A DNA stretch of 58,649 nucleotides from positions 1 to 58,649 of the IMG/VR virus record IMGVR_UViG_3300017917_005175, one strand, 5' to 3'. Shown here piece by piece: positions 1-58,649 of the stretch. Within the stretch, counting starts at the first letter, position 1; the number at the start of each line of letters is the position of its first letter. The DNA comes from a virus. The notes under the pieces are model-generated. The model worked only from the letters and a program-made list of their open reading frames with translations. It did no database searches and was not told the DNA's origin. A program made the position numbers and the translations under genes.

Positions 1-989
1 AAATATTTACCTTGAAATTGATCAGCAAATTTAAATCTTGTGATTTTCGAGCTAGCAGGAGGATTATTTTCTGCTTTTGTAGACCATGTTGGTGCTGGTT
101 GTGCAGAATAATAAGGTGGAGTAGTTTTTTTATTTTGGTCGCATGCCAATAGTATGCACATAATATTATTTGTAATATCATCATATTTATTATCATCTAA
201 ATCAATACCATGAGTTGTTTTTAAATCATCAACACCTAAAAATATTTTATTAACAAAAGCAATTGTTAAATTTTTATATTTGTCTTCGATTGGGCCTACT
301 TTTAAACCAGATGACCCTTTTGATCCTTGTCTATAACCTAACATCGAATTAATGTCATCGTTTAATTCTCTTAGTTTGCTTGATTCTTTTTCAAAACTGC
401 CATATGAAGAACCGTCTATTTTGAAAAAATCAGGTAAATCTTTTGTGACTGTTTGCCACATTCCACTAGGTATGTCTTTTCCGTTTTCATAAAAACCATT
501 AATGACATTTTGTAGAGGAGGAGGAACAATAAAATCGGTAATATTTTTTGCATTAATTATTTCATCTATTCCTTCAATTTGTTTTAAATTATCAAAAACT
601 TTTGAAAAAACAAATTGTGAAGCATTATTTGAAATATTTATAAATTGTGAAGTATTTTGAACATTTGAAGGAATAGAGTCCAAGAAGAGTTTGTTGACTT
701 CTCCTATGTCTTGCTCGTAAGAACTAATTATATTTGATAAATTACCAGAAAGAGGAATTAGCAATATTTTCATGCTTAGTTTTACTTGTGCAAGGTATGT
801 TTTGACTATCCCTTCACCTATATTTGCCAAAGATTTACCAGTGTCAGATATCATACTAAATGCTTGGTCCGCGGAAATGCTTGTAACGTCTTCATTTAAG
901 ATCAATTTTCCTTTTTTGATCTGCAATGAATTTCTATTTTCTATTAACTTTATTTTTTGATTATTAATAACTAATCTTGAATTACTCAT
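1..989 (-). CDS. Unrecognised phage protein, C-terminus cut by window edge
   Basis: An uninterrupted frame of 329 codons starts with ATG at 989, preceded by the ribosome binding site AAAAGGACATAAG, and runs off the left edge, so the C-terminus is missing. The protein begins MSNSRLVINNQKIKLIE. It is mixed polar and hydrophobic, with a Ser/Asn-rich middle, a Pro-rich patch near residue 160 (IVPPPLQN) and another near residue 310 (QPAPTW). No signal peptide or known domain is recognised. It is the last gene seen in the left block of probable virion genes. A structural role is inferred only from position. Confidence 0.8.
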   Translation of the reverse strand, partial: MSNSRLVINNQKIKLIENRNSLQIKKGKLILNEDVTSISADQAFSMISDTGKSLANIGEGIVKTYLAQVKLSMKILLIPLSGNLSNIISSYEQDIGEVNKLFLDSIPSNVQNTSQFINISNNASQFVFSKVFDNLKQIEGIDEIINAKNITDFIVPPPLQNVINGFYENGKDIPSGMWQTVTKDLPDFFKIDGSSYGSFEKESSKLRELNDDINSMLGYRQGSKGSSGLKVGPIEDKYKNLTIAFVNKIFLGVDDLKTTHGIDLDDNKYDDITNNIMCILLACDQNKKTTPPYYSAQPAPTWSTKAENNPPASSKITRFKFADQFQGKY

Positions 990-1000
990 CTTATGTCCTT

Positions 1001-1621
1001 TTAGATCTTAACTATTGAAAAAGGCTCAAAACTTTTAAATGAGTCTTCTTTGATTTCAACTAAATTATTCTTATAAAGTATAAAAGGAAGCTCTTCTTTA
1101 AAATTTATTATGTTTTCTTCTAAGTTATTGCACAGATTGCTCAAGTTTTCTTCAAATGAAAAACTGTCCACGTAATAGAAATTATAATTATATTTTTTTC
1201 GGGCTTCGACTTCGATTTCCTGAGCTATTTTTTCTAGTATCTCATCTGGAAAGCTCAATCTCTCTATTTTTCTTCCTTTGACTGTGACATCAAATTTTAC
1301 AATGCCCCATAAGGTCTTGTCGATCATCAGAAAGCCTTTGTTAGGATTACGACCTACTTCAAAAAAGCTTTTGTCTCCATGCTTTTCATTCAACATGTCA
1401 ACAATATTGTTTCCGCTTTCTCTTCCAAAGATATCAACTACTTCTCGACTTCCTTTATCCCACACCCATTTTCCTGTCAATGTTTTTCTGATGATGTAGC
1501 TTTCACCTTCATTGATTATCCAGTTAGGTCCTTGTTCCAAATGAGAGACAATTCTTTTTATGTCTTCATTTGTCTTTATTTTTGGGTGTTTTCTCACACC
1601 GATACCGTATAAAAGTTTCAT
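1001..1621 (-). CDS. Unrecognised 206-aa phage protein
   Basis: A complete frame whose start is supported by the strong ribosome binding site ACAGGAGATATCGGAC before ATG. The protein is basic and soluble-looking, with an N-terminal segment LLYGIGVRKHPKIKT and no membrane segments or metal-binding cluster. The 60-nt gap upstream contains the motif TTAAACCTGATTAACAGG, seen in variant form before a few other genes. It lies only 11 nt upstream of the truncated left-edge gene, so the two are probably co-transcribed. No family was recognised. It lacks the (L/I)-x-E leader found on many neighbours. Confidence 0.75.
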   Translation of the reverse strand: MKLLYGIGVRKHPKIKTNEDIKRIVSHLEQGPNWIINEGESYIIRKTLTGKWVWDKGSREVVDIFGRESGNNIVDMLNEKHGDKSFFEVGRNPNKGFLMIDKTLWGIVKFDVTVKGRKIERLSFPDEILEKIAQEIEVEARKKYNYNFYYVDSFSFEENLSNLCNNLEENIINFKEELPFILYKNNLVEIKEDSFKSFEPFSIVKI

Positions 1622-1681
1622 GTCCGATATCTCCTGTTAATCAGGTTTAATCATAATAACGTAGATAATAAAATATATGGT

Positions 1682-1960
1682 TTAAACAGGAAGATTATTC
1701 AGGATTTTCTGTGCTGCTCTTAATTCTCTTCTCAAAATTCTTAAAATGCCACTGTAATAGACCTTGCCGTCTGATCTTGCAGGATAACAATTACGAATTC
1801 TTATTGCATCTGTTATTCTATTTTCAATGTCATGCACACTGTCTTTGCTACCAAATTTGATTTTTTTACCACCCATTGTGACATAATGATCTGGTAGAAC
1901 ATTTTTTCGAAAAGACTCTGTTATTATTGCTTGTACGTATAAATCGATTGCTTCATTCAT
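1682..1960 (-). CDS. Unrecognised 92-aa basic phage protein
   Basis: A small complete frame whose ATG overlaps the stop of the upstream charged-protein gene (ATGA), implying translational coupling. GAGAGG lies just upstream as ribosome binding site. The product is basic, with an Arg-rich C-terminal helix (ILRILRRELRAAQKIL) that could bind nucleic acid or pack as an amphipathic helix. I do not recognise a family. Position in the left block suggests a small virion or assembly protein, but this is inference only. Confidence 0.75.
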   Translation of the reverse strand: MNEAIDLYVQAIITESFRKNVLPDHYVTMGGKKIKFGSKDSVHDIENRITDAIRIRNCYPARSDGKVYYSGILRILRRELRAAQKILNNLPV

Positions 1961-2709
1961 TTTACCTCTCGCAACAATTGTTCAATTGAAAATTTTCTAC
2001 CTTCATTGGTTGAACCAACTTTGATAGGAATGGTGTCGCTCATTTCTTTTTCGGCTTTTTCGTTTCCTGAGCTTGCTTTCTTTATATTTTCAATTTCTTT
2101 CTTCTCTTCACTTGATTTTGCTGAAGAAATATTGATACCCCATGACTTTGGTGTCTTTGGCATCTTGAAGTCCATGTCTTCTTCAAAATTTGCAACTTTT
2201 TCCAAAGACGAGAAGAAAACACAGATTGCTTGTTTTTCACCTTCTGTCATTTTAGAAAAATACTCTTTTACTTTTGGATTGTCTCTTAAACTACTTGAAG
2301 CTCTAAAGTTGTTAACTAGATCCATAAATTTTGAAAATGATTTTGCATCTTCTAGATGAAATTCAGATTTTTCTGCTTCTTCGTCTTCAATTTCGCTTTC
2401 AATTTCATCTGGGTCTAATTCATCACTGTATTCTTCCTCGTCTGGAATTTCATTGTCATTGTCGTCATTGGAAGATTTTTTCTTCTTTTGCCTGTCTAAC
2501 TCTTTGTCAAAAGCATCCAAAGCATCTTCGTCTTTTTGCTTTTTCTTTTTGTCAGATAACTTATTGTCTTCTTTTTTTGACTTTGGAGCTTTTAAATTTT
2601 CTTCTTTGACCTTGCTTGAAATCCTAGATTGCTCTTTTTTTTCTTTTGAAGAAAAATCTGCTTCTTTCATTTCTTTCTCAAGGAGTAGCATGATTTGTGA
2701 TATTTTCAT
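1957..2709 (-). CDS. Highly charged protein with (L/I)-x-E leader
   Basis: The frame could open farther upstream at 2754, but ATG at 2709 is preferred. It follows the previous stop by one base and has GGAG eight nt upstream, giving a 250-residue protein starting MKISQIMLLLEKEMKEAD. The leader MKISQIMLLLE resembles the short amphipathic N-termini ending in (L/I)-x-E seen across this window. Residues about 15-125 are extreme Lys/Glu/Asp low complexity (KKEDNKLSDKKKKQKDED), expected to be disordered. The C-terminal half has short helices. Such composition fits a T4-like internal head or scaffold-type protein, but no homology was recognised. Confidence 0.75.
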   Translation of the reverse strand: MKISQIMLLLEKEMKEADFSSKEKKEQSRISSKVKEENLKAPKSKKEDNKLSDKKKKQKDEDALDAFDKELDRQKKKKSSNDDNDNEIPDEEEYSDELDPDEIESEIEDEEAEKSEFHLEDAKSFSKFMDLVNNFRASSSLRDNPKVKEYFSKMTEGEKQAICVFFSSLEKVANFEEDMDFKMPKTPKSWGINISSAKSSEEKKEIENIKKASSGNEKAEKEMSDTIPIKVGSTNEGRKFSIEQLLREVK

Positions 2710-2710
2710 T

Positions 2711-2890
2711 TTATCTACTCCATTTAATTCTGTTCTGCCAGAGTTCTCTTTCACGAAGCATTCTTAATCTTTTTAATTCTTGTTCGTTGAGACCTTGTTC
2801 ATCAAGTTTAGGAATGTATCGATAATCCCTTTTTTGAACTTCAATTTCTTTCATAAATTTGTCAAAATAAAACTCTTGTTGATCACTCAT
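2711..2890 (-). CDS. Small 59-aa charged protein
   Basis: A 59-residue frame starting MSDQQEFYFDKFMKEI and ending IKWSR. Its start overlaps the end of the upstream 133-aa gene by 8 nt (ATGAGTGA), and its stop lies one base before the ATG of the downstream charged-protein gene, so it fills the gap exactly. Its last codons also supply the GGAG ribosome binding site of the next gene. It is rich in Arg, Glu and Gln and probably helical. This tight fit supports a real gene. Function unknown. Confidence 0.75.
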   Translation of the reverse strand: MSDQQEFYFDKFMKEIEVQKRDYRYIPKLDEQGLNEQELKRLRMLRERELWQNRIKWSR

Positions 2891-3284
2891 AATTCTTCTG
2901 CTCTTTAATTTCTAGATTTAATATATAAATATTTTCCGATTTATACTTTATTGAATATAATACATTATAATTCTCGACATCGTATTGATAAAGATAGTTT
3001 TTCATGTCATAAAGGCTCTTAATTTCAATCTTATGAATTTGTTCCATTAACAATTGCGTAAAAGCCTTAGAATTAATTGCTAATTTTAGTTTAATTTTAT
3101 TCTTCTTTTTTGAATATTCAGTTAAAATACCTAATAGACTATTTGAAAAAGTACTTATTTCACAAACAATATCTTGTCTTAAGTTATTTAATACTTCTTT
3201 TTTGACTTCTTTTTCTTCTTTTTCATCTAGATCAATTAAATCTTTTAAAGAGTCACTTATAAAGACTCTATTGTCATCATTCAT
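2883..3284 (-). CDS. Unrecognised 133-aa phage protein
   Basis: A complete frame with ribosome binding site CAAAGGAATTATATG. The N-terminal 45 residues are acidic then Lys/Glu-rich. The C-terminal half alternates hydrophobic and charged residues (YNVLYSIKYKSENIYILNLEIKEQ), suggesting a small alpha/beta domain. No catalytic motif was seen. The 8-nt overlap with the downstream 59-aa gene indicates coupled translation. The role is unknown. Confidence 0.75.
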   Translation of the reverse strand: MNDDNRVFISDSLKDLIDLDEKEEKEVKKEVLNNLRQDIVCEISTFSNSLLGILTEYSKKKNKIKLKLAINSKAFTQLLMEQIHKIEIKSLYDMKNYLYQYDVENYNVLYSIKYKSENIYILNLEIKEQKNYE

Positions 3285-3313
3285 ATAATTCCTTTGAATA
3301 AGAATTATATATT

Positions 3314-3682
3314 TTAAAACATTTCTGCGTAAATCATGTCAATATGTTCGGCCAATTCTTTTTCCATAGAACCTAAAAGACTAGACAAACCTCTTATGAT
3401 TATTGTTACTTTTTTACCACGAGCTCTAATTTCTAGATCAGTCGACATTTCTTCCATTAATTGTGTTACCCCATTTAAAAAATAAAAGAAATCCGGATGG
3501 GAATTAAATTCAAATACTCTTGTCATGATCTTATTTTCTTCATAGGACCATTTAGATTTAGAAACAACTATAGGTATTTTTTTAGGTATGTTTGATTTAA
3601 AAGGTGTATCAGAAATTCTTCCACCTAAGTTTTTATTATTATCTTCCATAAAATAATTTTCCATTAACATTGATATATTCAT
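3314..3682 (-). CDS. Pterin-4a-carbinolamine dehydratase-like fold, active site lost
   Basis: Residues about 44-120 follow the DCoH/PhhB pattern: a conserved Trp (KSKWSYEE), an R-x-F-x-F strand (TRVFEFNSHPDFFYF), then a helix, the strand KVTIIIRG in place of the family's KVxIxLSTH, and a closing helix ELAEHIDMIYAE. The catalytic HHP segment is replaced by STDLEIR, so dehydratase activity is unlikely. The fold also serves as a dimerisation or protein-binding module in the family, and a structural or adaptor role is inferred here. AAAAGGTG precedes the start. Family assignment is by pattern only and moderately confident. Confidence 0.55.
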   Translation of the reverse strand: MNISMLMENYFMEDNNKNLGGRISDTPFKSNIPKKIPIVVSKSKWSYEENKIMTRVFEFNSHPDFFYFLNGVTQLMEEMSTDLEIRARGKKVTIIIRGLSSLLGSMEKELAEHIDMIYAEMF

Positions 3683-3707
3683 GTGATCACCTTTTAATAA
3701 TGTCTAA

Positions 3708-6700
3708 TTATAATTTTCTTGCTTTTATGTAATCTGCAGGATCAATAACTGACTTAGGATATTGTTGATAAAATTCAACATTTTTAATTGCATCATCAAA
3801 CATTCTTGCTACATCTTTTTCTGGCATATTGTCAATATGTTGCTTAAAAGCTGCAATAAAATTAGGTGAGTATAAATCCTTTATCACGGCCGCAGCTATG
3901 CTTCCTTTAGGTTTAATTCTTTGTCTAGGATCTACAAAATTGACTGTAAATGTCGCAGCAGAAACTAACTTTTCGAAAAATCTTTGACGAGCAATCAAAG
4001 ACAATCTAATGTCATCTAGGTCTCCAATTGTTAAATCAGGAGGAGTCATAACTTTTGCCCAATCGCCTTTTTCATATTTTTTCATCAAGTCGCTGACTTG
4101 CTCTTTTTCATTTTGTATAATTCTTAGATTCTTTTCATCATATCTACAATTTGCTAAACCAATGGAATAATTTACAATTTCATTCCAAATGTCATCATCC
4201 GCTGGATTTGAACCTTCCTTTAAACCTGCAGGGCTCTTGCTGGATCTTAATCCATTAGGAAGCCAATCACTATTGTAATTTTTATGAAACCAGTCTATAA
4301 TAGCTTGACGCAAACCGTCTTCATTTTTAATACTTTGTGAATAAGATCTAGCAGAGTCAAAATAATCACCTACCAACATATTGTGAAATTGTCTATAAGG
4401 ACTAAATTTGTCTTCTAACATTTTCGAAATAAATTTAGGATCAATATTTGTCTTCAAGTTTATTTTTTGTGTAATTAATCGATTTTTGTATATTTCTTCT
4501 TTAGAAATTTCCATACTTTGTTCTTTTTGATTAGCCTGATTAACGTATGCCTTTATTGCATCCTGCCAATCTTTCGAAAGCTTTACGCCTTGTTCAGATG
4601 GTTCAGCCATTCTGTATTTATTGAAAATGTTTGAAGGTGTAAATTCTTCATCTTCAATGTTTCCAATCCTTTCAAAAGGCTTTTGTTCAACTTTTGCAGT
4701 TTTTCCTTTTCCTGTTGTTTCATATGAAAAAGGTTTCATTGAAGGTGCAGTACTAATTTGTTTTTCAATATCACTAATCTGTTGTATTAAATCATAATCA
4801 GGATCACTTTCGATTGAAGTTTCTTGTTCACCTTTTATTTTTTTTATTAATTTATTTTGATAATTTTCTATTTTTTCTTCAAGGCTGTATATATCATCAG
4901 ATATGTCATTTATTCTGTATGACAATGAATCTGCTTTATCGTCATTTCCTTCTTCGTATGCATTTTCAATTTCTAGTTCTATATTTGATTTATTGTCATA
5001 CAAATTATCCAGATCTTCATTCATCTTCATAAAAACAGGATCATTAGAAAGTATCTCAAAGACTTTATTGTTTATTTCTTCTTCTGTCATATGAACTGCT
5101 TCATTACCTAACGTTAATTTTGCAGCTTTTTCTTTTGCCGCTTTAAATCTTTTTGGATTTTCATTTTCCATGGTTTCAAGTTTTTTAACTAAATCTTGAT
5201 ATGAAGAACCTTCCATGGCTTTGGATAAACCGTATTTTGAATCAAATGCATCTAACCATTTTTGTAATGTCAATGTTTTAAGTTCTGATAATTTATCCGA
5301 TTTTAAAAGATCTTGTACCCACATAGCTTGAAGTAAAACTCTTGAAATATGTTTTTGTAGACCCGATGCATCACTGTATGTTCCTGTTTCACCAGAAATA
5401 GCTTGAAGAGTCCATAAGCCGCTCTTGTGCAGTTTATTATTGATATAAGATCTATATTTTTCCATTGATACTTTTAAAAAGTTTAAACGCTTGGTGATGT
5501 CTGGATATTTAACTCCTGCAACTTTGTCAATTTTTGCTTGTATAATGTCAGATGTTTGATCAATAAATTTATTCATTTTTTTAGAATATTCCGAAAAAAC
5601 ATCCTGTCTAATTTTTCTTTTTGTTTTAACCAAAGTAAATCTATCTGTACCTTTTGGTATCTTCTGAAACTCTGATTGTTCTGATATTTCTTTTTCCATT
5701 GACATAACAGTTAGATTTAGCATTGTGTATATTTTATAAAAGTCTTCAAGTCTGTCTAGATTGGTTATGCTATAATCATTTTGTAATTCTAATAATTCAT
5801 TTAATTCAATGTCTTCTGTCTTAATGTCTTTTTCGAATTCTTCTGCAGGTTTATAAAGATCTTCTGGTTTTAAAAATTGATTTGAGTTAATTTTAGTTTG
5901 AATTTGATTAATAATTCTTTTATATTCTGACACTTTTTGCAAAAGAGTTATTTCTTCTTCGTCTGTCAAATCTTCTTCTTTTTCATCACTAGTAATACCT
6001 CTTTCTTTTTCCCAACTAAGTCTCTCTTTTCTCTTTTCTTTTTCCAAAGAATTCATTTCAATGTCTAATTGTTCTTCATAATCTTTTATGAATTGATCTC
6101 TATCCTCAGGAGACATTTTTTCTATCTTTTTCTTTGTAGCTACATCAAAGTTGTAATCTGGTATATTTTTCTTCTTTTCTTCTTCCTCTTCGTATTTAAT
6201 TTGCTCTACCTGATTGTATTCATTAGATATAGCAGATATAATTTCTTGAACAGTGTTCATATTTATGCCAGAATTTGGTCTAGGTTGACCAGATATTCTG
6301 TCTATTCCTAGAACACTTTCTAGATAACTATTTACTTCATTATACTTTTCATTTATAATTTCTTCGAATTGTTGCATATTCGTAGATGATAAATCAAGCT
6401 TTCTATTATTAAGCTGAGCATAAAATGTACCATATCTTTCTTGACTCATATTTTCACTTAAAGATGAATAAATTTTCTTTTTAAACTCTCTTGCAAATTT
6501 AGCAAATTTAGCTACTCCTTCTGGATCTTTTGTATTTTTAACATACCTTGAAAAATCTATTGAAGTAATTTCTTTTTGTTCTTCGCTGGTTTTTTGAAAT
6601 TGTTTATCTAAGAATTCTTGGTCTAGCTCCCAATGTTGCATATTGCTATAAACTTTATCTAAATAATCATACCATAAACTTTTCCAGTATTTGTTTCCTT

Positions 6701-7091
6701 TTAGCCACATAATGTAAAAAAGAGTTTTTTCATTGTATACTTTTTGATTGCCGGCTTTTTTAGCATTTTTTGAATCGATTTCTCTTTCAAAATTGGTGCG
6801 AGTATTCTCTAAATATCGAAGAGCAGCTTTTATGTCAGCCTTTTTCATTACAGCAAAATCAAAAGCTGTGCCGCCTTCTTCTTCTGGTTTTTCCTGAGTC
6901 TTTTTACCATCAGAGTCTACATTCCCAACTTGATCATCATCAGAATAGGCACCGCCTTGGATATCAAATTCATTTCCGTATTCATCATCATATCCTTCTT
7001 CATCGTCTCTAGAGGCCTCAATTAAAAAGTTTACAATCTTTCTTTTTCTTTTAATCTCTTCTAGAAGTTTTTTTTTATTGTTATAAATCAT
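3708..7091 (-). CDS. Very large charged coiled-coil protein (1127 aa), probable virion component
   Basis: The longest gene of the left block. The N-terminus MIYNNKKKLLEEIKRKRK continues to VNFLIEASRDDEEGYDDEYG, an amphipathic leader with the (L/I)-x-E-A pattern of T4 capsid-targeting peptides followed by an acidic linker. The body is rich in Lys/Glu/Asp/Gln with long predicted coiled coils around residues 290-560 and 690-770. The C-terminal 300 residues look more globular, for example WNEIVNYSIGLANCRYDE. No enzyme motif is visible. Its ATG overlaps the upstream stop (ATGA). Size, leader and position suggest a large internal head or ejected protein, but this is inference; no family was recognised. 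Confidence 0.8.
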   Translation of the reverse strand: MIYNNKKKLLEEIKRKRKIVNFLIEASRDDEEGYDDEYGNEFDIQGGAYSDDDQVGNVDSDGKKTQEKPEEEGGTAFDFAVMKKADIKAALRYLENTRTNFEREIDSKNAKKAGNQKVYNEKTLFYIMWLKGNKYWKSLWYDYLDKVYSNMQHWELDQEFLDKQFQKTSEEQKEITSIDFSRYVKNTKDPEGVAKFAKFAREFKKKIYSSLSENMSQERYGTFYAQLNNRKLDLSSTNMQQFEEIINEKYNEVNSYLESVLGIDRISGQPRPNSGINMNTVQEIISAISNEYNQVEQIKYEEEEEKKKNIPDYNFDVATKKKIEKMSPEDRDQFIKDYEEQLDIEMNSLEKEKRKERLSWEKERGITSDEKEEDLTDEEEITLLQKVSEYKRIINQIQTKINSNQFLKPEDLYKPAEEFEKDIKTEDIELNELLELQNDYSITNLDRLEDFYKIYTMLNLTVMSMEKEISEQSEFQKIPKGTDRFTLVKTKRKIRQDVFSEYSKKMNKFIDQTSDIIQAKIDKVAGVKYPDITKRLNFLKVSMEKYRSYINNKLHKSGLWTLQAISGETGTYSDASGLQKHISRVLLQAMWVQDLLKSDKLSELKTLTLQKWLDAFDSKYGLSKAMEGSSYQDLVKKLETMENENPKRFKAAKEKAAKLTLGNEAVHMTEEEINNKVFEILSNDPVFMKMNEDLDNLYDNKSNIELEIENAYEEGNDDKADSLSYRINDISDDIYSLEEKIENYQNKLIKKIKGEQETSIESDPDYDLIQQISDIEKQISTAPSMKPFSYETTGKGKTAKVEQKPFERIGNIEDEEFTPSNIFNKYRMAEPSEQGVKLSKDWQDAIKAYVNQANQKEQSMEISKEEIYKNRLITQKINLKTNIDPKFISKMLEDKFSPYRQFHNMLVGDYFDSARSYSQSIKNEDGLRQAIIDWFHKNYNSDWLPNGLRSSKSPAGLKEGSNPADDDIWNEIVNYSIGLANCRYDEKNLRIIQNEKEQVSDLMKKYEKGDWAKVMTPPDLTIGDLDDIRLSLIARQRFFEKLVSAATFTVNFVDPRQRIKPKGSIAAAVIKDLYSPNFIAAFKQHIDNMPEKDVARMFDDAIKNVEFYQQYPKSVIDPADYIKARKL

Positions 7092-7453
7092 TTCTTTTTC
7101 CTTTTAATAGATTTCATGCTCTTGTCTTCTGAATTAAAGCTGCTTTCAATTTCAAAATTAACAATATTATCTCCTATTGGTAATTTAATTAAATCATCTT
7201 TTAATTCAGGCTCTTCTTCATATTGAGTAAATCTTCTTTCTTTTCTGCTTTTTGTATTTGGTCCATGTCGATTAAAAATATCAAAATTTTGACCGCTTGA
7301 TTGAGGATTAATACTGCTTCCATATCCTGCAGTTTTTTCAGGAGACATATTCATTTCTTGTAACATCTCGTGAATTTCAATGTTTTCATTGTTTTCAAAT
7401 AAAATATTTCTGGCAAGAGCTCTTACGAACCCTTCCGTTAAGTTAATTTTCAT
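7088..7453 (-). CDS. Small tagged protein, (L/I)-x-E leader
   Basis: A 121-residue protein starting MKINLTEGFVRALARN then ILFENNENIE: a hydrophobic/basic amphipathic helix ending in L-F-E, like the leaders on neighbours. The remainder is polar and probably disordered, with a very basic end (KSMKSIKRKKK). It is translationally coupled to the 1127-residue gene through an ATGA overlap. A TATAAATA box lies about 60 nt upstream of the start and could be a late promoter. Function unknown; packaging into the head is inferred from the leader. Confidence 0.7.
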   Translation of the reverse strand: MKINLTEGFVRALARNILFENNENIEIHEMLQEMNMSPEKTAGYGSSINPQSSGQNFDIFNRHGPNTKSRKERRFTQYEEEPELKDDLIKLPIGDNIVNFEIESSFNSEDKSMKSIKRKKK

Positions 7454-7507
7454 AAAAGAAACCTTTGCTTTATTGATTTTAATTATGCAAAGTTATTTTA
7501 AATAAAT

Positions 7508-7918
7508 CTATTGATATTTATATTTTTTCTTTTTCTTGTCTAGCTTTTCTTCTGTTTCTTCTTCGTCTTTTTTTTCATTATAGTAACTTTCAACAATTGC
7601 ATCGTAGTTATCACCTAATAAAACTGCAAATATTTGCCTAACTGCTTCTGCTACAAATGAAACATCTTGTGCTAATTGAGATTGAGATTTAAGGCATAAT
7701 GCTAAACTTTTTTCAATGGTTTGCAATCTCTCTTCTGTATTGTCTTTTTCTTCTTCTTTAGAACTTTTCGTCTCTACTTGAGATTGTTGTTGAGTATCTT
7801 TTTGAGTTTGCTCTGTGCATTGGCTTCCAGTCTTCTCTTTCTGGTTCAAATTCTTCTGATTTAGATTGTTCTGTATCTCCTCGTTTATCAAGTGGAGAAC
7901 TTTGTTCAATAAGCTCAT
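7508..7918 (-). CDS. Coiled-coil protein overlapping the previous gene out of frame
   Basis: Starts MSLLNKVLHLINEEIQ, a leader-like amphipathic helix with I-N-E. Next comes a Gln/Lys/Glu-rich linker, then a hydrophobic helical segment around residues 75-105 (AQDVSFVAEAVRQIFAVLLG) and a Lys/Glu tail. The start is supported by the strong ribosome binding site AAGGAAGACATAT before ATG. Its first 161 nt overlap the 3' end of the upstream 128-aa gene in another frame, an unusually long overlap for this genome. Function unknown. Confidence 0.65.
   Translation of the reverse strand: MSLLNKVLHLINEEIQNNLNQKNLNQKEKTGSQCTEQTQKDTQQQSQVETKSSKEEEKDNTEERLQTIEKSLALCLKSQSQLAQDVSFVAEAVRQIFAVLLGDNYDAIVESYYNEKKDEEETEEKLDKKKKKYKYQ
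7515..7522 (-). promoter_or_regulatory. Candidate late promoter before the left virion block
   Basis: TATAAATA on the minus strand lies about 60 nt upstream of the 121-aa tagged gene, which heads the run leading into the 1127-residue gene. Same core as the box before the tail block. It overlaps the 3' end of the preceding gene. Chance occurrence cannot be excluded. Confidence 0.28.
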
Positions 7919-8144
7919 ATATGTCTTCCTTGTCTGGATTTGACAGTCTAGAAATCAATTTATTTTTTTTAAATTCTTCTGTTTCTTCAATAATAGAAAG
8001 TAGTCTCGGATCTTCATCAAGAACTAATTTGAAAAAAACATTGAAAAAATCAGCCATAGTGACATCATTTAAGGTCAATAAAGCTTTAAATTTCAAATAT
8101 TGTTTCTTTTCAACTGAAAATTTTAAAAGTTTATTTTCATTCAT
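7758..8144 (-). CDS. Small phage protein with possible ribbon-helix-helix-like N-terminus
   Basis: The first 80 residues look like a compact fold (LKFSVEKKQYLKFKALLTL, then helix DVTMADFFNVFFKLVL and EDPRLLSIIEE). This resembles small phage proteins with an RHH-like beginning, though I cannot prove DNA binding. The last 50 residues are polar, carry no pattern, and overlap the next gene out of frame by 161 nt. Either the tail is a genuine overlapping extension or an indel has displaced the original stop. No function assigned. Confidence 0.6.
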   Translation of the reverse strand: MNENKLLKFSVEKKQYLKFKALLTLNDVTMADFFNVFFKLVLDEDPRLLSIIEETEEFKKNKLISRLSNPDKEDIYELIEQSSPLDKRGDTEQSKSEEFEPEREDWKPMHRANSKRYSTTISSRDEKF

Positions 8145-8212
8145 AAATCGATTTCTAGATTTTCCTAAAATATTTTATGGAAAAATGTAAGACATAACAA
8201 CATTTTGTAAAA

Positions 8213-9073
8213 TTATGTTGAAGGTCTGGCCCCTGTAGCAACAGGCCTTTGAGGATTATGAGAAATTACATATTTTGAAGTGTCATAGTTTTTATAATCA
8301 TCAATAGTCTTAAGTTTTTGCATGTACTTTTCTATGAACTCTTCCAGTTTGACACGATATTCTGAACCTGCGTTATCGTCATCATCTTCTATTGCTTTTT
8401 CAGCAAATTTTGCAGAAACATGTGATAAAATCAAATCAGGAATGTCAATTAAATTATCAAAATTCTTTGTAAGATTAATTGCATTTGAAACCAAAACATC
8501 GATTGATAAATCAATATCACCAACCTTGTCATTAATGCTAAACTCTTTTAGAATTTTTTTATTTGTCATGAAAATCTTTTTTTCTTGAAGTCTAAAAGAG
8601 CTAGCAACACCTACTTTTCGAAAAAAGTTTTCACCAGTCAATGAACCAAATAACTTATCGTCTATTTCGTCAGAAAGATTAAAAGGACTATGAGCATCAA
8701 GAACTTTTTTAAATTTACTTTCTATTTTATCTTCTATCGCTTTTTCTTTTGCGTCTGTGTCTTCGTCTTCTTTAGGTACATCAGGTTTTTGTTCATCGTC
8801 AGTTTCAGATTTTTCTTCTTTGTCATCCTTGTTTTCTTCTCCGAAATCAAAAGAGTCAAAATCGAAATCATCTTTTTTATTTTCTTTTTCATCAGGTTTT
8901 GATGAGCTTGAAGATTTTGAAGCTTTTTCAGGACCTTTAGCTGATGATCTAGATTTTTCAGGTTCTTTTTTCTTTAGATCTTTTTTGTCATCTTTGCTCA
9001 TTTCTTCAAGTAAAATACTAAGACTAGGTTTTCTTGACTCAAGCAATCTTTCAACTTTTCTAGAATACAACAT
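8213..9073 (-). CDS. Acidic-linker protein with (L/I)-x-E leader
   Basis: A 286-residue protein that starts MLYSRKVERLLESRKP and continues SLSILLEEMSKDD, giving two possible (L/I)-x-E sites. Residues about 25-115 are almost entirely Lys, Glu, Asp and Ser (disordered, with blocks such as KASKSSSSSKPDEKENKKDD). Residues about 125-260 appear folded and helical. The gene lies two bases downstream of the SOD-like gene, so the two are coupled. No family is recognised. Leader plus charged linker recall T4 internal head proteins; inference only. Confidence 0.7.
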   Translation of the reverse strand: MLYSRKVERLLESRKPSLSILLEEMSKDDKKDLKKKEPEKSRSSAKGPEKASKSSSSSKPDEKENKKDDFDFDSFDFGEENKDDKEEKSETDDEQKPDVPKEDEDTDAKEKAIEDKIESKFKKVLDAHSPFNLSDEIDDKLFGSLTGENFFRKVGVASSFRLQEKKIFMTNKKILKEFSINDKVGDIDLSIDVLVSNAINLTKNFDNLIDIPDLILSHVSAKFAEKAIEDDDDNAGSEYRVKLEEFIEKYMQKLKTIDDYKNYDTSKYVISHNPQRPVATGARPST

Positions 9074-9074
9074 T

Positions 9075-9803
9075 TTATTTCATTGCTCCTGCTATTTTAT
9101 CTGCCACCTTAAATCTGTCTTCAATGATTTCCCATTTTAATTCTTTCATCATTCCATAGATATAAGCTTTTCTGTTTTTAAGATAGTCTTTATAATAACT
9201 ATGTTCCCAACAATCCATTACGATTACAGGAAAACAATTAATCATTACATGTTGATCATGCAAATCAACAACAGTATTGACAAATCTTCTTAGATTCATA
9301 TTATAAACAGTCATTGCCCAACCATTACGAGCAGCCATGCAACAGGCAATAAAATCTTCTTGCCATAAATCAAATGAGCCAAAATCTCTCTCTAGTCTCA
9401 TAAAAGCTAAACTATCTGCACTAATTTCGCTTTGTAAATCACTGATGTTCTGAAAATACAAACCGTGCAAAAATGCAGCATTGTGATTATGTGTTTCATC
9501 AAGCTTTAATGATCTAAATTTACTGTGATTAGGATTAACATTTTCACGATCAACTGTGTCTAATTCTGCAGAAGTTGCATTTAATTCTTTAATATAACCT
9601 TCAAAAAGTTCTTGATGTGAACCTTTAGCTTTTTCAGATAACAATTCTGTTTTAAGATCGAAATGTGTAGGCTCAGCGACATAAGCTTCCTTGATCACTT
9701 TCTTTTCTTTTTTGTTTTCTACTTTTTCTTTTAATAAATTTTTTTCATTTAAAGTTGAAACAACGCTCTGTCTCAACAGTTCTTCTAATTTTTTGTCAAA
9801 CAT
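9075..9803 (-). CDS. Fe/Mn superoxide dismutase-like protein with N-terminal leader
   Basis: Residues 45-235 follow the iron/manganese SOD fold, an enzyme family that converts superoxide to peroxide and oxygen. The segment GSHQELFEGYIKELNA matches the first-ligand helix, HNHNAAFLHGLYF the second, and MDCWEHSYYKDY the diagnostic D-x-W-x-H motif, preceded by DFGSFDLWQEDF. The four metal ligands appear to be His63, His113, Asp197 and His201. Unlike cellular SOD it has a 40-residue extension whose first 20 residues (MFDKKLEELLRQSVVSTLNE) look like a packaging leader ending L-N-E. The ribosome binding site is AGGAGAATTAG. It may be a virion-borne enzyme or a structural use of the fold; activity is unproven. 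Confidence 0.75.
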   Translation of the reverse strand: MFDKKLEELLRQSVVSTLNEKNLLKEKVENKKEKKVIKEAYVAEPTHFDLKTELLSEKAKGSHQELFEGYIKELNATSAELDTVDRENVNPNHSKFRSLKLDETHNHNAAFLHGLYFQNISDLQSEISADSLAFMRLERDFGSFDLWQEDFIACCMAARNGWAMTVYNMNLRRFVNTVVDLHDQHVMINCFPVIVMDCWEHSYYKDYLKNRKAYIYGMMKELKWEIIEDRFKVADKIAGAMK

Positions 9804-9813
9804 CTAATTCTCC

Positions 9814-10227
9814 TTATGATAAACTGTAATTATTAATAAACTCATCCATAGGAACAACAATGTAATTTTTGTTTTCATAAGAAGAGTCGGTATGACTGTT
9901 TTCTGTTTCGTTATTGTTTAAATCTAACTCATCAAATCCATCAGCTTCAGGTATTAGAGAAGTAGAAGGAGTATCAAAATTAAGTCTAGACTCATCAGGA
10001 AGCAATAATATTACACTTTTCCCGTCGTCTGTTATTTTAACAAAAGTGTATTCTAGACGACTATCATCATGAGTAACTTTTAATTGATCAGCGCTTGCAA
10101 TTAAACTTTTCTTATCAGGTCCTTTTCCATATGAAACCATCATTTTTTCATTAATAAAAGATTTTATACGCTTCGTGTATTCTTCTTTTAATATCCTGAT
10201 CATCTTTTTTTCATTCAAATGAAACAT
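9814..10227 (-). CDS. Small protein with (L/I)-x-E leader, function unknown
   Basis: A 137-residue protein. The N-terminus MFHLNEKKMIRILKEEYTKR then IKSFINEKMM gives an amphipathic basic leader with L-K-E and I-N-E. Residues 35-85 form a small beta-rich segment (YTFVKITDDGKSVILLLPDE). The tail is acidic and Ser/Asn-rich, ending in a hydrophobic patch (IVVPMDEFINNYSLS). It lies directly upstream of the SOD-like gene. No family recognised; virion packaging is inferred from the leader. Confidence 0.7.
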   Translation of the reverse strand: MFHLNEKKMIRILKEEYTKRIKSFINEKMMVSYGKGPDKKSLIASADQLKVTHDDSRLEYTFVKITDDGKSVILLLPDESRLNFDTPSTSLIPEADGFDELDLNNNETENSHTDSSYENKNYIVVPMDEFINNYSLS

Positions 10228-10268
10228 TATATTATCCCTAATTATTTAAATCTAAATATCTGGCTTTA

Positions 10269-11123
10269 TTATAATTTATTCTTTGATATTTTATAAACTT
10301 CTTTAGATTGATTTGAAAATCTAATCTGTAAATTTCTGACCAATATGTTTAAAATGTATTTAACTTGATACGGAGAAAGAATGTATGCTTCTTCATTGTT
10401 TTTTTCTTTTGGACTTTTTATCTTTCTTTTTGATTTCATTAATGTTAAGATATTTTGAATCTTGTTTTCAGAATCATTTTTAAAGAAAGATTGAATGTTT
10501 TTAATTTCTTCAAGCTTGATAGGACAAAAACCTATGCTTTCCATTGTAGGTTTTATAACCTGTGTTTTTTCATCATCAGAAAAATCTTTCTTCTTTTGGT
10601 CATCACCTTTGTAAGTTGATTTAAATATTTTATTCATCATTTTTTCATTGTCTTCATCGACAACAAATCCAGGAAGAACAGTGTAAAAAAGAAGAGGAAT
10701 AATTTCATTACTAAAATCTTGAATAGAAATTATCCTGTTTCCTCCAAAAACAAAAAATGGCATAATGCCTACATTGCTGTATTTTGTTGAAGAAGTTTGA
10801 TCTATTCTCATCGCAAAGATGTCTTCAATGTTAGAAATTTCTGTCATCAAATTTAAAGGAATTATTTTATAATTTTTATTTTCTTGACCTTGCAAAGATA
10901 TACCTGTGATATTCTGTTTTAATGCAGAATTAATTGCAGGTGAGCTTATTGGTTTACCTTTTACTTGATCACCTTTTAATTTCTTAGGTATTCCTGTTTT
11001 CTCTTGCTCTTTTTCATTTTCTTCATTGTCCTTTTCTTCTTGTTCGATTTCTTCATCTGATTTTTTATCATCCTTTTCAAGAAGAATTCTCTCAATGTAT
11101 TCTTTAAGCAATTTGATATTCAT
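10269..11123 (-). CDS. 284-aa protein with leader and acidic linker
   Basis: Starts MNIKLLKEYIERILLEKDD, a clear amphipathic leader ending L-L-E. A Glu/Lys-rich stretch to about residue 48 follows, then a probable globular domain (residues 75-284) with hydrophobic strands such as NVGIMPFFVFGGNRIISI and LLFYTVLPGFVV. No catalytic motif is visible. The same layout (leader, charged linker, folded domain) recurs in adjacent genes. Function unknown. Confidence 0.7.
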   Translation of the reverse strand: MNIKLLKEYIERILLEKDDKKSDEEIEQEEKDNEENEKEQEKTGIPKKLKGDQVKGKPISSPAINSALKQNITGISLQGQENKNYKIIPLNLMTEISNIEDIFAMRIDQTSSTKYSNVGIMPFFVFGGNRIISIQDFSNEIIPLLFYTVLPGFVVDEDNEKMMNKIFKSTYKGDDQKKKDFSDDEKTQVIKPTMESIGFCPIKLEEIKNIQSFFKNDSENKIQNILTLMKSKRKIKSPKEKNNEEAYILSPYQVKYILNILVRNLQIRFSNQSKEVYKISKNKL

Positions 11124-11150
11124 ATTTAAGTCTTATTTTATTTTTAATTA

Positions 11151-11558
11151 TTAAAATTTTTCAACTTTTATGCCTGCATTAATCAATATTTCTAGACCTT
11201 TTAACTCCCGATATTCTTCTTTATAAATTACTTTCTTGATACCTGAATTAATAATCGCCTTTGCACAAAGAGGACATGGACTCAGTGTCAACCACATTGT
11301 TTTTTCTTTAGGATTATTATAATCAAGTTTAAGTAAACAATTGATTTCAGCATGCAATAAACCACTCATACCCGGTTCACAACTTTCAGGTTCATTTTCA
11401 CCGCCGGCTTCATTGCCATTATAACCAACAGACAGAATTTGTGTGTTGTCTTTTGTTGTTACAATAGCACCAACTTTAAATTCAGGATGATGAGATCTTT
11501 GAGCAATTGTTTCAGCTACATTCATCCAGATTTCTTTCCATGAAGGTCTTTTTTTCAT
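11151..11558 (-). CDS. dCMP deaminase
   Basis: A zinc-dependent deoxycytidylate deaminase converting dCMP to dUMP for thymidylate synthesis. The 135-residue length suits the family. Zinc and catalytic motifs are both present: H-A-E in GLLHAEINCLL (about residue 69) and P-C-x-x-C in LSPCPLCAKAI (about residues 93-98). Conserved family segments RSHHPEFKVGAIV and SVGYNGNEAG are visible. With ThyX, thymidine kinase and dUTPase in the same window it forms the dTMP supply route. It is divergently arranged with the plus-strand metalloprotease gene, separated by 72 nt. Confidence 0.93.
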   Translation of the reverse strand: MKKRPSWKEIWMNVAETIAQRSHHPEFKVGAIVTTKDNTQILSVGYNGNEAGGENEPESCEPGMSGLLHAEINCLLKLDYNNPKEKTMWLTLSPCPLCAKAIINSGIKKVIYKEEYRELKGLEILINAGIKVEKF

Positions 11559-11630
11559 TTTATCCTCTTTTAAGAATAATAATGTATATCTAAAATAATT
11601 ACATTAATAAAAATATAAAAGAAGAAAATT
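11559..11630. promoter_or_regulatory. Divergent intergenic region
   Basis: A 72-nt AT-rich spacer separates the minus-strand dCMP deaminase gene from the plus-strand zincin gene, the clearest divergent junction in the window, so promoters for both strands should lie here. Sequences such as TATATCTAAAATAATTACAT are AT-rich, but no convincing -35/-10 pair can be singled out by eye. Function inferred from arrangement. Confidence 0.4.
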
Positions 11631-12992
11631 ATGTCAGGACATTCAGAGGAACAAAATATAAAAATAAACCATCAAGGTATAGAAATAATATTCGATGAAA
11701 GCGTAATTAAATTTTGCAAAAATCCAGGTTTTATAAGAAAAATATTTTCTTTGTTTATAAAGCAAAATATTATGGCAGGAAGAAGTTCATCCGATAGAAT
11801 AAAAAATACTATTACTTTTTTTAAAACAGTAATCGATTATTCATTTGCTAAACTTAAAAACAGGGGATTAAACTTGCAAAAGATAAAAAAAACTTTTAAA
11901 AGAATAGAAGTCAAAATGAGAGACGACAAGAATCAAAATGAGGCTGCAAGTTATAACCGCTCCACAAAAAATATATGTTTATACATTACCTTTGAAGGAA
12001 AATATTCTTATAAGAATCCTGGAAGCACAGAAGATTTTTCTTTAGGTTATGAAGAAACAATAAATGAGTATAGTTATAGTTTAATACATGAAATTGGTCA
12101 TGCAATAGATAATAATTTTTTATCTAAAGATGCAAAAAATTACTGGAAAGAAGGATGGTCAAATATTTCAAAAAGTTTTTACGCTTCAAAAATGCACTCT
12201 GCGAACAATAAAGACAATAAAGAAATAATAGAAGAATTAAAACAAGAATCAATTAATGAAATACTAAAAAAATACAGTGATCATCTTCAATCTTTTAAAA
12301 ATAGTCAATCTAGTTCTTTGCAAAATTTAAATTTATTTGAAATATATGAAAAAAGCACATCGACTTTTGAAAAAGGTCATATTATAAAAATTTTATTTGA
12401 AAACAAGAATTTAAATATTTTTAAAGAAGATTTGATACTGAGAGGTATTCATAAATCTTCTTTTGCAAGCAAAGAAGATAAAACCTCTATAAAAATTTTT
12501 GATCTTTCAGAAACAGGTAAACTGTGTTTGATTTGTCTTCTTTCTCCTTCTTCTTTATTAAATTTTACTAATTTTTTAAGTTTTCATATATCAGAGAAAA
12601 AAATAAAATATTTTAAAGAAAAAACAGGAATTGAAGATAACTTTTCTGCTCAACAAATTCAAAATATTTTAATTAAAAATGTGTTTATTTCTCCTTTTAA
12701 TGCAAGTTATAATCCTTTTGAAAGAGCAGATTTAGAAAATACTTCCTATTTTGAAAATGAAGATTTTGAAAACAATAAAGCTGTAAATTATTTACAAACA
12801 CCGACAAGTTATAGTCATTTTTCTTATTCAGAAGACTGGGCTGAAACATTTGCATTTTATGTTTTGAAGCCGTCTGAATTATCAGAAATAGCATTAAATA
12901 GAATCAAGAAAACATTAGCATTATCTTCTTTTTATAATCAAAAGCTAGAAGAAAAATTGCTTAGAAAATTAATTCGAATAATATTGTCTTAA
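11631..12992 (+). CDS. Zincin metalloprotease-like protein, plus strand
   Basis: A 453-residue protein containing YSLIHEIGHAIDNNF, where His153-Glu154-x-x-His157 is the HExxH zinc-binding and catalytic motif. A second conserved-looking segment, SYSEDWAETFAFYV, has Glu405 as a likely third ligand, in the manner of gluzincins such as anthrax lethal-factor-like domains. No signal peptide is seen, so a cytoplasmic target in the host is possible. It lacks the (L/I)-x-E leader. It is one of only two plus-strand genes, transcribed against the rest, and its stop overlaps the end of the tdk gene by 4 nt, both hints of separate acquisition or regulation. Substrate unknown. Confidence 0.75.
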   Translation: MSGHSEEQNIKINHQGIEIIFDESVIKFCKNPGFIRKIFSLFIKQNIMAGRSSSDRIKNTITFFKTVIDYSFAKLKNRGLNLQKIKKTFKRIEVKMRDDKNQNEAASYNRSTKNICLYITFEGKYSYKNPGSTEDFSLGYEETINEYSYSLIHEIGHAIDNNFLSKDAKNYWKEGWSNISKSFYASKMHSANNKDNKEIIEELKQESINEILKKYSDHLQSFKNSQSSSLQNLNLFEIYEKSTSTFEKGHIIKILFENKNLNIFKEDLILRGIHKSSFASKEDKTSIKIFDLSETGKLCLICLLSPSSLLNFTNFLSFHISEKKIKYFKEKTGIEDNFSAQQIQNILIKNVFISPFNASYNPFERADLENTSYFENEDFENNKAVNYLQTPTSYSHFSYSEDWAETFAFYVLKPSELSEIALNRIKKTLALSSFYNQKLEEKLLRKLIRIILS

Positions 12993-13543
12993 CATTCCTT
13001 TATTGCATGAAAAGCAGACCAACTTCTAGGTTCATATAGGACATCACCTCCTACTGTAACTCCTTTATAATCAAACTTTGCCATTGTGTAATAAGCGTCA
13101 TTACCAGTCACAGGACAAACAGCAGGACATATGTCGATTTGCGTAGCATATGGCATCATCTTCATAATTTCTTCAAACGGCTTAAAGTTTGCATCAAGTT
13201 GTATTGAAGAAACAACAATCGTGTAACCGGTTCTAAATAGATCAATAAGAACTTCTGCACAATTATCAATCATAAAAGCTTCATCGACTGCAATTACATC
13301 ATATTTGATATCTTTCGAAAGAATTTTTTCATGCATATCTTTTGCATCTGATATTTGATAAGCTTCAAATCTTCCACCGTTATGAGACTGAATAAATGTG
13401 TCTGAGTATCTATTGTCAATTTTCGGCTTGAAAGCAATTACATTTTTCTTTTGCCTTGTAAATCGATCAATTGAAGCAAGAAGCTTCGTAGTTTTTGAAC
13501 CATACATTGGTCCTGTGAATATTATAAATCTAGGATCTGACAT
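12989..13543 (-). CDS. tdk: Thymidine kinase
   Basis: A type II thymidine kinase phosphorylating thymidine with ATP. The P-loop is FTGPMYGSKTTKLL, the Walker B-like motif IAVDEAFMID, and the distal loop carries the substrate-binding pattern. The frame is open from 13561, but ATG at 13543 (MSDPRF) is preferred because AAAAGG lies eight to thirteen nt upstream. Length (184 aa) is normal. CPAVC is visible, but the usual second zinc cysteine pair of the lasso domain is not obvious. It faces the plus-strand zincin gene, with ends overlapping by 4 nt. Confidence 0.92.
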   Translation of the reverse strand: MSDPRFIIFTGPMYGSKTTKLLASIDRFTRQKKNVIAFKPKIDNRYSDTFIQSHNGGRFEAYQISDAKDMHEKILSKDIKYDVIAVDEAFMIDNCAEVLIDLFRTGYTIVVSSIQLDANFKPFEEIMKMMPYATQIDICPAVCPVTGNDAYYTMAKFDYKGVTVGGDVLYEPRSWSAFHAIKEC

Positions 13544-13600
13544 TGCATAACCTTTTAACACTAAATAAAAGAATTATAATAAAAATTTTAAAATATACAA

Positions 13601-15814
13601 TTATATTAATCTTTTTCTTCTTAGCCTGTTGTCAAAAAGCTTTGACAAAGAATAAGAATTTAAGCCTTGAGATTGCGCATATTTTTTCAATTGACTTAAT
13701 TTCTCTTGATACTCTTCTTTACTTATTTTTTTAGAATTTAATTGAGCGTTTAACTTTGAAACTTTGTCAGTAAACATTTGTTGAAGGTCATTCCATACTT
13801 CAGGAACAAATTTTATAGAATTTTTTGTACTTACTATTATTTTCTTTTTTTCTTCAAGATCTATAGAAGGAAATCTATCAAATATCTGATTTAATGAATT
13901 TGTTAAATCTTCTTTTTCTATTTCTGTTTTTTCATACTTGATCAATAATTTTTTAATTAATTCTTTTGCAGATGCCGTAATATCTTCTTTAGAATATGAA
14001 ACTATTTTTTTTATTTTTCCTTTAAATTCTAGACCATTTTTATCAAAGCATTTAAAACCTTTACTTAAAAAGAAGCAAAGATTATATAACATAAATCTTT
14101 GCTTTTCATTTTTCATTTCTCCTTTTGTTACAAATTCAAATATGTCTAGATCTTCAATTTTATTAAAATCTATATTAAACCATACAGAATTAATTTTCCA
14201 GTTTCCTGCTATCACTTCGTCTATTTTTTTCGAACCTTTTAATTCTTCTTTGTCAAGTATATTTGAATCTAAAACGTTTCTTGGAATATCTTCTTTACTC
14301 AATATTTTTTGTTGATTGTATTGCCAAACGGCAGGATACTTTCTTGTCCCAGATTGTTTTGTTGCATCTTTATATGAAATTTCGACATCTCCGCCACTTA
14401 TTGAACTTAGATATTCTTTTAATTTTTTATAATTTATTGTATTTTTAACATTTTCAAAATGAAAACCAGAAAAAGGGTTTCTGTATCTTTCTAAAAAATT
14501 TGCTTCTTCTTTTTGGATTGCATCCTTAATGTCACTTTCATAAACATTTTTTGTTTTTAATTTTTCAATATTTTTTTTGAAAAAAGTTTTTAAGCAAGAT
14601 AACCATATCTTTTTGTATATTTCTAATAATTCATTGTTGTTTTCTGTTATAAAGGAAGCAAGTTTTTCATTTAAATCAATGTCTTTGTTTTTAAATTTTT
14701 CATTTATATCATCATCTTCTGACGTAAAAATATTTGCAGCATTTGTGGGAATTTTATCAGCTCTATTAAAAAAAATCAAATCAAAAAGTATAAATACACT
14801 TTTTTCTTTTATATATACTTTTTGATTTTGATCAACATTTAATTTTTCTTTTATAAGGTCAGAACAAGGAACATTAAATGATTCATTTCCTGTTATATTT
14901 TTATAATCATCAATTAATTGTTTTATACTTTCTATATTAGAATATTGTCCATTTTCTTTTGAAAATATTCCTTCTAGATTTAAATCTTGATAATTTGAAT
15001 TTCCAAACTTTATAAAATTAGACATATTTCCGGCTCCAAGCTTAGAATTTATAAAATTGTATAGAAATAAACCTTCATCATAGCCAATATTAAAACTTTC
15101 AAATCTTTCTTTTTCTCCCATTTTTAAGTCTAAAGATTTTCTAAATTTCTCTATTTTTTCTAAAAACTCTTTTTTCTTTAGCAATTTTTTATTACTTCCT
15201 GACTTATCTTTTTCAGCATATGACTTAAAAGTTTCAGTTCCAAGATCTCCTGAGCCTCCACCTGCAGCTGTTATTTTTCTAGTATTTAAATATAAAAAAA
15301 CGTCTAAAGTTCCTGCACTTGTGCCATTTCCTATTTTTTCCTTGCAGATATTATATGCGTCATTTTTTTCTGAATTAATAAATCCTAATGCACTGAGTTC
15401 ATTCTTGCTTATAGTATTAGGATTTTTATAATTTTTTTCTCTTTTTTCACAATATTTTAAAAAGTCTTTGTCTAGTCCTTTTTCACCTTCATATGCTGTC
15501 AAACTATGTATAACAACAACTTCTTCTTTTCTGTCTTTAAGATCTTCGACATTGTTAAAAAAATCATGATCTGCGTTTTTAAACCACCATCTTTTTAAAT
15601 CGTTTAAATATGTCGGTTTCAATCCTGTTTGAATGTTGTATTTAAAACCTTTTTCTTTGTCTTTGAAATATTCTCCTTCTCCTCTAGTGTCTTCTTTTTT
15701 ATTGTATATTTTTCTATACTCTTCTCCTGCAGGACCTTTCCATTTTTCATCGGATATTTCTTTTAATAAGTATTTTCTTATATTTTTTCTTATTTCTTTC
15801 TCTGAAACCAACAT
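13601..15814 (-). CDS. Large tagged protein, paralog of the 405-aa gene upstream of dnaE
   Basis: A 737-residue protein beginning MLVSEKEIRKNIRKYLLKEI, a basic amphipathic leader ending L-K-E. Several segments match the 405-aa protein at 20777-21994: the WWFKNADHDFFNN/KKWFNKHADQNWLN segment, then VVVIHS/VIALHN, ISKNELSALGFIN/INKNEMSAYGLIN, SGTRKYP/SGARKWP, and VIAGNWKINSVWF/IVVGNWKIESVWA. It is nearly twice as long because of extra helical, charged material in the middle and a C-terminal coiled-coil tail. The shared block is a family I do not recognise. The leader suggests packaging in the virion and delivery to the host. Invariant His, Asn and Trp residues could be catalytic, but no reaction can be named. 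Confidence 0.75.
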   Translation of the reverse strand: MLVSEKEIRKNIRKYLLKEISDEKWKGPAGEEYRKIYNKKEDTRGEGEYFKDKEKGFKYNIQTGLKPTYLNDLKRWWFKNADHDFFNNVEDLKDRKEEVVVIHSLTAYEGEKGLDKDFLKYCEKREKNYKNPNTISKNELSALGFINSEKNDAYNICKEKIGNGTSAGTLDVFLYLNTRKITAAGGGSGDLGTETFKSYAEKDKSGSNKKLLKKKEFLEKIEKFRKSLDLKMGEKERFESFNIGYDEGLFLYNFINSKLGAGNMSNFIKFGNSNYQDLNLEGIFSKENGQYSNIESIKQLIDDYKNITGNESFNVPCSDLIKEKLNVDQNQKVYIKEKSVFILFDLIFFNRADKIPTNAANIFTSEDDDINEKFKNKDIDLNEKLASFITENNNELLEIYKKIWLSCLKTFFKKNIEKLKTKNVYESDIKDAIQKEEANFLERYRNPFSGFHFENVKNTINYKKLKEYLSSISGGDVEISYKDATKQSGTRKYPAVWQYNQQKILSKEDIPRNVLDSNILDKEELKGSKKIDEVIAGNWKINSVWFNIDFNKIEDLDIFEFVTKGEMKNEKQRFMLYNLCFFLSKGFKCFDKNGLEFKGKIKKIVSYSKEDITASAKELIKKLLIKYEKTEIEKEDLTNSLNQIFDRFPSIDLEEKKKIIVSTKNSIKFVPEVWNDLQQMFTDKVSKLNAQLNSKKISKEEYQEKLSQLKKYAQSQGLNSYSLSKLFDNRLRRKRLI

Positions 15815-15846
15815 AACAATTTTCTTTTTAGTATTGATTATATGTA

Positions 15847-17190
15847 TTATTCAAAAGCAGTCAATCTTCTCATCTTACCAGCATTTGTTGATAAACCCCA
15901 ATCTGCCTGCATTGAAACTTCTGCTAACCATAAAGTGTAAGCAAAATCTTTTGTGTCCAATGAACCCCAAATCTTAATCCTGTTTGTGTTTCCTTCATTA
16001 TCAGCAATTGTTGCAGTGATAAAGTCTTTACCATTCTTTGTTTTCTTTTCTTTAAAGTCATTGAGAATACAGAACCAAGCAATTACTTTTGAACATTCAG
16101 GCAAAGTCAAAGCAGAAGGAACTTCTTTCTGTTCTAATTTTGAGATCATTTCAGAAGGATAAAGAAGATCTTCCTGAACATCTGAACTCAATTCAAATTG
16201 GTTATTAATCTTTTCAATTCTAGTCCAATCTGTGTCATCCTGTAATATCTCCTGTAAAAGTTTTTGAATGATAGGTTGAGGAGCTTGACCTGCTTTTTCA
16301 AGTTTTCTTTTTGCTGCATCTGTAATACCGTATCTACCTCTATGAAGTATGTCATAATTTTCAATGATAAGTTTGTAAAGTTGTTTATGATTAACAATGG
16401 TTCCACTTCTCATTTCTTCTAAGGAGCCAAAAGCTTCCATTTTGCATAATGCATTAAAAGACGCTTTATTCATTTTTGAATGTTTCCATTCTCCTTGTTC
16501 ATTAAAAAGCAAAGAGTCAATGTCTCTATAAGGTCTATTTAACATAATTTCATCAACAGCTTTATCACCGGTACCTTTGATCGAAGACAAAGGAGGAACA
16601 AATGCCTTAAGTTCATCTGAGTAATACCAGTCATTTCCTGAATAATTGATATCAATTGAACTAAATTTATAACCATAGCTCTTGATTTCTTTAATTGCTT
16701 TACCCATACCATCAGGACTACCTTTTTCAGACTCAAGAATAGTTGATAACCAATCTGTTTCATAATGAGTGTGCAACCAAGCCGAATAGTATGAGTCAAT
16801 TGCATAAGCAACAGCATGAGATTTATTAAAACCATATTGAGCAAAGAAGTCAATTTCTTCCCAAAGGCTAATAGCATTTTCAGAAGAGACGTTACTTACT
16901 GCTTTTGCACCTTTAATAAACTTTTCACGAGCATCTTGTCTTTCTTTGTAGATTGCATCAAGTTTTTCAACAGACTTTTTAACCAATGTTTTACGTAATT
17001 TATCACCTTCTGCAGGAGTAAAGCCTGATAATTTTTGAGCAACCAACATAAATTGTTCTTGGAAACAATTCGAAACAACAAATCCGTTTGCGATAAAGTT
17101 GTGATTTTTTTCTATGCCAATATCGAAAACTCTTTTCTTACTACCTCTTCTAATTGAATTAATTCTAATTTCTCTTGTTTCTGTAGACAT
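15847..17190 (-). CDS. dnaE: DNA polymerase III alpha (DnaE), C-terminal part with C-intein
   Basis: The first 41 residues form a C-intein: block F around RVFDIGIEKNHNF and block G NGFVVSN, ending in Asn41 with Cys42 as the +1 nucleophile; the penultimate residue is Ser rather than His. Residues 42-447 are the C-extein: QEQFMLVAQKLSG (conserved YQEQ region), the finger motif AQYGFNKSHAVAYA, helix-hairpin-helix-like sequence, and an OB-fold near the end (VIAWFCILNDFKEKKTKNG). After trans-splicing it completes a replicative polymerase of about 1200 residues. The start is supported by AAAGGTAAAAGA before ATG. Its 5' 79 nt overlap the homing endonuclease gene. The insertion site differs from the cyanobacterial DnaE split intein, whose equivalent site (before the FNKSH motif) is uninterrupted here. 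Confidence 0.92.
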   Translation of the reverse strand: MSTETREIRINSIRRGSKKRVFDIGIEKNHNFIANGFVVSNCFQEQFMLVAQKLSGFTPAEGDKLRKTLVKKSVEKLDAIYKERQDAREKFIKGAKAVSNVSSENAISLWEEIDFFAQYGFNKSHAVAYAIDSYYSAWLHTHYETDWLSTILESEKGSPDGMGKAIKEIKSYGYKFSSIDINYSGNDWYYSDELKAFVPPLSSIKGTGDKAVDEIMLNRPYRDIDSLLFNEQGEWKHSKMNKASFNALCKMEAFGSLEEMRSGTIVNHKQLYKLIIENYDILHRGRYGITDAAKRKLEKAGQAPQPIIQKLLQEILQDDTDWTRIEKINNQFELSSDVQEDLLYPSEMISKLEQKEVPSALTLPECSKVIAWFCILNDFKEKKTKNGKDFITATIADNEGNTNRIKIWGSLDTKDFAYTLWLAEVSMQADWGLSTNAGKMRRLTAFE

Positions 17191-17948
17191 TCTTTTACCT
17201 TTTCTAGAAAAAGACTAGACATTGATGACCATATTCTTATTATATTATAAGAATTATTTTTTGCAAATACAAAACTGTTTTTATCTAGCATGTATTGTTT
17301 TTTCATTCTGTTGGAAATAAAATGTAGCTCTGGATTACCATGCCAGAAGTCTCCATCGAATTCTAGAATTAAATTTAATTTTTCTATATAAAAATCATAT
17401 ACGTGATAAAAATCATTTATTTTAAAATTTCTTTCTACTTTTTCAAAAATAGAATTCAATTGCATAAAAAAATCATCTTCTTGCTTAGATGTTTTTCTAA
17501 TTTTTGAACTTTCTTTTGATTTAGCTTCTCTCATTTTAATAGACATTTCTCTTTTTTCGTCTTCTGATTTTTTATGCATTGCATTAATATGAATATTTAA
17601 TCCTGCTTTTGATTTAAATTCAATATTACAAATTTCACACATGCATGTTTCTTTTTTATGACCACATGTAGATTTATGTGCCCTTAAAGAAGTGTTTGTT
17701 TTGTATATTTTTTGACATCGATCGCATTCAAAATTTCCTTCATGTCTAGAGTTTTCGGCTAAAGCAGCAATTCTATTTTTTTCTTTTGTTTCTTCTGACC
17801 TTTTAAAACTTAATTTCTTTCTTGTTTCTTCTGTAAAAAACTGAGATGTCCCAAATTGCTTTAAATATTTTATTCTGCAATCATGAGAACAGAACTTTTT
17901 CTGTTTTTTTAAGGCCTTCGAGCAAATTATGCATTCTTTTAATTTCAT
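17112..17948 (-). CDS. Vsr-like homing endonuclease between split-intein halves
   Basis: A free-standing endonuclease gene lodged between the two halves of dnaE. The N-terminus has Cys/His fingers (CIICSKAL with FCSHDC, CDRCQKIYKTNTSLRAHKS, CEICNIEFKSKAGLNIHINA). The C-terminal domain has the E-x-D-x-D-x-x-H nuclease signature LILEFDGDFWHGNPE typical of the very-short-patch-repair-like homing endonucleases known from fractured phage genes. ATG at 17948 (MKLKEC) is chosen over 17966 because GGAAGG lies just upstream. The last 26 codons run out of frame over the C-intein coding sequence. The expected role is cutting intein-less dnaE alleles at the insertion site so the element spreads. Target site unproven. 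Confidence 0.88.
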   Translation of the reverse strand: MKLKECIICSKALKKQKKFCSHDCRIKYLKQFGTSQFFTEETRKKLSFKRSEETKEKNRIAALAENSRHEGNFECDRCQKIYKTNTSLRAHKSTCGHKKETCMCEICNIEFKSKAGLNIHINAMHKKSEDEKREMSIKMREAKSKESSKIRKTSKQEDDFFMQLNSIFEKVERNFKINDFYHVYDFYIEKLNLILEFDGDFWHGNPELHFISNRMKKQYMLDKNSFVFAKNNSYNIIRIWSSMSSLFLEKVKECLQKQEKLELIQLEEVVRKEFSILA

Positions 17949-17976
17949 ATAACCTTCCAAGAGCATTTAAATTTAA

Positions 17977-20671
17977 TTATTTATTTAACCCAATTAATTT
18001 ATCGTTTTCTGTTAATTCTTCTGCTTTAATCCAACCTCTTTGTGTCAAAACTTTATGATCAGGTGTTAATTCTATTTCACCTTCTTCTGTTTCAATAATA
18101 ATTGTTTCTTTTTCACCTTGATCCCAGAATTGTACGATTTTATCTTTTTCAAATGATTTTGTATCATTGTTATATGACATAAGATTTAAATCCATTTTAT
18201 TGTTTACAATTTCTTCAATTGTAATTTCACCTTTATCTGTTAATACTTTTGTATCTCCTGCTAAACAGAAAAACCCATATGTCGGTCCTAATACTTCTTC
18301 AATCACAGGATGAATATATTCAGGATTTTTTCTTTTGGCTTCTTCTTTAACTTTAACATATTTTTTATGAACATTTGCTTTTAAAGGACCAGGACGATAA
18401 ATTGCTGTTACTGCTGCCAGATCTTCAATGTTTTGAGGCTTGGCTTCCATAGCAAAGTTACGAGCACCTCTTTGAGCAAATTGAAAAATACCTGTAAAGT
18501 GACCGTCTTCATAAACATGTTTCCAAACCATAGGATCATCCTGTTTAACATATCTACAGTTTAAATGTTTATCAAAAAACTCTTTAATTTCGTTAAAGGA
18601 TGGTTCTCGTTTTGTTTCACGTTTTAAAATACGTCTAATGCAGTTTTCTACATCTCTTAATAATGTCAAACCTAAAAAGTCAAATTTAAGAAAACCATTG
18701 TCTTCAAGATTTCTAAAATTTAAACCTTCAGCCCAAGGTGTTTGTAATTCACCACGAACACCTACCATAGGTAATGTTTCTTCAAGTTCTTTAGGATCAG
18801 CAACAATAACACCACCAGCATGTCTACCAATCGATTTATTTTGTGCAAATAATGTCCTGATATGTTCTTCGACTTGTGGATATTTTTCCATAAATTCTTT
18901 GTATTTGGCACTATAAGCCATGCAGTCTTCATGCTTTAAAACGAAAACAGATTTTTCCATGCTTTCATCCATTGCATGATAAATTACTTCTTCTTGCAAA
19001 GGACCTGTAACAGCATTGACTTCTTCAAAAGGAACATTATGGAATTTTGAAATGTCCTTTACTAAAGATTTAAGCTTCAATGTATTAAAATTACTAACTG
19101 GAACAACTGCTTCTTCACCAAATAACTTTTGTGCAGCTTTAATTAATTCATCACGATTACCAGCGTCTGTATCGATATCAGGCCAATTTACACGATGGCG
19201 ACCTAAAAATCTATTCCAAAGAAGATTGTAAGGAATAGGATCAAGTTGCGTGATGCCTAATAAATAATTAACCAAAGATCCTGCGCCTGAGCCACGACCA
19301 GGTCCTAAAAATGTATGATTTTCAGCTTCTTTAAAGATCTTATACATTGTCAGAAAGTATGCTTCATGTCCAAGATATTTGATATCTGACAATTCTTCTT
19401 TTGCACGATCTACATAAACTTGATTGTCTGCCAAACCTTCTTTAACTAATGCATCTTTAACAAGATCAGTTAATTGCTGCATTGTTGTTCTATTAGGTAA
19501 ATCAGTTACAGGCAATTTAACCTTTGTGTCAATCCATGTGTCATCACACATTTCCCAAGCAATATCACTTGTTCTTTCAATTGCTTCTTTAACTAATCCT
19601 TCATTGCCTTTATAGAAATCAAATTCATTCCATGCTTGTTGAAATTCTTGCCACATTTGATCTGCGTTTTTAGGATACAGTTCACATTTTAAATCTTCAA
19701 ATTTAGGTAATTCATTTGCATTATTACTACCAATCCAGCCAAGCTGTTTATACATTTCTCTAGCTAACCATTTATCAGGAGAAGGATAATGACTATCACA
19801 TGTAGCGATTAGAGGAATACCTGTTAATTTATGATGTTCTAATAAATAATCATTAACCACATGTTGTTTTTCAAGCTTGTTGAATTGTAATTCCAAATGA
19901 AAGCCTTCACCAATGTATTGATGAAAACGATCTGTTAGATTTTTGAGTTCATTTTGAATTTGATCACGTGATTGACCATGAGCAACACCTCTTAAGATAC
20001 GATTAGAATAGATACCACCTAAACAAGCGGTCGAAACAATAAGATCAGAACCAAATTCTTTTAACATGTCAAAATCAATACGAGGATAACGATAGAAGCC
20101 TTCCTTGTATGACTTTTTAACCATAGTAAATAGATTAGCCAAACCTTTACGATTACGAGCAACAACAACAAGATGATAACGTCTTTTCCATTCATCGTCC
20201 ATGATGTTTAATGATTTTGTTTCATTTTCATCTTCAATAACAAGGCCACCAGCATCTGCATCATCATCTGCGTCAATGTCAATCTTTTTCTTTGCTAACT
20301 TTTCTGCTTCATTTGAAGACTTGGCATCTTTAATTGCTTGTTTATGTGCAGCATAATCAGAAGACCAGTCTTTAAGAGAAGGAACAAAATAACATTCTAC
20401 ACCATATAATTGTCTGTATTCTACACCTTTCTTTTGCAATTTAGCAGTATGACTTCTAGCATGAGCTAAACCATTGGCATTACCATGGTCAGTTAATGCC
20501 CAAGCGTTCATGCCATTTTGAAGGACAAAGTCAATATGTTCATGAGGATAACCTAAACCGTCATATGTAGACCATTCAGGAGAACGTTGAATGTGCATGT
20601 AAACCAACAAATTTGCTAGGCTTACCGCACACAACGTTCTCAAAAACCCCTTTGTGTTGTGTAGTTGTCAT
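17977..20671 (-). CDS. dnaE: DNA polymerase III alpha (DnaE), N-terminal part with N-intein; start needs +1 frameshift
   Basis: The catalytic half of the replicative polymerase. Numbered from the uninterrupted frame (888 codons from a TTG at 20643): PHP segment WALTDHGNANG near 48-58; palm GPGRGSGAGSLVNYLL (447-462); catalytic Asp489 and Asp491 in WPDIDTD; third Asp655 in KFDFLGL. The N-extein ends GPTYGFF, and a 96-residue N-intein begins at Cys793 (CLAGDTKVLT), with block B TPDHKVL. A better start is ATG at 20671, with AAAAGGAA upstream. Its 31 codons give KFVGLHAHSTFS, the expected PHP metal motif, then hit TGA; a +1 shift at TCC TGA joins it to the main frame (EWSTYDGLGYP). This is either programmed frameshifting or an indel. 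Ligated with the C-part it would be near 1207 residues. Confidence 0.9.
20576..20584 (-). other. Candidate +1 frameshift site (TTC TCC TGA) in dnaE
   Basis: On the minus strand the upstream frame reads TTC TCC TGA. Skipping the T of TGA continues as GAA TGG TCT, the frame of the rest of the polymerase. UCC UGA is the same shift codon/stop pair used by eukaryotic antizyme genes, and bacterial prfB uses the analogous CUU UGA. The upstream 31 codons encode a typical PHP beginning with HAH, so both frames look coding on either side of the junction. No stimulatory Shine-Dalgarno was seen immediately 5' of the site. A sequencing or natural indel is the alternative. Confidence 0.5.
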
Positions 20672-20680
20672 AAGAATTCC

Positions 20681-20698
20681 TTTTGGTTATAACCAAAA
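20681..20698. promoter_or_regulatory. 18-bp perfect palindrome before dnaE
   Basis: TTTTGGTTATAACCAAAA is a perfect 18-bp inverted repeat ending about ten nt before the dnaE ATG at 20671; on the minus strand its last bases form part of the AAAAGGAA ribosome binding site. It could be an operator for a dimeric regulator, or as RNA a hairpin masking the ribosome binding site. It lies in the AT-rich gap between dnaE and the 405-aa gene. Function inferred. Confidence 0.5.
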
Positions 20699-20776
20699 AT
20701 AAGGATAAAAAAATATATAAAATATTATAAAAATTAAGATTAAAAAATACAAGAAAAAATTTATAAATAGTTGAAA

Positions 20777-21994
20777 TTAAAACCAGTTAATTGTAACACC
20801 TGCATCCATAAAAGCTTTTAATCTGTAGAATAATTGTAAACTATCATCACCGTCTACATACATATCTTCTTGCCGTTCATAAATCCAAGATAAATCCTGT
20901 TTTTTTATAATTTCGCCATCGCTTATTTCTCCACGTAGCCATTTTTCAAATGTTTCTTTGGTTTTGAACCATCCGTCAGCTGTAGAGTCTGCCCATACAC
21001 TTTCTATTTTCCAGTTACCTACAACGATTTCACCTAAAACATGTGGCCAGTCAGGATCGTTATATTCTTCATCAGATGACCCTCCTAAGTAAGTATTTTT
21101 TCTTGCGTCTTCATAATCTTCAAAGTCTAAAATACTCATTTCGTTTTCATATTCATCTTCATATGACTTGACTGAACCTGCTTTTGAATATGCATTTGGC
21201 CATTTTCTTGCACCTGATGTTTTAAAAGATTTGTCATAATCATAACTGTCATTTGTTCTAAGATATTCATATTTCTTTTTAATTTCATTAAACTTGTTTC
21301 TAATATGTTCAGACATGTCTTTTGTTTCTATTCTTCCTGCATCCCATAATAGAAATTCACGATCATCAGGTTCTATGAAAGATTCATATTTTTCAAAAAA
21401 ATCTATAGGATTTAATTTGCTCCATACGTCAAGACCTGTAGGTTTTACTTTAGGATAATATCTGTATGTTGTCGTAGAAGAGTCATCGATTGCAGCATGT
21501 GTTATTCTTCTTGGCGAAAAATGTAAAAACATTCTTTTATTTGCTGCAGAGCCTAAAGCATCAGTAACTAATTTAGGTAGCATGTCTCTTAAATAAGAAT
21601 CAGTACTAACAGTGTCTGCATCTAGATTAATTAAACCATATGCAGACATTTCATTCTTGTTAATTGTTCCAGGTCGATATTGTCTTATTATATCTCTTGC
21701 GCATTGCTTCTGATCGTGATACGCTCTATATGAAAAAGCGACAGGATTATGTAATGCAATAACATTTTCAACAGGTCCATTTAGCCAATTCTGATCTGCG
21801 TGTTTATTAAACCATTTTTTGCCTTCTCTTCCTCTTCTATTATAAAGAGGAAAACCTTGCATTCCTTCTGGTGTTTTATCTCTAAATTTTTTAAATTCTT
21901 GATATTCTTCCCATGCTTTATTTCCAGGAACTCTTTTTGAAGTTGAAATTTCATTTAACAAATTTCGAATATATTTTTTAAGCAATATTGACAT
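20777..21994 (-). CDS. Tagged 405-aa protein, paralog of the 737-aa protein
   Basis: Starts MSILLKKYIRNLLNEISTSK, a leader ending L-N-E-I closely similar to that of its paralog. Shared blocks with the 737-residue protein are KKWFNKHADQNWLN, VIALHNPVAF, INKNEMSAYGLIN, SGARKWP and VVGNWKIESVW, in the same order, so the two are homologous over most of this shorter copy. The two copies flank the fractured dnaE locus. The family is not recognised. The leader suggests the mature protein starts near residue 15 after cleavage and travels inside the head. Its 3' region is followed by an unusually AT-rich upstream spacer of dnaE. Confidence 0.75.
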   Translation of the reverse strand: MSILLKKYIRNLLNEISTSKRVPGNKAWEEYQEFKKFRDKTPEGMQGFPLYNRRGREGKKWFNKHADQNWLNGPVENVIALHNPVAFSYRAYHDQKQCARDIIRQYRPGTINKNEMSAYGLINLDADTVSTDSYLRDMLPKLVTDALGSAANKRMFLHFSPRRITHAAIDDSSTTTYRYYPKVKPTGLDVWSKLNPIDFFEKYESFIEPDDREFLLWDAGRIETKDMSEHIRNKFNEIKKKYEYLRTNDSYDYDKSFKTSGARKWPNAYSKAGSVKSYEDEYENEMSILDFEDYEDARKNTYLGGSSDEEYNDPDWPHVLGEIVVGNWKIESVWADSTADGWFKTKETFEKWLRGEISDGEIIKKQDLSWIYERQEDMYVDGDDSLQLFYRLKAFMDAGVTINWF

Positions 21995-22007
21995 TTAAAT
22001 CTCTTTT

Positions 22008-22292
22008 TTATTTAATTATTTCCAAAATGTCATTTTTTGAAGCTAAACCTACAATTCTGTCTTCTAATTTACCTTCTTTAAAAAATAGCAGAGTAGGAAT
22101 ACTCATTACTTCAAATTTGGCAGCCAAGTCAGAAAATTGATCAATATTCAATTTTAAAATCTCGACTTGACCAGGCAATTCTGTTTTTAATTGATCAATA
22201 ATTGGTGACATTTTCTTACATGGCCCGCACCAATCTGCATAGAAATCAATTAAAACCTTATTGTTTTTTTCTAATACTTCTTTAATATCCAT
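22008..22292 (-). CDS. Thioredoxin
   Basis: A 94-residue thioredoxin with the redox motif Trp21-Cys-Gly-Pro-Cys25 in FYADWCGPCKKMSP and the cis-Pro region MSIPTLLFFKEG. It probably reduces the C-terminal cysteines of the phage ribonucleotide reductase alpha subunit encoded in the same window. Its start shares a base with the stop of the upstream 92-aa gene (TAATG), and AAGGAG lies immediately before, so translation is coupled. Slightly shorter than E. coli thioredoxin. Confidence 0.93.
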   Translation of the reverse strand: MDIKEVLEKNNKVLIDFYADWCGPCKKMSPIIDQLKTELPGQVEILKLNIDQFSDLAAKFEVMSIPTLLFFKEGKLEDRIVGLASKNDILEIIK

Positions 22293-22570
22293 TATTCAAT
22301 CTCCTTGTTGTAAAATAATTTTATCTCTTGTTCGATTTTTTGAAGATTATAGTTTTTATAATCTACACCAATAATTTTTCTAGTTGGTTTTGATTTTGAA
22401 TTGTACATACTAATATGAACCGTACTGCAATTTAAATTACATATATCCCAAATTGAAATGCGAGTATTCCCTGCACCTTCTAAAGCTGCAATGTATTCAT
22501 GACTATTGATTTGCTTAATATCAAACTTTAAATCTTTAAAAATTTGTACAAAAGGTTCAAGTTCTTGCAT
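22292..22570 (-). CDS. Unrecognised 92-aa protein
   Basis: A small complete frame between the thioredoxin and deoxyribosyltransferase genes, sharing TAATG junctions with both. It has two Cys in IWDICNLNCSTVHIS and a predicted alpha/beta composition. Its C-terminus YNKEIE is identical to that of the preceding gene because both 3' ends carry the same translation-coupling sequence. No family recognised. Context suggests a nucleotide-metabolism accessory, which is inference. Confidence 0.75.
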   Translation of the reverse strand: MQELEPFVQIFKDLKFDIKQINSHEYIAALEGAGNTRISIWDICNLNCSTVHISMYNSKSKPTRKIIGVDYKNYNLQKIEQEIKLFYNKEIE

Positions 22571-23112
22571 TATTCAATTTCTTTATTGTAGTTTTCTACA
22601 ATTAACCCGCCTACATTAAAGCATTCTTCAAAATAATTCTTTAATTCTTCAAGAGATGTGCAAACTTTAATGCCTGATCTGGATAACATCAAATTGAATT
22701 TTGCACCAGTTGGTAATCCTGCACAATAATAAACAATAGGTTTATCAAAAGCATATGCATAACCTGCTTCCCAGATGGTACCCATGTCTTTGTCTCGAGT
22801 ATTGACTAATAAGAAATCTGCTGTTCTAATATGATGACAATTACCTTCAAACACATTGTTTTGTACGTCTTGAGAAGCATCAGGAGGACATACAAAAATA
22901 CGTCTAGGTGCAGCTAAATCGATTTTTTCTGACAATGTGTCAAAGAAATTTTCTAAAGAAATCAGTTCATCATAAGCAACAGGATTAAACCAGCCAGAAG
23001 CAAGATAAACCTTCCATTTTTCAGAATTAATGTTGATAACTTCTTTGTCTAGTTTTCTAACAGTTGTGTTTTCAGTTAACATATATGCGTTTTCACTAAC
23101 TTTCTTAAGCAT
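22570..23112 (-). CDS. Nucleoside 2-deoxyribosyltransferase-like protein
   Basis: The frame is open to 23178, but ATG at 23112 (MLKKVSENAY) is preceded by AAGGAATTATT, giving 180 residues. The family pattern is clear: KVYLASGWFNPVAYDEL (substrate loop), HIRTADFLLVNTRDKDMGT (nucleotide site), and IWEAGYAYAFDKPIVYY, where the Glu of WEAGYAYA is the expected catalytic nucleophile. These enzymes exchange bases between deoxynucleosides, or hydrolyse deoxynucleoside monophosphates, for salvage. Substrate cannot be read from sequence. It is translationally coupled to the next two genes. Confidence 0.8.
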   Translation of the reverse strand: MLKKVSENAYMLTENTTVRKLDKEVININSEKWKVYLASGWFNPVAYDELISLENFFDTLSEKIDLAAPRRIFVCPPDASQDVQNNVFEGNCHHIRTADFLLVNTRDKDMGTIWEAGYAYAFDKPIVYYCAGLPTGAKFNLMLSRSGIKVCTSLEELKNYFEECFNVGGLIVENYNKEIE

Positions 23113-23168
23113 AATAATTCCTTTATATAAGAGTAATGGTGTTTCTATATTAAAATATTTTTTAAATT

Positions 23169-23408
23169 TTACATGCAAGATGTTTCAAATATAAACAGAT
23201 TTAATTTTTCATCAAATACTGCCCATTCTGCTTTTTGCAAAACTTGATTTAACCAATTTGTTATTGTAGATTTAATTGGTTCAATTTCTTTTTGTCTTTC
23301 AAATAATTCATAAAAAGTTGTTCTTTTGTCTAAGACTTTTTTCTGTAAGTCTTCGATCACTGTTTTTTGTTGCAATACATTTAATTCATTGTATTTTTTA
23401 AAATTCAT
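23169..23408 (-). CDS. Small helical protein, 79 aa
   Basis: A complete frame overlapping the start-proximal glycosylase gene by 11 nt at its 5' end, consistent with coupling. The sequence is helical and charged (NVLQQKTVIEDLQKKVLDKRT), with a Trp/Phe-rich second half. No family recognised. Retained because the overlap architecture is the same as for certain genes in this genome. Confidence 0.65.
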   Translation of the reverse strand: MNFKKYNELNVLQQKTVIEDLQKKVLDKRTTFYELFERQKEIEPIKSTITNWLNQVLQKAEWAVFDEKLNLFIFETSCM

Positions 23409-24228
23409 TTTGTTTTTTTCCTATAATTTGATGATCTGGAGACCAATGAGTCGTTCTTTTGTCTGGTGTTTCATCTCTAGAGACCTTATTTCCTATTGTA
23501 TCAATCTTTTTACCATATACATTAAAAAAGTCTGTTGACTCACCTTTGTCACTTTCTAAATTAAAATAATCTCTAATTGATGCTCCTCCGTTATTCAAGG
23601 ATAATTCACAGACTTTTTTAATGGAATATTTAAGGTCAATTAAATCTTGATCACCTAGATCTTCTAAGTTACACATAGGATAAATTTTTGATAGCCAAAG
23701 AGCTTCTGCTTTGATGTAATTTCCAATACCTGACAGGATGTCTTGTCTCATGAGAAAATCGCAAATGTTTAAAGAATTGTACTTTCTTAAGATTGAAACA
23801 AATTCGCCATCAGGAATATTTTCATTAACAACATCTCTACCTAATGATTTAATTTTAGATTGCAGTTTTTTGGCATCTTTAAAGAAACCAATTGTGCCAA
23901 AATTTCTAACATCGGTAAAATATAAAAACTCATTGTTTTCTAACTCAAATTTGATTTTTGCATGTTTTGTAAATCTTTTTGTCCAGCCGCCTGTCATGCC
24001 AAGAGTGCTAGTCATAATCATGTTATTTTCAAATTCAAACCATAAAAATTTGCCTTTGTTTAAGACTTGATTTATTTTAAGAGGTAAATTCTGAATAAAC
24101 TCCTGTGCATTTTCAGGATCTTTTTTAATATACCTACCTCCTAAAATTTGCAATGAAACCAGTGATTTTCCAGAGAGATATTGGTTTAAAGATTTTGCAA
24201 ATAGAGTAACTTCTACACCTTCTGGCAT
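23398..24228 (-). CDS. Fpg/Nei-family DNA glycosylase with zincless finger
   Basis: A base-excision repair glycosylase/AP lyase. The protein starts MPEGVEV, giving the catalytic Pro1-Glu2 after Met removal. The beta-sandwich domain includes LGMTGGW and FTDVRNFGTIGF. The helix-two-turns-helix is LMRQDILSGIGNYIKAEALW. The C-terminal hairpin VYGKKIDTIGNKV to PDKRTTHWSPDHQ retains the R-T-T-H catalytic-Arg region but has none of the four zinc cysteines, so it is a zincless finger as in NEIL1 and giant-virus Nei proteins. Length 276 is normal. The ribosome binding site AAAGGAAATTATT precedes ATG. Preferred lesion not predictable. Confidence 0.9.
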   Translation of the reverse strand: MPEGVEVTLFAKSLNQYLSGKSLVSLQILGGRYIKKDPENAQEFIQNLPLKINQVLNKGKFLWFEFENNMIMTSTLGMTGGWTKRFTKHAKIKFELENNEFLYFTDVRNFGTIGFFKDAKKLQSKIKSLGRDVVNENIPDGEFVSILRKYNSLNICDFLMRQDILSGIGNYIKAEALWLSKIYPMCNLEDLGDQDLIDLKYSIKKVCELSLNNGGASIRDYFNLESDKGESTDFFNVYGKKIDTIGNKVSRDETPDKRTTHWSPDHQIIGKKQNEF

Positions 24229-24276
24229 AATAATTTCCTTTGTTAAATAAAAATATTATAATAAAAATGAGTGTAT

Positions 24277-24882
24277 TTACAAGCAATTTTCTGTGTAATT
24301 GTCATATAAATAATCTAAAGACAGCATGAAAGTTTGGTATCTTTCAAATGAATAATTGGAAAAAATAATTTTATGATAAGTCAAAATGTAATTTTTAGCT
24401 GTTTCATAATCTATGTCTTTTATTTTTTTAATCAATAATATCTCTTCAAAAATAGAATCAAGCAGCAATAATTTTTCATCTTTTATTCCTAAAAGTTTTT
24501 TATTGAACATACTTTGCGTTTCAAAGATTAAGCCTATTAAAAATTCTTCTTTTATTTGAGTAATGTCTCTTAATTGCGCTAGCAGTTTAACGATATAATA
24601 TATTTTTATAGAAAGAAAATTGCATCCATCATCATCTTGCATAATGTTTGTAATCTGACTATCTAGTAAAAAACTATTTGACTTTTCAAAACTCAAATCG
24701 ATTTCATACATTGCGTGCGCATTTTTTAAAAAAGGAGAGTTATATTCTATTTGTTTTTCAATATGTTTTATTAGGCTTAAATCTTTGTTAAAAAAATATA
24801 ATTCTATTCCATCAAAGTCAATATTGATTGTTGCATTAAATTTTTCAAATAATCCTAATATGTTTATAATTTCATCGCCCAT
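24277..24882 (-). CDS. Unrecognised 201-aa protein, possible frameshifted N-terminus
   Basis: The frame begins at ATG 24882 (MGDEIINILGLFEKF) without a good ribosome binding site. Upstream, ATG at 24977 opens another frame (MLDHREIQRIKRVFDKKK) that reaches a run of nine A and then a stop. A -1 shift in that run would join it to the main frame as KKRFRSGEIIEELWDLMGDE, adding about 32 residues. The product is rich in Ile, Leu, Asp and Lys, with helices around residues 120-200. No family recognised. Confidence 0.65.
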   Translation of the reverse strand: MGDEIINILGLFEKFNATINIDFDGIELYFFNKDLSLIKHIEKQIEYNSPFLKNAHAMYEIDLSFEKSNSFLLDSQITNIMQDDDGCNFLSIKIYYIVKLLAQLRDITQIKEEFLIGLIFETQSMFNKKLLGIKDEKLLLLDSIFEEILLIKKIKDIDYETAKNYILTYHKIIFSNYSFERYQTFMLSLDYLYDNYTENCL

Positions 24883-24977
24883 TAGGTCCCATAGTTCTTC
24901 GATTATTTCACCAGACCTAAATCTTTTTTTTTATCAAAGACTCTTTTTATTCTCTGTATTTCTCTATGATCTAACAT
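24883..24977 (-). other. Possible N-terminal extension across an A9 tract
   Basis: The minus strand reads ATG TTA GAT CAT and continues coding-like for 18 codons up to GAT AAA AAA AAA GAT (A9 at 24924-24932). The zero frame stops shortly after, at TAA, while the -1 frame enters the downstream 201-aa gene without a stop. A_AAA_AAA is a known -1 slippery sequence and A runs also cause transcriptional slippage, but homopolymer indel error is equally plausible. Confidence 0.4.
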
Positions 24978-25017
24978 TTCAAACTTTCTACGTTAAATCA
25001 TAATTATTCATCTAAAA

Positions 25018-25392
25018 CTAATAATTTCCTTTAAGTCTGTCTCTAATGATCTTATCTTTCTTTTCAAACATTTGAAAGAAGTCATTTTCATTAAATCCTG
25101 CTAAAATCAAAAGAGAGAAGAAATAATTAAAAGAGTCCACGACTTCTTCTAAAAATTCATCTCTATCAATTTCAGGCATCTCTGTCGTTCTATGATCTTT
25201 CCAGTTTTTAAGATGTTGTAATGCTTCAAACATTTCTTCGACGCCTTTTAAGGCAATATCTCTAACATTGGATTGTGCATCTTTATTTGAAAGATTTACA
25301 GGCCACTCAACAGGATATGCATTAGGAAATTTAGCTCTAAGCATATGCATAAATTCTTCACGTCTCTTAAAAATACTTGATAGTCTATCCAT
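25018..25392 (-). CDS. MazG/dimeric dUTPase-like nucleotide pyrophosphatase
   Basis: An all-alpha NTP pyrophosphatase-like protein of 124 residues. The metal-binding helices show the family pattern: E-E-x-x-E in ALKGVEEMFEALQHL and E-E-x-x-D in FLEEVVDSFNYFFSLLI. This superfamily hydrolyses dUTP or other (d)NTPs to monophosphates. A trimeric dUTPase is also encoded in this window, so the substrate here may be a different nucleotide. It lies in a nucleotide-metabolism block with thyX. Confidence 0.75.
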   Translation of the reverse strand: MDRLSSIFKRREEFMHMLRAKFPNAYPVEWPVNLSNKDAQSNVRDIALKGVEEMFEALQHLKNWKDHRTTEMPEIDRDEFLEEVVDSFNYFFSLLILAGFNENDFFQMFEKKDKIIRDRLKGNY

Positions 25393-25403
25393 TTTTATTT
25401 CCT

Positions 25404-25631
25404 TTATTCTAAGGTTAAATCACCAGATGCAGCAGATGTTAAAATACTTTCCATCATTTTGTTTAGATTTTCATCAAACATTTTCAGGTACTCAGGTTCT
25501 AGCATTAAACTATTTTCATTTTCCTGAACTAGTTCCATATGCCTTAAGTTATCGACAATGTCTGTTCCTGTTAAAATAGCTAATTGCACTAGCTTTGCAA
25601 TATGTGAAATGCACATGTCATTTAATTTCAT
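25404..25631 (-). CDS. Small conserved-looking phage protein, 75 aa
   Basis: Starts MKLNDMCISHIAKLVQLAIL after an excellent ribosome binding site (TTAGGAGAAAAA). The sequence LVQLAILTGTDIVDNLRHM followed by LEPEYLKMFDENLNKMM resembles small proteins I associate with nucleotide-metabolism blocks of marine phages, but I cannot name a function. It precedes the MazG-like gene by 11 nt, so the two are probably co-expressed. Confidence 0.7.
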   Translation of the reverse strand: MKLNDMCISHIAKLVQLAILTGTDIVDNLRHMELVQENENSLMLEPEYLKMFDENLNKMMESILTSAASGDLTLE

Positions 25632-25679
25632 TTTTTCTCCTAATTAGATTTAATATAAACGAATATAATAATAAAGACT

Positions 25680-25886
25680 ATGGTTTACAATGAAAAAGAA
25701 AATTTAATAGGAAAATTGTTTAAATATTCTGATGATGTTGCTTTGATTATAGACTTTATAGAAGCAGATCCTAAGATTAATCTGCATTATGATGAAATTG
25801 TTATTTTCTCAAACGGAAAAATCCACAAATTTCCTTACATTTGGCTAAAAACCATTCAAGGAAATTCAAATATATTTCTCAATTAA
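25680..25886 (+). CDS. Small plus-strand protein, 68 aa
   Basis: A small frame on the plus strand between two divergent/convergent minus-strand genes. It starts 49 nt from the 75-aa gene's start, and its stop overlaps the thyX stop by 4 nt, exactly filling the space. The content (GKLFKYSDDVALIIDFIEADP) looks like a compact beta-barrel-type small protein, and the codon use is normal. The ribosome binding site is weak (AAAG). No family is recognised. Confidence 0.6.
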   Translation: MVYNEKENLIGKLFKYSDDVALIIDFIEADPKINLHYDEIVIFSNGKIHKFPYIWLKTIQGNSNIFLN

Positions 25887-26578
25887 GAATTATATTGTTT
25901 GTATGCTTCATATGCATGAGGCCATAGTTCTTTAATAATATTAGAAATTCCTTGTGCCAAAACTCTAATTTCAAGTTGAGCATCAATGTGATCTCTTTTT
26001 TCAATAAATCCCATCCAGTTATGAAGATTTGCTGTTGCCCAATAAGTCGTGTAAAGGTTTTGAGGTAAATACATACGAGCTAATTCTCTACCAATACCTT
26101 TATCAATCATCTCATTATATACCTTTAATGTTTTTTCACAATGATCATGTAAACTATCTGAAGCTGTTAAACCTGTTGTTTCTAAAACAGGATTATAATC
26201 TTCATTTAAAGTTGATTGCCTGTTCTTTTTGTCTTGCGGACGTAAAGCTTCTGGAAAATAAAATTCAATATTTTCAGCAGTATATCTTCTACTAATTTCA
26301 TTGTAAGAAGCAGTCCTATGTCTCATGTGTTGTTTTGAAACAAACAGAGGAACTTTGCACCTGACTGTTAAAATATTATGTTCCAATGTAGAAGTATGAC
26401 CTGATTTAATTAGAAAATTGAGTAACTTTTTATCTTTTTCATCGAACTGCAATGACTCTTTACCTGTTGAAGCTCTAGCTGCATTAACAATAGTTAAATC
26501 ATTTCCCATATGTTGAATATATTCTACAAACCCTACACCGTCATTATATAAATAAAGTTTATTATTTCCAAAAAACAT
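25883..26578 (-). CDS. thyX: FAD-dependent thymidylate synthase ThyX
   Basis: Makes dTMP from dUMP using methylene-tetrahydrofolate, NADPH and FAD. The diagnostic ThyX motif R-H-R-x-x-S-x-x-x-x-S-x-R-Y is present as RHRTASYNEISRRY, with the preceding SGHTSTLEHN flavin-binding segment and the C-terminal RxxxP-type region (GRELARMYLPQ). Length 231 is typical. The ribosome binding site AAGGTGG precedes ATG. It works with dCMP deaminase and dUTPase, which supply dUMP. There is no classical ThyA in the window. Confidence 0.96.
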   Translation of the reverse strand: MFFGNNKLYLYNDGVGFVEYIQHMGNDLTIVNAARASTGKESLQFDEKDKKLLNFLIKSGHTSTLEHNILTVRCKVPLFVSKQHMRHRTASYNEISRRYTAENIEFYFPEALRPQDKKNRQSTLNEDYNPVLETTGLTASDSLHDHCEKTLKVYNEMIDKGIGRELARMYLPQNLYTTYWATANLHNWMGFIEKRDHIDAQLEIRVLAQGISNIIKELWPHAYEAYKQYNS

Positions 26579-26643
26579 ATATCTGCCACCTTAATCTAGA
26601 TTTAAAGCAAAATAATAAAAAAGAAGAAGAAATACAATATTTT

Positions 26644-27219
26644 TTAGGCCATTTGATATGTCTGATCAAACTCTGCTCTAGCAATACGATATACTTCTTG
26701 ATCATTAATTATCAACACATCATTAATTTTAACAGGCATTGATCCTCCCCATGGGGCTTCGAATTTTAAAATCTCACCACCTGCTTTTTCGACACGTGTT
26801 TCAACTGTTTCTCCTCCTTGTGCCTGTTTTGCATATACTTTTTGTTGCTTTTTTACATTTACTTTTTTTCCATTTTCATGCATCCATTCAAGAAATTGTT
26901 TTTGTCCAACTATTTCATTTTTATCAAAATCTCTTTCAAGTCTCTCTGCGATGTTTTTATCAATAACAATGCCTGTACGCGTTTCAGGTTTAACATTGTA
27001 AATTTTAAATCCATTAGATCCAGAACCTACAGGATTTTCATCATACAATTTTGGAAATTTTGCTTGTTTGACAACATATTCTTCTCCTGCTTTTGTCATT
27101 GCTTTAATAATCCAGTCACCAGCATCAACTTTTTTATTTACGGTTTCTACTTCTGTCTCTACTGATTCTTTTATTATTGATCTAATAATAGATCTAAGTT
27201 TTCTTTCGGAAATTAACAT
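26644..27219 (-). CDS. Tagged protein, function unknown
   Basis: A 191-residue protein beginning MLISERKLRSIIRSIIKESV, one of the clearest leaders in the window: a basic amphipathic helix ending I-K-E-S. Residues 30-75 and 150-190 are beta-rich (GDWIIKAMTKAGEEYVVKQ; VKINDVLIINDQEVYRIA). No catalytic motif recognised. It sits between thyX and the ClpP pair. The mature part would be about 170 residues if cleaved after I-K-E. Confidence 0.7.
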   Translation of the reverse strand: MLISERKLRSIIRSIIKESVETEVETVNKKVDAGDWIIKAMTKAGEEYVVKQAKFPKLYDENPVGSGSNGFKIYNVKPETRTGIVIDKNIAERLERDFDKNEIVGQKQFLEWMHENGKKVNVKKQQKVYAKQAQGGETVETRVEKAGGEILKFEAPWGGSMPVKINDVLIINDQEVYRIARAEFDQTYQMA

Positions 27220-27271
27220 TTTTATTCCTTTGTATTGAAAAATAATATATTATTATGTATTTAGAAAAAAA

Positions 27272-27877
27272 CTAGAATTTAAATTCAATGTCAGAATGAA
27301 AATTGATTTCAAAATCCGGATTTGAAATATTATCACACATTCCAATTTCCAGAGCCTCATCTGGATCAATATACCAATCAGCTCTTCCTTTGTTTTGTAT
27401 CATTTTTTCAAAATAGCCTTTTTCTTGCCCGCAGTTTCTATCTACTTCTTCTAAAATCTTTAATTGCAATCTTTCAGTTTCTTTAAAAGAGCTTCTTAGT
27501 TCTTCAATTTTACCAAAATGACCAGCACCGATGTCATGCATCATTACTGTAGCATCTTTACCGCAATATCTTAGTCCTTTATTTCCATAAGTCATAAGAA
27601 TTGCACCACAACTCATTGCTTTGCCTTCAACAATTGTTGCAACAGGTATCCTGCTATGTTTAATTGCTTCAATCATTCTTGTCAGTGAATACACTTCTCC
27701 GCCATAACTATCAATGACAATAGGAATAATAGGTTGACCTGTATTATGTGCTAATGTAAATTCTTTAATAAACTTTCTTGCACTTTCTTCATCAAAGTCA
27801 TTTACGGTAATAATCACAGGAGAAATTCTCATTTCTAATTCTTTGATTTTGTTTGAAATATTTCTAATTAACTTCAT
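27272..27877 (-). CDS. ClpP-like serine protease, triad intact
   Basis: A 201-residue ClpP/crotonase-fold peptidase. The triad can be placed as Ser89 (EGKAMSCGAIL), His114 (VMMHDIGAG) and Asp167 (RADWYIDPDEAL), with the substrate-binding loop IDSYGGEV upstream. It is translationally coupled to the upstream paralog by a 14-nt overlap, and GAGG precedes its ATG. No ATPase partner was seen in the window. It might work with host Clp ATPases, act on virion precursors as ClpP-like prohead proteases do in other phages, or form a mixed complex with its inactive neighbour. The role is inferred. Confidence 0.85.
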   Translation of the reverse strand: MKLIRNISNKIKELEMRISPVIITVNDFDEESARKFIKEFTLAHNTGQPIIPIVIDSYGGEVYSLTRMIEAIKHSRIPVATIVEGKAMSCGAILMTYGNKGLRYCGKDATVMMHDIGAGHFGKIEELRSSFKETERLQLKILEEVDRNCGQEKGYFEKMIQNKGRADWYIDPDEALEIGMCDNISNPDFEINFHSDIEFKF

Positions 27878-28505
27878 CGAAAATTACCTCTTTGTATTCT
27901 TTCTTGTCAAATTTGTATGTAGGGTAAACATTAATCTCAAAATGTGGTATTTTTTTATGGTCAACTAGTCTGTAAAATAATGCGTCATCTGCATCTAAAT
28001 ACCAATCGCAACCACCTTTATCTTTTATAAGTTGTTCAAAATGACCTTTTTCATTTTCTGTATTTTTATCTAAGATCGTGCATATTTTTTTATGTAGTCT
28101 TTCTACTTCTCTAGAATCAGGTTTAAATTCACCTGTTTCTCCCCAAGAATCTTTTGAAATATTATTAAGCATTAAAGTTGAATTTTCACCAATAAATCTT
28201 AAACCTTTATCTCCACATGATGCCAATACTGCAGCAGCACCAATCGCTTTTCCTAAAACAACTGTCGCGATAGAAATACTACATGTATTTAATGTATCAA
28301 TAATGGATAAAAGACTATGAATATTACCACCATAACAATCAATAACAATAGGCAGAACTTTTTGTTGTGCACTAATTGCCATTGAAACAGCTTGACGAAA
28401 TTCAGGAACAAATTCATCATCAATATCTGAAACATTTACAATGATTGGATCTTGTCTCAATTCTGCTAGCTTCAAATTTGATGAAACATTAAAAGTATGA
28501 TACAT
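27864..28505 (-). CDS. ClpP-like paralog, catalytic residues lost
   Basis: A 213-residue paralog aligned along its whole length with the downstream ClpP-like protein (IVIDCYGGNIHSLLSIID vs IVIDSYGGEVYSLTRMIE; GGCDWYLDADDAL vs GRADWYIDPDEAL). The catalytic Ser position is Gly89 (GKAIGAAAV) and the His position is Asn114 (LMLNNIS); only Asp167 remains, so it cannot be a serine protease by this mechanism. The pair resembles ClpP/ClpR partners in cyanobacteria and plastids, where inactive subunits form mixed rings. The ribosome binding site AAGGAATTTAT precedes ATG. Regulatory or scaffold subunit is inferred. Confidence 0.82.
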   Translation of the reverse strand: MYHTFNVSSNLKLAELRQDPIIVNVSDIDDEFVPEFRQAVSMAISAQQKVLPIVIDCYGGNIHSLLSIIDTLNTCSISIATVVLGKAIGAAAVLASCGDKGLRFIGENSTLMLNNISKDSWGETGEFKPDSREVERLHKKICTILDKNTENEKGHFEQLIKDKGGCDWYLDADDALFYRLVDHKKIPHFEINVYPTYKFDKKEYKEVIFDEVN

Positions 28506-28564
28506 ATAAATTCCTTAAAATTAAAATAATAAGGATTATAAACTAGAAATAAAGAGATTACAAA

Positions 28565-28984
28565 TTATTGTTGAGGAGAAGGCGCTTTATCTTGCAAATA
28601 TTCTTTGGCTTGTTCAACATATCTAGGGTCATGTCTTAATCTATGTTTTATTACTTTTCGCCAGTCAGATTTATATTTAAGCCTTAAATCTTTTTTGTTC
28701 TCAATGAAATCATTTACATATTCAATACCATGTTTATGCAAAATTTTTGCTTTTGTATATCGATATTTCTTTAACCAGTCAGCTAATCCATGACGATACA
28801 AAGAAGTCAATGAATTTAAAGGAAAATTTCTTTGATCTGCTTTTAGTTGTAAGACCTGTTGTGTTTTTTCATCTATCCATGTCGACTCTTCTTTCAAGAG
28901 TTGAATGTATATATCAATATCATGTTCAGACAGAGTCAAACAATCCGATATTACTTCTCTCAATACGTTTTCTTTTAATAACAT
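28565..28984 (-). CDS. Small tagged protein, LTSxYRxGLxxWL family, copy A
   Basis: A 139-residue protein with leader-like start MLLKENVLREVISDCLTLSE. The C-terminal half contains PLNSLTSLYRHGLADWLKKY followed by YVNDFIENKK and a basic region, matching the neighbouring 119-aa gene (PLGALTSVYRKGLGAWLTGH, RVNSFIRGGK). The shared domain resembles small uncharacterised domains I associate with phage and large-virus genomes. I do not assign a database name. The protein is basic and may bind nucleic acid. Packaging is inferred from the leader. Confidence 0.7.
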   Translation of the reverse strand: MLLKENVLREVISDCLTLSEHDIDIYIQLLKEESTWIDEKTQQVLQLKADQRNFPLNSLTSLYRHGLADWLKKYRYTKAKILHKHGIEYVNDFIENKKDLRLKYKSDWRKVIKHRLRHDPRYVEQAKEYLQDKAPSPQQ

Positions 28985-29013
28985 TTCTTAATTTCTCTAT
29001 TTAATTTAAATAA

Positions 29014-29373
29014 TTATTTCTTTTTCCTGTGTTTTTGCACTTTTTCCCATTCCTTTTTGTCAACTTTTCTTGTTTTTCCACCTCTTATAAAGCTATTTAC
29101 TCTTGCCATAGCCCAAGCATGTTGAGGCATACCTTGTTTATGGCCGGTCAACCAAGCTCCTAGGCCTTTTCTATAGACGGAAGTAAGTGCACCTAAAGGC
29201 ATATTTGCTTTTTCTGCCTTGTCCTTAAGCTTGTCTCGAGTTTGTTTTGAAAGTTTACCTTCGGACAATATTCCTTCGAAAAGATCATTCCAACTTTCAT
29301 TGATTTCATCTAGATCATATTCTAACATTTCTTCAATAATGTCATTTAAGACTTGTTCTTTTAAGATAATCAT
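29014..29373 (-). CDS. Small tagged protein, LTSxYRxGLxxWL family, copy B
   Basis: A 119-residue protein with start MIILKEQVLNDIIEEMLEYD (I-E-E and L-D-E candidates). The domain around residues 65-115 includes PLGALTSVYRKGLGAWLTGH, the segment HAWAMARVNSFIRGGKTRK and the tail KVQKHRKKK. It is paralogous to the upstream 139-aa gene but better conserved, keeping Trp-Ala-x-Ala-Arg-Val. Its start overlaps the end of the 77-aa gene by 4 nt (ATGA). Function unknown. Confidence 0.72.
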   Translation of the reverse strand: MIILKEQVLNDIIEEMLEYDLDEINESWNDLFEGILSEGKLSKQTRDKLKDKAEKANMPLGALTSVYRKGLGAWLTGHKQGMPQHAWAMARVNSFIRGGKTRKVDKKEWEKVQKHRKKK

Positions 29374-29603
29374 TTCTTTTTTCCTTTGGCTTTGTCATAT
29401 TGCTTGTCAGCGTCCCAATAATCATAACAACTTTTTGGAGGATTAGGTCCTGCGCATTTATTGATTTCTCGGGCCATTGAAGCATTGGATCTTTTTGTTC
29501 CTTTTGCATATGCTTTAGGTAAAGTTTTTGCAGTCACTTTTTTCTTTTCATGTAAATCATCCAATAGATACTGAATGTATTCTTTTAATAATTCTTCATT
29601 CAT
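29370..29603 (-). CDS. Small tagged Cys-containing protein, 77 aa
   Basis: Starts MNEELLKEYIQYLLDDLHEK, a leader with L-H-E. The rest reads NASMAREINKCAGPNPPKSC then YDYWDADKQYDKAKGKKK, a compact Cys-containing pattern that I have seen in small phage proteins without a known function. The 4-nt overlap with the next gene implies coupling. Three adjacent genes (139, 119 and 77 aa) all carry leaders and basic C-termini, suggesting co-packaged DNA-binding proteins; inference. Confidence 0.68.
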   Translation of the reverse strand: MNEELLKEYIQYLLDDLHEKKKVTAKTLPKAYAKGTKRSNASMAREINKCAGPNPPKSCYDYWDADKQYDKAKGKKK

Positions 29604-29629
29604 AATGAAACCTTTTGATATATTTTTAA

Positions 29630-30886
29630 TTATAGAGAAGGCCTAACAAATTCTTTTTGAATTTTTGATTTTAATTTATTTGTATAATATTTTTTAAGCT
29701 TAGGATCACCATGATTCATTATGTCTTCAATAAAAGGAAAATTATACATGACTTCGACATTTTCAACAAGATCATATGCTATATCATAGGCTTCATCTAC
29801 TGGTATAAATTCAAATAAAGAATTAATCATTTCACCAATGTCAGTAATGTAATTAATTTCTCCTTCTTTTACTTTTAAAAGAATATTTCCTGCTTTCGAA
29901 TCTAGCAAATGAAACAATAATTCAATAATTTCATTAGAGTCGTTTAGATAATTTTTGCAAGAATGCGTAAAACCTATTACAAAGTCATTTAACCTTGTAG
30001 GTGCTTCTGTAGAGTCATAATAATAATTTCTTTTTTCTTCATCTTCAATATTGACATTGTCGCCTGCAACATCTCTCATTTTATTTAAAGAACCTTTTTT
30101 GAAATAAGTAAAACTATTGCCTCTTTTTCGAACAGGATCGCCAACAATTTCATCCCAAAAGATATCTTCAATTTTTGCAGGCGTTAAATTAATTCCTTGC
30201 TTGTTTTGTTTAATTACGTAATTATAAAAATTAAAGATACAAGAATTATATATTTGATAGGCGTGTTGCGCTTCATGCCTAATAGTAGAAAGATATTCAT
30301 TTACTAATTTTTTGTCATTAAGTATTTCAGTTACGAGTCCATTCACACCATATTTGATATAAACATTGTAAAATTTTAAAGTAATTAGATCCTGAATATT
30401 GATCACAATGTCACCTTTCAAAGAACGATTATATTCAAAATATTGAGGATATTCTGTGTGTCCTCTTGCATCTGTTATGTCTTTGTCAGATAACAAATTC
30501 TCTTGATTTGTCTCTAGAGTGTATTCGATATAAGTAGCATCTAGATTTAATATCAATCCTAATTTTACTAATTCTTCAATGTATTCTTTGGCCTTTGGTA
30601 AAATATAGTTTTCCATGTCATGATCTAATATGACATAATTTTTATTTTGATCAATGTCATTTCTAAAATCCACAACTTTTTCATTGATCATTTTAACCAA
30701 AAGATCTGTCGACAAAGGTATATTTTTATAGCTTTTATTCTTTTTATATAGTATTTTTAAAAAATCAAATACTGCTGGTAGGGCAACAGCAATAATATGC
30801 TCAAAAGCATTCAAAATTATGTACCTAGGAACAGGACTAATGTTAGGATTAGGTGGCGTATGTGCCTCTTTTAAAAAATATTTCAT
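29630..30886 (-). CDS. Zincin-like protein with short leader
   Basis: A 418-residue protein. Residues 200-212 are STIRHEAQHAYQI, with His204-Glu205-x-x-His208 as an HExxH metalloprotease motif; a downstream Glu such as that in DSTEAPTRLNDF could be the third zinc ligand. The N-terminus MKYFLKEAHTP is a short leader ending L-K-E-A, strikingly like T4 internal-protein targeting peptides. A hydrophobic N-terminal region (IIAVALPAVFDFLKIL) may be an amphipathic helix. It is the first gene after the nrdB terminator, so it probably has its own promoter. A peptidase injected with DNA is one hypothesis; substrate unknown. Confidence 0.7.
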   Translation of the reverse strand: MKYFLKEAHTPPNPNISPVPRYIILNAFEHIIAVALPAVFDFLKILYKKNKSYKNIPLSTDLLVKMINEKVVDFRNDIDQNKNYVILDHDMENYILPKAKEYIEELVKLGLILNLDATYIEYTLETNQENLLSDKDITDARGHTEYPQYFEYNRSLKGDIVINIQDLITLKFYNVYIKYGVNGLVTEILNDKKLVNEYLSTIRHEAQHAYQIYNSCIFNFYNYVIKQNKQGINLTPAKIEDIFWDEIVGDPVRKRGNSFTYFKKGSLNKMRDVAGDNVNIEDEEKRNYYYDSTEAPTRLNDFVIGFTHSCKNYLNDSNEIIELLFHLLDSKAGNILLKVKEGEINYITDIGEMINSLFEFIPVDEAYDIAYDLVENVEVMYNFPFIEDIMNHGDPKLKKYYTNKLKSKIQKEFVRPSL

Positions 30887-30960
30887 GCTATTTATCTTGT
30901 TTTTATAGATAAATAATCTGTAATCAGGTTTAAATTTAAATTAAATAATATATGAATATA

Positions 30961-30984
30961 TAAAAAATCGGTTACGTGATAACC
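30961..30984 (-). terminator. Intrinsic terminator after nrdB
   Basis: On the minus strand the hairpin GGTTATCACGTAACC (5-bp stem, 5-nt loop, 30970-30984) is followed directly by GATTTTTTA, a typical rho-independent terminator. It lies about 20 nt beyond the nrdB stop and before the next minus-strand gene. The stem is short, so partial read-through is likely. Confidence 0.6.
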
Positions 30985-31004
30985 TGTGTATTCCTGTTAA
31001 TCTC

Positions 31005-31970
31005 CTAGGCCAATTGTTCCCAACCCCAATCTGATCCTGCCATACCGTCTGCATTATAATCAGTCACAACACCTTCGAAGAAGTTTTTAAAGCTATCTCC
31101 ATTGACAATCCAGTCTAACCAAGGCAAAGGATTATCTTTAATATTGAAAACAGGTTTGAGACCTAATTGAATAAGTCTTCTGTCTGCAATGTATCTAATA
31201 TACTGTTTGACTTCCGAAGCAGCCAAACCATCAGGATTACCCATGTCATAAGCAAGATCGATCACTTTGTCTTCCAGATCTACAGCATATGTAAACATAC
31301 GATAAATTTCTGACTTTAGCTCATCATTGACAATTCTAGGATTTTCTTTGACATATTCTCTAAATAGTTGCGTCATACCTTGCACGTGCATTGTTTCGTC
31401 TCTAATTGACCATTCAACAATCTCGCACATTCCTTTCATCTTGCCAAATCTCTGATAGTTTAGAAGCATCACAAAAGCACTGAACAATGACATACCTTCA
31501 TTACATGCAGATTGTGCCAGAGCACAGGCTAAACCTTTTTTAGTGGAAACATCGGCCTTTTGCATAAATTCAATCTTTTCTTTCAGTTCATGATATGCTA
31601 GAAACGCAGAATATTCTTCCTCAGGCAAACCTAAGGTGTCATTTAATAATGCATAGCTACGTTGATGAGTACCTTCACGATTTGCGAAAGAAAGTAGCAT
31701 TGAACGGATCTCATTGTTCTTAAATTTAGGGATAAATAAATCGCAGTAATTGCCACCAACGGCTACGTCAGACTGGGTAAAGAGACGTAAGATCTGGGTA
31801 ATATGATTTTTTTCAGACTGTGAAATCTTACCGCTCTTCCATTGATTGACATCCTCTTGTAGTTTAGCTTCCCAGCTACCCCAGTGAATCTTTTCATGTG
31901 ACTCAGCCATTTCCATAGCCCATGGGTATTGAAAAGGTTTGTAGGTAATATTACTCTCTGTTAAACTCAT
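31005..31970 (-). CDS. nrdB: Ribonucleotide reductase beta subunit (class I)
   Basis: The radical-generating small subunit, 321 residues. Di-iron ligand motifs are visible: Asp in FTQSDVAVGGNY, E-x-x-H in ANREGTHQRSYALL (with the radical Tyr in SYA), Glu in SACNEGMSLFSAF and D-E-x-x-H in IRDETMHVQGM. It pairs with the alpha subunit encoded 2 kb upstream, although two leader-tagged genes lie between them. The C-terminus GSDWGWEQLA would be the alpha-binding tail. A terminator hairpin follows. Confidence 0.95.
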   Translation of the reverse strand: MSLTESNITYKPFQYPWAMEMAESHEKIHWGSWEAKLQEDVNQWKSGKISQSEKNHITQILRLFTQSDVAVGGNYCDLFIPKFKNNEIRSMLLSFANREGTHQRSYALLNDTLGLPEEEYSAFLAYHELKEKIEFMQKADVSTKKGLACALAQSACNEGMSLFSAFVMLLNYQRFGKMKGMCEIVEWSIRDETMHVQGMTQLFREYVKENPRIVNDELKSEIYRMFTYAVDLEDKVIDLAYDMGNPDGLAASEVKQYIRYIADRRLIQLGLKPVFNIKDNPLPWLDWIVNGDSFKNFFEGVVTDYNADGMAGSDWGWEQLA

Positions 31971-32055
31971 TTTTATTCTCTTGTTAATGTTTCAGTAATA
32001 CTAATTATAAAATTTCTAGGCCAAAAATACATTAATTTAAGATTAAATTTAAACT

Positions 32056-33036
32056 CTAAACTCTAGAACTAAATGTCAATATGACTTTACCTCTAAACAT
32101 GTTCCAAAATTCACCAACACATTGACATAACATATCTGACACGCCGGCGGACACAATTTCTTCAATTAATTCTTCATTGTTTTTATGCATTGGTGCTAAA
32201 CAACGTTTAATAATGTCATGAGGGTCACTTGAACCAGCTAAACCTGGATTTGTTGCATTATTACTCATAATTGTGCATGTATCAGGATTTAACCAACCAA
32301 GAGCCATTAAAATTAAACTCCAAACGACTTCAACGTCACCGCTTCTTGACAATGCTCGACCTTCGAATACGCCTGGAGTATTTAAACTTTTTCCGTTTGG
32401 CAATTGTATATTGTCTAAAATCTCGTACAATTCTAAAGCCGGTTCAAACATTTGAAAATGATTAGAGTCAATAACCTGATGTAACATATTAAAAGCAGTA
32501 GGAGGATCAGCCATGTCACTAGTATGAGACCCTAAATATATTAATACTCCGTTTTTATCATTGTTAGCTAGTTGTGTAGACTCTCTTAGAGTATTAAATA
32601 GCTTTTGAACAGATGGATCATTTTCATCTAATGACTCTGACAATACTGCAATTATGTCTTCTATTCTATCTGTAATGTCAATAGCTCTAGAAAGAGTTGC
32701 ATCATATGACAAGAGATCTTTTATTCTTGTTTTGTCTTTGCTAAAAAGATTATTTTTAAGAATATTATCGATATCTAAATTTGTTGGGAACATGTAAGTG
32801 TAGATATTACAACCTGGATAATTCTTTAATCTCCAGTCAAGTTGTTTTTGAAATTTATCATAAACTGCACCTGCCATATTTCTATTTCTTTGAACACCAT
32901 GCGTATTTTCCGGAGAAGTTATATCATCTTTTGGATATTTAATACCACCTGTAGGGTGAATACCGCCAAAAGAATGTGCCATTTCTTTGATGACTTGTTG
33001 AATTAAACCTCTTAATTTATTTTCATTAATTGGCAC
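32056..33036 (-). CDS. Tagged 326-aa protein of unknown function
   Basis: The leader MPINENKLRGLIQQVIKEMA is a clear example of the (L/I)-x-E type (I-K-E). A Gly/His-rich turn GGIHPTGGIKYP follows. The remaining 280 residues look globular, with conserved-looking stretches GVLIYLGSHTSDMADPP, HFQMFEPALELYEIL and GRALSRSGDVEVVWSLILMA. No HExxH, P-loop or kinase motif. It lies between nrdB and the zeta-like kinase gene, and its start is close to that gene's stop. A packaged effector is a guess. Confidence 0.7.
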   Translation of the reverse strand: MPINENKLRGLIQQVIKEMAHSFGGIHPTGGIKYPKDDITSPENTHGVQRNRNMAGAVYDKFQKQLDWRLKNYPGCNIYTYMFPTNLDIDNILKNNLFSKDKTRIKDLLSYDATLSRAIDITDRIEDIIAVLSESLDENDPSVQKLFNTLRESTQLANNDKNGVLIYLGSHTSDMADPPTAFNMLHQVIDSNHFQMFEPALELYEILDNIQLPNGKSLNTPGVFEGRALSRSGDVEVVWSLILMALGWLNPDTCTIMSNNATNPGLAGSSDPHDIIKRCLAPMHKNNEELIEEIVSAGVSDMLCQCVGEFWNMFRGKVILTFSSRV

Positions 33037-33039
33037 GTT

Positions 33040-33900
33040 TTATCTTCCTTGATATTTGTTTTGATTTTCTTTTTTGTTTTTATTTAAGAATTGTGCAACT
33101 TTTTTTAACAGATCGCTTACTTTAAATAACGTTATTTTATCATTAATCGCATTTTTTTCCAAATTTGCAATTTGATGATAAATATGCATGTCTTTATCGT
33201 TTAAAATTTTGTCAATTTTTTTATTGATTTCTTCTTTTGATGTATCTTCAATGTTAACAATTATATTTGCTTCATCAAGATGCTTTGATTGTGACATTTT
33301 TATAAAATTGCCAATAAATCCATAATATGTCTGAATTATTCTGTCTGCCGGTAAACCTCTTCCGCCGCTTTTACCTCTATTTTCATTTCTTTTTAGGCAT
33401 ATATCTAAAGGAGTATATACACCTATCAAGTAGACCTGATATCCTTTCTGCTTTAGTGCTTCAAAAGTCTTGTTAAACCAATCTACGCTTCCGCTACTTG
33501 ATCCTGTTCCTTCCATTATAAACCCTAAATTTCCAGTAAGATAATGTTTTTCGAGTCTTTTATCATTTTTATCTGTCGCAGTAGATCTTAATTGATTGAA
33601 TTCATCTTCATTTTTAGGATCATTTAAATAATTAGTAAATGCAGATTTTTGATCTTCTGTTGTTCTTTTTTCTTGTTGATAAGGAACATTTAGCTTTTTT
33701 GACAGTTCAAGTTCTAACTCGGCGTCAGAATTTAAATATTTTAAACCAGGACCAACTTCTTTTAATTTATTAATAATTGTTGATTTGCCTGATCCTGCAG
33801 GGCCTAAAACAATGATTGCCTTGTATATATTTTGATCATGCTTGCCTTCATTGACTAATTTTCTAATTAAATGTATTAAATTTTTTTTATTTACTAACAC
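33040..33900 (-). CDS. Tagged zeta-toxin-like P-loop kinase
   Basis: Residues 33-41 form a Walker A loop, GPAGSGKST. The zeta-toxin/UDP-sugar kinase pattern follows: LNSDAELELELSK (nucleobase/Asp region), GFIMEGTGSSSGSVDWF (the family's EGT), GYQVYLIGVYTPLDICLKRN and ENRGKSGGRGLPADRII (lid arginines). The start MLVNKKNLIHLIRKLVNEGK is a leader ending V-N-E, which fits the common pattern less exactly. Zeta toxins phosphorylate UDP-N-acetylglucosamine and poison cell-wall synthesis; whether this protein does so is unknown. No epsilon-like antitoxin was found next to it. A DNA/RNA end kinase is an alternative. Confidence 0.75.
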   Translation of the reverse strand: MLVNKKNLIHLIRKLVNEGKHDQNIYKAIIVLGPAGSGKSTIINKLKEVGPGLKYLNSDAELELELSKKLNVPYQQEKRTTEDQKSAFTNYLNDPKNEDEFNQLRSTATDKNDKRLEKHYLTGNLGFIMEGTGSSSGSVDWFNKTFEALKQKGYQVYLIGVYTPLDICLKRNENRGKSGGRGLPADRIIQTYYGFIGNFIKMSQSKHLDEANIIVNIEDTSKEEINKKIDKILNDKDMHIYHQIANLEKNAINDKITLFKVSDLLKKVAQFLNKNKKENQNKYQGR

Positions 33901-33934
33901 AAAAAAACCTTTTATTTTAAAATTTATATATATC

Positions 33935-35722
33935 TTATCCTTGGCAACTTAAACATTCCGTATCTTTAAAATCTTTAAGCTTATCAGTTCTAACCTTTTC
34001 ACTAATTGTTTCAGCTTTTGCACCAGCGTTTGTACGAAGATAATATAAACCTTTAAGTTTGTTTTTCCATGCTCTAAGATGCACTGCATTTACAATTGAC
34101 TTGTCTGTTCCTGCAGGGAAAAATAAATTAACGCTTTGGCCTTGACAAATAAATTCTTGCCTGTCAGAAGCATGATCAATTAACCATCTTTGATCAATTT
34201 CAAAAGCGGTTTTAAATACATTTTTTTCCCAATCGTTAAGACATTCTAGATGCTGAACAGAGCCATCTCTTGTAATAATTGATGTCCATGTTTCATTTAA
34301 CCATGAAGATCTTTTCTCTTCTTCGATGTCTAGTGATTTTTGATTTAAAAGCTTGTCTAAATATCTGTTCTTGACTAAGTGAGCACCAGCTCTTGTTCTA
34401 TGTGTGTATGCATTACTTTTAAAAGGTTCAATTGAAGGTGATGTTCCTCCAATGATTGAACTATTTGCATTAGGTGCAATCGCCAGTAGATGAGTATTTC
34501 TAACACCAAAACCTACAGCGTCAGGTGCTTCACCTTTGGAAACAGCCAATTCTTTTGTTCTCTTAAGAGCTCTTTCTTTGATTAAAGAAAATATTCTAAT
34601 GTTTTGAGACTTTGCTAAGGCACTTTCCCATGGAATATTTTTTGACTGAAGATATGCATGAAATCCCATTGCACCTAGACCTAAAGATCTCTCTTGTGAA
34701 GCACTAAATCTTGCTTTATGAAGTCCTCGATCTTTTGCATGATCTACAAAGTATTGCAATACATTATCTAAAAATTCAATACAGTCTTCTATGATCATTG
34801 TGTCTTTCCATTCTTCAAATTTCTCTAAATTCAAAGAAGACAAACAGCAAACCGCACTTCTGTCTTTAGACACTGGCAGGTGAATTTCATTACAAAGATT
34901 GCTACCATGAATTCTTAGACCTTTTTCTTTTTGATATTGTGGCAACTTACGATTGGCTTCATCAATAAAGTTGAGATAAGGTTCGCCAGTTCTAAAACGT
35001 ACTTCTAGAATACGTTGCCATAATTCACGAGCATTCAGGGTATCTCTTGTTTGCTTTGTTTTAGGATCTATTAAATTCCAATCTGCGTTATTCAGGACGG
35101 CTTGCATGAATTCATCGGTGATATTTATTGCATTGTTTAAGTTAAAACATTTACGATGACTATCACCCCCGGTTGGAACTCTAATGTTTAGAAATTCGAT
35201 GATGTCAGGATGAGAAACATCTAGATAGGCAGCATATGAACCTTTACGTGTTTTTCCTTGACGATAAGCTGTCATGTCAGCATCCACTGTTTTTAAGAAA
35301 GGAATAGGGCCAGGTGATATTTCACTATTTGACCTGATGCTAGACCAATGTCCACCTACGCCACCACCTTTCACTGACATCCATCTAAGCTCTTCACTAT
35401 GTTCCATTAAACCTTCAAGGCTATCATCTACATAAGTTAAAAAGCAACTAATTGGTAAACCTTTATTATTTGTTCCGTTAGGGTGTGGTGCATTTGAAAG
35501 AATTGGAGAACTAAACATAAACCAATTTCTGGCAGCATAATCATAAATTCTTTGAGCTAAAGACAAATCTCCTTGACAGAAAGCCAATGCTGCTCTTGCA
35601 TAACTTTCCTGCGGAGATGTTTCATCTGATAACATATAATAATCTTTTAATAAGGCAGAAGCAAATTCTGTTAAGTTATTATTATGTTCATCATCAATTT
35701 GTAATCCAAAATATTCTCTCAT
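33935..35722 (-). CDS. nrdA: Ribonucleotide reductase alpha subunit (class I), no ATP cone
   Basis: The catalytic subunit reducing ribonucleotides. The active-site finger N-x-C-x-E is visible in SNLCNEIHLP; further redox cysteines are in ISCFLTYV and AVCCLSSLNL, the radical-transfer tyrosines in GLYYLRT, and a C-terminal thioredoxin-interacting pair in DTECLSCQG. At 595 residues it is shorter than cellular NrdA and begins directly at the barrel domain, so the N-terminal ATP-cone activity switch is absent, implying relaxed dATP inhibition. No intein interrupts it, although RNR is a common intein target in phages. Confidence 0.95.
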   Translation of the reverse strand: MREYFGLQIDDEHNNNLTEFASALLKDYYMLSDETSPQESYARAALAFCQGDLSLAQRIYDYAARNWFMFSSPILSNAPHPNGTNNKGLPISCFLTYVDDSLEGLMEHSEELRWMSVKGGGVGGHWSSIRSNSEISPGPIPFLKTVDADMTAYRQGKTRKGSYAAYLDVSHPDIIEFLNIRVPTGGDSHRKCFNLNNAINITDEFMQAVLNNADWNLIDPKTKQTRDTLNARELWQRILEVRFRTGEPYLNFIDEANRKLPQYQKEKGLRIHGSNLCNEIHLPVSKDRSAVCCLSSLNLEKFEEWKDTMIIEDCIEFLDNVLQYFVDHAKDRGLHKARFSASQERSLGLGAMGFHAYLQSKNIPWESALAKSQNIRIFSLIKERALKRTKELAVSKGEAPDAVGFGVRNTHLLAIAPNANSSIIGGTSPSIEPFKSNAYTHRTRAGAHLVKNRYLDKLLNQKSLDIEEEKRSSWLNETWTSIITRDGSVQHLECLNDWEKNVFKTAFEIDQRWLIDHASDRQEFICQGQSVNLFFPAGTDKSIVNAVHLRAWKNKLKGLYYLRTNAGAKAETISEKVRTDKLKDFKDTECLSCQG

Positions 35723-35735
35723 TATATAACCTCTT

Positions 35736-36218
35736 TTATTTCAAGTCAGAGCTTCCTACTTGCCCTGACTTTCTCAATGAAGATTTAGTGATCTCTAAAT
35801 ATTCATCTTCATCGATAACTTTAAAATCATTGTCGCACTTTACGACAACGATCTGGAAAGGCAACTTATCACCTTCTTTGATGATATATGATGTGTCAGA
35901 CACATTAACTGCATTCACAAATATTTCACCTGTATATCCTGGATCGACAACACCTGCTCTAACCTTAAGAGGAGTTTTTGTAATTGATCCTCTTTCCAAG
36001 ATTAGACCGGCATACATTTGAGGTAAAGCAATATGTAAGCCAGTTGGAATTGTCGAACCTTTATCACCTAACAAAGAAGTTGCTGGATCAAATTGGACCC
36101 TGCTTGTAGAATATAAATCCAGTCCTACGCTTTCACCTGCATAAGCTGGAACATAATTTTGAATATTTTTTTCTTTTAGAATTTCTTTTAATTTTTGATT
36201 TGTATATACTTTAATCAT
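35736..36218 (-). CDS. dut: dUTPase (trimeric)
   Basis: Hydrolyses dUTP to dUMP. The family motifs are in order: AGESVGLDLYST (motif 1, A-G-x-D-L), ILERGSITKTPL (motif 2, with R-G-S), GVVDPGYTGEIFVNA (motif 3), and a C-terminal Gly/Ser tail (RKSGQVGSSDLK) that may act as the motif 5 arm. Length 160 is typical. The start overlaps the helicase stop by 4 nt, so it is coupled to replication genes. Confidence 0.93.
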   Translation of the reverse strand: MIKVYTNQKLKEILKEKNIQNYVPAYAGESVGLDLYSTSRVQFDPATSLLGDKGSTIPTGLHIALPQMYAGLILERGSITKTPLKVRAGVVDPGYTGEIFVNAVNVSDTSYIIKEGDKLPFQIVVVKCDNDFKVIDEDEYLEITKSSLRKSGQVGSSDLK

Positions 36219-37600
36219 TCTTCATCCTTTTTGTTAACTTCGTTCCATGCTTTCTTTAATTGCTCTTTTAAATTAGATTTATTTGTTTCAATAGCTTCTT
36301 GCAATGTCAATTCTGTGTCATCTAGAACTTCAAATTTAGATCTAGCTGTGTCAATATTGATTGGAAAAAGAATACCATCACGACCTGCTCTATTTTTTGC
36401 AACAAACAAACGACCTGTACCTAATGCTTTTTCTGTAGGCTTACGACTTAGAGATAAAACAATGTCGGCAACCATAGCTTTACCATAAGCTTCAGACATG
36501 TTTTCCAAACCTACGACTTCTGAATTTGCAGCATCTCTATTCGCTTGAGAAGCAGTCCAAATAGGAACGCCTAAATCCATTGAAAGATTACGCAACTCTT
36601 CATAGACTAGTTTTAATTCATGACGTAAACTGTCCATTTTACGACTAGATCTCATAACATCTGCATAATCAACAACAACTAATTGTGGTATAAAACCTTT
36701 TAACATTAGTTTTTCAATATGAGATCTTAACGTATTCACTGTTGCAGTTCCTGTAGGATATTCTTTAATCACCAATCGACCTAATTCAGATCCATTGTCT
36801 TTGTAATAATTGATTACTTCATCTTTTCTGTCTAACACTTCATTTGAAGCAATATTGCAAAGATTGGAGTCGTATCTTAAACCAACATCTGTCTCTGTTA
36901 ATTCAAATGTGTAATGAATAACATTTTTACCATGACGCATTGCATTAGCACCCATGGCTACCAAGAAGTGAGATTTACCAACACCAGTAGGTGCAGTTAC
37001 AACACCGATTTCACCACGACCTAAACCACCACGCAAGATATCTTTTTCATCAAGTCTTCTTAGACCAGTTGGAACCGCTTGACGATTAATCTTTACAAAT
37101 CTGGCTTCCATGTCATCAAAGAAATTATGGCCTTGTGATGATGGCATACCTGAAGATATTGCATCTTTCATGATTGAAAGAACACTGTCATAGTTTTCAG
37201 TTTGGATCATTTTTACAGATTTCTCTAAAGCTTCTTTAAAGACTTGTCTTTTGCAAAACTCTAAAGACTTTTCTTTGACATAGTCAATATCACCTAGATC
37301 CGGATTTGTTTTCATTCTATGGAGATATTCAATGATTTGATCTCTTAGAATTGTGTCATTATTGTTTTGAAAATCTTCTTTGATAATTGTAATTAACAAA
37401 GGCATAGTTGGAAAAGATTTGTACTTTGAAAAATAGTCAAAATATCTTTCGCATAAAAATGATAAATATTTGACGTCAAAAAATCCTGGATCCATTACTT
37501 CAATCATTTGTGCAGCCCACGTTCTATCGGTAAGCATGCTTTGAAATACTTTTTCCTGAAATGTTTTTCCGTATTTTGAAAAGCTTTTTTCAATAGTCAT
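36215..37600 (-). CDS. DnaB/gp41-type replicative helicase
   Basis: A hexameric 5'-3' DNA helicase with RecA-like core. Walker A TAPTGVGKSHF lies near residue 202, H1a-like GVVTAPT precedes it, NVIHYTFELTE follows, and Walker B is QLVVVDYADVM. The N-terminal 150 residues are the primase-interacting helical domain. The arginine-finger region GRLFVAKNRAGRDG is present. The ribosome binding site AGGAAAATTTTAT precedes ATG. It is uninterrupted, although related phage helicases often carry inteins. No primase was recognised in the window. Confidence 0.9.
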   Translation of the reverse strand: MTIEKSFSKYGKTFQEKVFQSMLTDRTWAAQMIEVMDPGFFDVKYLSFLCERYFDYFSKYKSFPTMPLLITIIKEDFQNNNDTILRDQIIEYLHRMKTNPDLGDIDYVKEKSLEFCKRQVFKEALEKSVKMIQTENYDSVLSIMKDAISSGMPSSQGHNFFDDMEARFVKINRQAVPTGLRRLDEKDILRGGLGRGEIGVVTAPTGVGKSHFLVAMGANAMRHGKNVIHYTFELTETDVGLRYDSNLCNIASNEVLDRKDEVINYYKDNGSELGRLVIKEYPTGTATVNTLRSHIEKLMLKGFIPQLVVVDYADVMRSSRKMDSLRHELKLVYEELRNLSMDLGVPIWTASQANRDAANSEVVGLENMSEAYGKAMVADIVLSLSRKPTEKALGTGRLFVAKNRAGRDGILFPINIDTARSKFEVLDDTELTLQEAIETNKSNLKEQLKKAWNEVNKKDEE

Positions 37601-37685
37601 ATAAAATTTTCCTAAAAATCAAGTTAAAATGTATTACGAGAGATTATTAATATAACTCAGGTTTAATTCGTATACAAAAGTATTG

Positions 37686-38678
37686 TTACTTTATTGTAAG
37701 CAAGGTATTGTTTAACATGATGCCTGTTTGATCAACATTAATGTTATTAATGCCTTGATCCATCATGAATTTCATAAGCTCTAATTTAGGAGCCATTCTT
37801 CTAGGTTGGTCATGTTGATAATTTAAACTGTCAATTTGAGTTGCTGACAATTGAGGACTTTCAAGGTTAATCAATTGGAAATTTCTTTTGATTAAATTGA
37901 TGTCACAGTTAATAACTTCAAGAACTTTTGCCGGTCTCTTTGCATAAGTGTAAAACTTAATAGGATTTGCATAATGCTCTTTAATAATGTCTATTGTTTC
38001 ATCTACACTAATAAATTTTTCATCTTTAAAGTCCGGACAAAAACGAGTCATTTTTTTATATTGAACACCACCGATACCTTGAATGTTGTCAGATTTGTCA
38101 CCAATAAATGATCTTACTGTCGCCATGTTGTTAGGATGAACTTTAAATTCTTCGACGACATCATTAAGTTTATATAGATCTAATCTTTTTCTAGGTGCCC
38201 AAATCATTGTTTTATCATTAACCAATTGAAAATAATCATGATCAGTACTGACAATTATCTTGACGTCTTCTTTATTTTTCCATTTGCAAAGATACGCAAT
38301 TGCATCATCTGCTTCTGCGTCTTCAACATAGATTTGACCTATTTTCATCATTGGTAAAATCTTAATGAGTGTTCTTAATTGCCATTCCCAGTTGTCTTTT
38401 TCATTGACATCTTCCATATATTCATTATAGTTTCTATTTAAATTCAGAGGACGCCTTCCTTGTTTGTAATCTGGATAAATTGCACGTCTTCTAGACGAAC
38501 CGCCACCTTCCCATACGATTGTTACGACATCAGGTTTGTATTTTTCAACGCCACGATAAATAGTCCCAATGGTACCAGCAATAGCACCACAGGGTTGATT
38601 ATATAATGACATTAAAGGATTTGTAGAAAAATGTCTAATAAAAGTATTTAAACCATCAATAATAAGTTCGGTTTTCAA
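37686..38678 (-). CDS. 5'-3' exonuclease / flap endonuclease
   Basis: A FEN-family nuclease removing RNA primers and 5' flaps. Acidic metal-binding motifs are visible: ELIIDGLNTF at the N-terminus, RRAIYPDYKQGRR (basic helical arch side), YVEDAEADDAIAYL, IVSTDHDYFQLV and SFIGDKSDNIQGIGGV (helix-three-turn-helix DNA binding). Length 330 is usual for phage homologs. It begins three bases after the recA exon 2 stop region and is probably co-transcribed with it. Confidence 0.93.
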   Translation of the reverse strand: MKTELIIDGLNTFIRHFSTNPLMSLYNQPCGAIAGTIGTIYRGVEKYKPDVVTIVWEGGGSSRRRAIYPDYKQGRRPLNLNRNYNEYMEDVNEKDNWEWQLRTLIKILPMMKIGQIYVEDAEADDAIAYLCKWKNKEDVKIIVSTDHDYFQLVNDKTMIWAPRKRLDLYKLNDVVEEFKVHPNNMATVRSFIGDKSDNIQGIGGVQYKKMTRFCPDFKDEKFISVDETIDIIKEHYANPIKFYTYAKRPAKVLEVINCDINLIKRNFQLINLESPQLSATQIDSLNYQHDQPRRMAPKLELMKFMMDQGINNINVDQTGIMLNNTLLTIK

Positions 38679-38680
38679 TT

Positions 38681-39193
38681 TTAGTCCTCGTTAAATTCAC
38701 TTTCAACTAGATATTGAGCTATAGCTTCTTGTTCGACATAAGAATTAGGATCGATATCTAGATCTTCTGATGATAATTCATCTTGAGTTCTTGTATAGGC
38801 TTTATCAATCATAAAATCAATATAATCCTTATACTGTGGATCATTCATAATTTTATCAAATTCTGCTTTGTAGAATTTCTTTTCAATAAGAACCTTGTCC
38901 TGAATTGTGTCTTTGACAATAAAACTCTTCCAGGCTCCGGCACCTTCAATGATTAATGATTTATTGTCCATTTGAACTTCACCATATTTTCTTAAAGCAT
39001 CAAATACTTCTTCATGTTCTCTAATGCCTTTACCAAAAATAATTTGAAAATCAGCGCTTCTAAAAGGAGCTGAAACTTTATTCTTGATAATCTTTGCTGA
39101 TACGTTAATACCTATAGGTTCTTTATCTGGTCCTTCAATATGAGCTCCTGCTCCTAGCTTAATACGAACAGAAGAATGAAAAGGAATAGCTAC
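38681..39193 (-). CDS. recA: RecA recombinase, exon 2 (C-terminal 170 aa)
   Basis: The second exon begins GTA GCT ATT CCT, giving VAIPFHSSVRIKLGAGA. This continues exactly after STTPGG of exon 1, as in bacterial RecA, where TTTGGNALKFYASVRL is contiguous. It includes DNA-binding and C-terminal acidic regions (VEQEAIAQYLVESEFNED). The boundary is set by intron structure (last intron base G at 39194; P10 pairing of exon GUAGC with intron GUUAC). In unspliced RNA the same codons are the in-frame C-terminus of the intron endonuclease frame. The spliced RecA would be 407 residues. Confidence 0.88.
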   Translation of the reverse strand, partial: VAIPFHSSVRIKLGAGAHIEGPDKEPIGINVSAKIIKNKVSAPFRSADFQIIFGKGIREHEEVFDALRKYGEVQMDNKSLIIEGAGAWKSFIVKDTIQDKVLIEKKFYKAEFDKIMNDPQYKDYIDFMIDKAYTRTQDELSSEDLDIDPNSYVEQEAIAQYLVESEFNED

Positions 39194-40030
39194 CTTGCTA
39201 TCATCTAATTTCTTAGATGCTTGGACTATATCTTCAAAAATTTTTTCATATGAAATATTATTAATGTCTGTACTCCAATATCTTAAAAGATTATAGCCTT
39301 TATTTAAAATAAATTGACTTTTTTGATTATCGCTATTCCATATATCTTTTGCAGAGATATTCTTAGGACCAATCATGTCTGTTTCTTTAAAGAAAGAAGG
39401 ATTGGCATGCCAATAATCACCATCAACTTCAACAACAAGATTATATTCAGGAATATAAAAATCACATTTATATTTTCCTATACTTTTTTGCTGTTCGAAT
39501 TCTAAATTTAGTTCTTCTAAAATATCTTTAAACAATAACTCGGGTTTTGTATTTTTTGACGTAGAAGGAAGAATATTTTTTTGAGACCATTCATAAGATC
39601 TTTTTTCTGCTTCTTCTTTGCCAAATTTTATTTCCCATCTTTCAAAGTTTGATTTCTTCATCCAGTCTGTAACTCTACTTTTTGCTTCTGAATAAAACTC
39701 TTTCATTTTATCTGTTTTTGCAACTTTTTTCATAATTGCAGACTGTTTTTCTTTGTATTCAATTGAAGTTGTTGATAATATAACTGCATTTTTTCTTTTT
39801 TGCCTTAGTTCTAAATTTCCATAGACTTTATCCGACATTTTTTTGCAATTAATTTTATTTTCATTTGAATGTAACCACTTATTAAATCTTTCAAAATTTC
39901 CAAATAGTGCATTTGGATATATTTCTCTATATTCTCTTGTGGTCAAATCATGCTTTTTTAAATGAGAGTTTGTTATTGTTTTAAACATTTTGCCACATAT
40001 TTCACATTTATATTTTTGTTCCGCGCTCAT
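38681..40030 (-). CDS. Intron-encoded Vsr-like homing endonuclease, frame continuing into RecA exon 2
   Basis: A 449-codon frame of which the first 279 codons lie in the group I intron and the last 170 are RecA exon 2. It has an N-terminal C2H2-like finger CEICGKMFKTITNSHLKKH, a helical linker, then a Vsr-like nuclease domain: LEFEQQKSIGKYKCDFYIPE, LVVEVDGDYWHANPSFF (E-x-D-x-D-x-x-H) and KGYNLLRYWSTD. The final intron codons also encode ribozyme elements S and P9. Full translation from unspliced RNA would give an endonuclease-RecA fusion; splicing removes the stop-less frame's 3' part. Expected role: intron homing into intronless recA. The start has only a weak ribosome binding site (AGAAAG). 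Confidence 0.85.
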   Translation of the reverse strand: MSAEQKYKCEICGKMFKTITNSHLKKHDLTTREYREIYPNALFGNFERFNKWLHSNENKINCKKMSDKVYGNLELRQKRKNAVILSTTSIEYKEKQSAIMKKVAKTDKMKEFYSEAKSRVTDWMKKSNFERWEIKFGKEEAEKRSYEWSQKNILPSTSKNTKPELLFKDILEELNLEFEQQKSIGKYKCDFYIPEYNLVVEVDGDYWHANPSFFKETDMIGPKNISAKDIWNSDNQKSQFILNKGYNLLRYWSTDINNISYEKIFEDIVQASKKLDDSKVAIPFHSSVRIKLGAGAHIEGPDKEPIGINVSAKIIKNKVSAPFRSADFQIIFGKGIREHEEVFDALRKYGEVQMDNKSLIIEGAGAWKSFIVKDTIQDKVLIEKKFYKAEFDKIMNDPQYKDYIDFMIDKAYTRTQDELSSEDLDIDPNSYVEQEAIAQYLVESEFNED

Positions 40031-40287
40031 AGGTACTTTCTTCTTTGCAATTTTTTTATTTTTTTATGGCTAGATTAATATTCAATTGCAAAGATTATTA
40101 ATACTAGTCTCTGAACCTTCAACCTGTCACCAGGAGGCTTGGCTGCTGATTGTCTAATTCTTTAATTTTTCAAGCTTTCACACTCGCAATTACTCGCCAT
40201 GTTGTAGCATTAAAGACTCTAAAGAGTTTCCAGCAATTCACGGAATTTATTTTCTATTTATACTCTAGACTAGGAGGCGTAACATTC
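39194..40287 (-). ncRNA. Group I intron in recA
   Basis: A 1094-nt intron with conserved core elements on the minus strand: P, AATTGCTGGAAACTC (40224-40238); Q, AATCAGCAGCCAAGC (40137-40151); R, GTTCAGAGACTAG (40104-40116); S, AAGATATAGTCC (39223-39234). P7 pairs GACTA with TAGTC. P9 is a perfect 7-bp hairpin, CATCTAA-GAAA-TTAGATG, capped by a GNRA tetraloop (39202-39219). P1 pairs exon GGUGGU with guide GCCUCC, including the U.G at the 5' splice site; P10 pairs exon 2 GUAGC with GUUAC. The endonuclease frame starts after R, in the P3/P8 region, and continues through S and P9. Unspliced exon 1 reads six codons (ECYAS then stop) into the intron. Confidence 0.93.
40255..40262 (-). promoter_or_regulatory. 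TATAAATA box inside the recA intron
   Basis: TATAAATA, the T4-type late promoter core, occurs about 25 nt inside the intron. In T4 introns, homing endonuclease genes are driven by internal late promoters. Here the box is about 225 nt from the endonuclease ATG, and such 8-mers arise by chance in AT-rich DNA, so this is a weak candidate. Confidence 0.25.
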
Positions 40288-40998
40288 ACCACCAGGAGTT
40301 GTCGAAGGATCACCGTACATAACACCGATCTTGCTTCTGATCTGGTTTAGACAAACCAATAAAACCTTTTGATTGGCAATTACACCTGTAATCTTACGCA
40401 TACCTTTTGAAATTGCTCGAGCTTGCAAACCGATTGTGTCTTTATCGTATTCGCCTAACAATTCAGCTTTAGGTGAAGTAGCAGCAACAGAGTCCCAAAT
40501 GATAGTTACAGGAACATCCTTTTGCATTGCTTTAGCTTTCATGATTGTGCTTTCAGCAATTGACATAACTTCTTCAGTGCAATGTGTATCTACATAAACA
40601 AATCTTTTTGAAGTGTCAACGCCTAATGCATGCAAGTTGTCAATTGATGTTGCATTTTCTGTGTCAATATAAACAACAATACCACCTAATTTTTGTGTTG
40701 ATTTTGCAATCTGTGTTGCGATATGTGATTTACCAATTGAAGGAGGGCCAAATATTTCTACAATACGACCTTCTGGCAAGCCACCATTTTTACGATTTGA
40801 AATAATATAATCAAGTTGTTTTGAACCTGTACTAATCCATCGATTAACATGGGTAGGTGAATTGTCAGTTGACAAATTATATGCAACACGTGTTCCGCGT
40901 TCTTTGTTTAAAGATTTAATTAGGTCATCGGTAAAATCATCTAATTGATTGTCATTTAAATCTGGATTTAATTCTTTTTTCTTTTTAGCAATAGCCAT
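40288..40998 (-). CDS. recA: RecA recombinase, exon 1 (N-terminal 237 aa)
   Basis: A strand-exchange protein. Walker A is GPPSIGKS (84-91), Walker B PVTIIWDSVAATSP, with L1/L2-adjacent sequence LLVCLNQIRSKIGVMYGDP and the conserved end STTPGG. It is closer to bacterial RecA than to T4 UvsX in these motifs. The exon stops at GGT|GAATG, where the group I intron begins; without splicing the protein would end after five foreign residues. The start is MAIAKKKKELNPDLNDN, following a weak AAAGG site. RecA supports recombination-dependent replication and repair with SSB and DnaE. Confidence 0.92.
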
Positions 40999-41059
40999 AT
41001 GTTTTATTAGCCTTTAATTTTAAATTCAATAGAGAGAAAGAGGGATATATGAGAATGAA

Positions 41060-41881
41060 TTATTCCAGATCAGCAAAAGCATCATCTAGACTTGTTTTTG
41101 TTTTACTAGTTGTTGCTTGTTTTGCCTGAGGGGGCGTACTGTTTTCCCAACCGTTTGTTTTCTTTGGAGACATATCTAAAGGTTTGATTGAGTCATCATC
41201 GAAGTCGTTTCTTGTTGTTCCTGTTTCATCACCAGATAACCATGCATTAATAATTGTTTCGATTTCCTTATAAGATTTAGGCTCGAACATTTCAGATGTG
41301 TCAGGAATACTATCAATGAATTTTTGCATTTGGGCAGTATTATCAGCAAGTTTTGTTGATTTATTTCTTGGACGAACTGCAGTATCTGCAAATTGTTTTC
41401 CAGGTGATTTTGTACAAGAAATCTTGAGATCGAAACCGGTTTCAGGATCTGTAATATCACCATAATCTTCATCAAGCATAATATTTAAAAGGCTTTGATA
41501 TAATGTTTTACCAAACGACCAAATTCTTACGCCTTTATCTTCTTCACCTCTTACTAGAACAGGTGCATAACATCTCATTTTTGGATATAATTTTTTAGCT
41601 AATTCTAAAGAGTCTTTTGAGTTTTCACTTCTTAGTTTACTGATTAATTCTTGGACAGGATCAGGCTTACCAAATTGATTAGGAGCAACCAAACCAGCAT
41701 TGTTTCCAATGTTGTAATAGAACATTACTTCTTTGAATGGTTGACCATCATTATTTGGAAATGCTAATAAACGTACTTGATATTCTTGACCATCCTCAGG
41801 TTTCCACATGATGTTTTTCTTGCTTGTGTTGCCAGAAAGTTGATTAAGTTTTTTACGAATAGCAGATAAATCGATAGCCAT
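41060..41881 (-). CDS. Single-stranded DNA-binding protein, gp32-like
   Basis: A 273-residue protein with N-terminal oligomerisation-like helix (IRKKLNQLSGNT), OB-fold core sequence beginning WKPEDGQEYQVRLLAFP and an acidic C-terminal tail ending LDDAFADLE, the usual partner-recruiting tip. The zinc-binding Cys/His cluster of T4 gp32 is not seen (MRCYAPVLVRG retains one Cys), as in many marine T4-like homologs. The strong ribosome binding site ACAAGGAAAATAA fits high expression. It lies immediately before recA in the transcription direction. Confidence 0.85.
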   Translation of the reverse strand: MAIDLSAIRKKLNQLSGNTSKKNIMWKPEDGQEYQVRLLAFPNNDGQPFKEVMFYYNIGNNAGLVAPNQFGKPDPVQELISKLRSENSKDSLELAKKLYPKMRCYAPVLVRGEEDKGVRIWSFGKTLYQSLLNIMLDEDYGDITDPETGFDLKISCTKSPGKQFADTAVRPRNKSTKLADNTAQMQKFIDSIPDTSEMFEPKSYKEIETIINAWLSGDETGTTRNDFDDDSIKPLDMSPKKTNGWENSTPPQAKQATTSKTKTSLDDAFADLE

Positions 41882-41993
41882 AATTTATTTTCCTTGTTTT
41901 AGTTTTGAATGATTTTTAAATTTTTATGTTTTATTTTTGATAGAGTGATTATATAAATTTATTTTTTAGAATACAAAAAATTGTTATAAAATT

Positions 41994-42887
41994 TTATTCT
42001 GCATAATCAAAGAATTTTATTGCTTTAAAACCTTGTCTCTTGTTTTGATTTAATAAAGTCAATGAATAACCTAGATTGCTTAGTATTAAATCATAAAAAG
42101 CAGCAGTGTAAATGTGTTTTGAAACGTACAAAATGTCATCCGTTATATCTAAATCAAAAGGTAAAAGAATCTTTTTTATTTCTTGCTTAGAGTAATTTTG
42201 ATTGCATAATTGCAAATATTCACTATAAGTTTCTAAGACTCTCTGCTTTAATCCAAAATCATCTTTGACTTCGAAATAATATTCATAATGCTGAGCAGGA
42301 GCAAAGCCTCTGGACAATGAGTTTAAATTAATTTCATTTGCCATTTTAATCAGGTCTGCAATTAACAACCAATAATCATTAGGATCATTATTGAAATCGG
42401 TTGACAAATTTGTCATTTCATTTATCTTCTTAAGTTGATTTGAAAAATAAGGAAACAACAATTGCAGTTGTGACATTGATTCGATTTTTTGAACTTTTTC
42501 TTGAATTATCCACAATTTTGCGTTTGTATCAAAAGAATAAATCTTAGGCATAAGTTCATTGTCAATTTGTTCATCAAAATATTTATTATATTCTATTTTA
42601 TTTGCATAATTCCAGTCTGAATCTGCGTCACGAGTAATTTTGATAACCCAAGGAAGATCTGGTTTTGAAAAAGTTTTTCTACTATGTCCAAAACCTAGAA
42701 GATCATATCCGTTTTTTTCAACAATGTCAGTATATTCATCTATCAATAGATCTTCGTCTTTCCTTTGATTTTCGTTATTAAACTTAGAAACCGATCTTAA
42801 TTCTGAAATAATATCGTCGAGCTCTGCCCAACCTGTGCTATTTGATTCAATTAGTAATCTAATGTATTTTTTTATAATATTACTCAT
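41994..42887 (-). CDS. Tagged protein-kinase-like protein, copy A
   Basis: The leader MSNIIKKYIRLLIESNSTG (L-I-E-S) precedes a kinase-like fold: glycine-rich segment LLGFGHSRKTF, VAIK-like Lys in PWVIKIT, hinge-like LWIIQEKV, catalytic loop D-x-x-x-x-N in YDLILSNLGYS, and a terminal Asp294 in KFFDYAE corresponding to the DFG Asp. The protein ends three residues after that Asp, so the activation segment and lower C-lobe of a canonical kinase are missing, as in minimal aminoglycoside-kinase-like folds. It is paralogous to the next gene. Substrate unknown; a head-packaged host-modifying kinase is the hypothesis. Confidence 0.68.
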   Translation of the reverse strand: MSNIIKKYIRLLIESNSTGWAELDDIISELRSVSKFNNENQRKDEDLLIDEYTDIVEKNGYDLLGFGHSRKTFSKPDLPWVIKITRDADSDWNYANKIEYNKYFDEQIDNELMPKIYSFDTNAKLWIIQEKVQKIESMSQLQLLFPYFSNQLKKINEMTNLSTDFNNDPNDYWLLIADLIKMANEINLNSLSRGFAPAQHYEYYFEVKDDFGLKQRVLETYSEYLQLCNQNYSKQEIKKILLPFDLDITDDILYVSKHIYTAAFYDLILSNLGYSLTLLNQNKRQGFKAIKFFDYAE

Positions 42888-42907
42888 TTTAAAATCTTTC
42901 TTAGGTA

Positions 42908-43771
42908 TTATTCATTAAAGCCTGTGTCGATAAGTTTTAAATCTTCATAGGTGTAAGTACTTCCGTTTTTAGGACTCGAAGAATAACCTAAATTATCTAA
43001 ATAAATATCTTCAAGATAGCCTCTTTGATTTAATCTGTAAAGAAAAGCAATGTCTTCTGGAACACTATAGGTTTGACCTAATTCTGAATATAATGCATTT
43101 TTAATTTGCATGATTTCTTCTTTATGGTAGACTCTCATAACGTAATTGAAATTGTCAAAAAGTACCCTGAATATCTCATTGATAAAATCAAAACTCTTAA
43201 GATTTCCTGCAATGTATTGATATTCTTCTGGACTTCGATCTTTTCTAGGAATTTCCCAGATCATCATTCGAATCACTTCAAACAGATTTTCAGTAGTAAC
43301 AATTTCATCAGGCATGCCGTAATAATAAAGTACTTCTTGTAACATCTTAATTGTAGGAAACATTTGAAAAAGGACCGCTTCTTGTTCATTGGAAAGATTT
43401 AGACTAAATGTTTTACATTTTTCAAGCATCAGCCAACTGCCTTGCGGATCATAACCGTATAATTTTGGTAAGTTTTCTTTTATGTCATATCTAGAATTAA
43501 CACTTTTGACTTCTGTCAAATTGCTTTCTCTGCATTTTTCAATGCTTTCATAATGACTAGCGGCAACTTTGATTATCCAGTCTTCATTGGGTTTTGCAAA
43601 AACTTCTCTAAAATTACCAGAGCCTAGTCTTTTATAACCATTCGATAAAAGATAGTTTTTTATTTCTTTTTCTTTTCCAGAAAGATTTTTGAGATTTTCT
43701 AATAAATCAATCATAGGTGACCAACCAGATGATTCGAGTAAGACTTTAACGTAGTTTTTTAATGATTTCAT
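42908..43771 (-). CDS. Tagged protein-kinase-like protein, copy B
   Basis: The leader MKSLKNYVKVLLESSGWS (L-L-E-S) is followed by a clearer kinase signature than copy A: GSGNFREVF (residues 50-58) as P-loop, Lys68 in DWIIKVAA, Glu-rich helix, hinge SWLMLEKC, Asp255 and Asn260 in DIYLDNLGYSS, and Asp282 in LKLIDTGFNE. All phosphotransfer residues needed for activity are present. The end lies five residues after the DFG-like Asp. Its start touches the end of the ParB-like tagged gene. Probably an active kinase of the APH/atypical type; target unknown. Confidence 0.72.
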   Translation of the reverse strand: MKSLKNYVKVLLESSGWSPMIDLLENLKNLSGKEKEIKNYLLSNGYKRLGSGNFREVFAKPNEDWIIKVAASHYESIEKCRESNLTEVKSVNSRYDIKENLPKLYGYDPQGSWLMLEKCKTFSLNLSNEQEAVLFQMFPTIKMLQEVLYYYGMPDEIVTTENLFEVIRMMIWEIPRKDRSPEEYQYIAGNLKSFDFINEIFRVLFDNFNYVMRVYHKEEIMQIKNALYSELGQTYSVPEDIAFLYRLNQRGYLEDIYLDNLGYSSSPKNGSTYTYEDLKLIDTGFNE

Positions 43772-44196
43772 TATATGTCTTTACCTGTTATTCCAAATGA
43801 TTTTTTGCCTATGTCATGACAAACTTGAACTTTTATTTTGTCCTTTTTTTCAATATAAGCTTTTAATAAACGATGATTACCGTCAAGCAATTTACCTTTA
43901 TTGTCAACAATGACAGGATACGACAGATCAGACTCTAAAGCTCTATCATAATGTTCAATATATTCCCCAAAAGTAAAGTGACCTTCCCAAATCCAAGGCT
44001 CTTCGTCTTTATTTTTTTTAATTAATTCATTAACCGATTTTTCTTCTACAGGATATTTTTCTAAATCCTGCATTGCTTTTATTAAATCACGTACTTGGTA
44101 TTCTTTATCTTTATAATGAAAAGTGCTACCTTCATCAGTTGCATAATTTGTTTCTAACAATCTTTTGACATATGTCTCTAATAGGTATGATGACAT
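43771..44196 (-). CDS. Tagged ParB/sulfiredoxin-like domain protein
   Basis: A 141-residue protein. The leader MSSYLLETYVKRLLETNYA (L-L-E-T) is followed by a ParB/Srx-type core: YPVIVDNKGKLLDGNHRLLKAY carries the D-G-x-H-R nucleotide-binding motif, and DKIKVQVCHDIG forms the last strand. Family members include partition proteins, nucleases and ATP-dependent kinases or reductases, so activity is open. It overlaps the kinase-like copy B gene by one base, forming a three-gene tagged cluster. Confidence 0.72.
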   Translation of the reverse strand: MSSYLLETYVKRLLETNYATDEGSTFHYKDKEYQVRDLIKAMQDLEKYPVEEKSVNELIKKNKDEEPWIWEGHFTFGEYIEHYDRALESDLSYPVIVDNKGKLLDGNHRLLKAYIEKKDKIKVQVCHDIGKKSFGITGKDI

Positions 44197-44230
44197 AAAA
44201 ATTCCAGTTTAAATATTATTAGATTATATA

Positions 44231-44437
44231 TTATTTTCTTCTCTGTATTTCCCTATTTAAATACCATAAAGCCTTATTTAAGTCATCTAGGTCGGATTCG
44301 CCTTCTTTTTTACCTGCCCTCAATGTGTACTTTATTACGTTTCCTAAACTAAAATTCAAATCATACATTTCAATAATGTCAATAGGAGTAACTGTGTTTT
44401 TGTAATGAGAAGGATTCGACTTATCTTTTTCTTCCAC
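44231..44437 (-). CDS. DUF3310-type small phage protein
   Basis: A 68-residue protein matching the DUF3310 pattern: NPSHYKNTVTPIDIIEMYDL, then LGNVIKYTLRAGKKEG and LDDLNKALWYLNREI. The family is widespread in phages, sometimes labelled nucleotide kinase without firm evidence. It overlaps the upstream 60-aa gene by 17 nt. Confidence 0.82.
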   Translation of the reverse strand: MEEKDKSNPSHYKNTVTPIDIIEMYDLNFSLGNVIKYTLRAGKKEGESDLDDLNKALWYLNREIQRRK

Positions 44438-44603
44438 TTTTTTTCCTTTTTGTTGCTTTTAAAATAGGTTCACCTACATCAGGAGGATCAGCACCTAGAG
44501 GACCGGTAAATCCTCCAACTGCACCTACTCCACTAAATTCTTCAAGTTGTTTGGCTTCAAATATTAATCTTTGTAGCACTTTAAAATAAATCTGATTTTC
44601 CAT
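44421..44603 (-). CDS. Small 60-aa protein, leader-like start
   Basis: Starts MENQIYFKVLQRLIFEAKQL (I-F-E-A), then a Gly/Pro-rich segment GVGAVGGFTGPLGADPP and a very basic tail ATKRKKSGRKR. The start lacks a convincing ribosome binding site. The leader plus basic tail could mark a tiny DNA-binding virion protein. No family is recognised. Confidence 0.6.
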   Translation of the reverse strand: MENQIYFKVLQRLIFEAKQLEEFSGVGAVGGFTGPLGADPPDVGEPILKATKRKKSGRKR

Positions 44604-44624
44604 TTAAATTGTCTTTTTTATAGA

Positions 44625-45272
44625 CTAAATATTTTGAGAACCTTGTTTTGTTTTATATTTTTCATTTTCATATGCAAAATCAAAAGCCATTAGGCATAAT
44701 CTGACATTTAATGGGATATCATGCAAATAAAAACGATTTTCGTCAAGATGCATGCCATTTGAACATAAAATGCCGATCTGCTCTTCTTGGCTAATTTTGA
44801 CACCAAAATGTTGCAGTAGAAACAAAGTTCGATGAGGCGTTGACATCTTTTGACATGCAGGATTCCAATCATATAATTGGCCTAATTTATCACGATGCCA
44901 GTCACTCTTCTGTTCAATAAATTGTTCATTTTCTAAGTCTCCAATTCTTCCTAGAGGAGCCAGCAATGTAATCACTGCAATTGTTTTACGGGATGCATCC
45001 CAAATGTCTGTTTCTAATGCCTTAAGGATTTTATTGGCAGTACGAAAAGAATCAATGCTGTATTTCAGAAGACCTCCCGGACCACAATAAGGATCATCTT
45101 TCTTCAAGGTTTGTGTTGCCATAATCAGACGATCACTTAGGGTCTCAAGCATTTGATTAAGATTTTGATCGTCAAGTCGGTGCAAAAAGCCAGTGTAAGT
45201 TGTCCAAAGATCTACAAGTTGATTTTCATTAATTGACATAATATTAAACATTTCTTTCGGAGACAAGTTCAA
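44625..45272 (-). CDS. HD-domain-like protein with metal ligands lost
   Basis: A 215-residue protein. Its layout follows phage HD-domain proteins: CGPGGLLKYSIDSFRTANKIL (normally GGLLEHS, first His), TLLAPLGRIGDLEN (normally LLHDLGKIGD, the HD pair), a loop, then HRTLFLLQHFGVKISQEE and ILCSNGMHL (normally HxGMY). The first His is Tyr, the HD pair is Ala-Pro, and the His of HNGM is Ser, so a metal-dependent phosphohydrolase is unlikely. It overlaps the mini-polymerase gene by 29 nt, hinting at a replication accessory role. Inferred. Confidence 0.65.
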   Translation of the reverse strand: MNLSPKEMFNIMSINENQLVDLWTTYTGFLHRLDDQNLNQMLETLSDRLIMATQTLKKDDPYCGPGGLLKYSIDSFRTANKILKALETDIWDASRKTIAVITLLAPLGRIGDLENEQFIEQKSDWHRDKLGQLYDWNPACQKMSTPHRTLFLLQHFGVKISQEEQIGILCSNGMHLDENRFYLHDIPLNVRLCLMAFDFAYENEKYKTKQGSQNI

Positions 45273-46299
45273 GATTTAAAGGAAAATTTCCTAGACTAGG
45301 ACAATTATAACCTTGCTTAACAAGATTTACAAGTTTGTTTTTTGACTCTTTTTTAACATCAACAAACATTGCATCATGAATAAAGAACAAAGGTCGAATG
45401 CTTTCATCGAAATTGTCTATAAGTTGATGAAACCCGTTTAAGGCAACATCCACTGCAGAGCTCTGTATAAAGCCATTAAGGATTTGATTTAGACGAACAT
45501 CTCCTTCCCAATGGATTGGTCTGCCCCAATAAGACCTACGATACCCCCATTCATCCTGTTTCATTGCAAGTTCGAGTAAATATTTTATATTAAAATACTC
45601 ATGCAATGAATTCCTGATTATCTCGATTTTATCTGGTGATAATTCTCCTATCTCTAAATTCTCACCACCGCCATATAAAATTGAGATAACTGCTCTCTTC
45701 ATCACTGATCGATCGACTTGAAAATCCATTTTGTCACAGATCTCTTGATAGATGTCAGGTCCTGCTTCGGATCCTGCAATGTATCTTGCGACCCTAGGCT
45801 CAAGTGAAACAAAGTCAATCATGCAGATTTCACCACTTTCAAATTTGCTTTTGATGATGTTTCTGTATTTTTTAGGTAAATTGATCAACTTTGGTCCTTG
45901 AACAATCGAGAGGCGGCCACTTACGATGTTTGATCTAGTGTATCGTATTTTTTCCCTGCTTTTGAAGCTTTCTAGAAGATCCTTGACGCCTTCATTCTTT
46001 TCTAACCTCTTGTAAAGATTTAGAGCAAGCATGTCGACATTGTAGCTTCGAAGTTTTGAGTAGATACTCTCTTGTTTTGAAAGATTGAGAAGATAATCGC
46101 CTCTGTCTTTCTTTTGAAGATCGTCATTGATTTCTTTAAGATGAGTTAAGTATTCATCAAATTGATCATAGGAAATTGATCTTTCATCAAACTGGATTTT
46201 AAGGATGTCAAAGAAACTCAGGTGTCTTTGTAGGTTTTTATAACTTTCAATTTTGTATAGGTTTGAAAGCTCTTTTAGAAAAGGAGTAGGTTTGAGCAT
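45244..46299 (-). CDS. Mini family-A DNA polymerase
   Basis: A 351-residue protein consisting of a polymerase domain only. Visible are SGRLSIVQGPKLINLPKKYR (primer/template contact region), motif A MIDFVSLEPRVARYIAG with catalytic Asp162 and Glu167, motif B R197-x3-K201-x7-Y209-G in DRSVMKRAVISILYGG, and motif C FFIHDAMFVDV with Asp309 after His308. There is no 3'-5' exonuclease or 5' nuclease domain, and the thumb is short. As dnaE is the apparent replicase, this may fill gaps or bypass lesions. All catalytic residues are present, so it is probably active. Confidence 0.85.
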   Translation of the reverse strand: MLKPTPFLKELSNLYKIESYKNLQRHLSFFDILKIQFDERSISYDQFDEYLTHLKEINDDLQKKDRGDYLLNLSKQESIYSKLRSYNVDMLALNLYKRLEKNEGVKDLLESFKSREKIRYTRSNIVSGRLSIVQGPKLINLPKKYRNIIKSKFESGEICMIDFVSLEPRVARYIAGSEAGPDIYQEICDKMDFQVDRSVMKRAVISILYGGGENLEIGELSPDKIEIIRNSLHEYFNIKYLLELAMKQDEWGYRRSYWGRPIHWEGDVRLNQILNGFIQSSAVDVALNGFHQLIDNFDESIRPLFFIHDAMFVDVKKESKNKLVNLVKQGYNCPSLGNFPLNLELVSERNV

Positions 46300-46328
46300 G
46301 TTTATTCGGAATCAGTTGTCAATTATTT

Positions 46329-48794
46329 TTAGTTTTCAATTATATTAAAGAGTTCAATATTAATCATATCTTGTATAATAAACTTATACAATGCCTTTTG
46401 ATCAATTTTTAATTGAAATAAGCCGTTTTCATCTTCTGTTTTGAAGATATCGATAACTTCTTCTTTTCCACTGATTTTTTTTCGACGAAATTCATTTTCA
46501 TAAAGAGACAATCCAACGTCTGAATTGAAACTTGATGTTCGATCTGCTAAATTTATACTGTCTTTGCTGTATATTAAAGGTATTGAATCTTTAGTCACAA
46601 TAGGAAGTATATTTGTAAAAATTGAATTTTCGAAAAAAGTCGATGTAACAAAAGGATAATTTATAAAATTTTTGGCAGGAAAATATTTTAAAGTATCAGG
46701 AGAACCTTCAATATTGATTTTCGGCAATTTTTCTAAAAAAGAAAGCTTGTCGACAAATTCAAAACAGTTGCCATTGTTTATAGCGCCTTTTCCTTTCCCG
46801 TTTAATGAAGACTTTATTATACCACTTGTCGTTCTGTCTTCATATGTCATTATTTGATCAAAATAACAATTAATAGTCGGTCTTAATTCAAGTGCACTAT
46901 ATATTATTGCTGTTTGCGTTGGCGACATATATTTTGATAAATCACTCACATTGACATCGCCAAAATTCTCAAGAGGATTACTATCAAGAGCGCCATCTAT
47001 GACATTTTCTAAATTTTGATTTATTTTTGTTAAATTTGCAAAATTATTTTGTGTTAATGTATTATTAGGCGCAATATTGATAACATTATAGATAGTTTGT
47101 CTATTTTTACTGTTCGTATTGGGTATTTCATTCATTTGAACATCCCAAATAAATTCAAAATAAGATTCACCATTTGTGGTACCAGCATTGTTGTAATATA
47201 TGTTGTTTTTATAAAATATTTTTTGATTATTAGGCAACTCTGTTGCTGTTATATTTTGTTTTTCATCTTCTGTAATATTGACAAATGAGACTCTAAACAT
47301 GTTTTTAAAATTTTCATTTGTTGTATTGTCTATTATGCCAGGAGAAACATTAAAAGTAAAACCTTGGCCTTCGCCTTCGTATTTCATACAATATTGCCAT
47401 GGAAATGAAAGTATTTCACATTTGATATAAAAATTTGAATTTTTAGACATAGATGCATTATTGGTGTTTCCTAAAACATAGTCATAACTAAACGTTACAG
47501 GTGGATTATTTTCTGGAACAGTCTTATACAAATTTGAGAAAAAATTAATTCTAAAAGGAAAATAAAAAGTAAAAAGAGCAGAAGAATTCTTACGATCGGC
47601 AGGAATATCTTCAATATCACTTTGTTGATCTAAAAATTGTTTAAAATCAAAAGATCTCAAAATCGCAGATTGATCTTTTTTTTGTTCTTCGATCGAATAT
47701 ACAACCTTCTGAATCTCCAATCCGGATTTTATATAATATTTATCATAATTGTCTTTGTTGATGTTAATATAATCTCTTATTGATTTATTTAAGCTACTAA
47801 ATTTTGTTTTTTCTGTATCAGTCTTTGTATAAAAATTGTAAAATGAATTTATATTAGTGTTTAATAGAGAGTTGACATTAGAAGGCGTAAAAGAAACTCT
47901 TTTAATTTTATATACAGGTTCATTAGCTTTATCGCCTGCAACTGCATAAGAAGGAGTCGAGTTTCGAATGCCTTTAAAGTTGTTATTGATCGAACTATAA
48001 TCGATAGAATTATTGTTTGTTGATGCTAAAAATGGTGCATCTAGGGCAGGTATATACCTAAGTTCTAAATGCAGGTGAGATGCATAATCACCTCCTGTGT
48101 CGCCTTGAACACCTATTTTTGCAAATTTATCAATAAATTTTCCATCGATGCCTGACTCGAAAGTTTCCAAATGAGCATACATTGTAACTAAAGGTAATTT
48201 AAAATATTTGTCACCCGATTTGTGTGCGTGTCTTATTACTACGACATTGCCATATCCTGTAAGGCCAGGGGAATTGTTAGGATACGTCTTGGCAAAGCCG
48301 CTTTGTGTTGCATGAAGATTATTACTTCCATCACCAACATAGTCTGTTCCTTTATGATCAGTGTCTAGAACATAAAAATTTGTATCGTTTGTGTTGGTTT
48401 GATTTTTATATTTAGTTATATTTGTATTTGAGACTTGTTCATCAGTGGCTTTTCTATATCTTGTCATATGTTGTGATGTACGAATGCCTTTAGTCACTCC
48501 TGTTGCATCCGAAGCATACGGTGATACAAAACCATTAATAAAATCTCGCATATTAAAAGATGAATCATCTTTTATACTAAAGTCAACAATTTTAGGATCG
48601 TTAATAGAGACAGCATTTATTGTTGCCTCTGCCTGATTTTTAAATGAAGTTGCATCCAGTGTTGCTGTCATGTATAGATCAAAATATTGACCAATATTTT
48701 CATTTATGGCTGTAGTCTTTTGTTTGTCGGCGCTCGCAAATGATCTTGTATGCGTACCGGTGGATGGTGCATCATTAAATATATTACTTGTCAT
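46329..48794 (-). CDS. Tail protein with M23 peptidase domain
   Basis: An 821-residue structural protein. Residues 140-250 are a LytM/M23 endopeptidase domain: His147-x3-Asp151 in DHKGTDYVG, His208 in MYAHLE and His240-x-His242 in SHLHLELRY, the zinc site for cleaving peptidoglycan crosslinks. The long C-terminal part is rich in Asn, Ser and aromatics with beta character, typical of baseplate or tail-tip proteins. It follows the hub gene in the tail block, so it is the likely cell-wall-piercing component. The start MTSNIFNDAPSTG has no leader. Confidence 0.82.
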   Translation of the reverse strand: MTSNIFNDAPSTGTHTRSFASADKQKTTAINENIGQYFDLYMTATLDATSFKNQAEATINAVSINDPKIVDFSIKDDSSFNMRDFINGFVSPYASDATGVTKGIRTSQHMTRYRKATDEQVSNTNITKYKNQTNTNDTNFYVLDTDHKGTDYVGDGSNNLHATQSGFAKTYPNNSPGLTGYGNVVVIRHAHKSGDKYFKLPLVTMYAHLETFESGIDGKFIDKFAKIGVQGDTGGDYASHLHLELRYIPALDAPFLASTNNNSIDYSSINNNFKGIRNSTPSYAVAGDKANEPVYKIKRVSFTPSNVNSLLNTNINSFYNFYTKTDTEKTKFSSLNKSIRDYININKDNYDKYYIKSGLEIQKVVYSIEEQKKDQSAILRSFDFKQFLDQQSDIEDIPADRKNSSALFTFYFPFRINFFSNLYKTVPENNPPVTFSYDYVLGNTNNASMSKNSNFYIKCEILSFPWQYCMKYEGEGQGFTFNVSPGIIDNTTNENFKNMFRVSFVNITEDEKQNITATELPNNQKIFYKNNIYYNNAGTTNGESYFEFIWDVQMNEIPNTNSKNRQTIYNVINIAPNNTLTQNNFANLTKINQNLENVIDGALDSNPLENFGDVNVSDLSKYMSPTQTAIIYSALELRPTINCYFDQIMTYEDRTTSGIIKSSLNGKGKGAINNGNCFEFVDKLSFLEKLPKINIEGSPDTLKYFPAKNFINYPFVTSTFFENSIFTNILPIVTKDSIPLIYSKDSINLADRTSSFNSDVGLSLYENEFRRKKISGKEEVIDIFKTEDENGLFQLKIDQKALYKFIIQDMINIELFNIIEN

Positions 48795-48807
48795 TTTTCC
48801 TCTATTG

Positions 48808-51800
48808 TTATTTTCTATTAATTGAAAATCTTAATAAATACTTTCCTGTCGTATTCAATATTTTTTCAATTGCTTGTTCTCTTTGTGCAGCTACAACAAT
48901 TGCATCCGTGTTGACTTTTGCCTGAAGCTCTGCTTTATTTTCTTCGTCATCTTTTAATTGTTTTGCAATTTCTAAGAATTGTTTGATCGTAGATGAAGAA
49001 GCAAGGAAACGAGCATAGCCGTCAGCAAGAGACAATGTTAAATCTGTTTCAAATTTACCTGGTGAGATTGAATGTTTTATACCTGTTATCACATATGCAT
49101 TGTCAACCGTCGTGTTTGTGTTAAAATCAAAAAACAACATTTGGCCAAAGTGAACAATTGGACATCCGATTATTTTTGCACTCACCTGACTGGGTATAAT
49201 TCTTGTAGGCATCAGGTTTTGATTTTCAAACATTTGATATTGAGCACTCTTTGAAGAGTTTTGTTCGTCTCTTGTCATAAAAACAGTTGATAATTTTGGA
49301 TCATTCATCGATGAAACATTTGCAGATATTGCAGCAGAATTAGGTGCACCAAATGTAATTGAAGGCAATAACTCTTTAAACATAGACTTAAGACTCATAA
49401 AATTCTTTTTTTGATCGATTTCATTTGTCGTCATAATTCGAATTTTTTGTTCTTTTAATTGATCAAAATCAGTAATTCGAAAATCCTTCTGTAACTGATT
49501 GTCTTTATTATATGCCTGAATGATATTTTTTGCAAATAGAGAATTAATTGTGTCAATTGTTCTTTTCTTGTAGTTTTTAAAATTTTCCTGAGTCATCCCG
49601 TCGTGATTGTTAACAAGATAATTGATTGTTGATATTGCTTTTTTTAGATCCTTATTTTGAAAATTACCTAAAAGGTCAAACATTGATTCAAAAGGATTAT
49701 CATGTTCATCATAAAAATTAATTCTTAACAACGTTGTTCTGTCTGACACTTCATGAATCATTGTGTCAAAAGTCATTTTTACTAGAGGTAATTTGAAGGT
49801 TAGATCATAAAAGTCAGAATCTGCTGATCCTTTAGACTCTGCAGATTGTCCATAATATTGCTTTCTTATTTCGTCTAAAATTGCTGCATTTGCTTGATTT
49901 ACCTGATTTTTATCAAGAGTATTATTTGAATTTTTTTGTTGATGTTCAAAAATGTATTTTGTTTCACTGTTTTCTGTCAGTTTTAACCATTGATTTAATC
50001 CGTAAAGTGCAGAAGCTTTTTCGTTTACATATCTTCTTAAGACAAGACCTACTAGACCTTCTATTGATATCTGTGAAGAATTTTGCATAATTGAAATAAA
50101 CCATTTTTCAAATTCTTTCTTATCGATTGGTATTGCTGCAATATTTAAACATCTTGCCCTTGCTGCTTTTTCATTTAAATTGAAGAAAACAATTTGTACC
50201 TCATCATATTGATAAGTCGTAACAATCAATTTGCCTAATAGGCCTGTTAAGACTTTTCCAAGACTGATTAGATTATTTTGTGTATTAAATCCTGTCCATT
50301 CTGTTGTATTGTTTTTATATTGTTTTGTATCTAAAAAAGGATCATCATTGGTTTCTAGAAAAGAAAGTAAACCATTTCTTAAGACCTGATTGATCTGTGC
50401 ACTTGAACTTTTAACATGTGTTCGTAATTCAGTAATTTTATTTTCAAGATCTTTTTGATGTTTGCTTAGACGAGGATGAACAGCAGGCGGCATATTTTTT
50501 TTAGCAACTTCATATACATCTTTGACTTCTTTGCTCAAATTATTTAATGTGTCATCTGTTAATTTGTCATTAGAAAGAGTTAGATTTTTACCTTCAATAT
50601 ATACGTTTCCTTTCGTGTCAGAAAAACTAGCTGCTTTAATCATACTTATCGCAGAGTTAATTGAATTGTTTAAAGCAAAAGAAGAAATGTCTTTATTGAC
50701 AGGCGTTCCTCTCATTTCAGACGGGCCTTTCATTGATATATTTAATGTAATATTAACTTGACCGTTTTCTTGTATTGAGTAAGAACTATTTATAATTTGA
50801 TATTTTTCATAACATTTTAGGCTATTTATAAATTCTGCAATAGGACTCATTTCGTTGGCGGCCGTATATTCAGGATCACCTAATGTGTGTTGCCAACCGT
50901 ATTGCAATATTATCTCACTACCAAAAGAACCGAAAAGATCAGGCTTTACAAATGCAAGAACTTCATTTAAACGACTCTTGTCATATAAAACCATGTTTAT
51001 TGTAGCAGTTTTAAAACTCATGAGTTCTTTGGTAGGTCTAACGTCAAAGTCTATATTTTCAATTGACATAAAAGGTCTGAACTTGTCATGAATAGGTTGT
51101 TGCCTGACTTTTAATTCATCTTCTGTGAATGCATTATAGTCACCAAATATTTTTTCATCACCATTGACGAGAGATTGTGGCATTGTAAACATGCTAATGT
51201 CTACTTCTTTTCTTTCGACTTGCGTTTCAATATAATTAAAAACTGACGTGTCAGTTTGGTCACCTGAACCTGCACGTACAGTATTGGTCGATTTAGCACC
51301 GGCTTGCGTGCTTTCTGCAGGTATGGCTTTTGCATACACATATTTATCAATATAATAATCTCCATTAATCGCTTTGGCTACTTTTGTATACTTTTCATTT
51401 GGGTCAGTGCTAATATCCTTTGAAGAACCAAAGAAAAAATTATTGAAAGAAGCAACAAAATAATCCCGGGACGTTGTAGAGTCTTGAGAATTCTGCGTGT
51501 ATTTTGAAGGAATAATAAATTTAATATTAACATAAGGGATAGCCATTGACATATCTAAAGTATTAATCAAATTAAAAAAGACTGATGTTTCTTGGCTGTG
51601 TTTAAGACAAGCACGTAAATCCGGATCAAGAATTTGAATTACTGATAAACCTGGTGTTGATTTGTTATGAAATTTAGATGCTCCTTCAAATTCATTAATA
51701 CCGGTTGCTCTATTTTTCTTCGAAGCGTCAGACAAAGCAGTGTTTTGTGAATTTTTCAATGGTGTATATATCATGTCGACAACATTGTTATTATTGCAGC

Positions 51801-52203
51801 ATTCAATATTAATATTTTGATTGTTTGTGGTTATTATACTTCTAAATTTTTCTTTTATTTTTGCATGATCCAAGTATGTAATTTTAAAGTATTCTTTAAT
51901 GCCAGGAATGTCATAATAATCTTCTATTAATTCCAAGGTAGTTCTAGCTTTTATTGTTGTTGATTGAAACGCCTCGGAAAGTTTTTCAATTGTTGTAAAT
52001 TTTATGCCGGATTCTATGTTTTTTTGATCCTGCTCTGTCGACTTGTTTGCATCAAATATTTTTTTTAAAGCTTCCGGGTTAGAAATAATAGGAATAAAAT
52101 ATCTAAATTTATATTTTTCAAATATTCTACTTGTTGTTGAAAATTGCTTTGAAGCAATGTCAGTATTAGGATTTTTTATATTAGAAGTTGTATAAACCGG
52201 CAT
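48808..52203 (-). CDS. Baseplate/tail hub protein
   Basis: A very large (1131-residue) tail protein. Its segments YGWQHTLGDPEYTAANEMSP and VIGCPIVHFGQMLFFDFN with the later VITGIKHSISPGKFETDLTL match the pattern of late-control gpD/gp27-like hub proteins, in which a beta-barrel ends with HSIxxGxxxTxLxL. The middle contains Asn-rich and helical insertions. Location between the LysM-type baseplate gene and the M23 tail gene fits a hub that holds the cell-puncturing device. No enzyme motif. Confidence 0.72.
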   Translation of the reverse strand: MPVYTTSNIKNPNTDIASKQFSTTSRIFEKYKFRYFIPIISNPEALKKIFDANKSTEQDQKNIESGIKFTTIEKLSEAFQSTTIKARTTLELIEDYYDIPGIKEYFKITYLDHAKIKEKFRSIITTNNQNINIECCNNNNVVDMIYTPLKNSQNTALSDASKKNRATGINEFEGASKFHNKSTPGLSVIQILDPDLRACLKHSQETSVFFNLINTLDMSMAIPYVNIKFIIPSKYTQNSQDSTTSRDYFVASFNNFFFGSSKDISTDPNEKYTKVAKAINGDYYIDKYVYAKAIPAESTQAGAKSTNTVRAGSGDQTDTSVFNYIETQVERKEVDISMFTMPQSLVNGDEKIFGDYNAFTEDELKVRQQPIHDKFRPFMSIENIDFDVRPTKELMSFKTATINMVLYDKSRLNEVLAFVKPDLFGSFGSEIILQYGWQHTLGDPEYTAANEMSPIAEFINSLKCYEKYQIINSSYSIQENGQVNITLNISMKGPSEMRGTPVNKDISSFALNNSINSAISMIKAASFSDTKGNVYIEGKNLTLSNDKLTDDTLNNLSKEVKDVYEVAKKNMPPAVHPRLSKHQKDLENKITELRTHVKSSSAQINQVLRNGLLSFLETNDDPFLDTKQYKNNTTEWTGFNTQNNLISLGKVLTGLLGKLIVTTYQYDEVQIVFFNLNEKAARARCLNIAAIPIDKKEFEKWFISIMQNSSQISIEGLVGLVLRRYVNEKASALYGLNQWLKLTENSETKYIFEHQQKNSNNTLDKNQVNQANAAILDEIRKQYYGQSAESKGSADSDFYDLTFKLPLVKMTFDTMIHEVSDRTTLLRINFYDEHDNPFESMFDLLGNFQNKDLKKAISTINYLVNNHDGMTQENFKNYKKRTIDTINSLFAKNIIQAYNKDNQLQKDFRITDFDQLKEQKIRIMTTNEIDQKKNFMSLKSMFKELLPSITFGAPNSAAISANVSSMNDPKLSTVFMTRDEQNSSKSAQYQMFENQNLMPTRIIPSQVSAKIIGCPIVHFGQMLFFDFNTNTTVDNAYVITGIKHSISPGKFETDLTLSLADGYARFLASSSTIKQFLEIAKQLKDDEENKAELQAKVNTDAIVVAAQREQAIEKILNTTGKYLLRFSINRK

Positions 52204-52230
52204 TTGTATTCTGTCATTATCTTATTTTTC

Positions 52231-52545
52231 TTATAGATTATATAATGACTTAACCTGTTTTATATCTGTAGGTATTATTATTTCTGTCCCTGGATTAATC
52301 TGTAACCACCAACCTAAACCACTGGCCGCGGCAATTATCCACCAATCTAGTCCGTTTCCGTAATACTTTTGAGCCAAATAATCTAATCTGTCTCCTTCAT
52401 TAAAAATAATAATCTCTGTGCTCAATCTTCCAGATTTGCAATCATTGAATACCTTGCTGCATATACTTGCCGTTGCATATCTAGGACGCTGCCCTACAAG
52501 AGGATCAGAACCATACGTTTTTATGTTTTTGTATCTGTTTAACAT
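52231..52545 (-). CDS. LysM/gp53-like baseplate protein
   Basis: A 104-residue protein with a LysM-type repeat: IIFNEGDRLDYLAQKYYGNG, then LDWWIIAAASGLGWWLQINP and GTEIIIP. In contractile-tail phages LysM-bearing small baseplate proteins (gp53-like, XkdP-like) link hub and wedges. It lies just upstream of the hub gene in the transcription direction. Confidence 0.85.
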   Translation of the reverse strand: MLNRYKNIKTYGSDPLVGQRPRYATASICSKVFNDCKSGRLSTEIIIFNEGDRLDYLAQKYYGNGLDWWIIAAASGLGWWLQINPGTEIIIPTDIKQVKSLYNL

Positions 52546-52556
52546 TTTTTTTTGCC

Positions 52557-55500
52557 TTATCTATATATTTTAGGTTGATTATCCAGTATATTTTCAACTA
52601 TTTTTGCAGGATCAAACAAAATTTCTTCTTTGTCATAATCAATCTTGCGATTGTTCATATATGTCCTTCTGCTTATAGAATTATTGGAACCTACAGGATA
52701 TGCAACAGATCTAAGATTTCCTTTATGATCCAAACCTAAAGGAATGTCATGGGTAGGGGCGAAACCTAGAGTGATTGTTGCAATTTTAGGGGCTCTACTT
52801 CCTTTTTTGATTTCCCAAAATGAACCTTGATCCCAGTCTATACCAAAAGATGTAATAAATCCTGCGAGGCCTTTGCCCATGTTTGATTCAAAAGCTTTCG
52901 TGATTGGATTATTGATTTTTACTTTACCACCTTCATTTTTTTCGGCTTTCATGAAATCTATTAAAAAACTTTGATCTATAGAAGAAGCAGGATTTGAAGA
53001 TGTTTGGCTTGTTTGTTGTTGAGTAGGTTGAGTCACAGGAGTCTCTACTTGTTGAGCTGGTTGATTTAATCGAATTTCATCTAAAGATATATTATTTTTT
53101 GCCAAAAAATCATTTAATTCTTTCTCTTTTTTTATTACTTCTTTTTCGGCATTTTCTTTCATAGTTTGATTTGTTTTTATAAAACCAGCAACTGATTGCC
53201 CTTCTTTGAAATCGTTTCTTTCTTTGATTTTTTCCCAATGATATATTTGTCTAACGGCTGAAATGACTGCACCTTCTGCTTGGTTTAATTTTGCATAAAG
53301 TTCAATAGCTTCTTTCTTATTTTTCTCTTTATTTTTCTCTTCTTGACTTTTGATTTGATTATTTAATTTTTCTTCTTCTTCTTTTAATTTAATTTGAAGT
53401 TCTTGGATTTTTTTTTCACGTTTTTTGATTAAGCTACTTGAGTTTCTCTGTATACTTGCATAAGAATCTATTATGGCTTGTTGAGTCGCTATTTCTCTCT
53501 TTAGATTGTTTATTTCTATTTTTGGACTAGATATGGCTAATATGTCTAAGGTTTCGGCGGCGTCCTTAGCTGCTTTTGCGTTGTCTATATCTTGCTTTGT
53601 TTCCTGCTTTTTTATAACTTCTTCTTTTTGTTCTTCTTTTTTTTGCTCTATTTCTTTTTCTTTTTCATTAAGTTTCTTTTCGAATCCAAAAAGTCTTGAA
53701 GCAGTGTAAATAGAATAATTTGATGCAATTAAATCACCTATTCTTAATCTAATCATTGGTGAATTTGAAGGCAACTGTGTAAAAGGTAAAGAATAGCTTG
53801 AAATATCTGAGTCTAACATGTCTTTTTGTCGCCTTATTTCTTTAGTTAAATAGTCTCGAGCAGGAACACCTTTTGACCATTGAGGATAGATCATCATAAC
53901 CAATCGATTGATTAAATACCACATAAGGCCATGATCATCTGGAGACATTGCTGCAATTTTAAATGTAACATTTATTGATCTTGTTGTATTCGAATAGATC
54001 TTTATTTTCTCAGATCTTCCATATCCTCCTATTTCATTGTAATTTGCAGAATATGAGTCTGATATTGAGTCTATAAAAGCATGAAATTTGAAAACTTCAT
54101 TTGTTCTTAAATCCTGTAATGTGAAAGGCATATAATCTGCATCGATCAATGATTCAATTTCTTTGACTTTTTCTCTAGAAAGACGATGATCTTTTGGACC
54201 TGTTTCAATTGTACGACCTCGAAAAATATTTTCAAAATTTACATTTGCAGGTTCATCAAGAGAAGTATTTAAAAAATTAGTATTTATAATTTCGCCTATC
54301 GAAAGAGTAGATTTTTTTGTAGAATATCCTGTGCTTTTATTTTCTTTTAGGTATTTTGATTGAAAAAACCAATTGTCTTTGTTTTTTAATTCTGCAGAAT
54401 CTGTCTTTATTAATTTTTCACCTACAGACATTCTTTCACCTATAAATCTAAAAAAGAAACTGCTCAAAAATGTCAAAGTAGAATTTATATTTGTTCCAGA
54501 ATTTGCTTGTTTTCTAGAATCACTATTGACGATTTTATTTAAGAAATAATTGTTTCTCAGAATTTTTCGTATAAGAAGGTTATATATGTGTCTAGAAGAA
54601 TCAGTTGTAATAAAAGATGTTATAAGATCAAGCAGAGAAGCCAATTTTAATTGATCAAATTCCAAAGTAAACTTTGTCTTAAGGCCTGGATTTAAATAAA
54701 AAATATAACCTTGGACAAAATATATTAAGCTTCTTGCAATATTTTGCAACAATAAAAGACCTAATTCTGCGAGATATTTTAATTTTGCAAAAGGGCCAGA
54801 CCCTACCTTAGGAAGAGGTGGAAAAGGAAATCTAGGAAAATTCATAAGTCTTTCAAAAGACTGCAATGTCTTTTTTAAAACATCATACACCAAATTAAAA
54901 TCTTCAGACTTTCGATATTTTATATATGAACCTAATTCATGAATTAAATCATCTTCGTTAGGCTTTTTATTTATGTCTTCTCCGAACAAAACAGGTATTG
55001 AACTAGAACTACTACTTTCGTTTTCTTGTAAAAGAAATTGCAAAGTTGTCATTGTGGTAATAGGAACAATTGCCGCAACAATCATGTCTAGCAATGTAAA
55101 TAATCTTACAGGCAGTTCATCTGCTGCAAGTTCTGCAATATCTTTAAGCAATAAAGGAAATCCATAAAAATCCAGATTTTCAGCAAATATTTGAACGCTA
55201 TTGACATTTCCATTATTAAAATTGTCTAAATTTAAATCAAACACAGAATTATAAGAATTGTAAAAAGTCTGTTCTCTGTTAGGATCAGAATCAAAACCAA
55301 AAGAAGAATTTGCTAGTTTATTAGTTGAATTAACGACTCTATTAATGCTGTCTTTGTCTTTGTTTCCATCTGCATTTGAAAATAAATTCTCTGTCGCGAT
55401 TAAACCTCCACCGCGATCTAGTTCAGAAAACTTGTTAGTCTCTCTATTGACCTTATTTGATTTATTAGGTAATCTTATAATGTCATCTAAGATCTTTGTT

Positions 55501-55562
55501 TTGCTGACTTCTTTTCCGTCTTTAATAACATTTCCTAATACATTAATAGAATATACTGCCAT
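52557..55562 (-). CDS. Large tail structural protein with coiled-coil insertion
   Basis: A 1001-residue paralog of the 726-residue neighbour. Shared blocks are YNSVFDLNLDNFN, QIFAENLDFYGFPLLLKDI, RLFTLLDMIVAAIVPI, MNFPRFPFPP, the region MPFTLQDLRTNEVFKFHAFI, and the C-terminal GLAGFITSFGIDWDQ with SRAPKIATITLGFAPTHDIP. Unlike its paralog it carries roughly 230 extra residues (about 640-870): a long Lys/Glu coiled coil, then a Gln/Pro/Thr linker (PVTQPTQQQTSQTSS). A role as baseplate or tail-tube-attachment protein is inferred from position. Confidence 0.75.
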   Translation of the reverse strand: MAVYSINVLGNVIKDGKEVSKTKILDDIIRLPNKSNKVNRETNKFSELDRGGGLIATENLFSNADGNKDKDSINRVVNSTNKLANSSFGFDSDPNREQTFYNSYNSVFDLNLDNFNNGNVNSVQIFAENLDFYGFPLLLKDIAELAADELPVRLFTLLDMIVAAIVPITTMTTLQFLLQENESSSSSSIPVLFGEDINKKPNEDDLIHELGSYIKYRKSEDFNLVYDVLKKTLQSFERLMNFPRFPFPPLPKVGSGPFAKLKYLAELGLLLLQNIARSLIYFVQGYIFYLNPGLKTKFTLEFDQLKLASLLDLITSFITTDSSRHIYNLLIRKILRNNYFLNKIVNSDSRKQANSGTNINSTLTFLSSFFFRFIGERMSVGEKLIKTDSAELKNKDNWFFQSKYLKENKSTGYSTKKSTLSIGEIINTNFLNTSLDEPANVNFENIFRGRTIETGPKDHRLSREKVKEIESLIDADYMPFTLQDLRTNEVFKFHAFIDSISDSYSANYNEIGGYGRSEKIKIYSNTTRSINVTFKIAAMSPDDHGLMWYLINRLVMMIYPQWSKGVPARDYLTKEIRRQKDMLDSDISSYSLPFTQLPSNSPMIRLRIGDLIASNYSIYTASRLFGFEKKLNEKEKEIEQKKEEQKEEVIKKQETKQDIDNAKAAKDAAETLDILAISSPKIEINNLKREIATQQAIIDSYASIQRNSSSLIKKREKKIQELQIKLKEEEEKLNNQIKSQEEKNKEKNKKEAIELYAKLNQAEGAVISAVRQIYHWEKIKERNDFKEGQSVAGFIKTNQTMKENAEKEVIKKEKELNDFLAKNNISLDEIRLNQPAQQVETPVTQPTQQQTSQTSSNPASSIDQSFLIDFMKAEKNEGGKVKINNPITKAFESNMGKGLAGFITSFGIDWDQGSFWEIKKGSRAPKIATITLGFAPTHDIPLGLDHKGNLRSVAYPVGSNNSISRRTYMNNRKIDYDKEEILFDPAKIVENILDNQPKIYR

Positions 55563-55602
55563 TTTTTCTTCTTGTTTTAAAATAATTATTTAATTTTTTG
55601 TT

Positions 55603-57783
55603 TTATTGATCCATATTAAGTTTTATTGTGTCTCCAACGTTATAAGCAGTAGATCTCATAAATCCTCTGTAGTTAAGACCAAGAGGAATGTCATGAATAG
55701 GATCAAATTGAATGTCAAGCTTGACTGCAATTGGTGCTCGACTGCCTTCATCTATTTCCCATGTGATATTTTGATCTGTCACAACATTTAAACTTCTTAT
55801 AAAACCTGCCATACCTTGACCGTGTGCAGCTTTGTAACTATTCGTAATTGCAGGTGCACTATTATTAATAAAATCGATTAATTTTTTAGTTGAAGAGTCA
55901 CTAGAATTGTTATATTTTTCTATGTCAAAAATGTTTTTGAAAAGATCTTTTTCATCATAATTTGATTTAATTAAATCTCCAACTCTTATTCTTACCGCAG
56001 GAGGAGCAACAGGAATCTGTGTAAAAGGTTTGCCAAAAGGTAAAGTTTCGTCATAAGAATTTACAATATTACTATAATTTGCTTCGTTTGTTCTTTCAGG
56101 TTTTGACCATTGTGGATAAACGCATGCAACCATTCTGTTTATATAAAACCACATATCATCATGATCTTCTTTTGAAGTAGAAACTAGCCAAAAACTTAAA
56201 CTAATCGATCTAGTTGTCCCTGTATAAATTTTAATAGGGTCCATTCTACCAAAACCGGTTGAATCAGAATAACTAGGATTAAATCCGTCTGATAAAGAAT
56301 CAATAAATGCATAAAATCTAAAAACATCATTTGTTCGTAAATCATGAAACGAAAAAGGCATGTATTCACTGTCAATTTTATTTTCAATTGTTCGAACATG
56401 CTCTTTATTCATTCTTTTGTTCATAGGTTGATTTTTAAAATCGTTGTATTTCAATCTGCTAACCATTGCGTCTTTTGAAATATTGTAAGCGGTTTCAACA
56501 AAATTACCACTTGATAAAAAGTCTGTTGAATTTCTGAAAGATGTAATTGAAGTATTTTTTTTATAATCGTTTGGTCCTGACACCATAAAATCGATTTCTT
56601 TTAAATCATTAATTCTCGTTTTTGAAAATAATTCTGTTACATCTCCGGTTCTCTGGTTTGATTTTTTTTCTATCCTGTATACCTTTTCACCAACTGCTAC
56701 TCTTTCACCTATAAATCGATAAAAATAATTACCTAAATAAGAGATCGTTCTTGCAAAATCTCCAATTTCTTCGTTTCCAGCTTTTGTTAAACGTGAATCA
56801 CTCTCCGATGATTTTCTTACGAAATAATTGTTTCTTATTATTTTCCTTATAAGAAGATTAAAAGGATGGGAAAAAGAATCACTAGTGATAAGAGTCGTAA
56901 GAATGTCAGATATTAATTGTGAAGAATTAAAAGTGTCTAAAGGAGTTTCCGATGTATTTTCTCCTCTTTCTTTTTTAAGAAAATCTATCTTTGCGCCTGG
57001 AGTTAAATACATCGTATAGCCTAATATAAAGTAGAATATGTCATCAAAAGCATTAGCCAACGAGACATTAGATTTAAATTTAGGATAATTCATTAGTCTT
57101 TCAAAAGCATTCAACGTTCTTTCTAAAATCAATATTACAAAACTGTCTAATCCATCAAAGCCTGTAGAGTAAGAAATGTATTTGCCTAGATCATATTTTT
57201 TATACTGGCTTTTTGAATCATCATCTTGATTCGCCTGTATTAACATTTGCAAAACAGAAAAGACGGCAATAGGTATCACAGAAGCTAATATCATGTCAAG
57301 TATTGTCAATAGTCTATATAAAATTTCTTGTGCAGAGTCTTGAATGTCTTTTAAGAAAAATTTAACACCATAAAAATCAACGTCATCTGCAAATATTTGC
57401 TTTCCTATAAAATCACTTTCTAAGTCAAAAACTGAATTGTAACTCGAATAAACTGTTACTTTATCAAACTCATCATTTTTCTTTAAAGAAATAGATCCAT
57501 CATCTTCTCTCTTAAAAAAGTTAAAAGACTTATTGATATTGTTCTCTGTTTTTTTAAGAATAAATTCTTTTTCAATTTCATCGGTCGTACTCAATAAATA
57601 CTTTCTGGTCATCAAAAGAGGAGTCAAATCTTCAGAAGGTTTATTCGTATTTCGAATTTCACCATTTATCCTAGAATTTATCTGTGATATGTCATTAACT
57701 TTAGAAATTTTTATTTCATTGTTTGCTTGATTGATAAATTCTTCCAATATCTCACCTTTTGTATTTATTGAATACTTTGGCAT
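55603..57783 (-). CDS. Large tail structural protein, paralog without insertion
   Basis: A 726-residue protein colinear with the 1001-residue gene downstream: MPKYSINTKGEILEE, YNSVFDLESDFIGKQIFADD, LLTILDMILASVIPI, MPFSFHDLRTNDVFRFYAFI, SRAPIAVKLDIQFDPIHDIP. The coiled-coil insert is replaced by a short Ser-rich linker. It was probably produced by tandem duplication. A hydrophobic segment LDMILASVIPIAVFSVLQML is conserved in both. No named family recognised. Confidence 0.75.
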   Translation of the reverse strand: MPKYSINTKGEILEEFINQANNEIKISKVNDISQINSRINGEIRNTNKPSEDLTPLLMTRKYLLSTTDEIEKEFILKKTENNINKSFNFFKREDDGSISLKKNDEFDKVTVYSSYNSVFDLESDFIGKQIFADDVDFYGVKFFLKDIQDSAQEILYRLLTILDMILASVIPIAVFSVLQMLIQANQDDDSKSQYKKYDLGKYISYSTGFDGLDSFVILILERTLNAFERLMNYPKFKSNVSLANAFDDIFYFILGYTMYLTPGAKIDFLKKERGENTSETPLDTFNSSQLISDILTTLITSDSFSHPFNLLIRKIIRNNYFVRKSSESDSRLTKAGNEEIGDFARTISYLGNYFYRFIGERVAVGEKVYRIEKKSNQRTGDVTELFSKTRINDLKEIDFMVSGPNDYKKNTSITSFRNSTDFLSSGNFVETAYNISKDAMVSRLKYNDFKNQPMNKRMNKEHVRTIENKIDSEYMPFSFHDLRTNDVFRFYAFIDSLSDGFNPSYSDSTGFGRMDPIKIYTGTTRSISLSFWLVSTSKEDHDDMWFYINRMVACVYPQWSKPERTNEANYSNIVNSYDETLPFGKPFTQIPVAPPAVRIRVGDLIKSNYDEKDLFKNIFDIEKYNNSSDSSTKKLIDFINNSAPAITNSYKAAHGQGMAGFIRSLNVVTDQNITWEIDEGSRAPIAVKLDIQFDPIHDIPLGLNYRGFMRSTAYNVGDTIKLNMDQ

Positions 57784-57784
57784 T

Positions 57785-58090
57785 TTATTTTATCTCATTT
57801 TTCTTTTCGAATATTTTATAATTATTTTGAACTTCCTTTATCATTTTATCTAGTTCTGCATCTATATTTTTCATTTCAGGATCAGAAAGGTCTTCTTTGC
57901 TCTTTTTTGAAAGGTAATCGCCAAAAGAAGATAAAGTTCCATTCATTTTTCCTCCATGTTGATTGATTCTTTCTTTTATGAAATTGTCAATTTGATCATC
58001 TTTTAGAGAAGTATTTTTCTTCAAATTTTCCTTCAAGATTTTTGTCAAGCCAATGTCCTCAAGTATTTTTTCAAAATTTATCTGTATCAT
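57785..58090 (-). CDS. Small charged helical protein in tail block
   Basis: A 101-residue protein starting MIQINFEKILEDIGLTKILKENLKKN (I-L-K-E-N, leader-like). It is Lys/Asp-rich and helical throughout. It precedes the 726-residue tail gene by one base. The upstream region has a TATAAATA box 22 nt before the ATG, suggesting that a late transcript starts here. Function unknown; a small assembly or chaperone protein is possible. Confidence 0.72.
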   Translation of the reverse strand: MIQINFEKILEDIGLTKILKENLKKNTSLKDDQIDNFIKERINQHGGKMNGTLSSFGDYLSKKSKEDLSDPEMKNIDAELDKMIKEVQNNYKIFEKKNEIK

Positions 58091-58111
58091 TAGATTATCC
58101 AGGTTTATTCG

Positions 58112-58119
58112 TATTTATA
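58112..58119 (-). promoter_or_regulatory. Candidate T4-type late promoter
   Basis: TATAAATA on the minus strand, followed by CGAATAAACCTGGATAATCT and ATG, matches the T4 late promoter core. The spacing would put transcription start within the short leader before the 101-aa gene at the head of the tail-gene block. The 8-mer can occur by chance in AT-rich DNA, but the position is apt. Confidence 0.35.
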
Positions 58120-58165
58120 AAGTTATATAAATTTATATAAAATGAGTTTAAATTAAACCTGATTA

Positions 58166-58649
58166 TTATGTGTTATAACCAGATGAAGGTATTTGACCGT
58201 CACGATATATTACTGTATTAGGATTTATTGTAGGTGCACCTTTTGTTTTGTTTGCATTTGTCATCATGTTTACAAAACCACTTGCAAGCAAGCCTTCACC
58301 TACTTTTTCACCGTTTAGTTTCACTTCAATCGTCTGGTTTTGGGACTTAAAACCTTCAATGATTGCATCACGAACTGCGGCTTTAAGATCCTCAGGTTTG
58401 ATCGTTGGAGTTGTACTTGAACTAGTCGATTGAGATTTTCCTGCAGAGTTCATAATAGGACCATTTTCTTTAAAGGCTATCACGTTGTCATTGTCATGAA
58501 TTTTAACAATCTTGCCGTCTTTACTTATAAAACCATCATTCATCGAGTAAGAAGTTAACCCTCCAATAATTGCACCTCCAAATGCACCCATAGGACCACC
58601 AATTGCAAAACCCGTCAATGCACCTTGAAGAATTCCTAGAGCTGCGTTA
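58166..58649 (-). CDS. Probable tape-measure protein, C-terminal part
   Basis: The frame is open to the right edge (upstream codons read NAALGILQGALTGFAIGG), so only the last 160 residues are seen. The visible part has a Gly/Ala-rich hydrophobic segment (GPMGAFGGAIIGGL), a linker, and a C-terminal stretch VKLNGEKVGEGLLASGF typical of tape-measure or tail-chaperone-length proteins. It is first in the transcription order of the tail block. The internal TTG at 58618 is not needed as a start. Confidence 0.6.
   Translation of the reverse strand, partial: NAALGILQGALTGFAIGGPMGAFGGAIIGGLTSYSMNDGFISKDGKIVKIHDNDNVIAFKENGPIMNSAGKSQSTSSSTTPTIKPEDLKAAVRDAIIEGFKSQNQTIEVKLNGEKVGEGLLASGFVNMMTNANKTKGAPTINPNTVIYRDGQIPSSGYNT

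What the first reader, a model, noticed from the sequence alone, without database searches (positions are those of the whole stretch)
15847..20671. Fractured dnaE: split intein with a Vsr-like homing endonuclease gene in between, at a non-cyanobacterial site
The N-intein (Cys1, TxxH block B) ends the catalytic half, and a 41-aa C-intein begins the other half, with a free-standing endonuclease gene between. This is the fractured-gene arrangement described from marine metagenomes. Insertion lies at GPTYGFF|CFQEQ, in the conserved YQEQ region, whereas the cyanobacterial DnaE split intein sits before FNKSHS. The phage replicase therefore depends on trans-splicing for activity.
Basis: partly seen in the sequence, partly recalled or inferred. 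Interest (0 to 1): 0.82.

Follow-up and report, generated by a model that had tools for sequence, protein, structure and literature searches.

The report
Phage DNA polymerase gene interrupted twice
An uncultured phage's replicative DNA polymerase gene is cut in two by a split intein with a homing-endonuclease gene in the gap, and its start is also broken by a stop codon that the ribosome apparently has to hop over; the first is a new case of a known arrangement, the second would be a new natural form of a very rare translation trick.

Summary
On the minus strand a phage dnaE ends in a 96-aa N-intein; a zinc-finger, Vsr/I-Bth0305I-like endonuclease gene follows; a 41-aa C-intein opens the other half. 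Relatives capture the homing cycle at this site: empty (L002), occupied with the same endonuclease (L006), and occupied with only an endonuclease remnant (L004). This is a 'fractured gene' of known kind. The 'non-cyanobacterial site' claim is wrong: contiguous dnaE inteins sit at exactly this residue in many cyanobacteria; only the cyanobacterial SPLIT intein uses another site. In this phage dnaE family 13 of 83 loci are fractured, at seven sites, up to four split inteins in one gene.

The frame from ATG 20671 stops after 31 codons (..GLHAHSTFS TCC-TGA); the polymerase resumes after TCT, 7 nt on, in another frame. Twenty-one of 102 loci break here. Nineteen share Ser codon + immediate stop (all three stops), 9-12 nt skips in all frames, a near-matched landing codon, and a covarying 10-16 bp stem pairing upstream RNA with the take-off codon. 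Best reading: programmed ribosome bypassing, as in T4 gene 60, in short 'stop-hop' form. Neither splicing nor bypassing has been tested experimentally.

The parts
20579..20671 (-). dnaE ORF1: start of DnaE, MTTTQHKGVFENVVCGKPSKFVGLHAHSTFS (31 codons), ending at the candidate take-off codon TCC (20581-20579)
   Evidence: continuous in 81 of 102 unique relatives
20632..20641 (-). 5' arm GAGAACGTTG of the covarying stem
20580..20589 (-). 3' arm CAACGTTCTC of the stem, ending on the second base of the take-off codon
20569..20578 (-). skipped stretch: stop TGA (20578-20576), ATGG, and landing codon TCT (20571-20569); 10 nt, changes the frame
18268..20568 (-). dnaE ORF2, N-extein: rest of PHP, palm, first part of finger, to GPTYGFF
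17980..18267 (-). N-intein, 96 aa (Cys1, block B TPDH), followed by a stop
17112..17948 (-). free-standing homing endonuclease gene: C2H2/treble-clef zinc fingers plus EDxHD/Vsr-like nuclease (LILEFDGDFWHGN); overlaps the start of the C-intein gene
17068..17190 (-). C-intein, 41 aa, ending VVSN
15847..17067 (-). C-extein: CFQEQ... rest of finger, helix-hairpin-helix, C-terminus of DnaE

Best explanation
The phage replicase gene carries two invading elements. (1) A homing split-intein unit. The N-intein and C-intein associate, splice, and join GPTYGFF to CFQEQ, restoring the finger domain of DnaE. The Vsr/I-Bth0305I-like endonuclease encoded between them cuts intein-free dnaE alleles at this conserved site, so that repair copies the whole unit. 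Shown: anatomy, conserved residues, empty and occupied alleles, and an endonuclease remnant. Inferred: splicing, cleavage, homing. (2) A short bypass element in the first 31 codons. The ribosome reads to TCC with TGA in the A site; peptidyl-tRNA-Ser lets go and re-pairs at TCT 7 nt downstream, helped by the upstream RNA arm re-pairing with the take-off region behind the ribosome; reading resumes at ACA. Shown: broken frame, constant protein product across relatives, covarying stem. Inferred: the bypass itself. One functional polymerase therefore needs one hop and one trans-splice.
For: Split-intein unit: domain and structure matches. L006 has the same arrangement with a 41%-identical endonuclease. 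L002 and about 80 relatives are empty here. L004 keeps the split intein but has only a 28-aa endonuclease tail (30.8 bits; best of 200 shuffles 23.1). Endonuclease model: top PDB match I-Bth0305I 3r3p, then Vsr 1cw0 at rank 4 (probability 1.00 each, E 0.004-0.014). No other DnaE in the record. Bypass: 21 of 102 unique loci break at the same place; 19 have Ser codon + stop + Ser codon (one ACG), skips of 9-12 nt in all three frames, all three stop codons. Anchored stems are 10-16 bp against 4-9 bp in 81 continuous loci. Eight of 12 pairs show two-sided changes, 97% of cells paired, no shuffle reaches it. Folding z -4.5 to -6.5 in the five stem-bearing loci tested. The known T4 gene 60 features (stop after take-off, matched landing, 5' stem-loop refolding behind the ribosome) are given in PMC5009743 and PMC11194080.
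Against: No experiment. The penultimate intein residue is Ser, not His. The endonuclease model is of low confidence (pLDDT 66) and its PDB matches do not reach E<0.001. The record is a fragment, so another polymerase elsewhere is not excluded; a short PolA-like protein is present. The window's take-off and landing codons are synonymous, not identical; L077 lands on ACG. Twelve of the 19 skips are 9 nt, where stop readthrough would also keep the frame.
Confidence: 0.8

Rival explanations
1. The two DnaE halves work without splicing, by non-covalent assembly, and the intein fragments are decaying remains.
For: Split polymerases can sometimes assemble; splicing is not shown here. L004 has lost its endonuclease.
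Against: Cys1, TxxH, block F His, terminal Asn and +1 Cys are all kept in three divergent phages (54-57% intein identity). The +1 residue is Cys in all three occupied loci, while most empty relatives have V, T or other residues there. Decay of a contiguous intein would not give three intact split pairs.
Confidence: 0.08
2. The 5' break is a stop codon that is read through or frameshifted, or a sequencing error, not a hop.
For: Most of the loci (9-nt skip) would stay in frame on readthrough.
Against: Skips of 10, 11 and 12 nt and about 38 nt occur in relatives, in all frames and with all three stops; L085 has two stops in a row. Only a Ser-to-Ser jump gives the same protein in all but L077. Many independent assemblies share it. 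A covarying stem would have no reason to end on the take-off codon.
Confidence: 0.15
3. The 31-codon ORF is dead and translation restarts downstream, giving a DnaE without the first PHP motif.
For: A TTG at 20643 opens the main frame, and PHP proofreading can be dispensable in some DnaE proteins (general knowledge).
Against: The upstream peptide keeps (R/K)FVGLHAHSxFS in the alternative frame, followed by a compensating stem. No in-frame ATG lies close to the break.
Confidence: 0.08
4. The interruption at the finger domain is a group I intron rather than an intein.
For: The same genome has such an intron in recA.
Against: No intron model hits 16900-18500 even at E=1. Full intein splicing motifs sit on both sides.
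Confidence: 0.01

Closest known systems
Fractured genes (Dassa et al. 2009, NAR 37:2560; full text not held, known here by citation and from memory)
   Same: Conserved DNA-replication enzyme split by a split intein, free-standing endonuclease gene between the halves, Vsr-related endonuclease, phage origin.
   Different: I could not check whether dnaE at this site is among the loci of that paper. Relatives here carry up to four split inteins in one gene (L004), and an endonuclease-deleted stage.
Contiguous dnaE intein at |CYQEQ of cyanobacteria (Trichodesmium, Okeania, Pseudanabaena and others)
   Same: Identical insertion residue in DnaE.
   Different: Contiguous (139-923 aa), mostly of a size that implies an internal homing-endonuclease domain (not tested here). 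Grouping with the phage split inteins is rejected (AU p=0.033), and monophyly of all inteins at this site is rejected (p=0.021).
Cyanobacterial DnaE split intein (Ssp/Npu DnaE)
   Same: Split intein in dnaE; lacks the usual penultimate His.
   Different: Inserted at AEY|CFNKSHS, about 80 residues downstream; no endonuclease gene between the halves.
I-Bth0305I / EDxHD homing endonucleases
   Same: Top structural match of the endonuclease model; E-F-D-G-D-F-W-H core.
   Different: Carries N-terminal zinc fingers; sits between split-intein halves, not in a group I intron.
Phage T4 gene 60 translational bypass
   Same: Stop directly after the take-off codon, matching landing codon, upstream stem-loop that can refold behind the ribosome, patchy presence, invasive endonucleases around.
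   Different: 6-9 nt between take-off and landing codons rather than about 50; the stem's 3' arm includes the take-off codon; Ser instead of Gly codons; in dnaE; many related cases; bypassing not yet shown.

Membership tests
Fractured gene (split intein plus free-standing endonuclease) | Host gene broken in two ORFs by an N-intein and a C-intein | tested here: met
Fractured gene (split intein plus free-standing endonuclease) | Free-standing endonuclease ORF between the halves | tested here: met
   same order in L006
Fractured gene (split intein plus free-standing endonuclease) | Trans-splicing restores the host protein | not testable with these tools
   needs co-expression
Split intein (class 1) | Cys1, block B TxxH, C-terminal Asn, +1 Cys/Ser/Thr | tested here: met
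Cyanobacterial DnaE split intein | Insertion before CFNKSHS | tested here: not met
   the window site is |CFQEQ
EDxHD (I-Bth0305I) homing endonuclease family | Vsr-like fold of the nuclease domain | tested here: met
   Foldseek: 3r3p rank 1, 1cw0 rank 4, probability 1.00, but E 0.004-0.014 on a pLDDT-66 model
EDxHD (I-Bth0305I) homing endonuclease family | Site-specific cleavage of the empty allele | not testable with these tools
   needs protein
T4 gene 60-type programmed bypass | Stop codon immediately 3' of take-off codon | tested here: met
[quoted passage not shown]
   Synonymous Ser codons readable by one isoacceptor under standard wobble in all tabulated classes but L077; identical only in L039, L061, L242
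[quoted passage not shown]
T4 gene 60-type programmed bypass | Long (about 50 nt) non-coding gap | tested here: not met
T4 gene 60-type programmed bypass | Nascent-peptide signal | not tested
   N-terminal extensions differ between classes; not analysed
T4 gene 60-type programmed bypass | Measured bypassing | not testable with these tools
   needs a reporter or mass spectrometry

The most novel reading that the evidence does not exclude
A mobile, very short ribosome-bypass element ('stop-hop', 9-12 nt from take-off to landing, driven by an upstream stem that pairs with the take-off codon) recurs in the replicative polymerase gene of a large family of uncultured phages. It comes and goes on the dnaE tree almost at random, alongside split inteins that break the same gene at up to four places.
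Probability: 0.7. Interest if true: 0.87.

Novelty: new variant of a known kind. Interest (0 to 1): 0.72.

Why it matters
The intein part adds a phage replicase in which empty, homing-competent and endonuclease-deleted alleles of one split-intein site can be compared. It also shows one polymerase gene that must be assembled from up to five polypeptides, and a site reached by apparently unrelated inteins. The bypass part matters more. The 2016 review read here counts T4 gene 60, yeast mitochondria and a few candidates as natural bypassing, and says that no natural in-frame stop-hop was known (PMC5009743). About twenty natural variants with different stops, gap lengths and stems would let the rules of ribosome hopping be read from evolution and tested in reporters.

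Tried and rejected
Group I intron at the finger site: no Rfam match. Isolated phages with the same unit: DnaE hits only below 60% identity; Rhodococcus phage Peregrin has two adjacent DnaE genes annotated (sequence not examined for inteins); a gut record (L169) is an uninterrupted dnaE, apparently bacterial. A wider search for the endonuclease found only L006 and remote mycobacteriophage proteins. Co-conversion tracts around the insertion, window against L002: third-position identity shows no drop or rise at the junction. Descent of the phage split intein from the cyanobacterial contiguous one: rejected by the AU test, p=0.033; grouping with the phage/Bacteroides-type contiguous inteins is not rejected, p=0.33. 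The bypass element was not found in isolate phages by blastn. Papers of Dassa 2009, Liu and Yang 2003 and Taylor 2011 are not held.

Full report
1. Observation. The minus strand of the window holds a phage dnaE in separate reading frames. The N half (20643..17977) contains PHP, palm and the first part of the finger domain and ends in an N-intein of 96 residues (CLAGDTKVL...TPDHKV...NK, stop). The C half (17190..15847) begins with a 41-residue C-intein (MSTETREIRINSIRRGSKKRVFDIGIEKNHNFIANGFVVSN) followed by CFQEQ. The joined intein halves match solved inteins over their full length (best 7cfv, E=1e-21). Between them lies an endonuclease gene, 17966..17112; its likely start is the second ATG, 17948, because the homologue in L006 starts at the equivalent methionine and a GGAAGG lies just upstream. 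It has zinc fingers. Its AlphaFold model, of modest confidence, finds the I-Bth0305I catalytic domain as the first PDB match and Vsr as the fourth.

2. Relatives. A scan of viral contigs with the C-extein alignment, plus the earlier single-sequence scan, gave 83 non-redundant loci including the window. Seventy show no interruption by tblastn. Thirteen are fractured, at seven places, numbered on L002: about 204 (STAC|LGG), 448 (PGRG|SAPGS), 481-485 (HR|TSWPD or PDVD|C), 600 (NRS|CGRH), 723 (FQFT|SGAR), 793 (this finding) and 880 (FNK|SHAV). L004 has four split inteins and so encodes DnaE in five pieces; L006 and L016 have three each. Site 793 is occupied in the window, L004 and L006. In L006 the same kind of endonuclease is present (41% identity). 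In L004 only 28 codons resembling its end remain, just before the start of the C-intein gene. L002, whose DnaE is 87% identical in the N half and 73% in the C half, has the empty site GPTYGFIAFQEQ. This is the succession expected of a homing split intein.

3. The site. A pattern for N(C/S)(Y/F)QEQxM was scanned over 84,980 prokaryote genomes. After chance hits were set aside, more than 40 loci, mostly cyanobacteria, carry a dnaE intein ending at exactly this residue, and in most the upstream junction TYGxx|C is also visible. Nearly all are contiguous; a few (L108, L119, L123, L147) have a frame break inside the intein. Many of the same cyanobacteria also carry the well-known split intein, at AEY|C, further downstream. 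The claim is right only in that this is not the site of the cyanobacterial split intein. A tree of splicing domains puts the three phage inteins together (ultrafast bootstrap 99) and next to the phage split inteins of site 600 (94), not with the cyanobacterial ones. Topology tests reject grouping with the cyanobacterial inteins (p=0.033) and a single origin for all inteins at this site (p=0.021), but not grouping with contiguous inteins of phage and Bacteroides type (p=0.33). The alignment is short (137 columns), so the exact ancestor stays open. A published generalisation holds that inteins at one site of orthologous proteins are closely related (PMC2814812); this site appears to be an exception.

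4. The missed break. The polymerase continues at TYDGLGYP in another frame. In 81 of 102 unique relatives these stretches are one frame. In 21 they are broken at the same residues. In 19 of the 21 the Ser codon that ends HxH(S/T)xxS is TCC, TCG or TCT and is followed at once by TAG, TGA or TAA. After a total of 9, 10, 11 or 12 nt a second Ser codon (TCT, TCA or TCG; once ACG) precedes the resumed frame. The protein is constant only if the ribosome leaves the first codon and resumes after the second. In each of the 19, upstream RNA pairs with the take-off region over 10-16 bp, the 3' arm ending within three bases of the take-off codon's end (mostly on its second base), with a loop of 37-44 nt. 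The same measure gives 4-9 bp in the 81 continuous genes. Nine distinct classes show eight of 12 pairs with changes on both sides, against a shuffled mean of four, and 97% of cells paired against about 50% or less when slid by one to three columns. Folding of five stem-bearing loci gives z of -4.5 to -6.5. The other two loci, L061 and L006 (read as L170), instead carry a strong hairpin in or near a longer gap; L061 has TCG-TAG-hairpin-TCG, 38 nt.

5. Mechanism of the break. These features match those listed for T4 gene 60: stop codon in the A site, matching take-off and landing codons, and a 5' stem-loop that refolds as mRNA leaves the ribosome and pushes sliding forward (PMC5009743; PMC11194080). 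In all tabulated classes except L077 one serine isoacceptor could read both codons under standard wobble rules. The review states that stop-hops over 9 nt were known from synthetic constructs and that no natural in-frame occurrence was known. I did not find a later report in the held library, which lacks most subscription papers. The element is scattered on the dnaE tree: 17 changes by parsimony against a mean of 19.4 for shuffled labels (minimum 15; the tree rests on at most 200 residues). Nearest neighbours differ (window with, L002 without; L005 with, L003 without). This suggests fast gain and loss, as for the inteins; protection of the site from an endonuclease is one possible reason and is conjecture.

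6. What is known and what is new. The intein unit is a member of the fractured-gene kind by every feature that could be tested. It is a new case, with an unusually full set of stages and a replicase gene split up to four times in relatives. The bypass element works, on this evidence, like a shortened gene 60 bypass. It fails the feature 'long gap', and bypassing itself is not demonstrated, so I call it a candidate and a variant. Confidence: split-intein and homing reading about 0.9; bypass about 0.7; I give 0.8 to the combined description, weighted towards the part that was asked about.

Noticed in passing
window 38681-40998 (-): recA is interrupted by a group I intron (Rfam RF00028 E=6.5e-8 at 40248-40018, 3' end near 39204) whose Vsr/DUF559 endonuclease ORF runs in frame into the 3' exon of recA.
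   Followed up: partly
window 45244-46299 (-): A 351-aa PolA-like protein with a shortened polymerase domain and HDA instead of HDE in motif C; role unknown.
   Followed up: no
L056 (same contig as L004) 1915-8709: dnaE in five pieces through four split inteins, three of them without a complete endonuclease gene.
   Followed up: partly
L005 4825-6001 and L006 4715-6001: A further split intein at FNK|SHAV, about four residues from the cyanobacterial split-intein site, with Ser as the first intein residue.
   Followed up: no
L061 upstream of 5188; L170 (reverse strand) upstream of 1149: Longer gaps at the same PHP codons: L061 TCG-TAG-terminator-like hairpin-TCG (38 nt); L006 has a 23-bp hairpin with a stop in the loop.
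   Followed up: partly
window 13601-15814 and 20777-21994 (-): The two genes flanking dnaE look related to each other by eye (both have K.WF..(N/H)AD near the start and GNWKI(N/E)SVW later) and have no Pfam or PHROG match.
   Followed up: no
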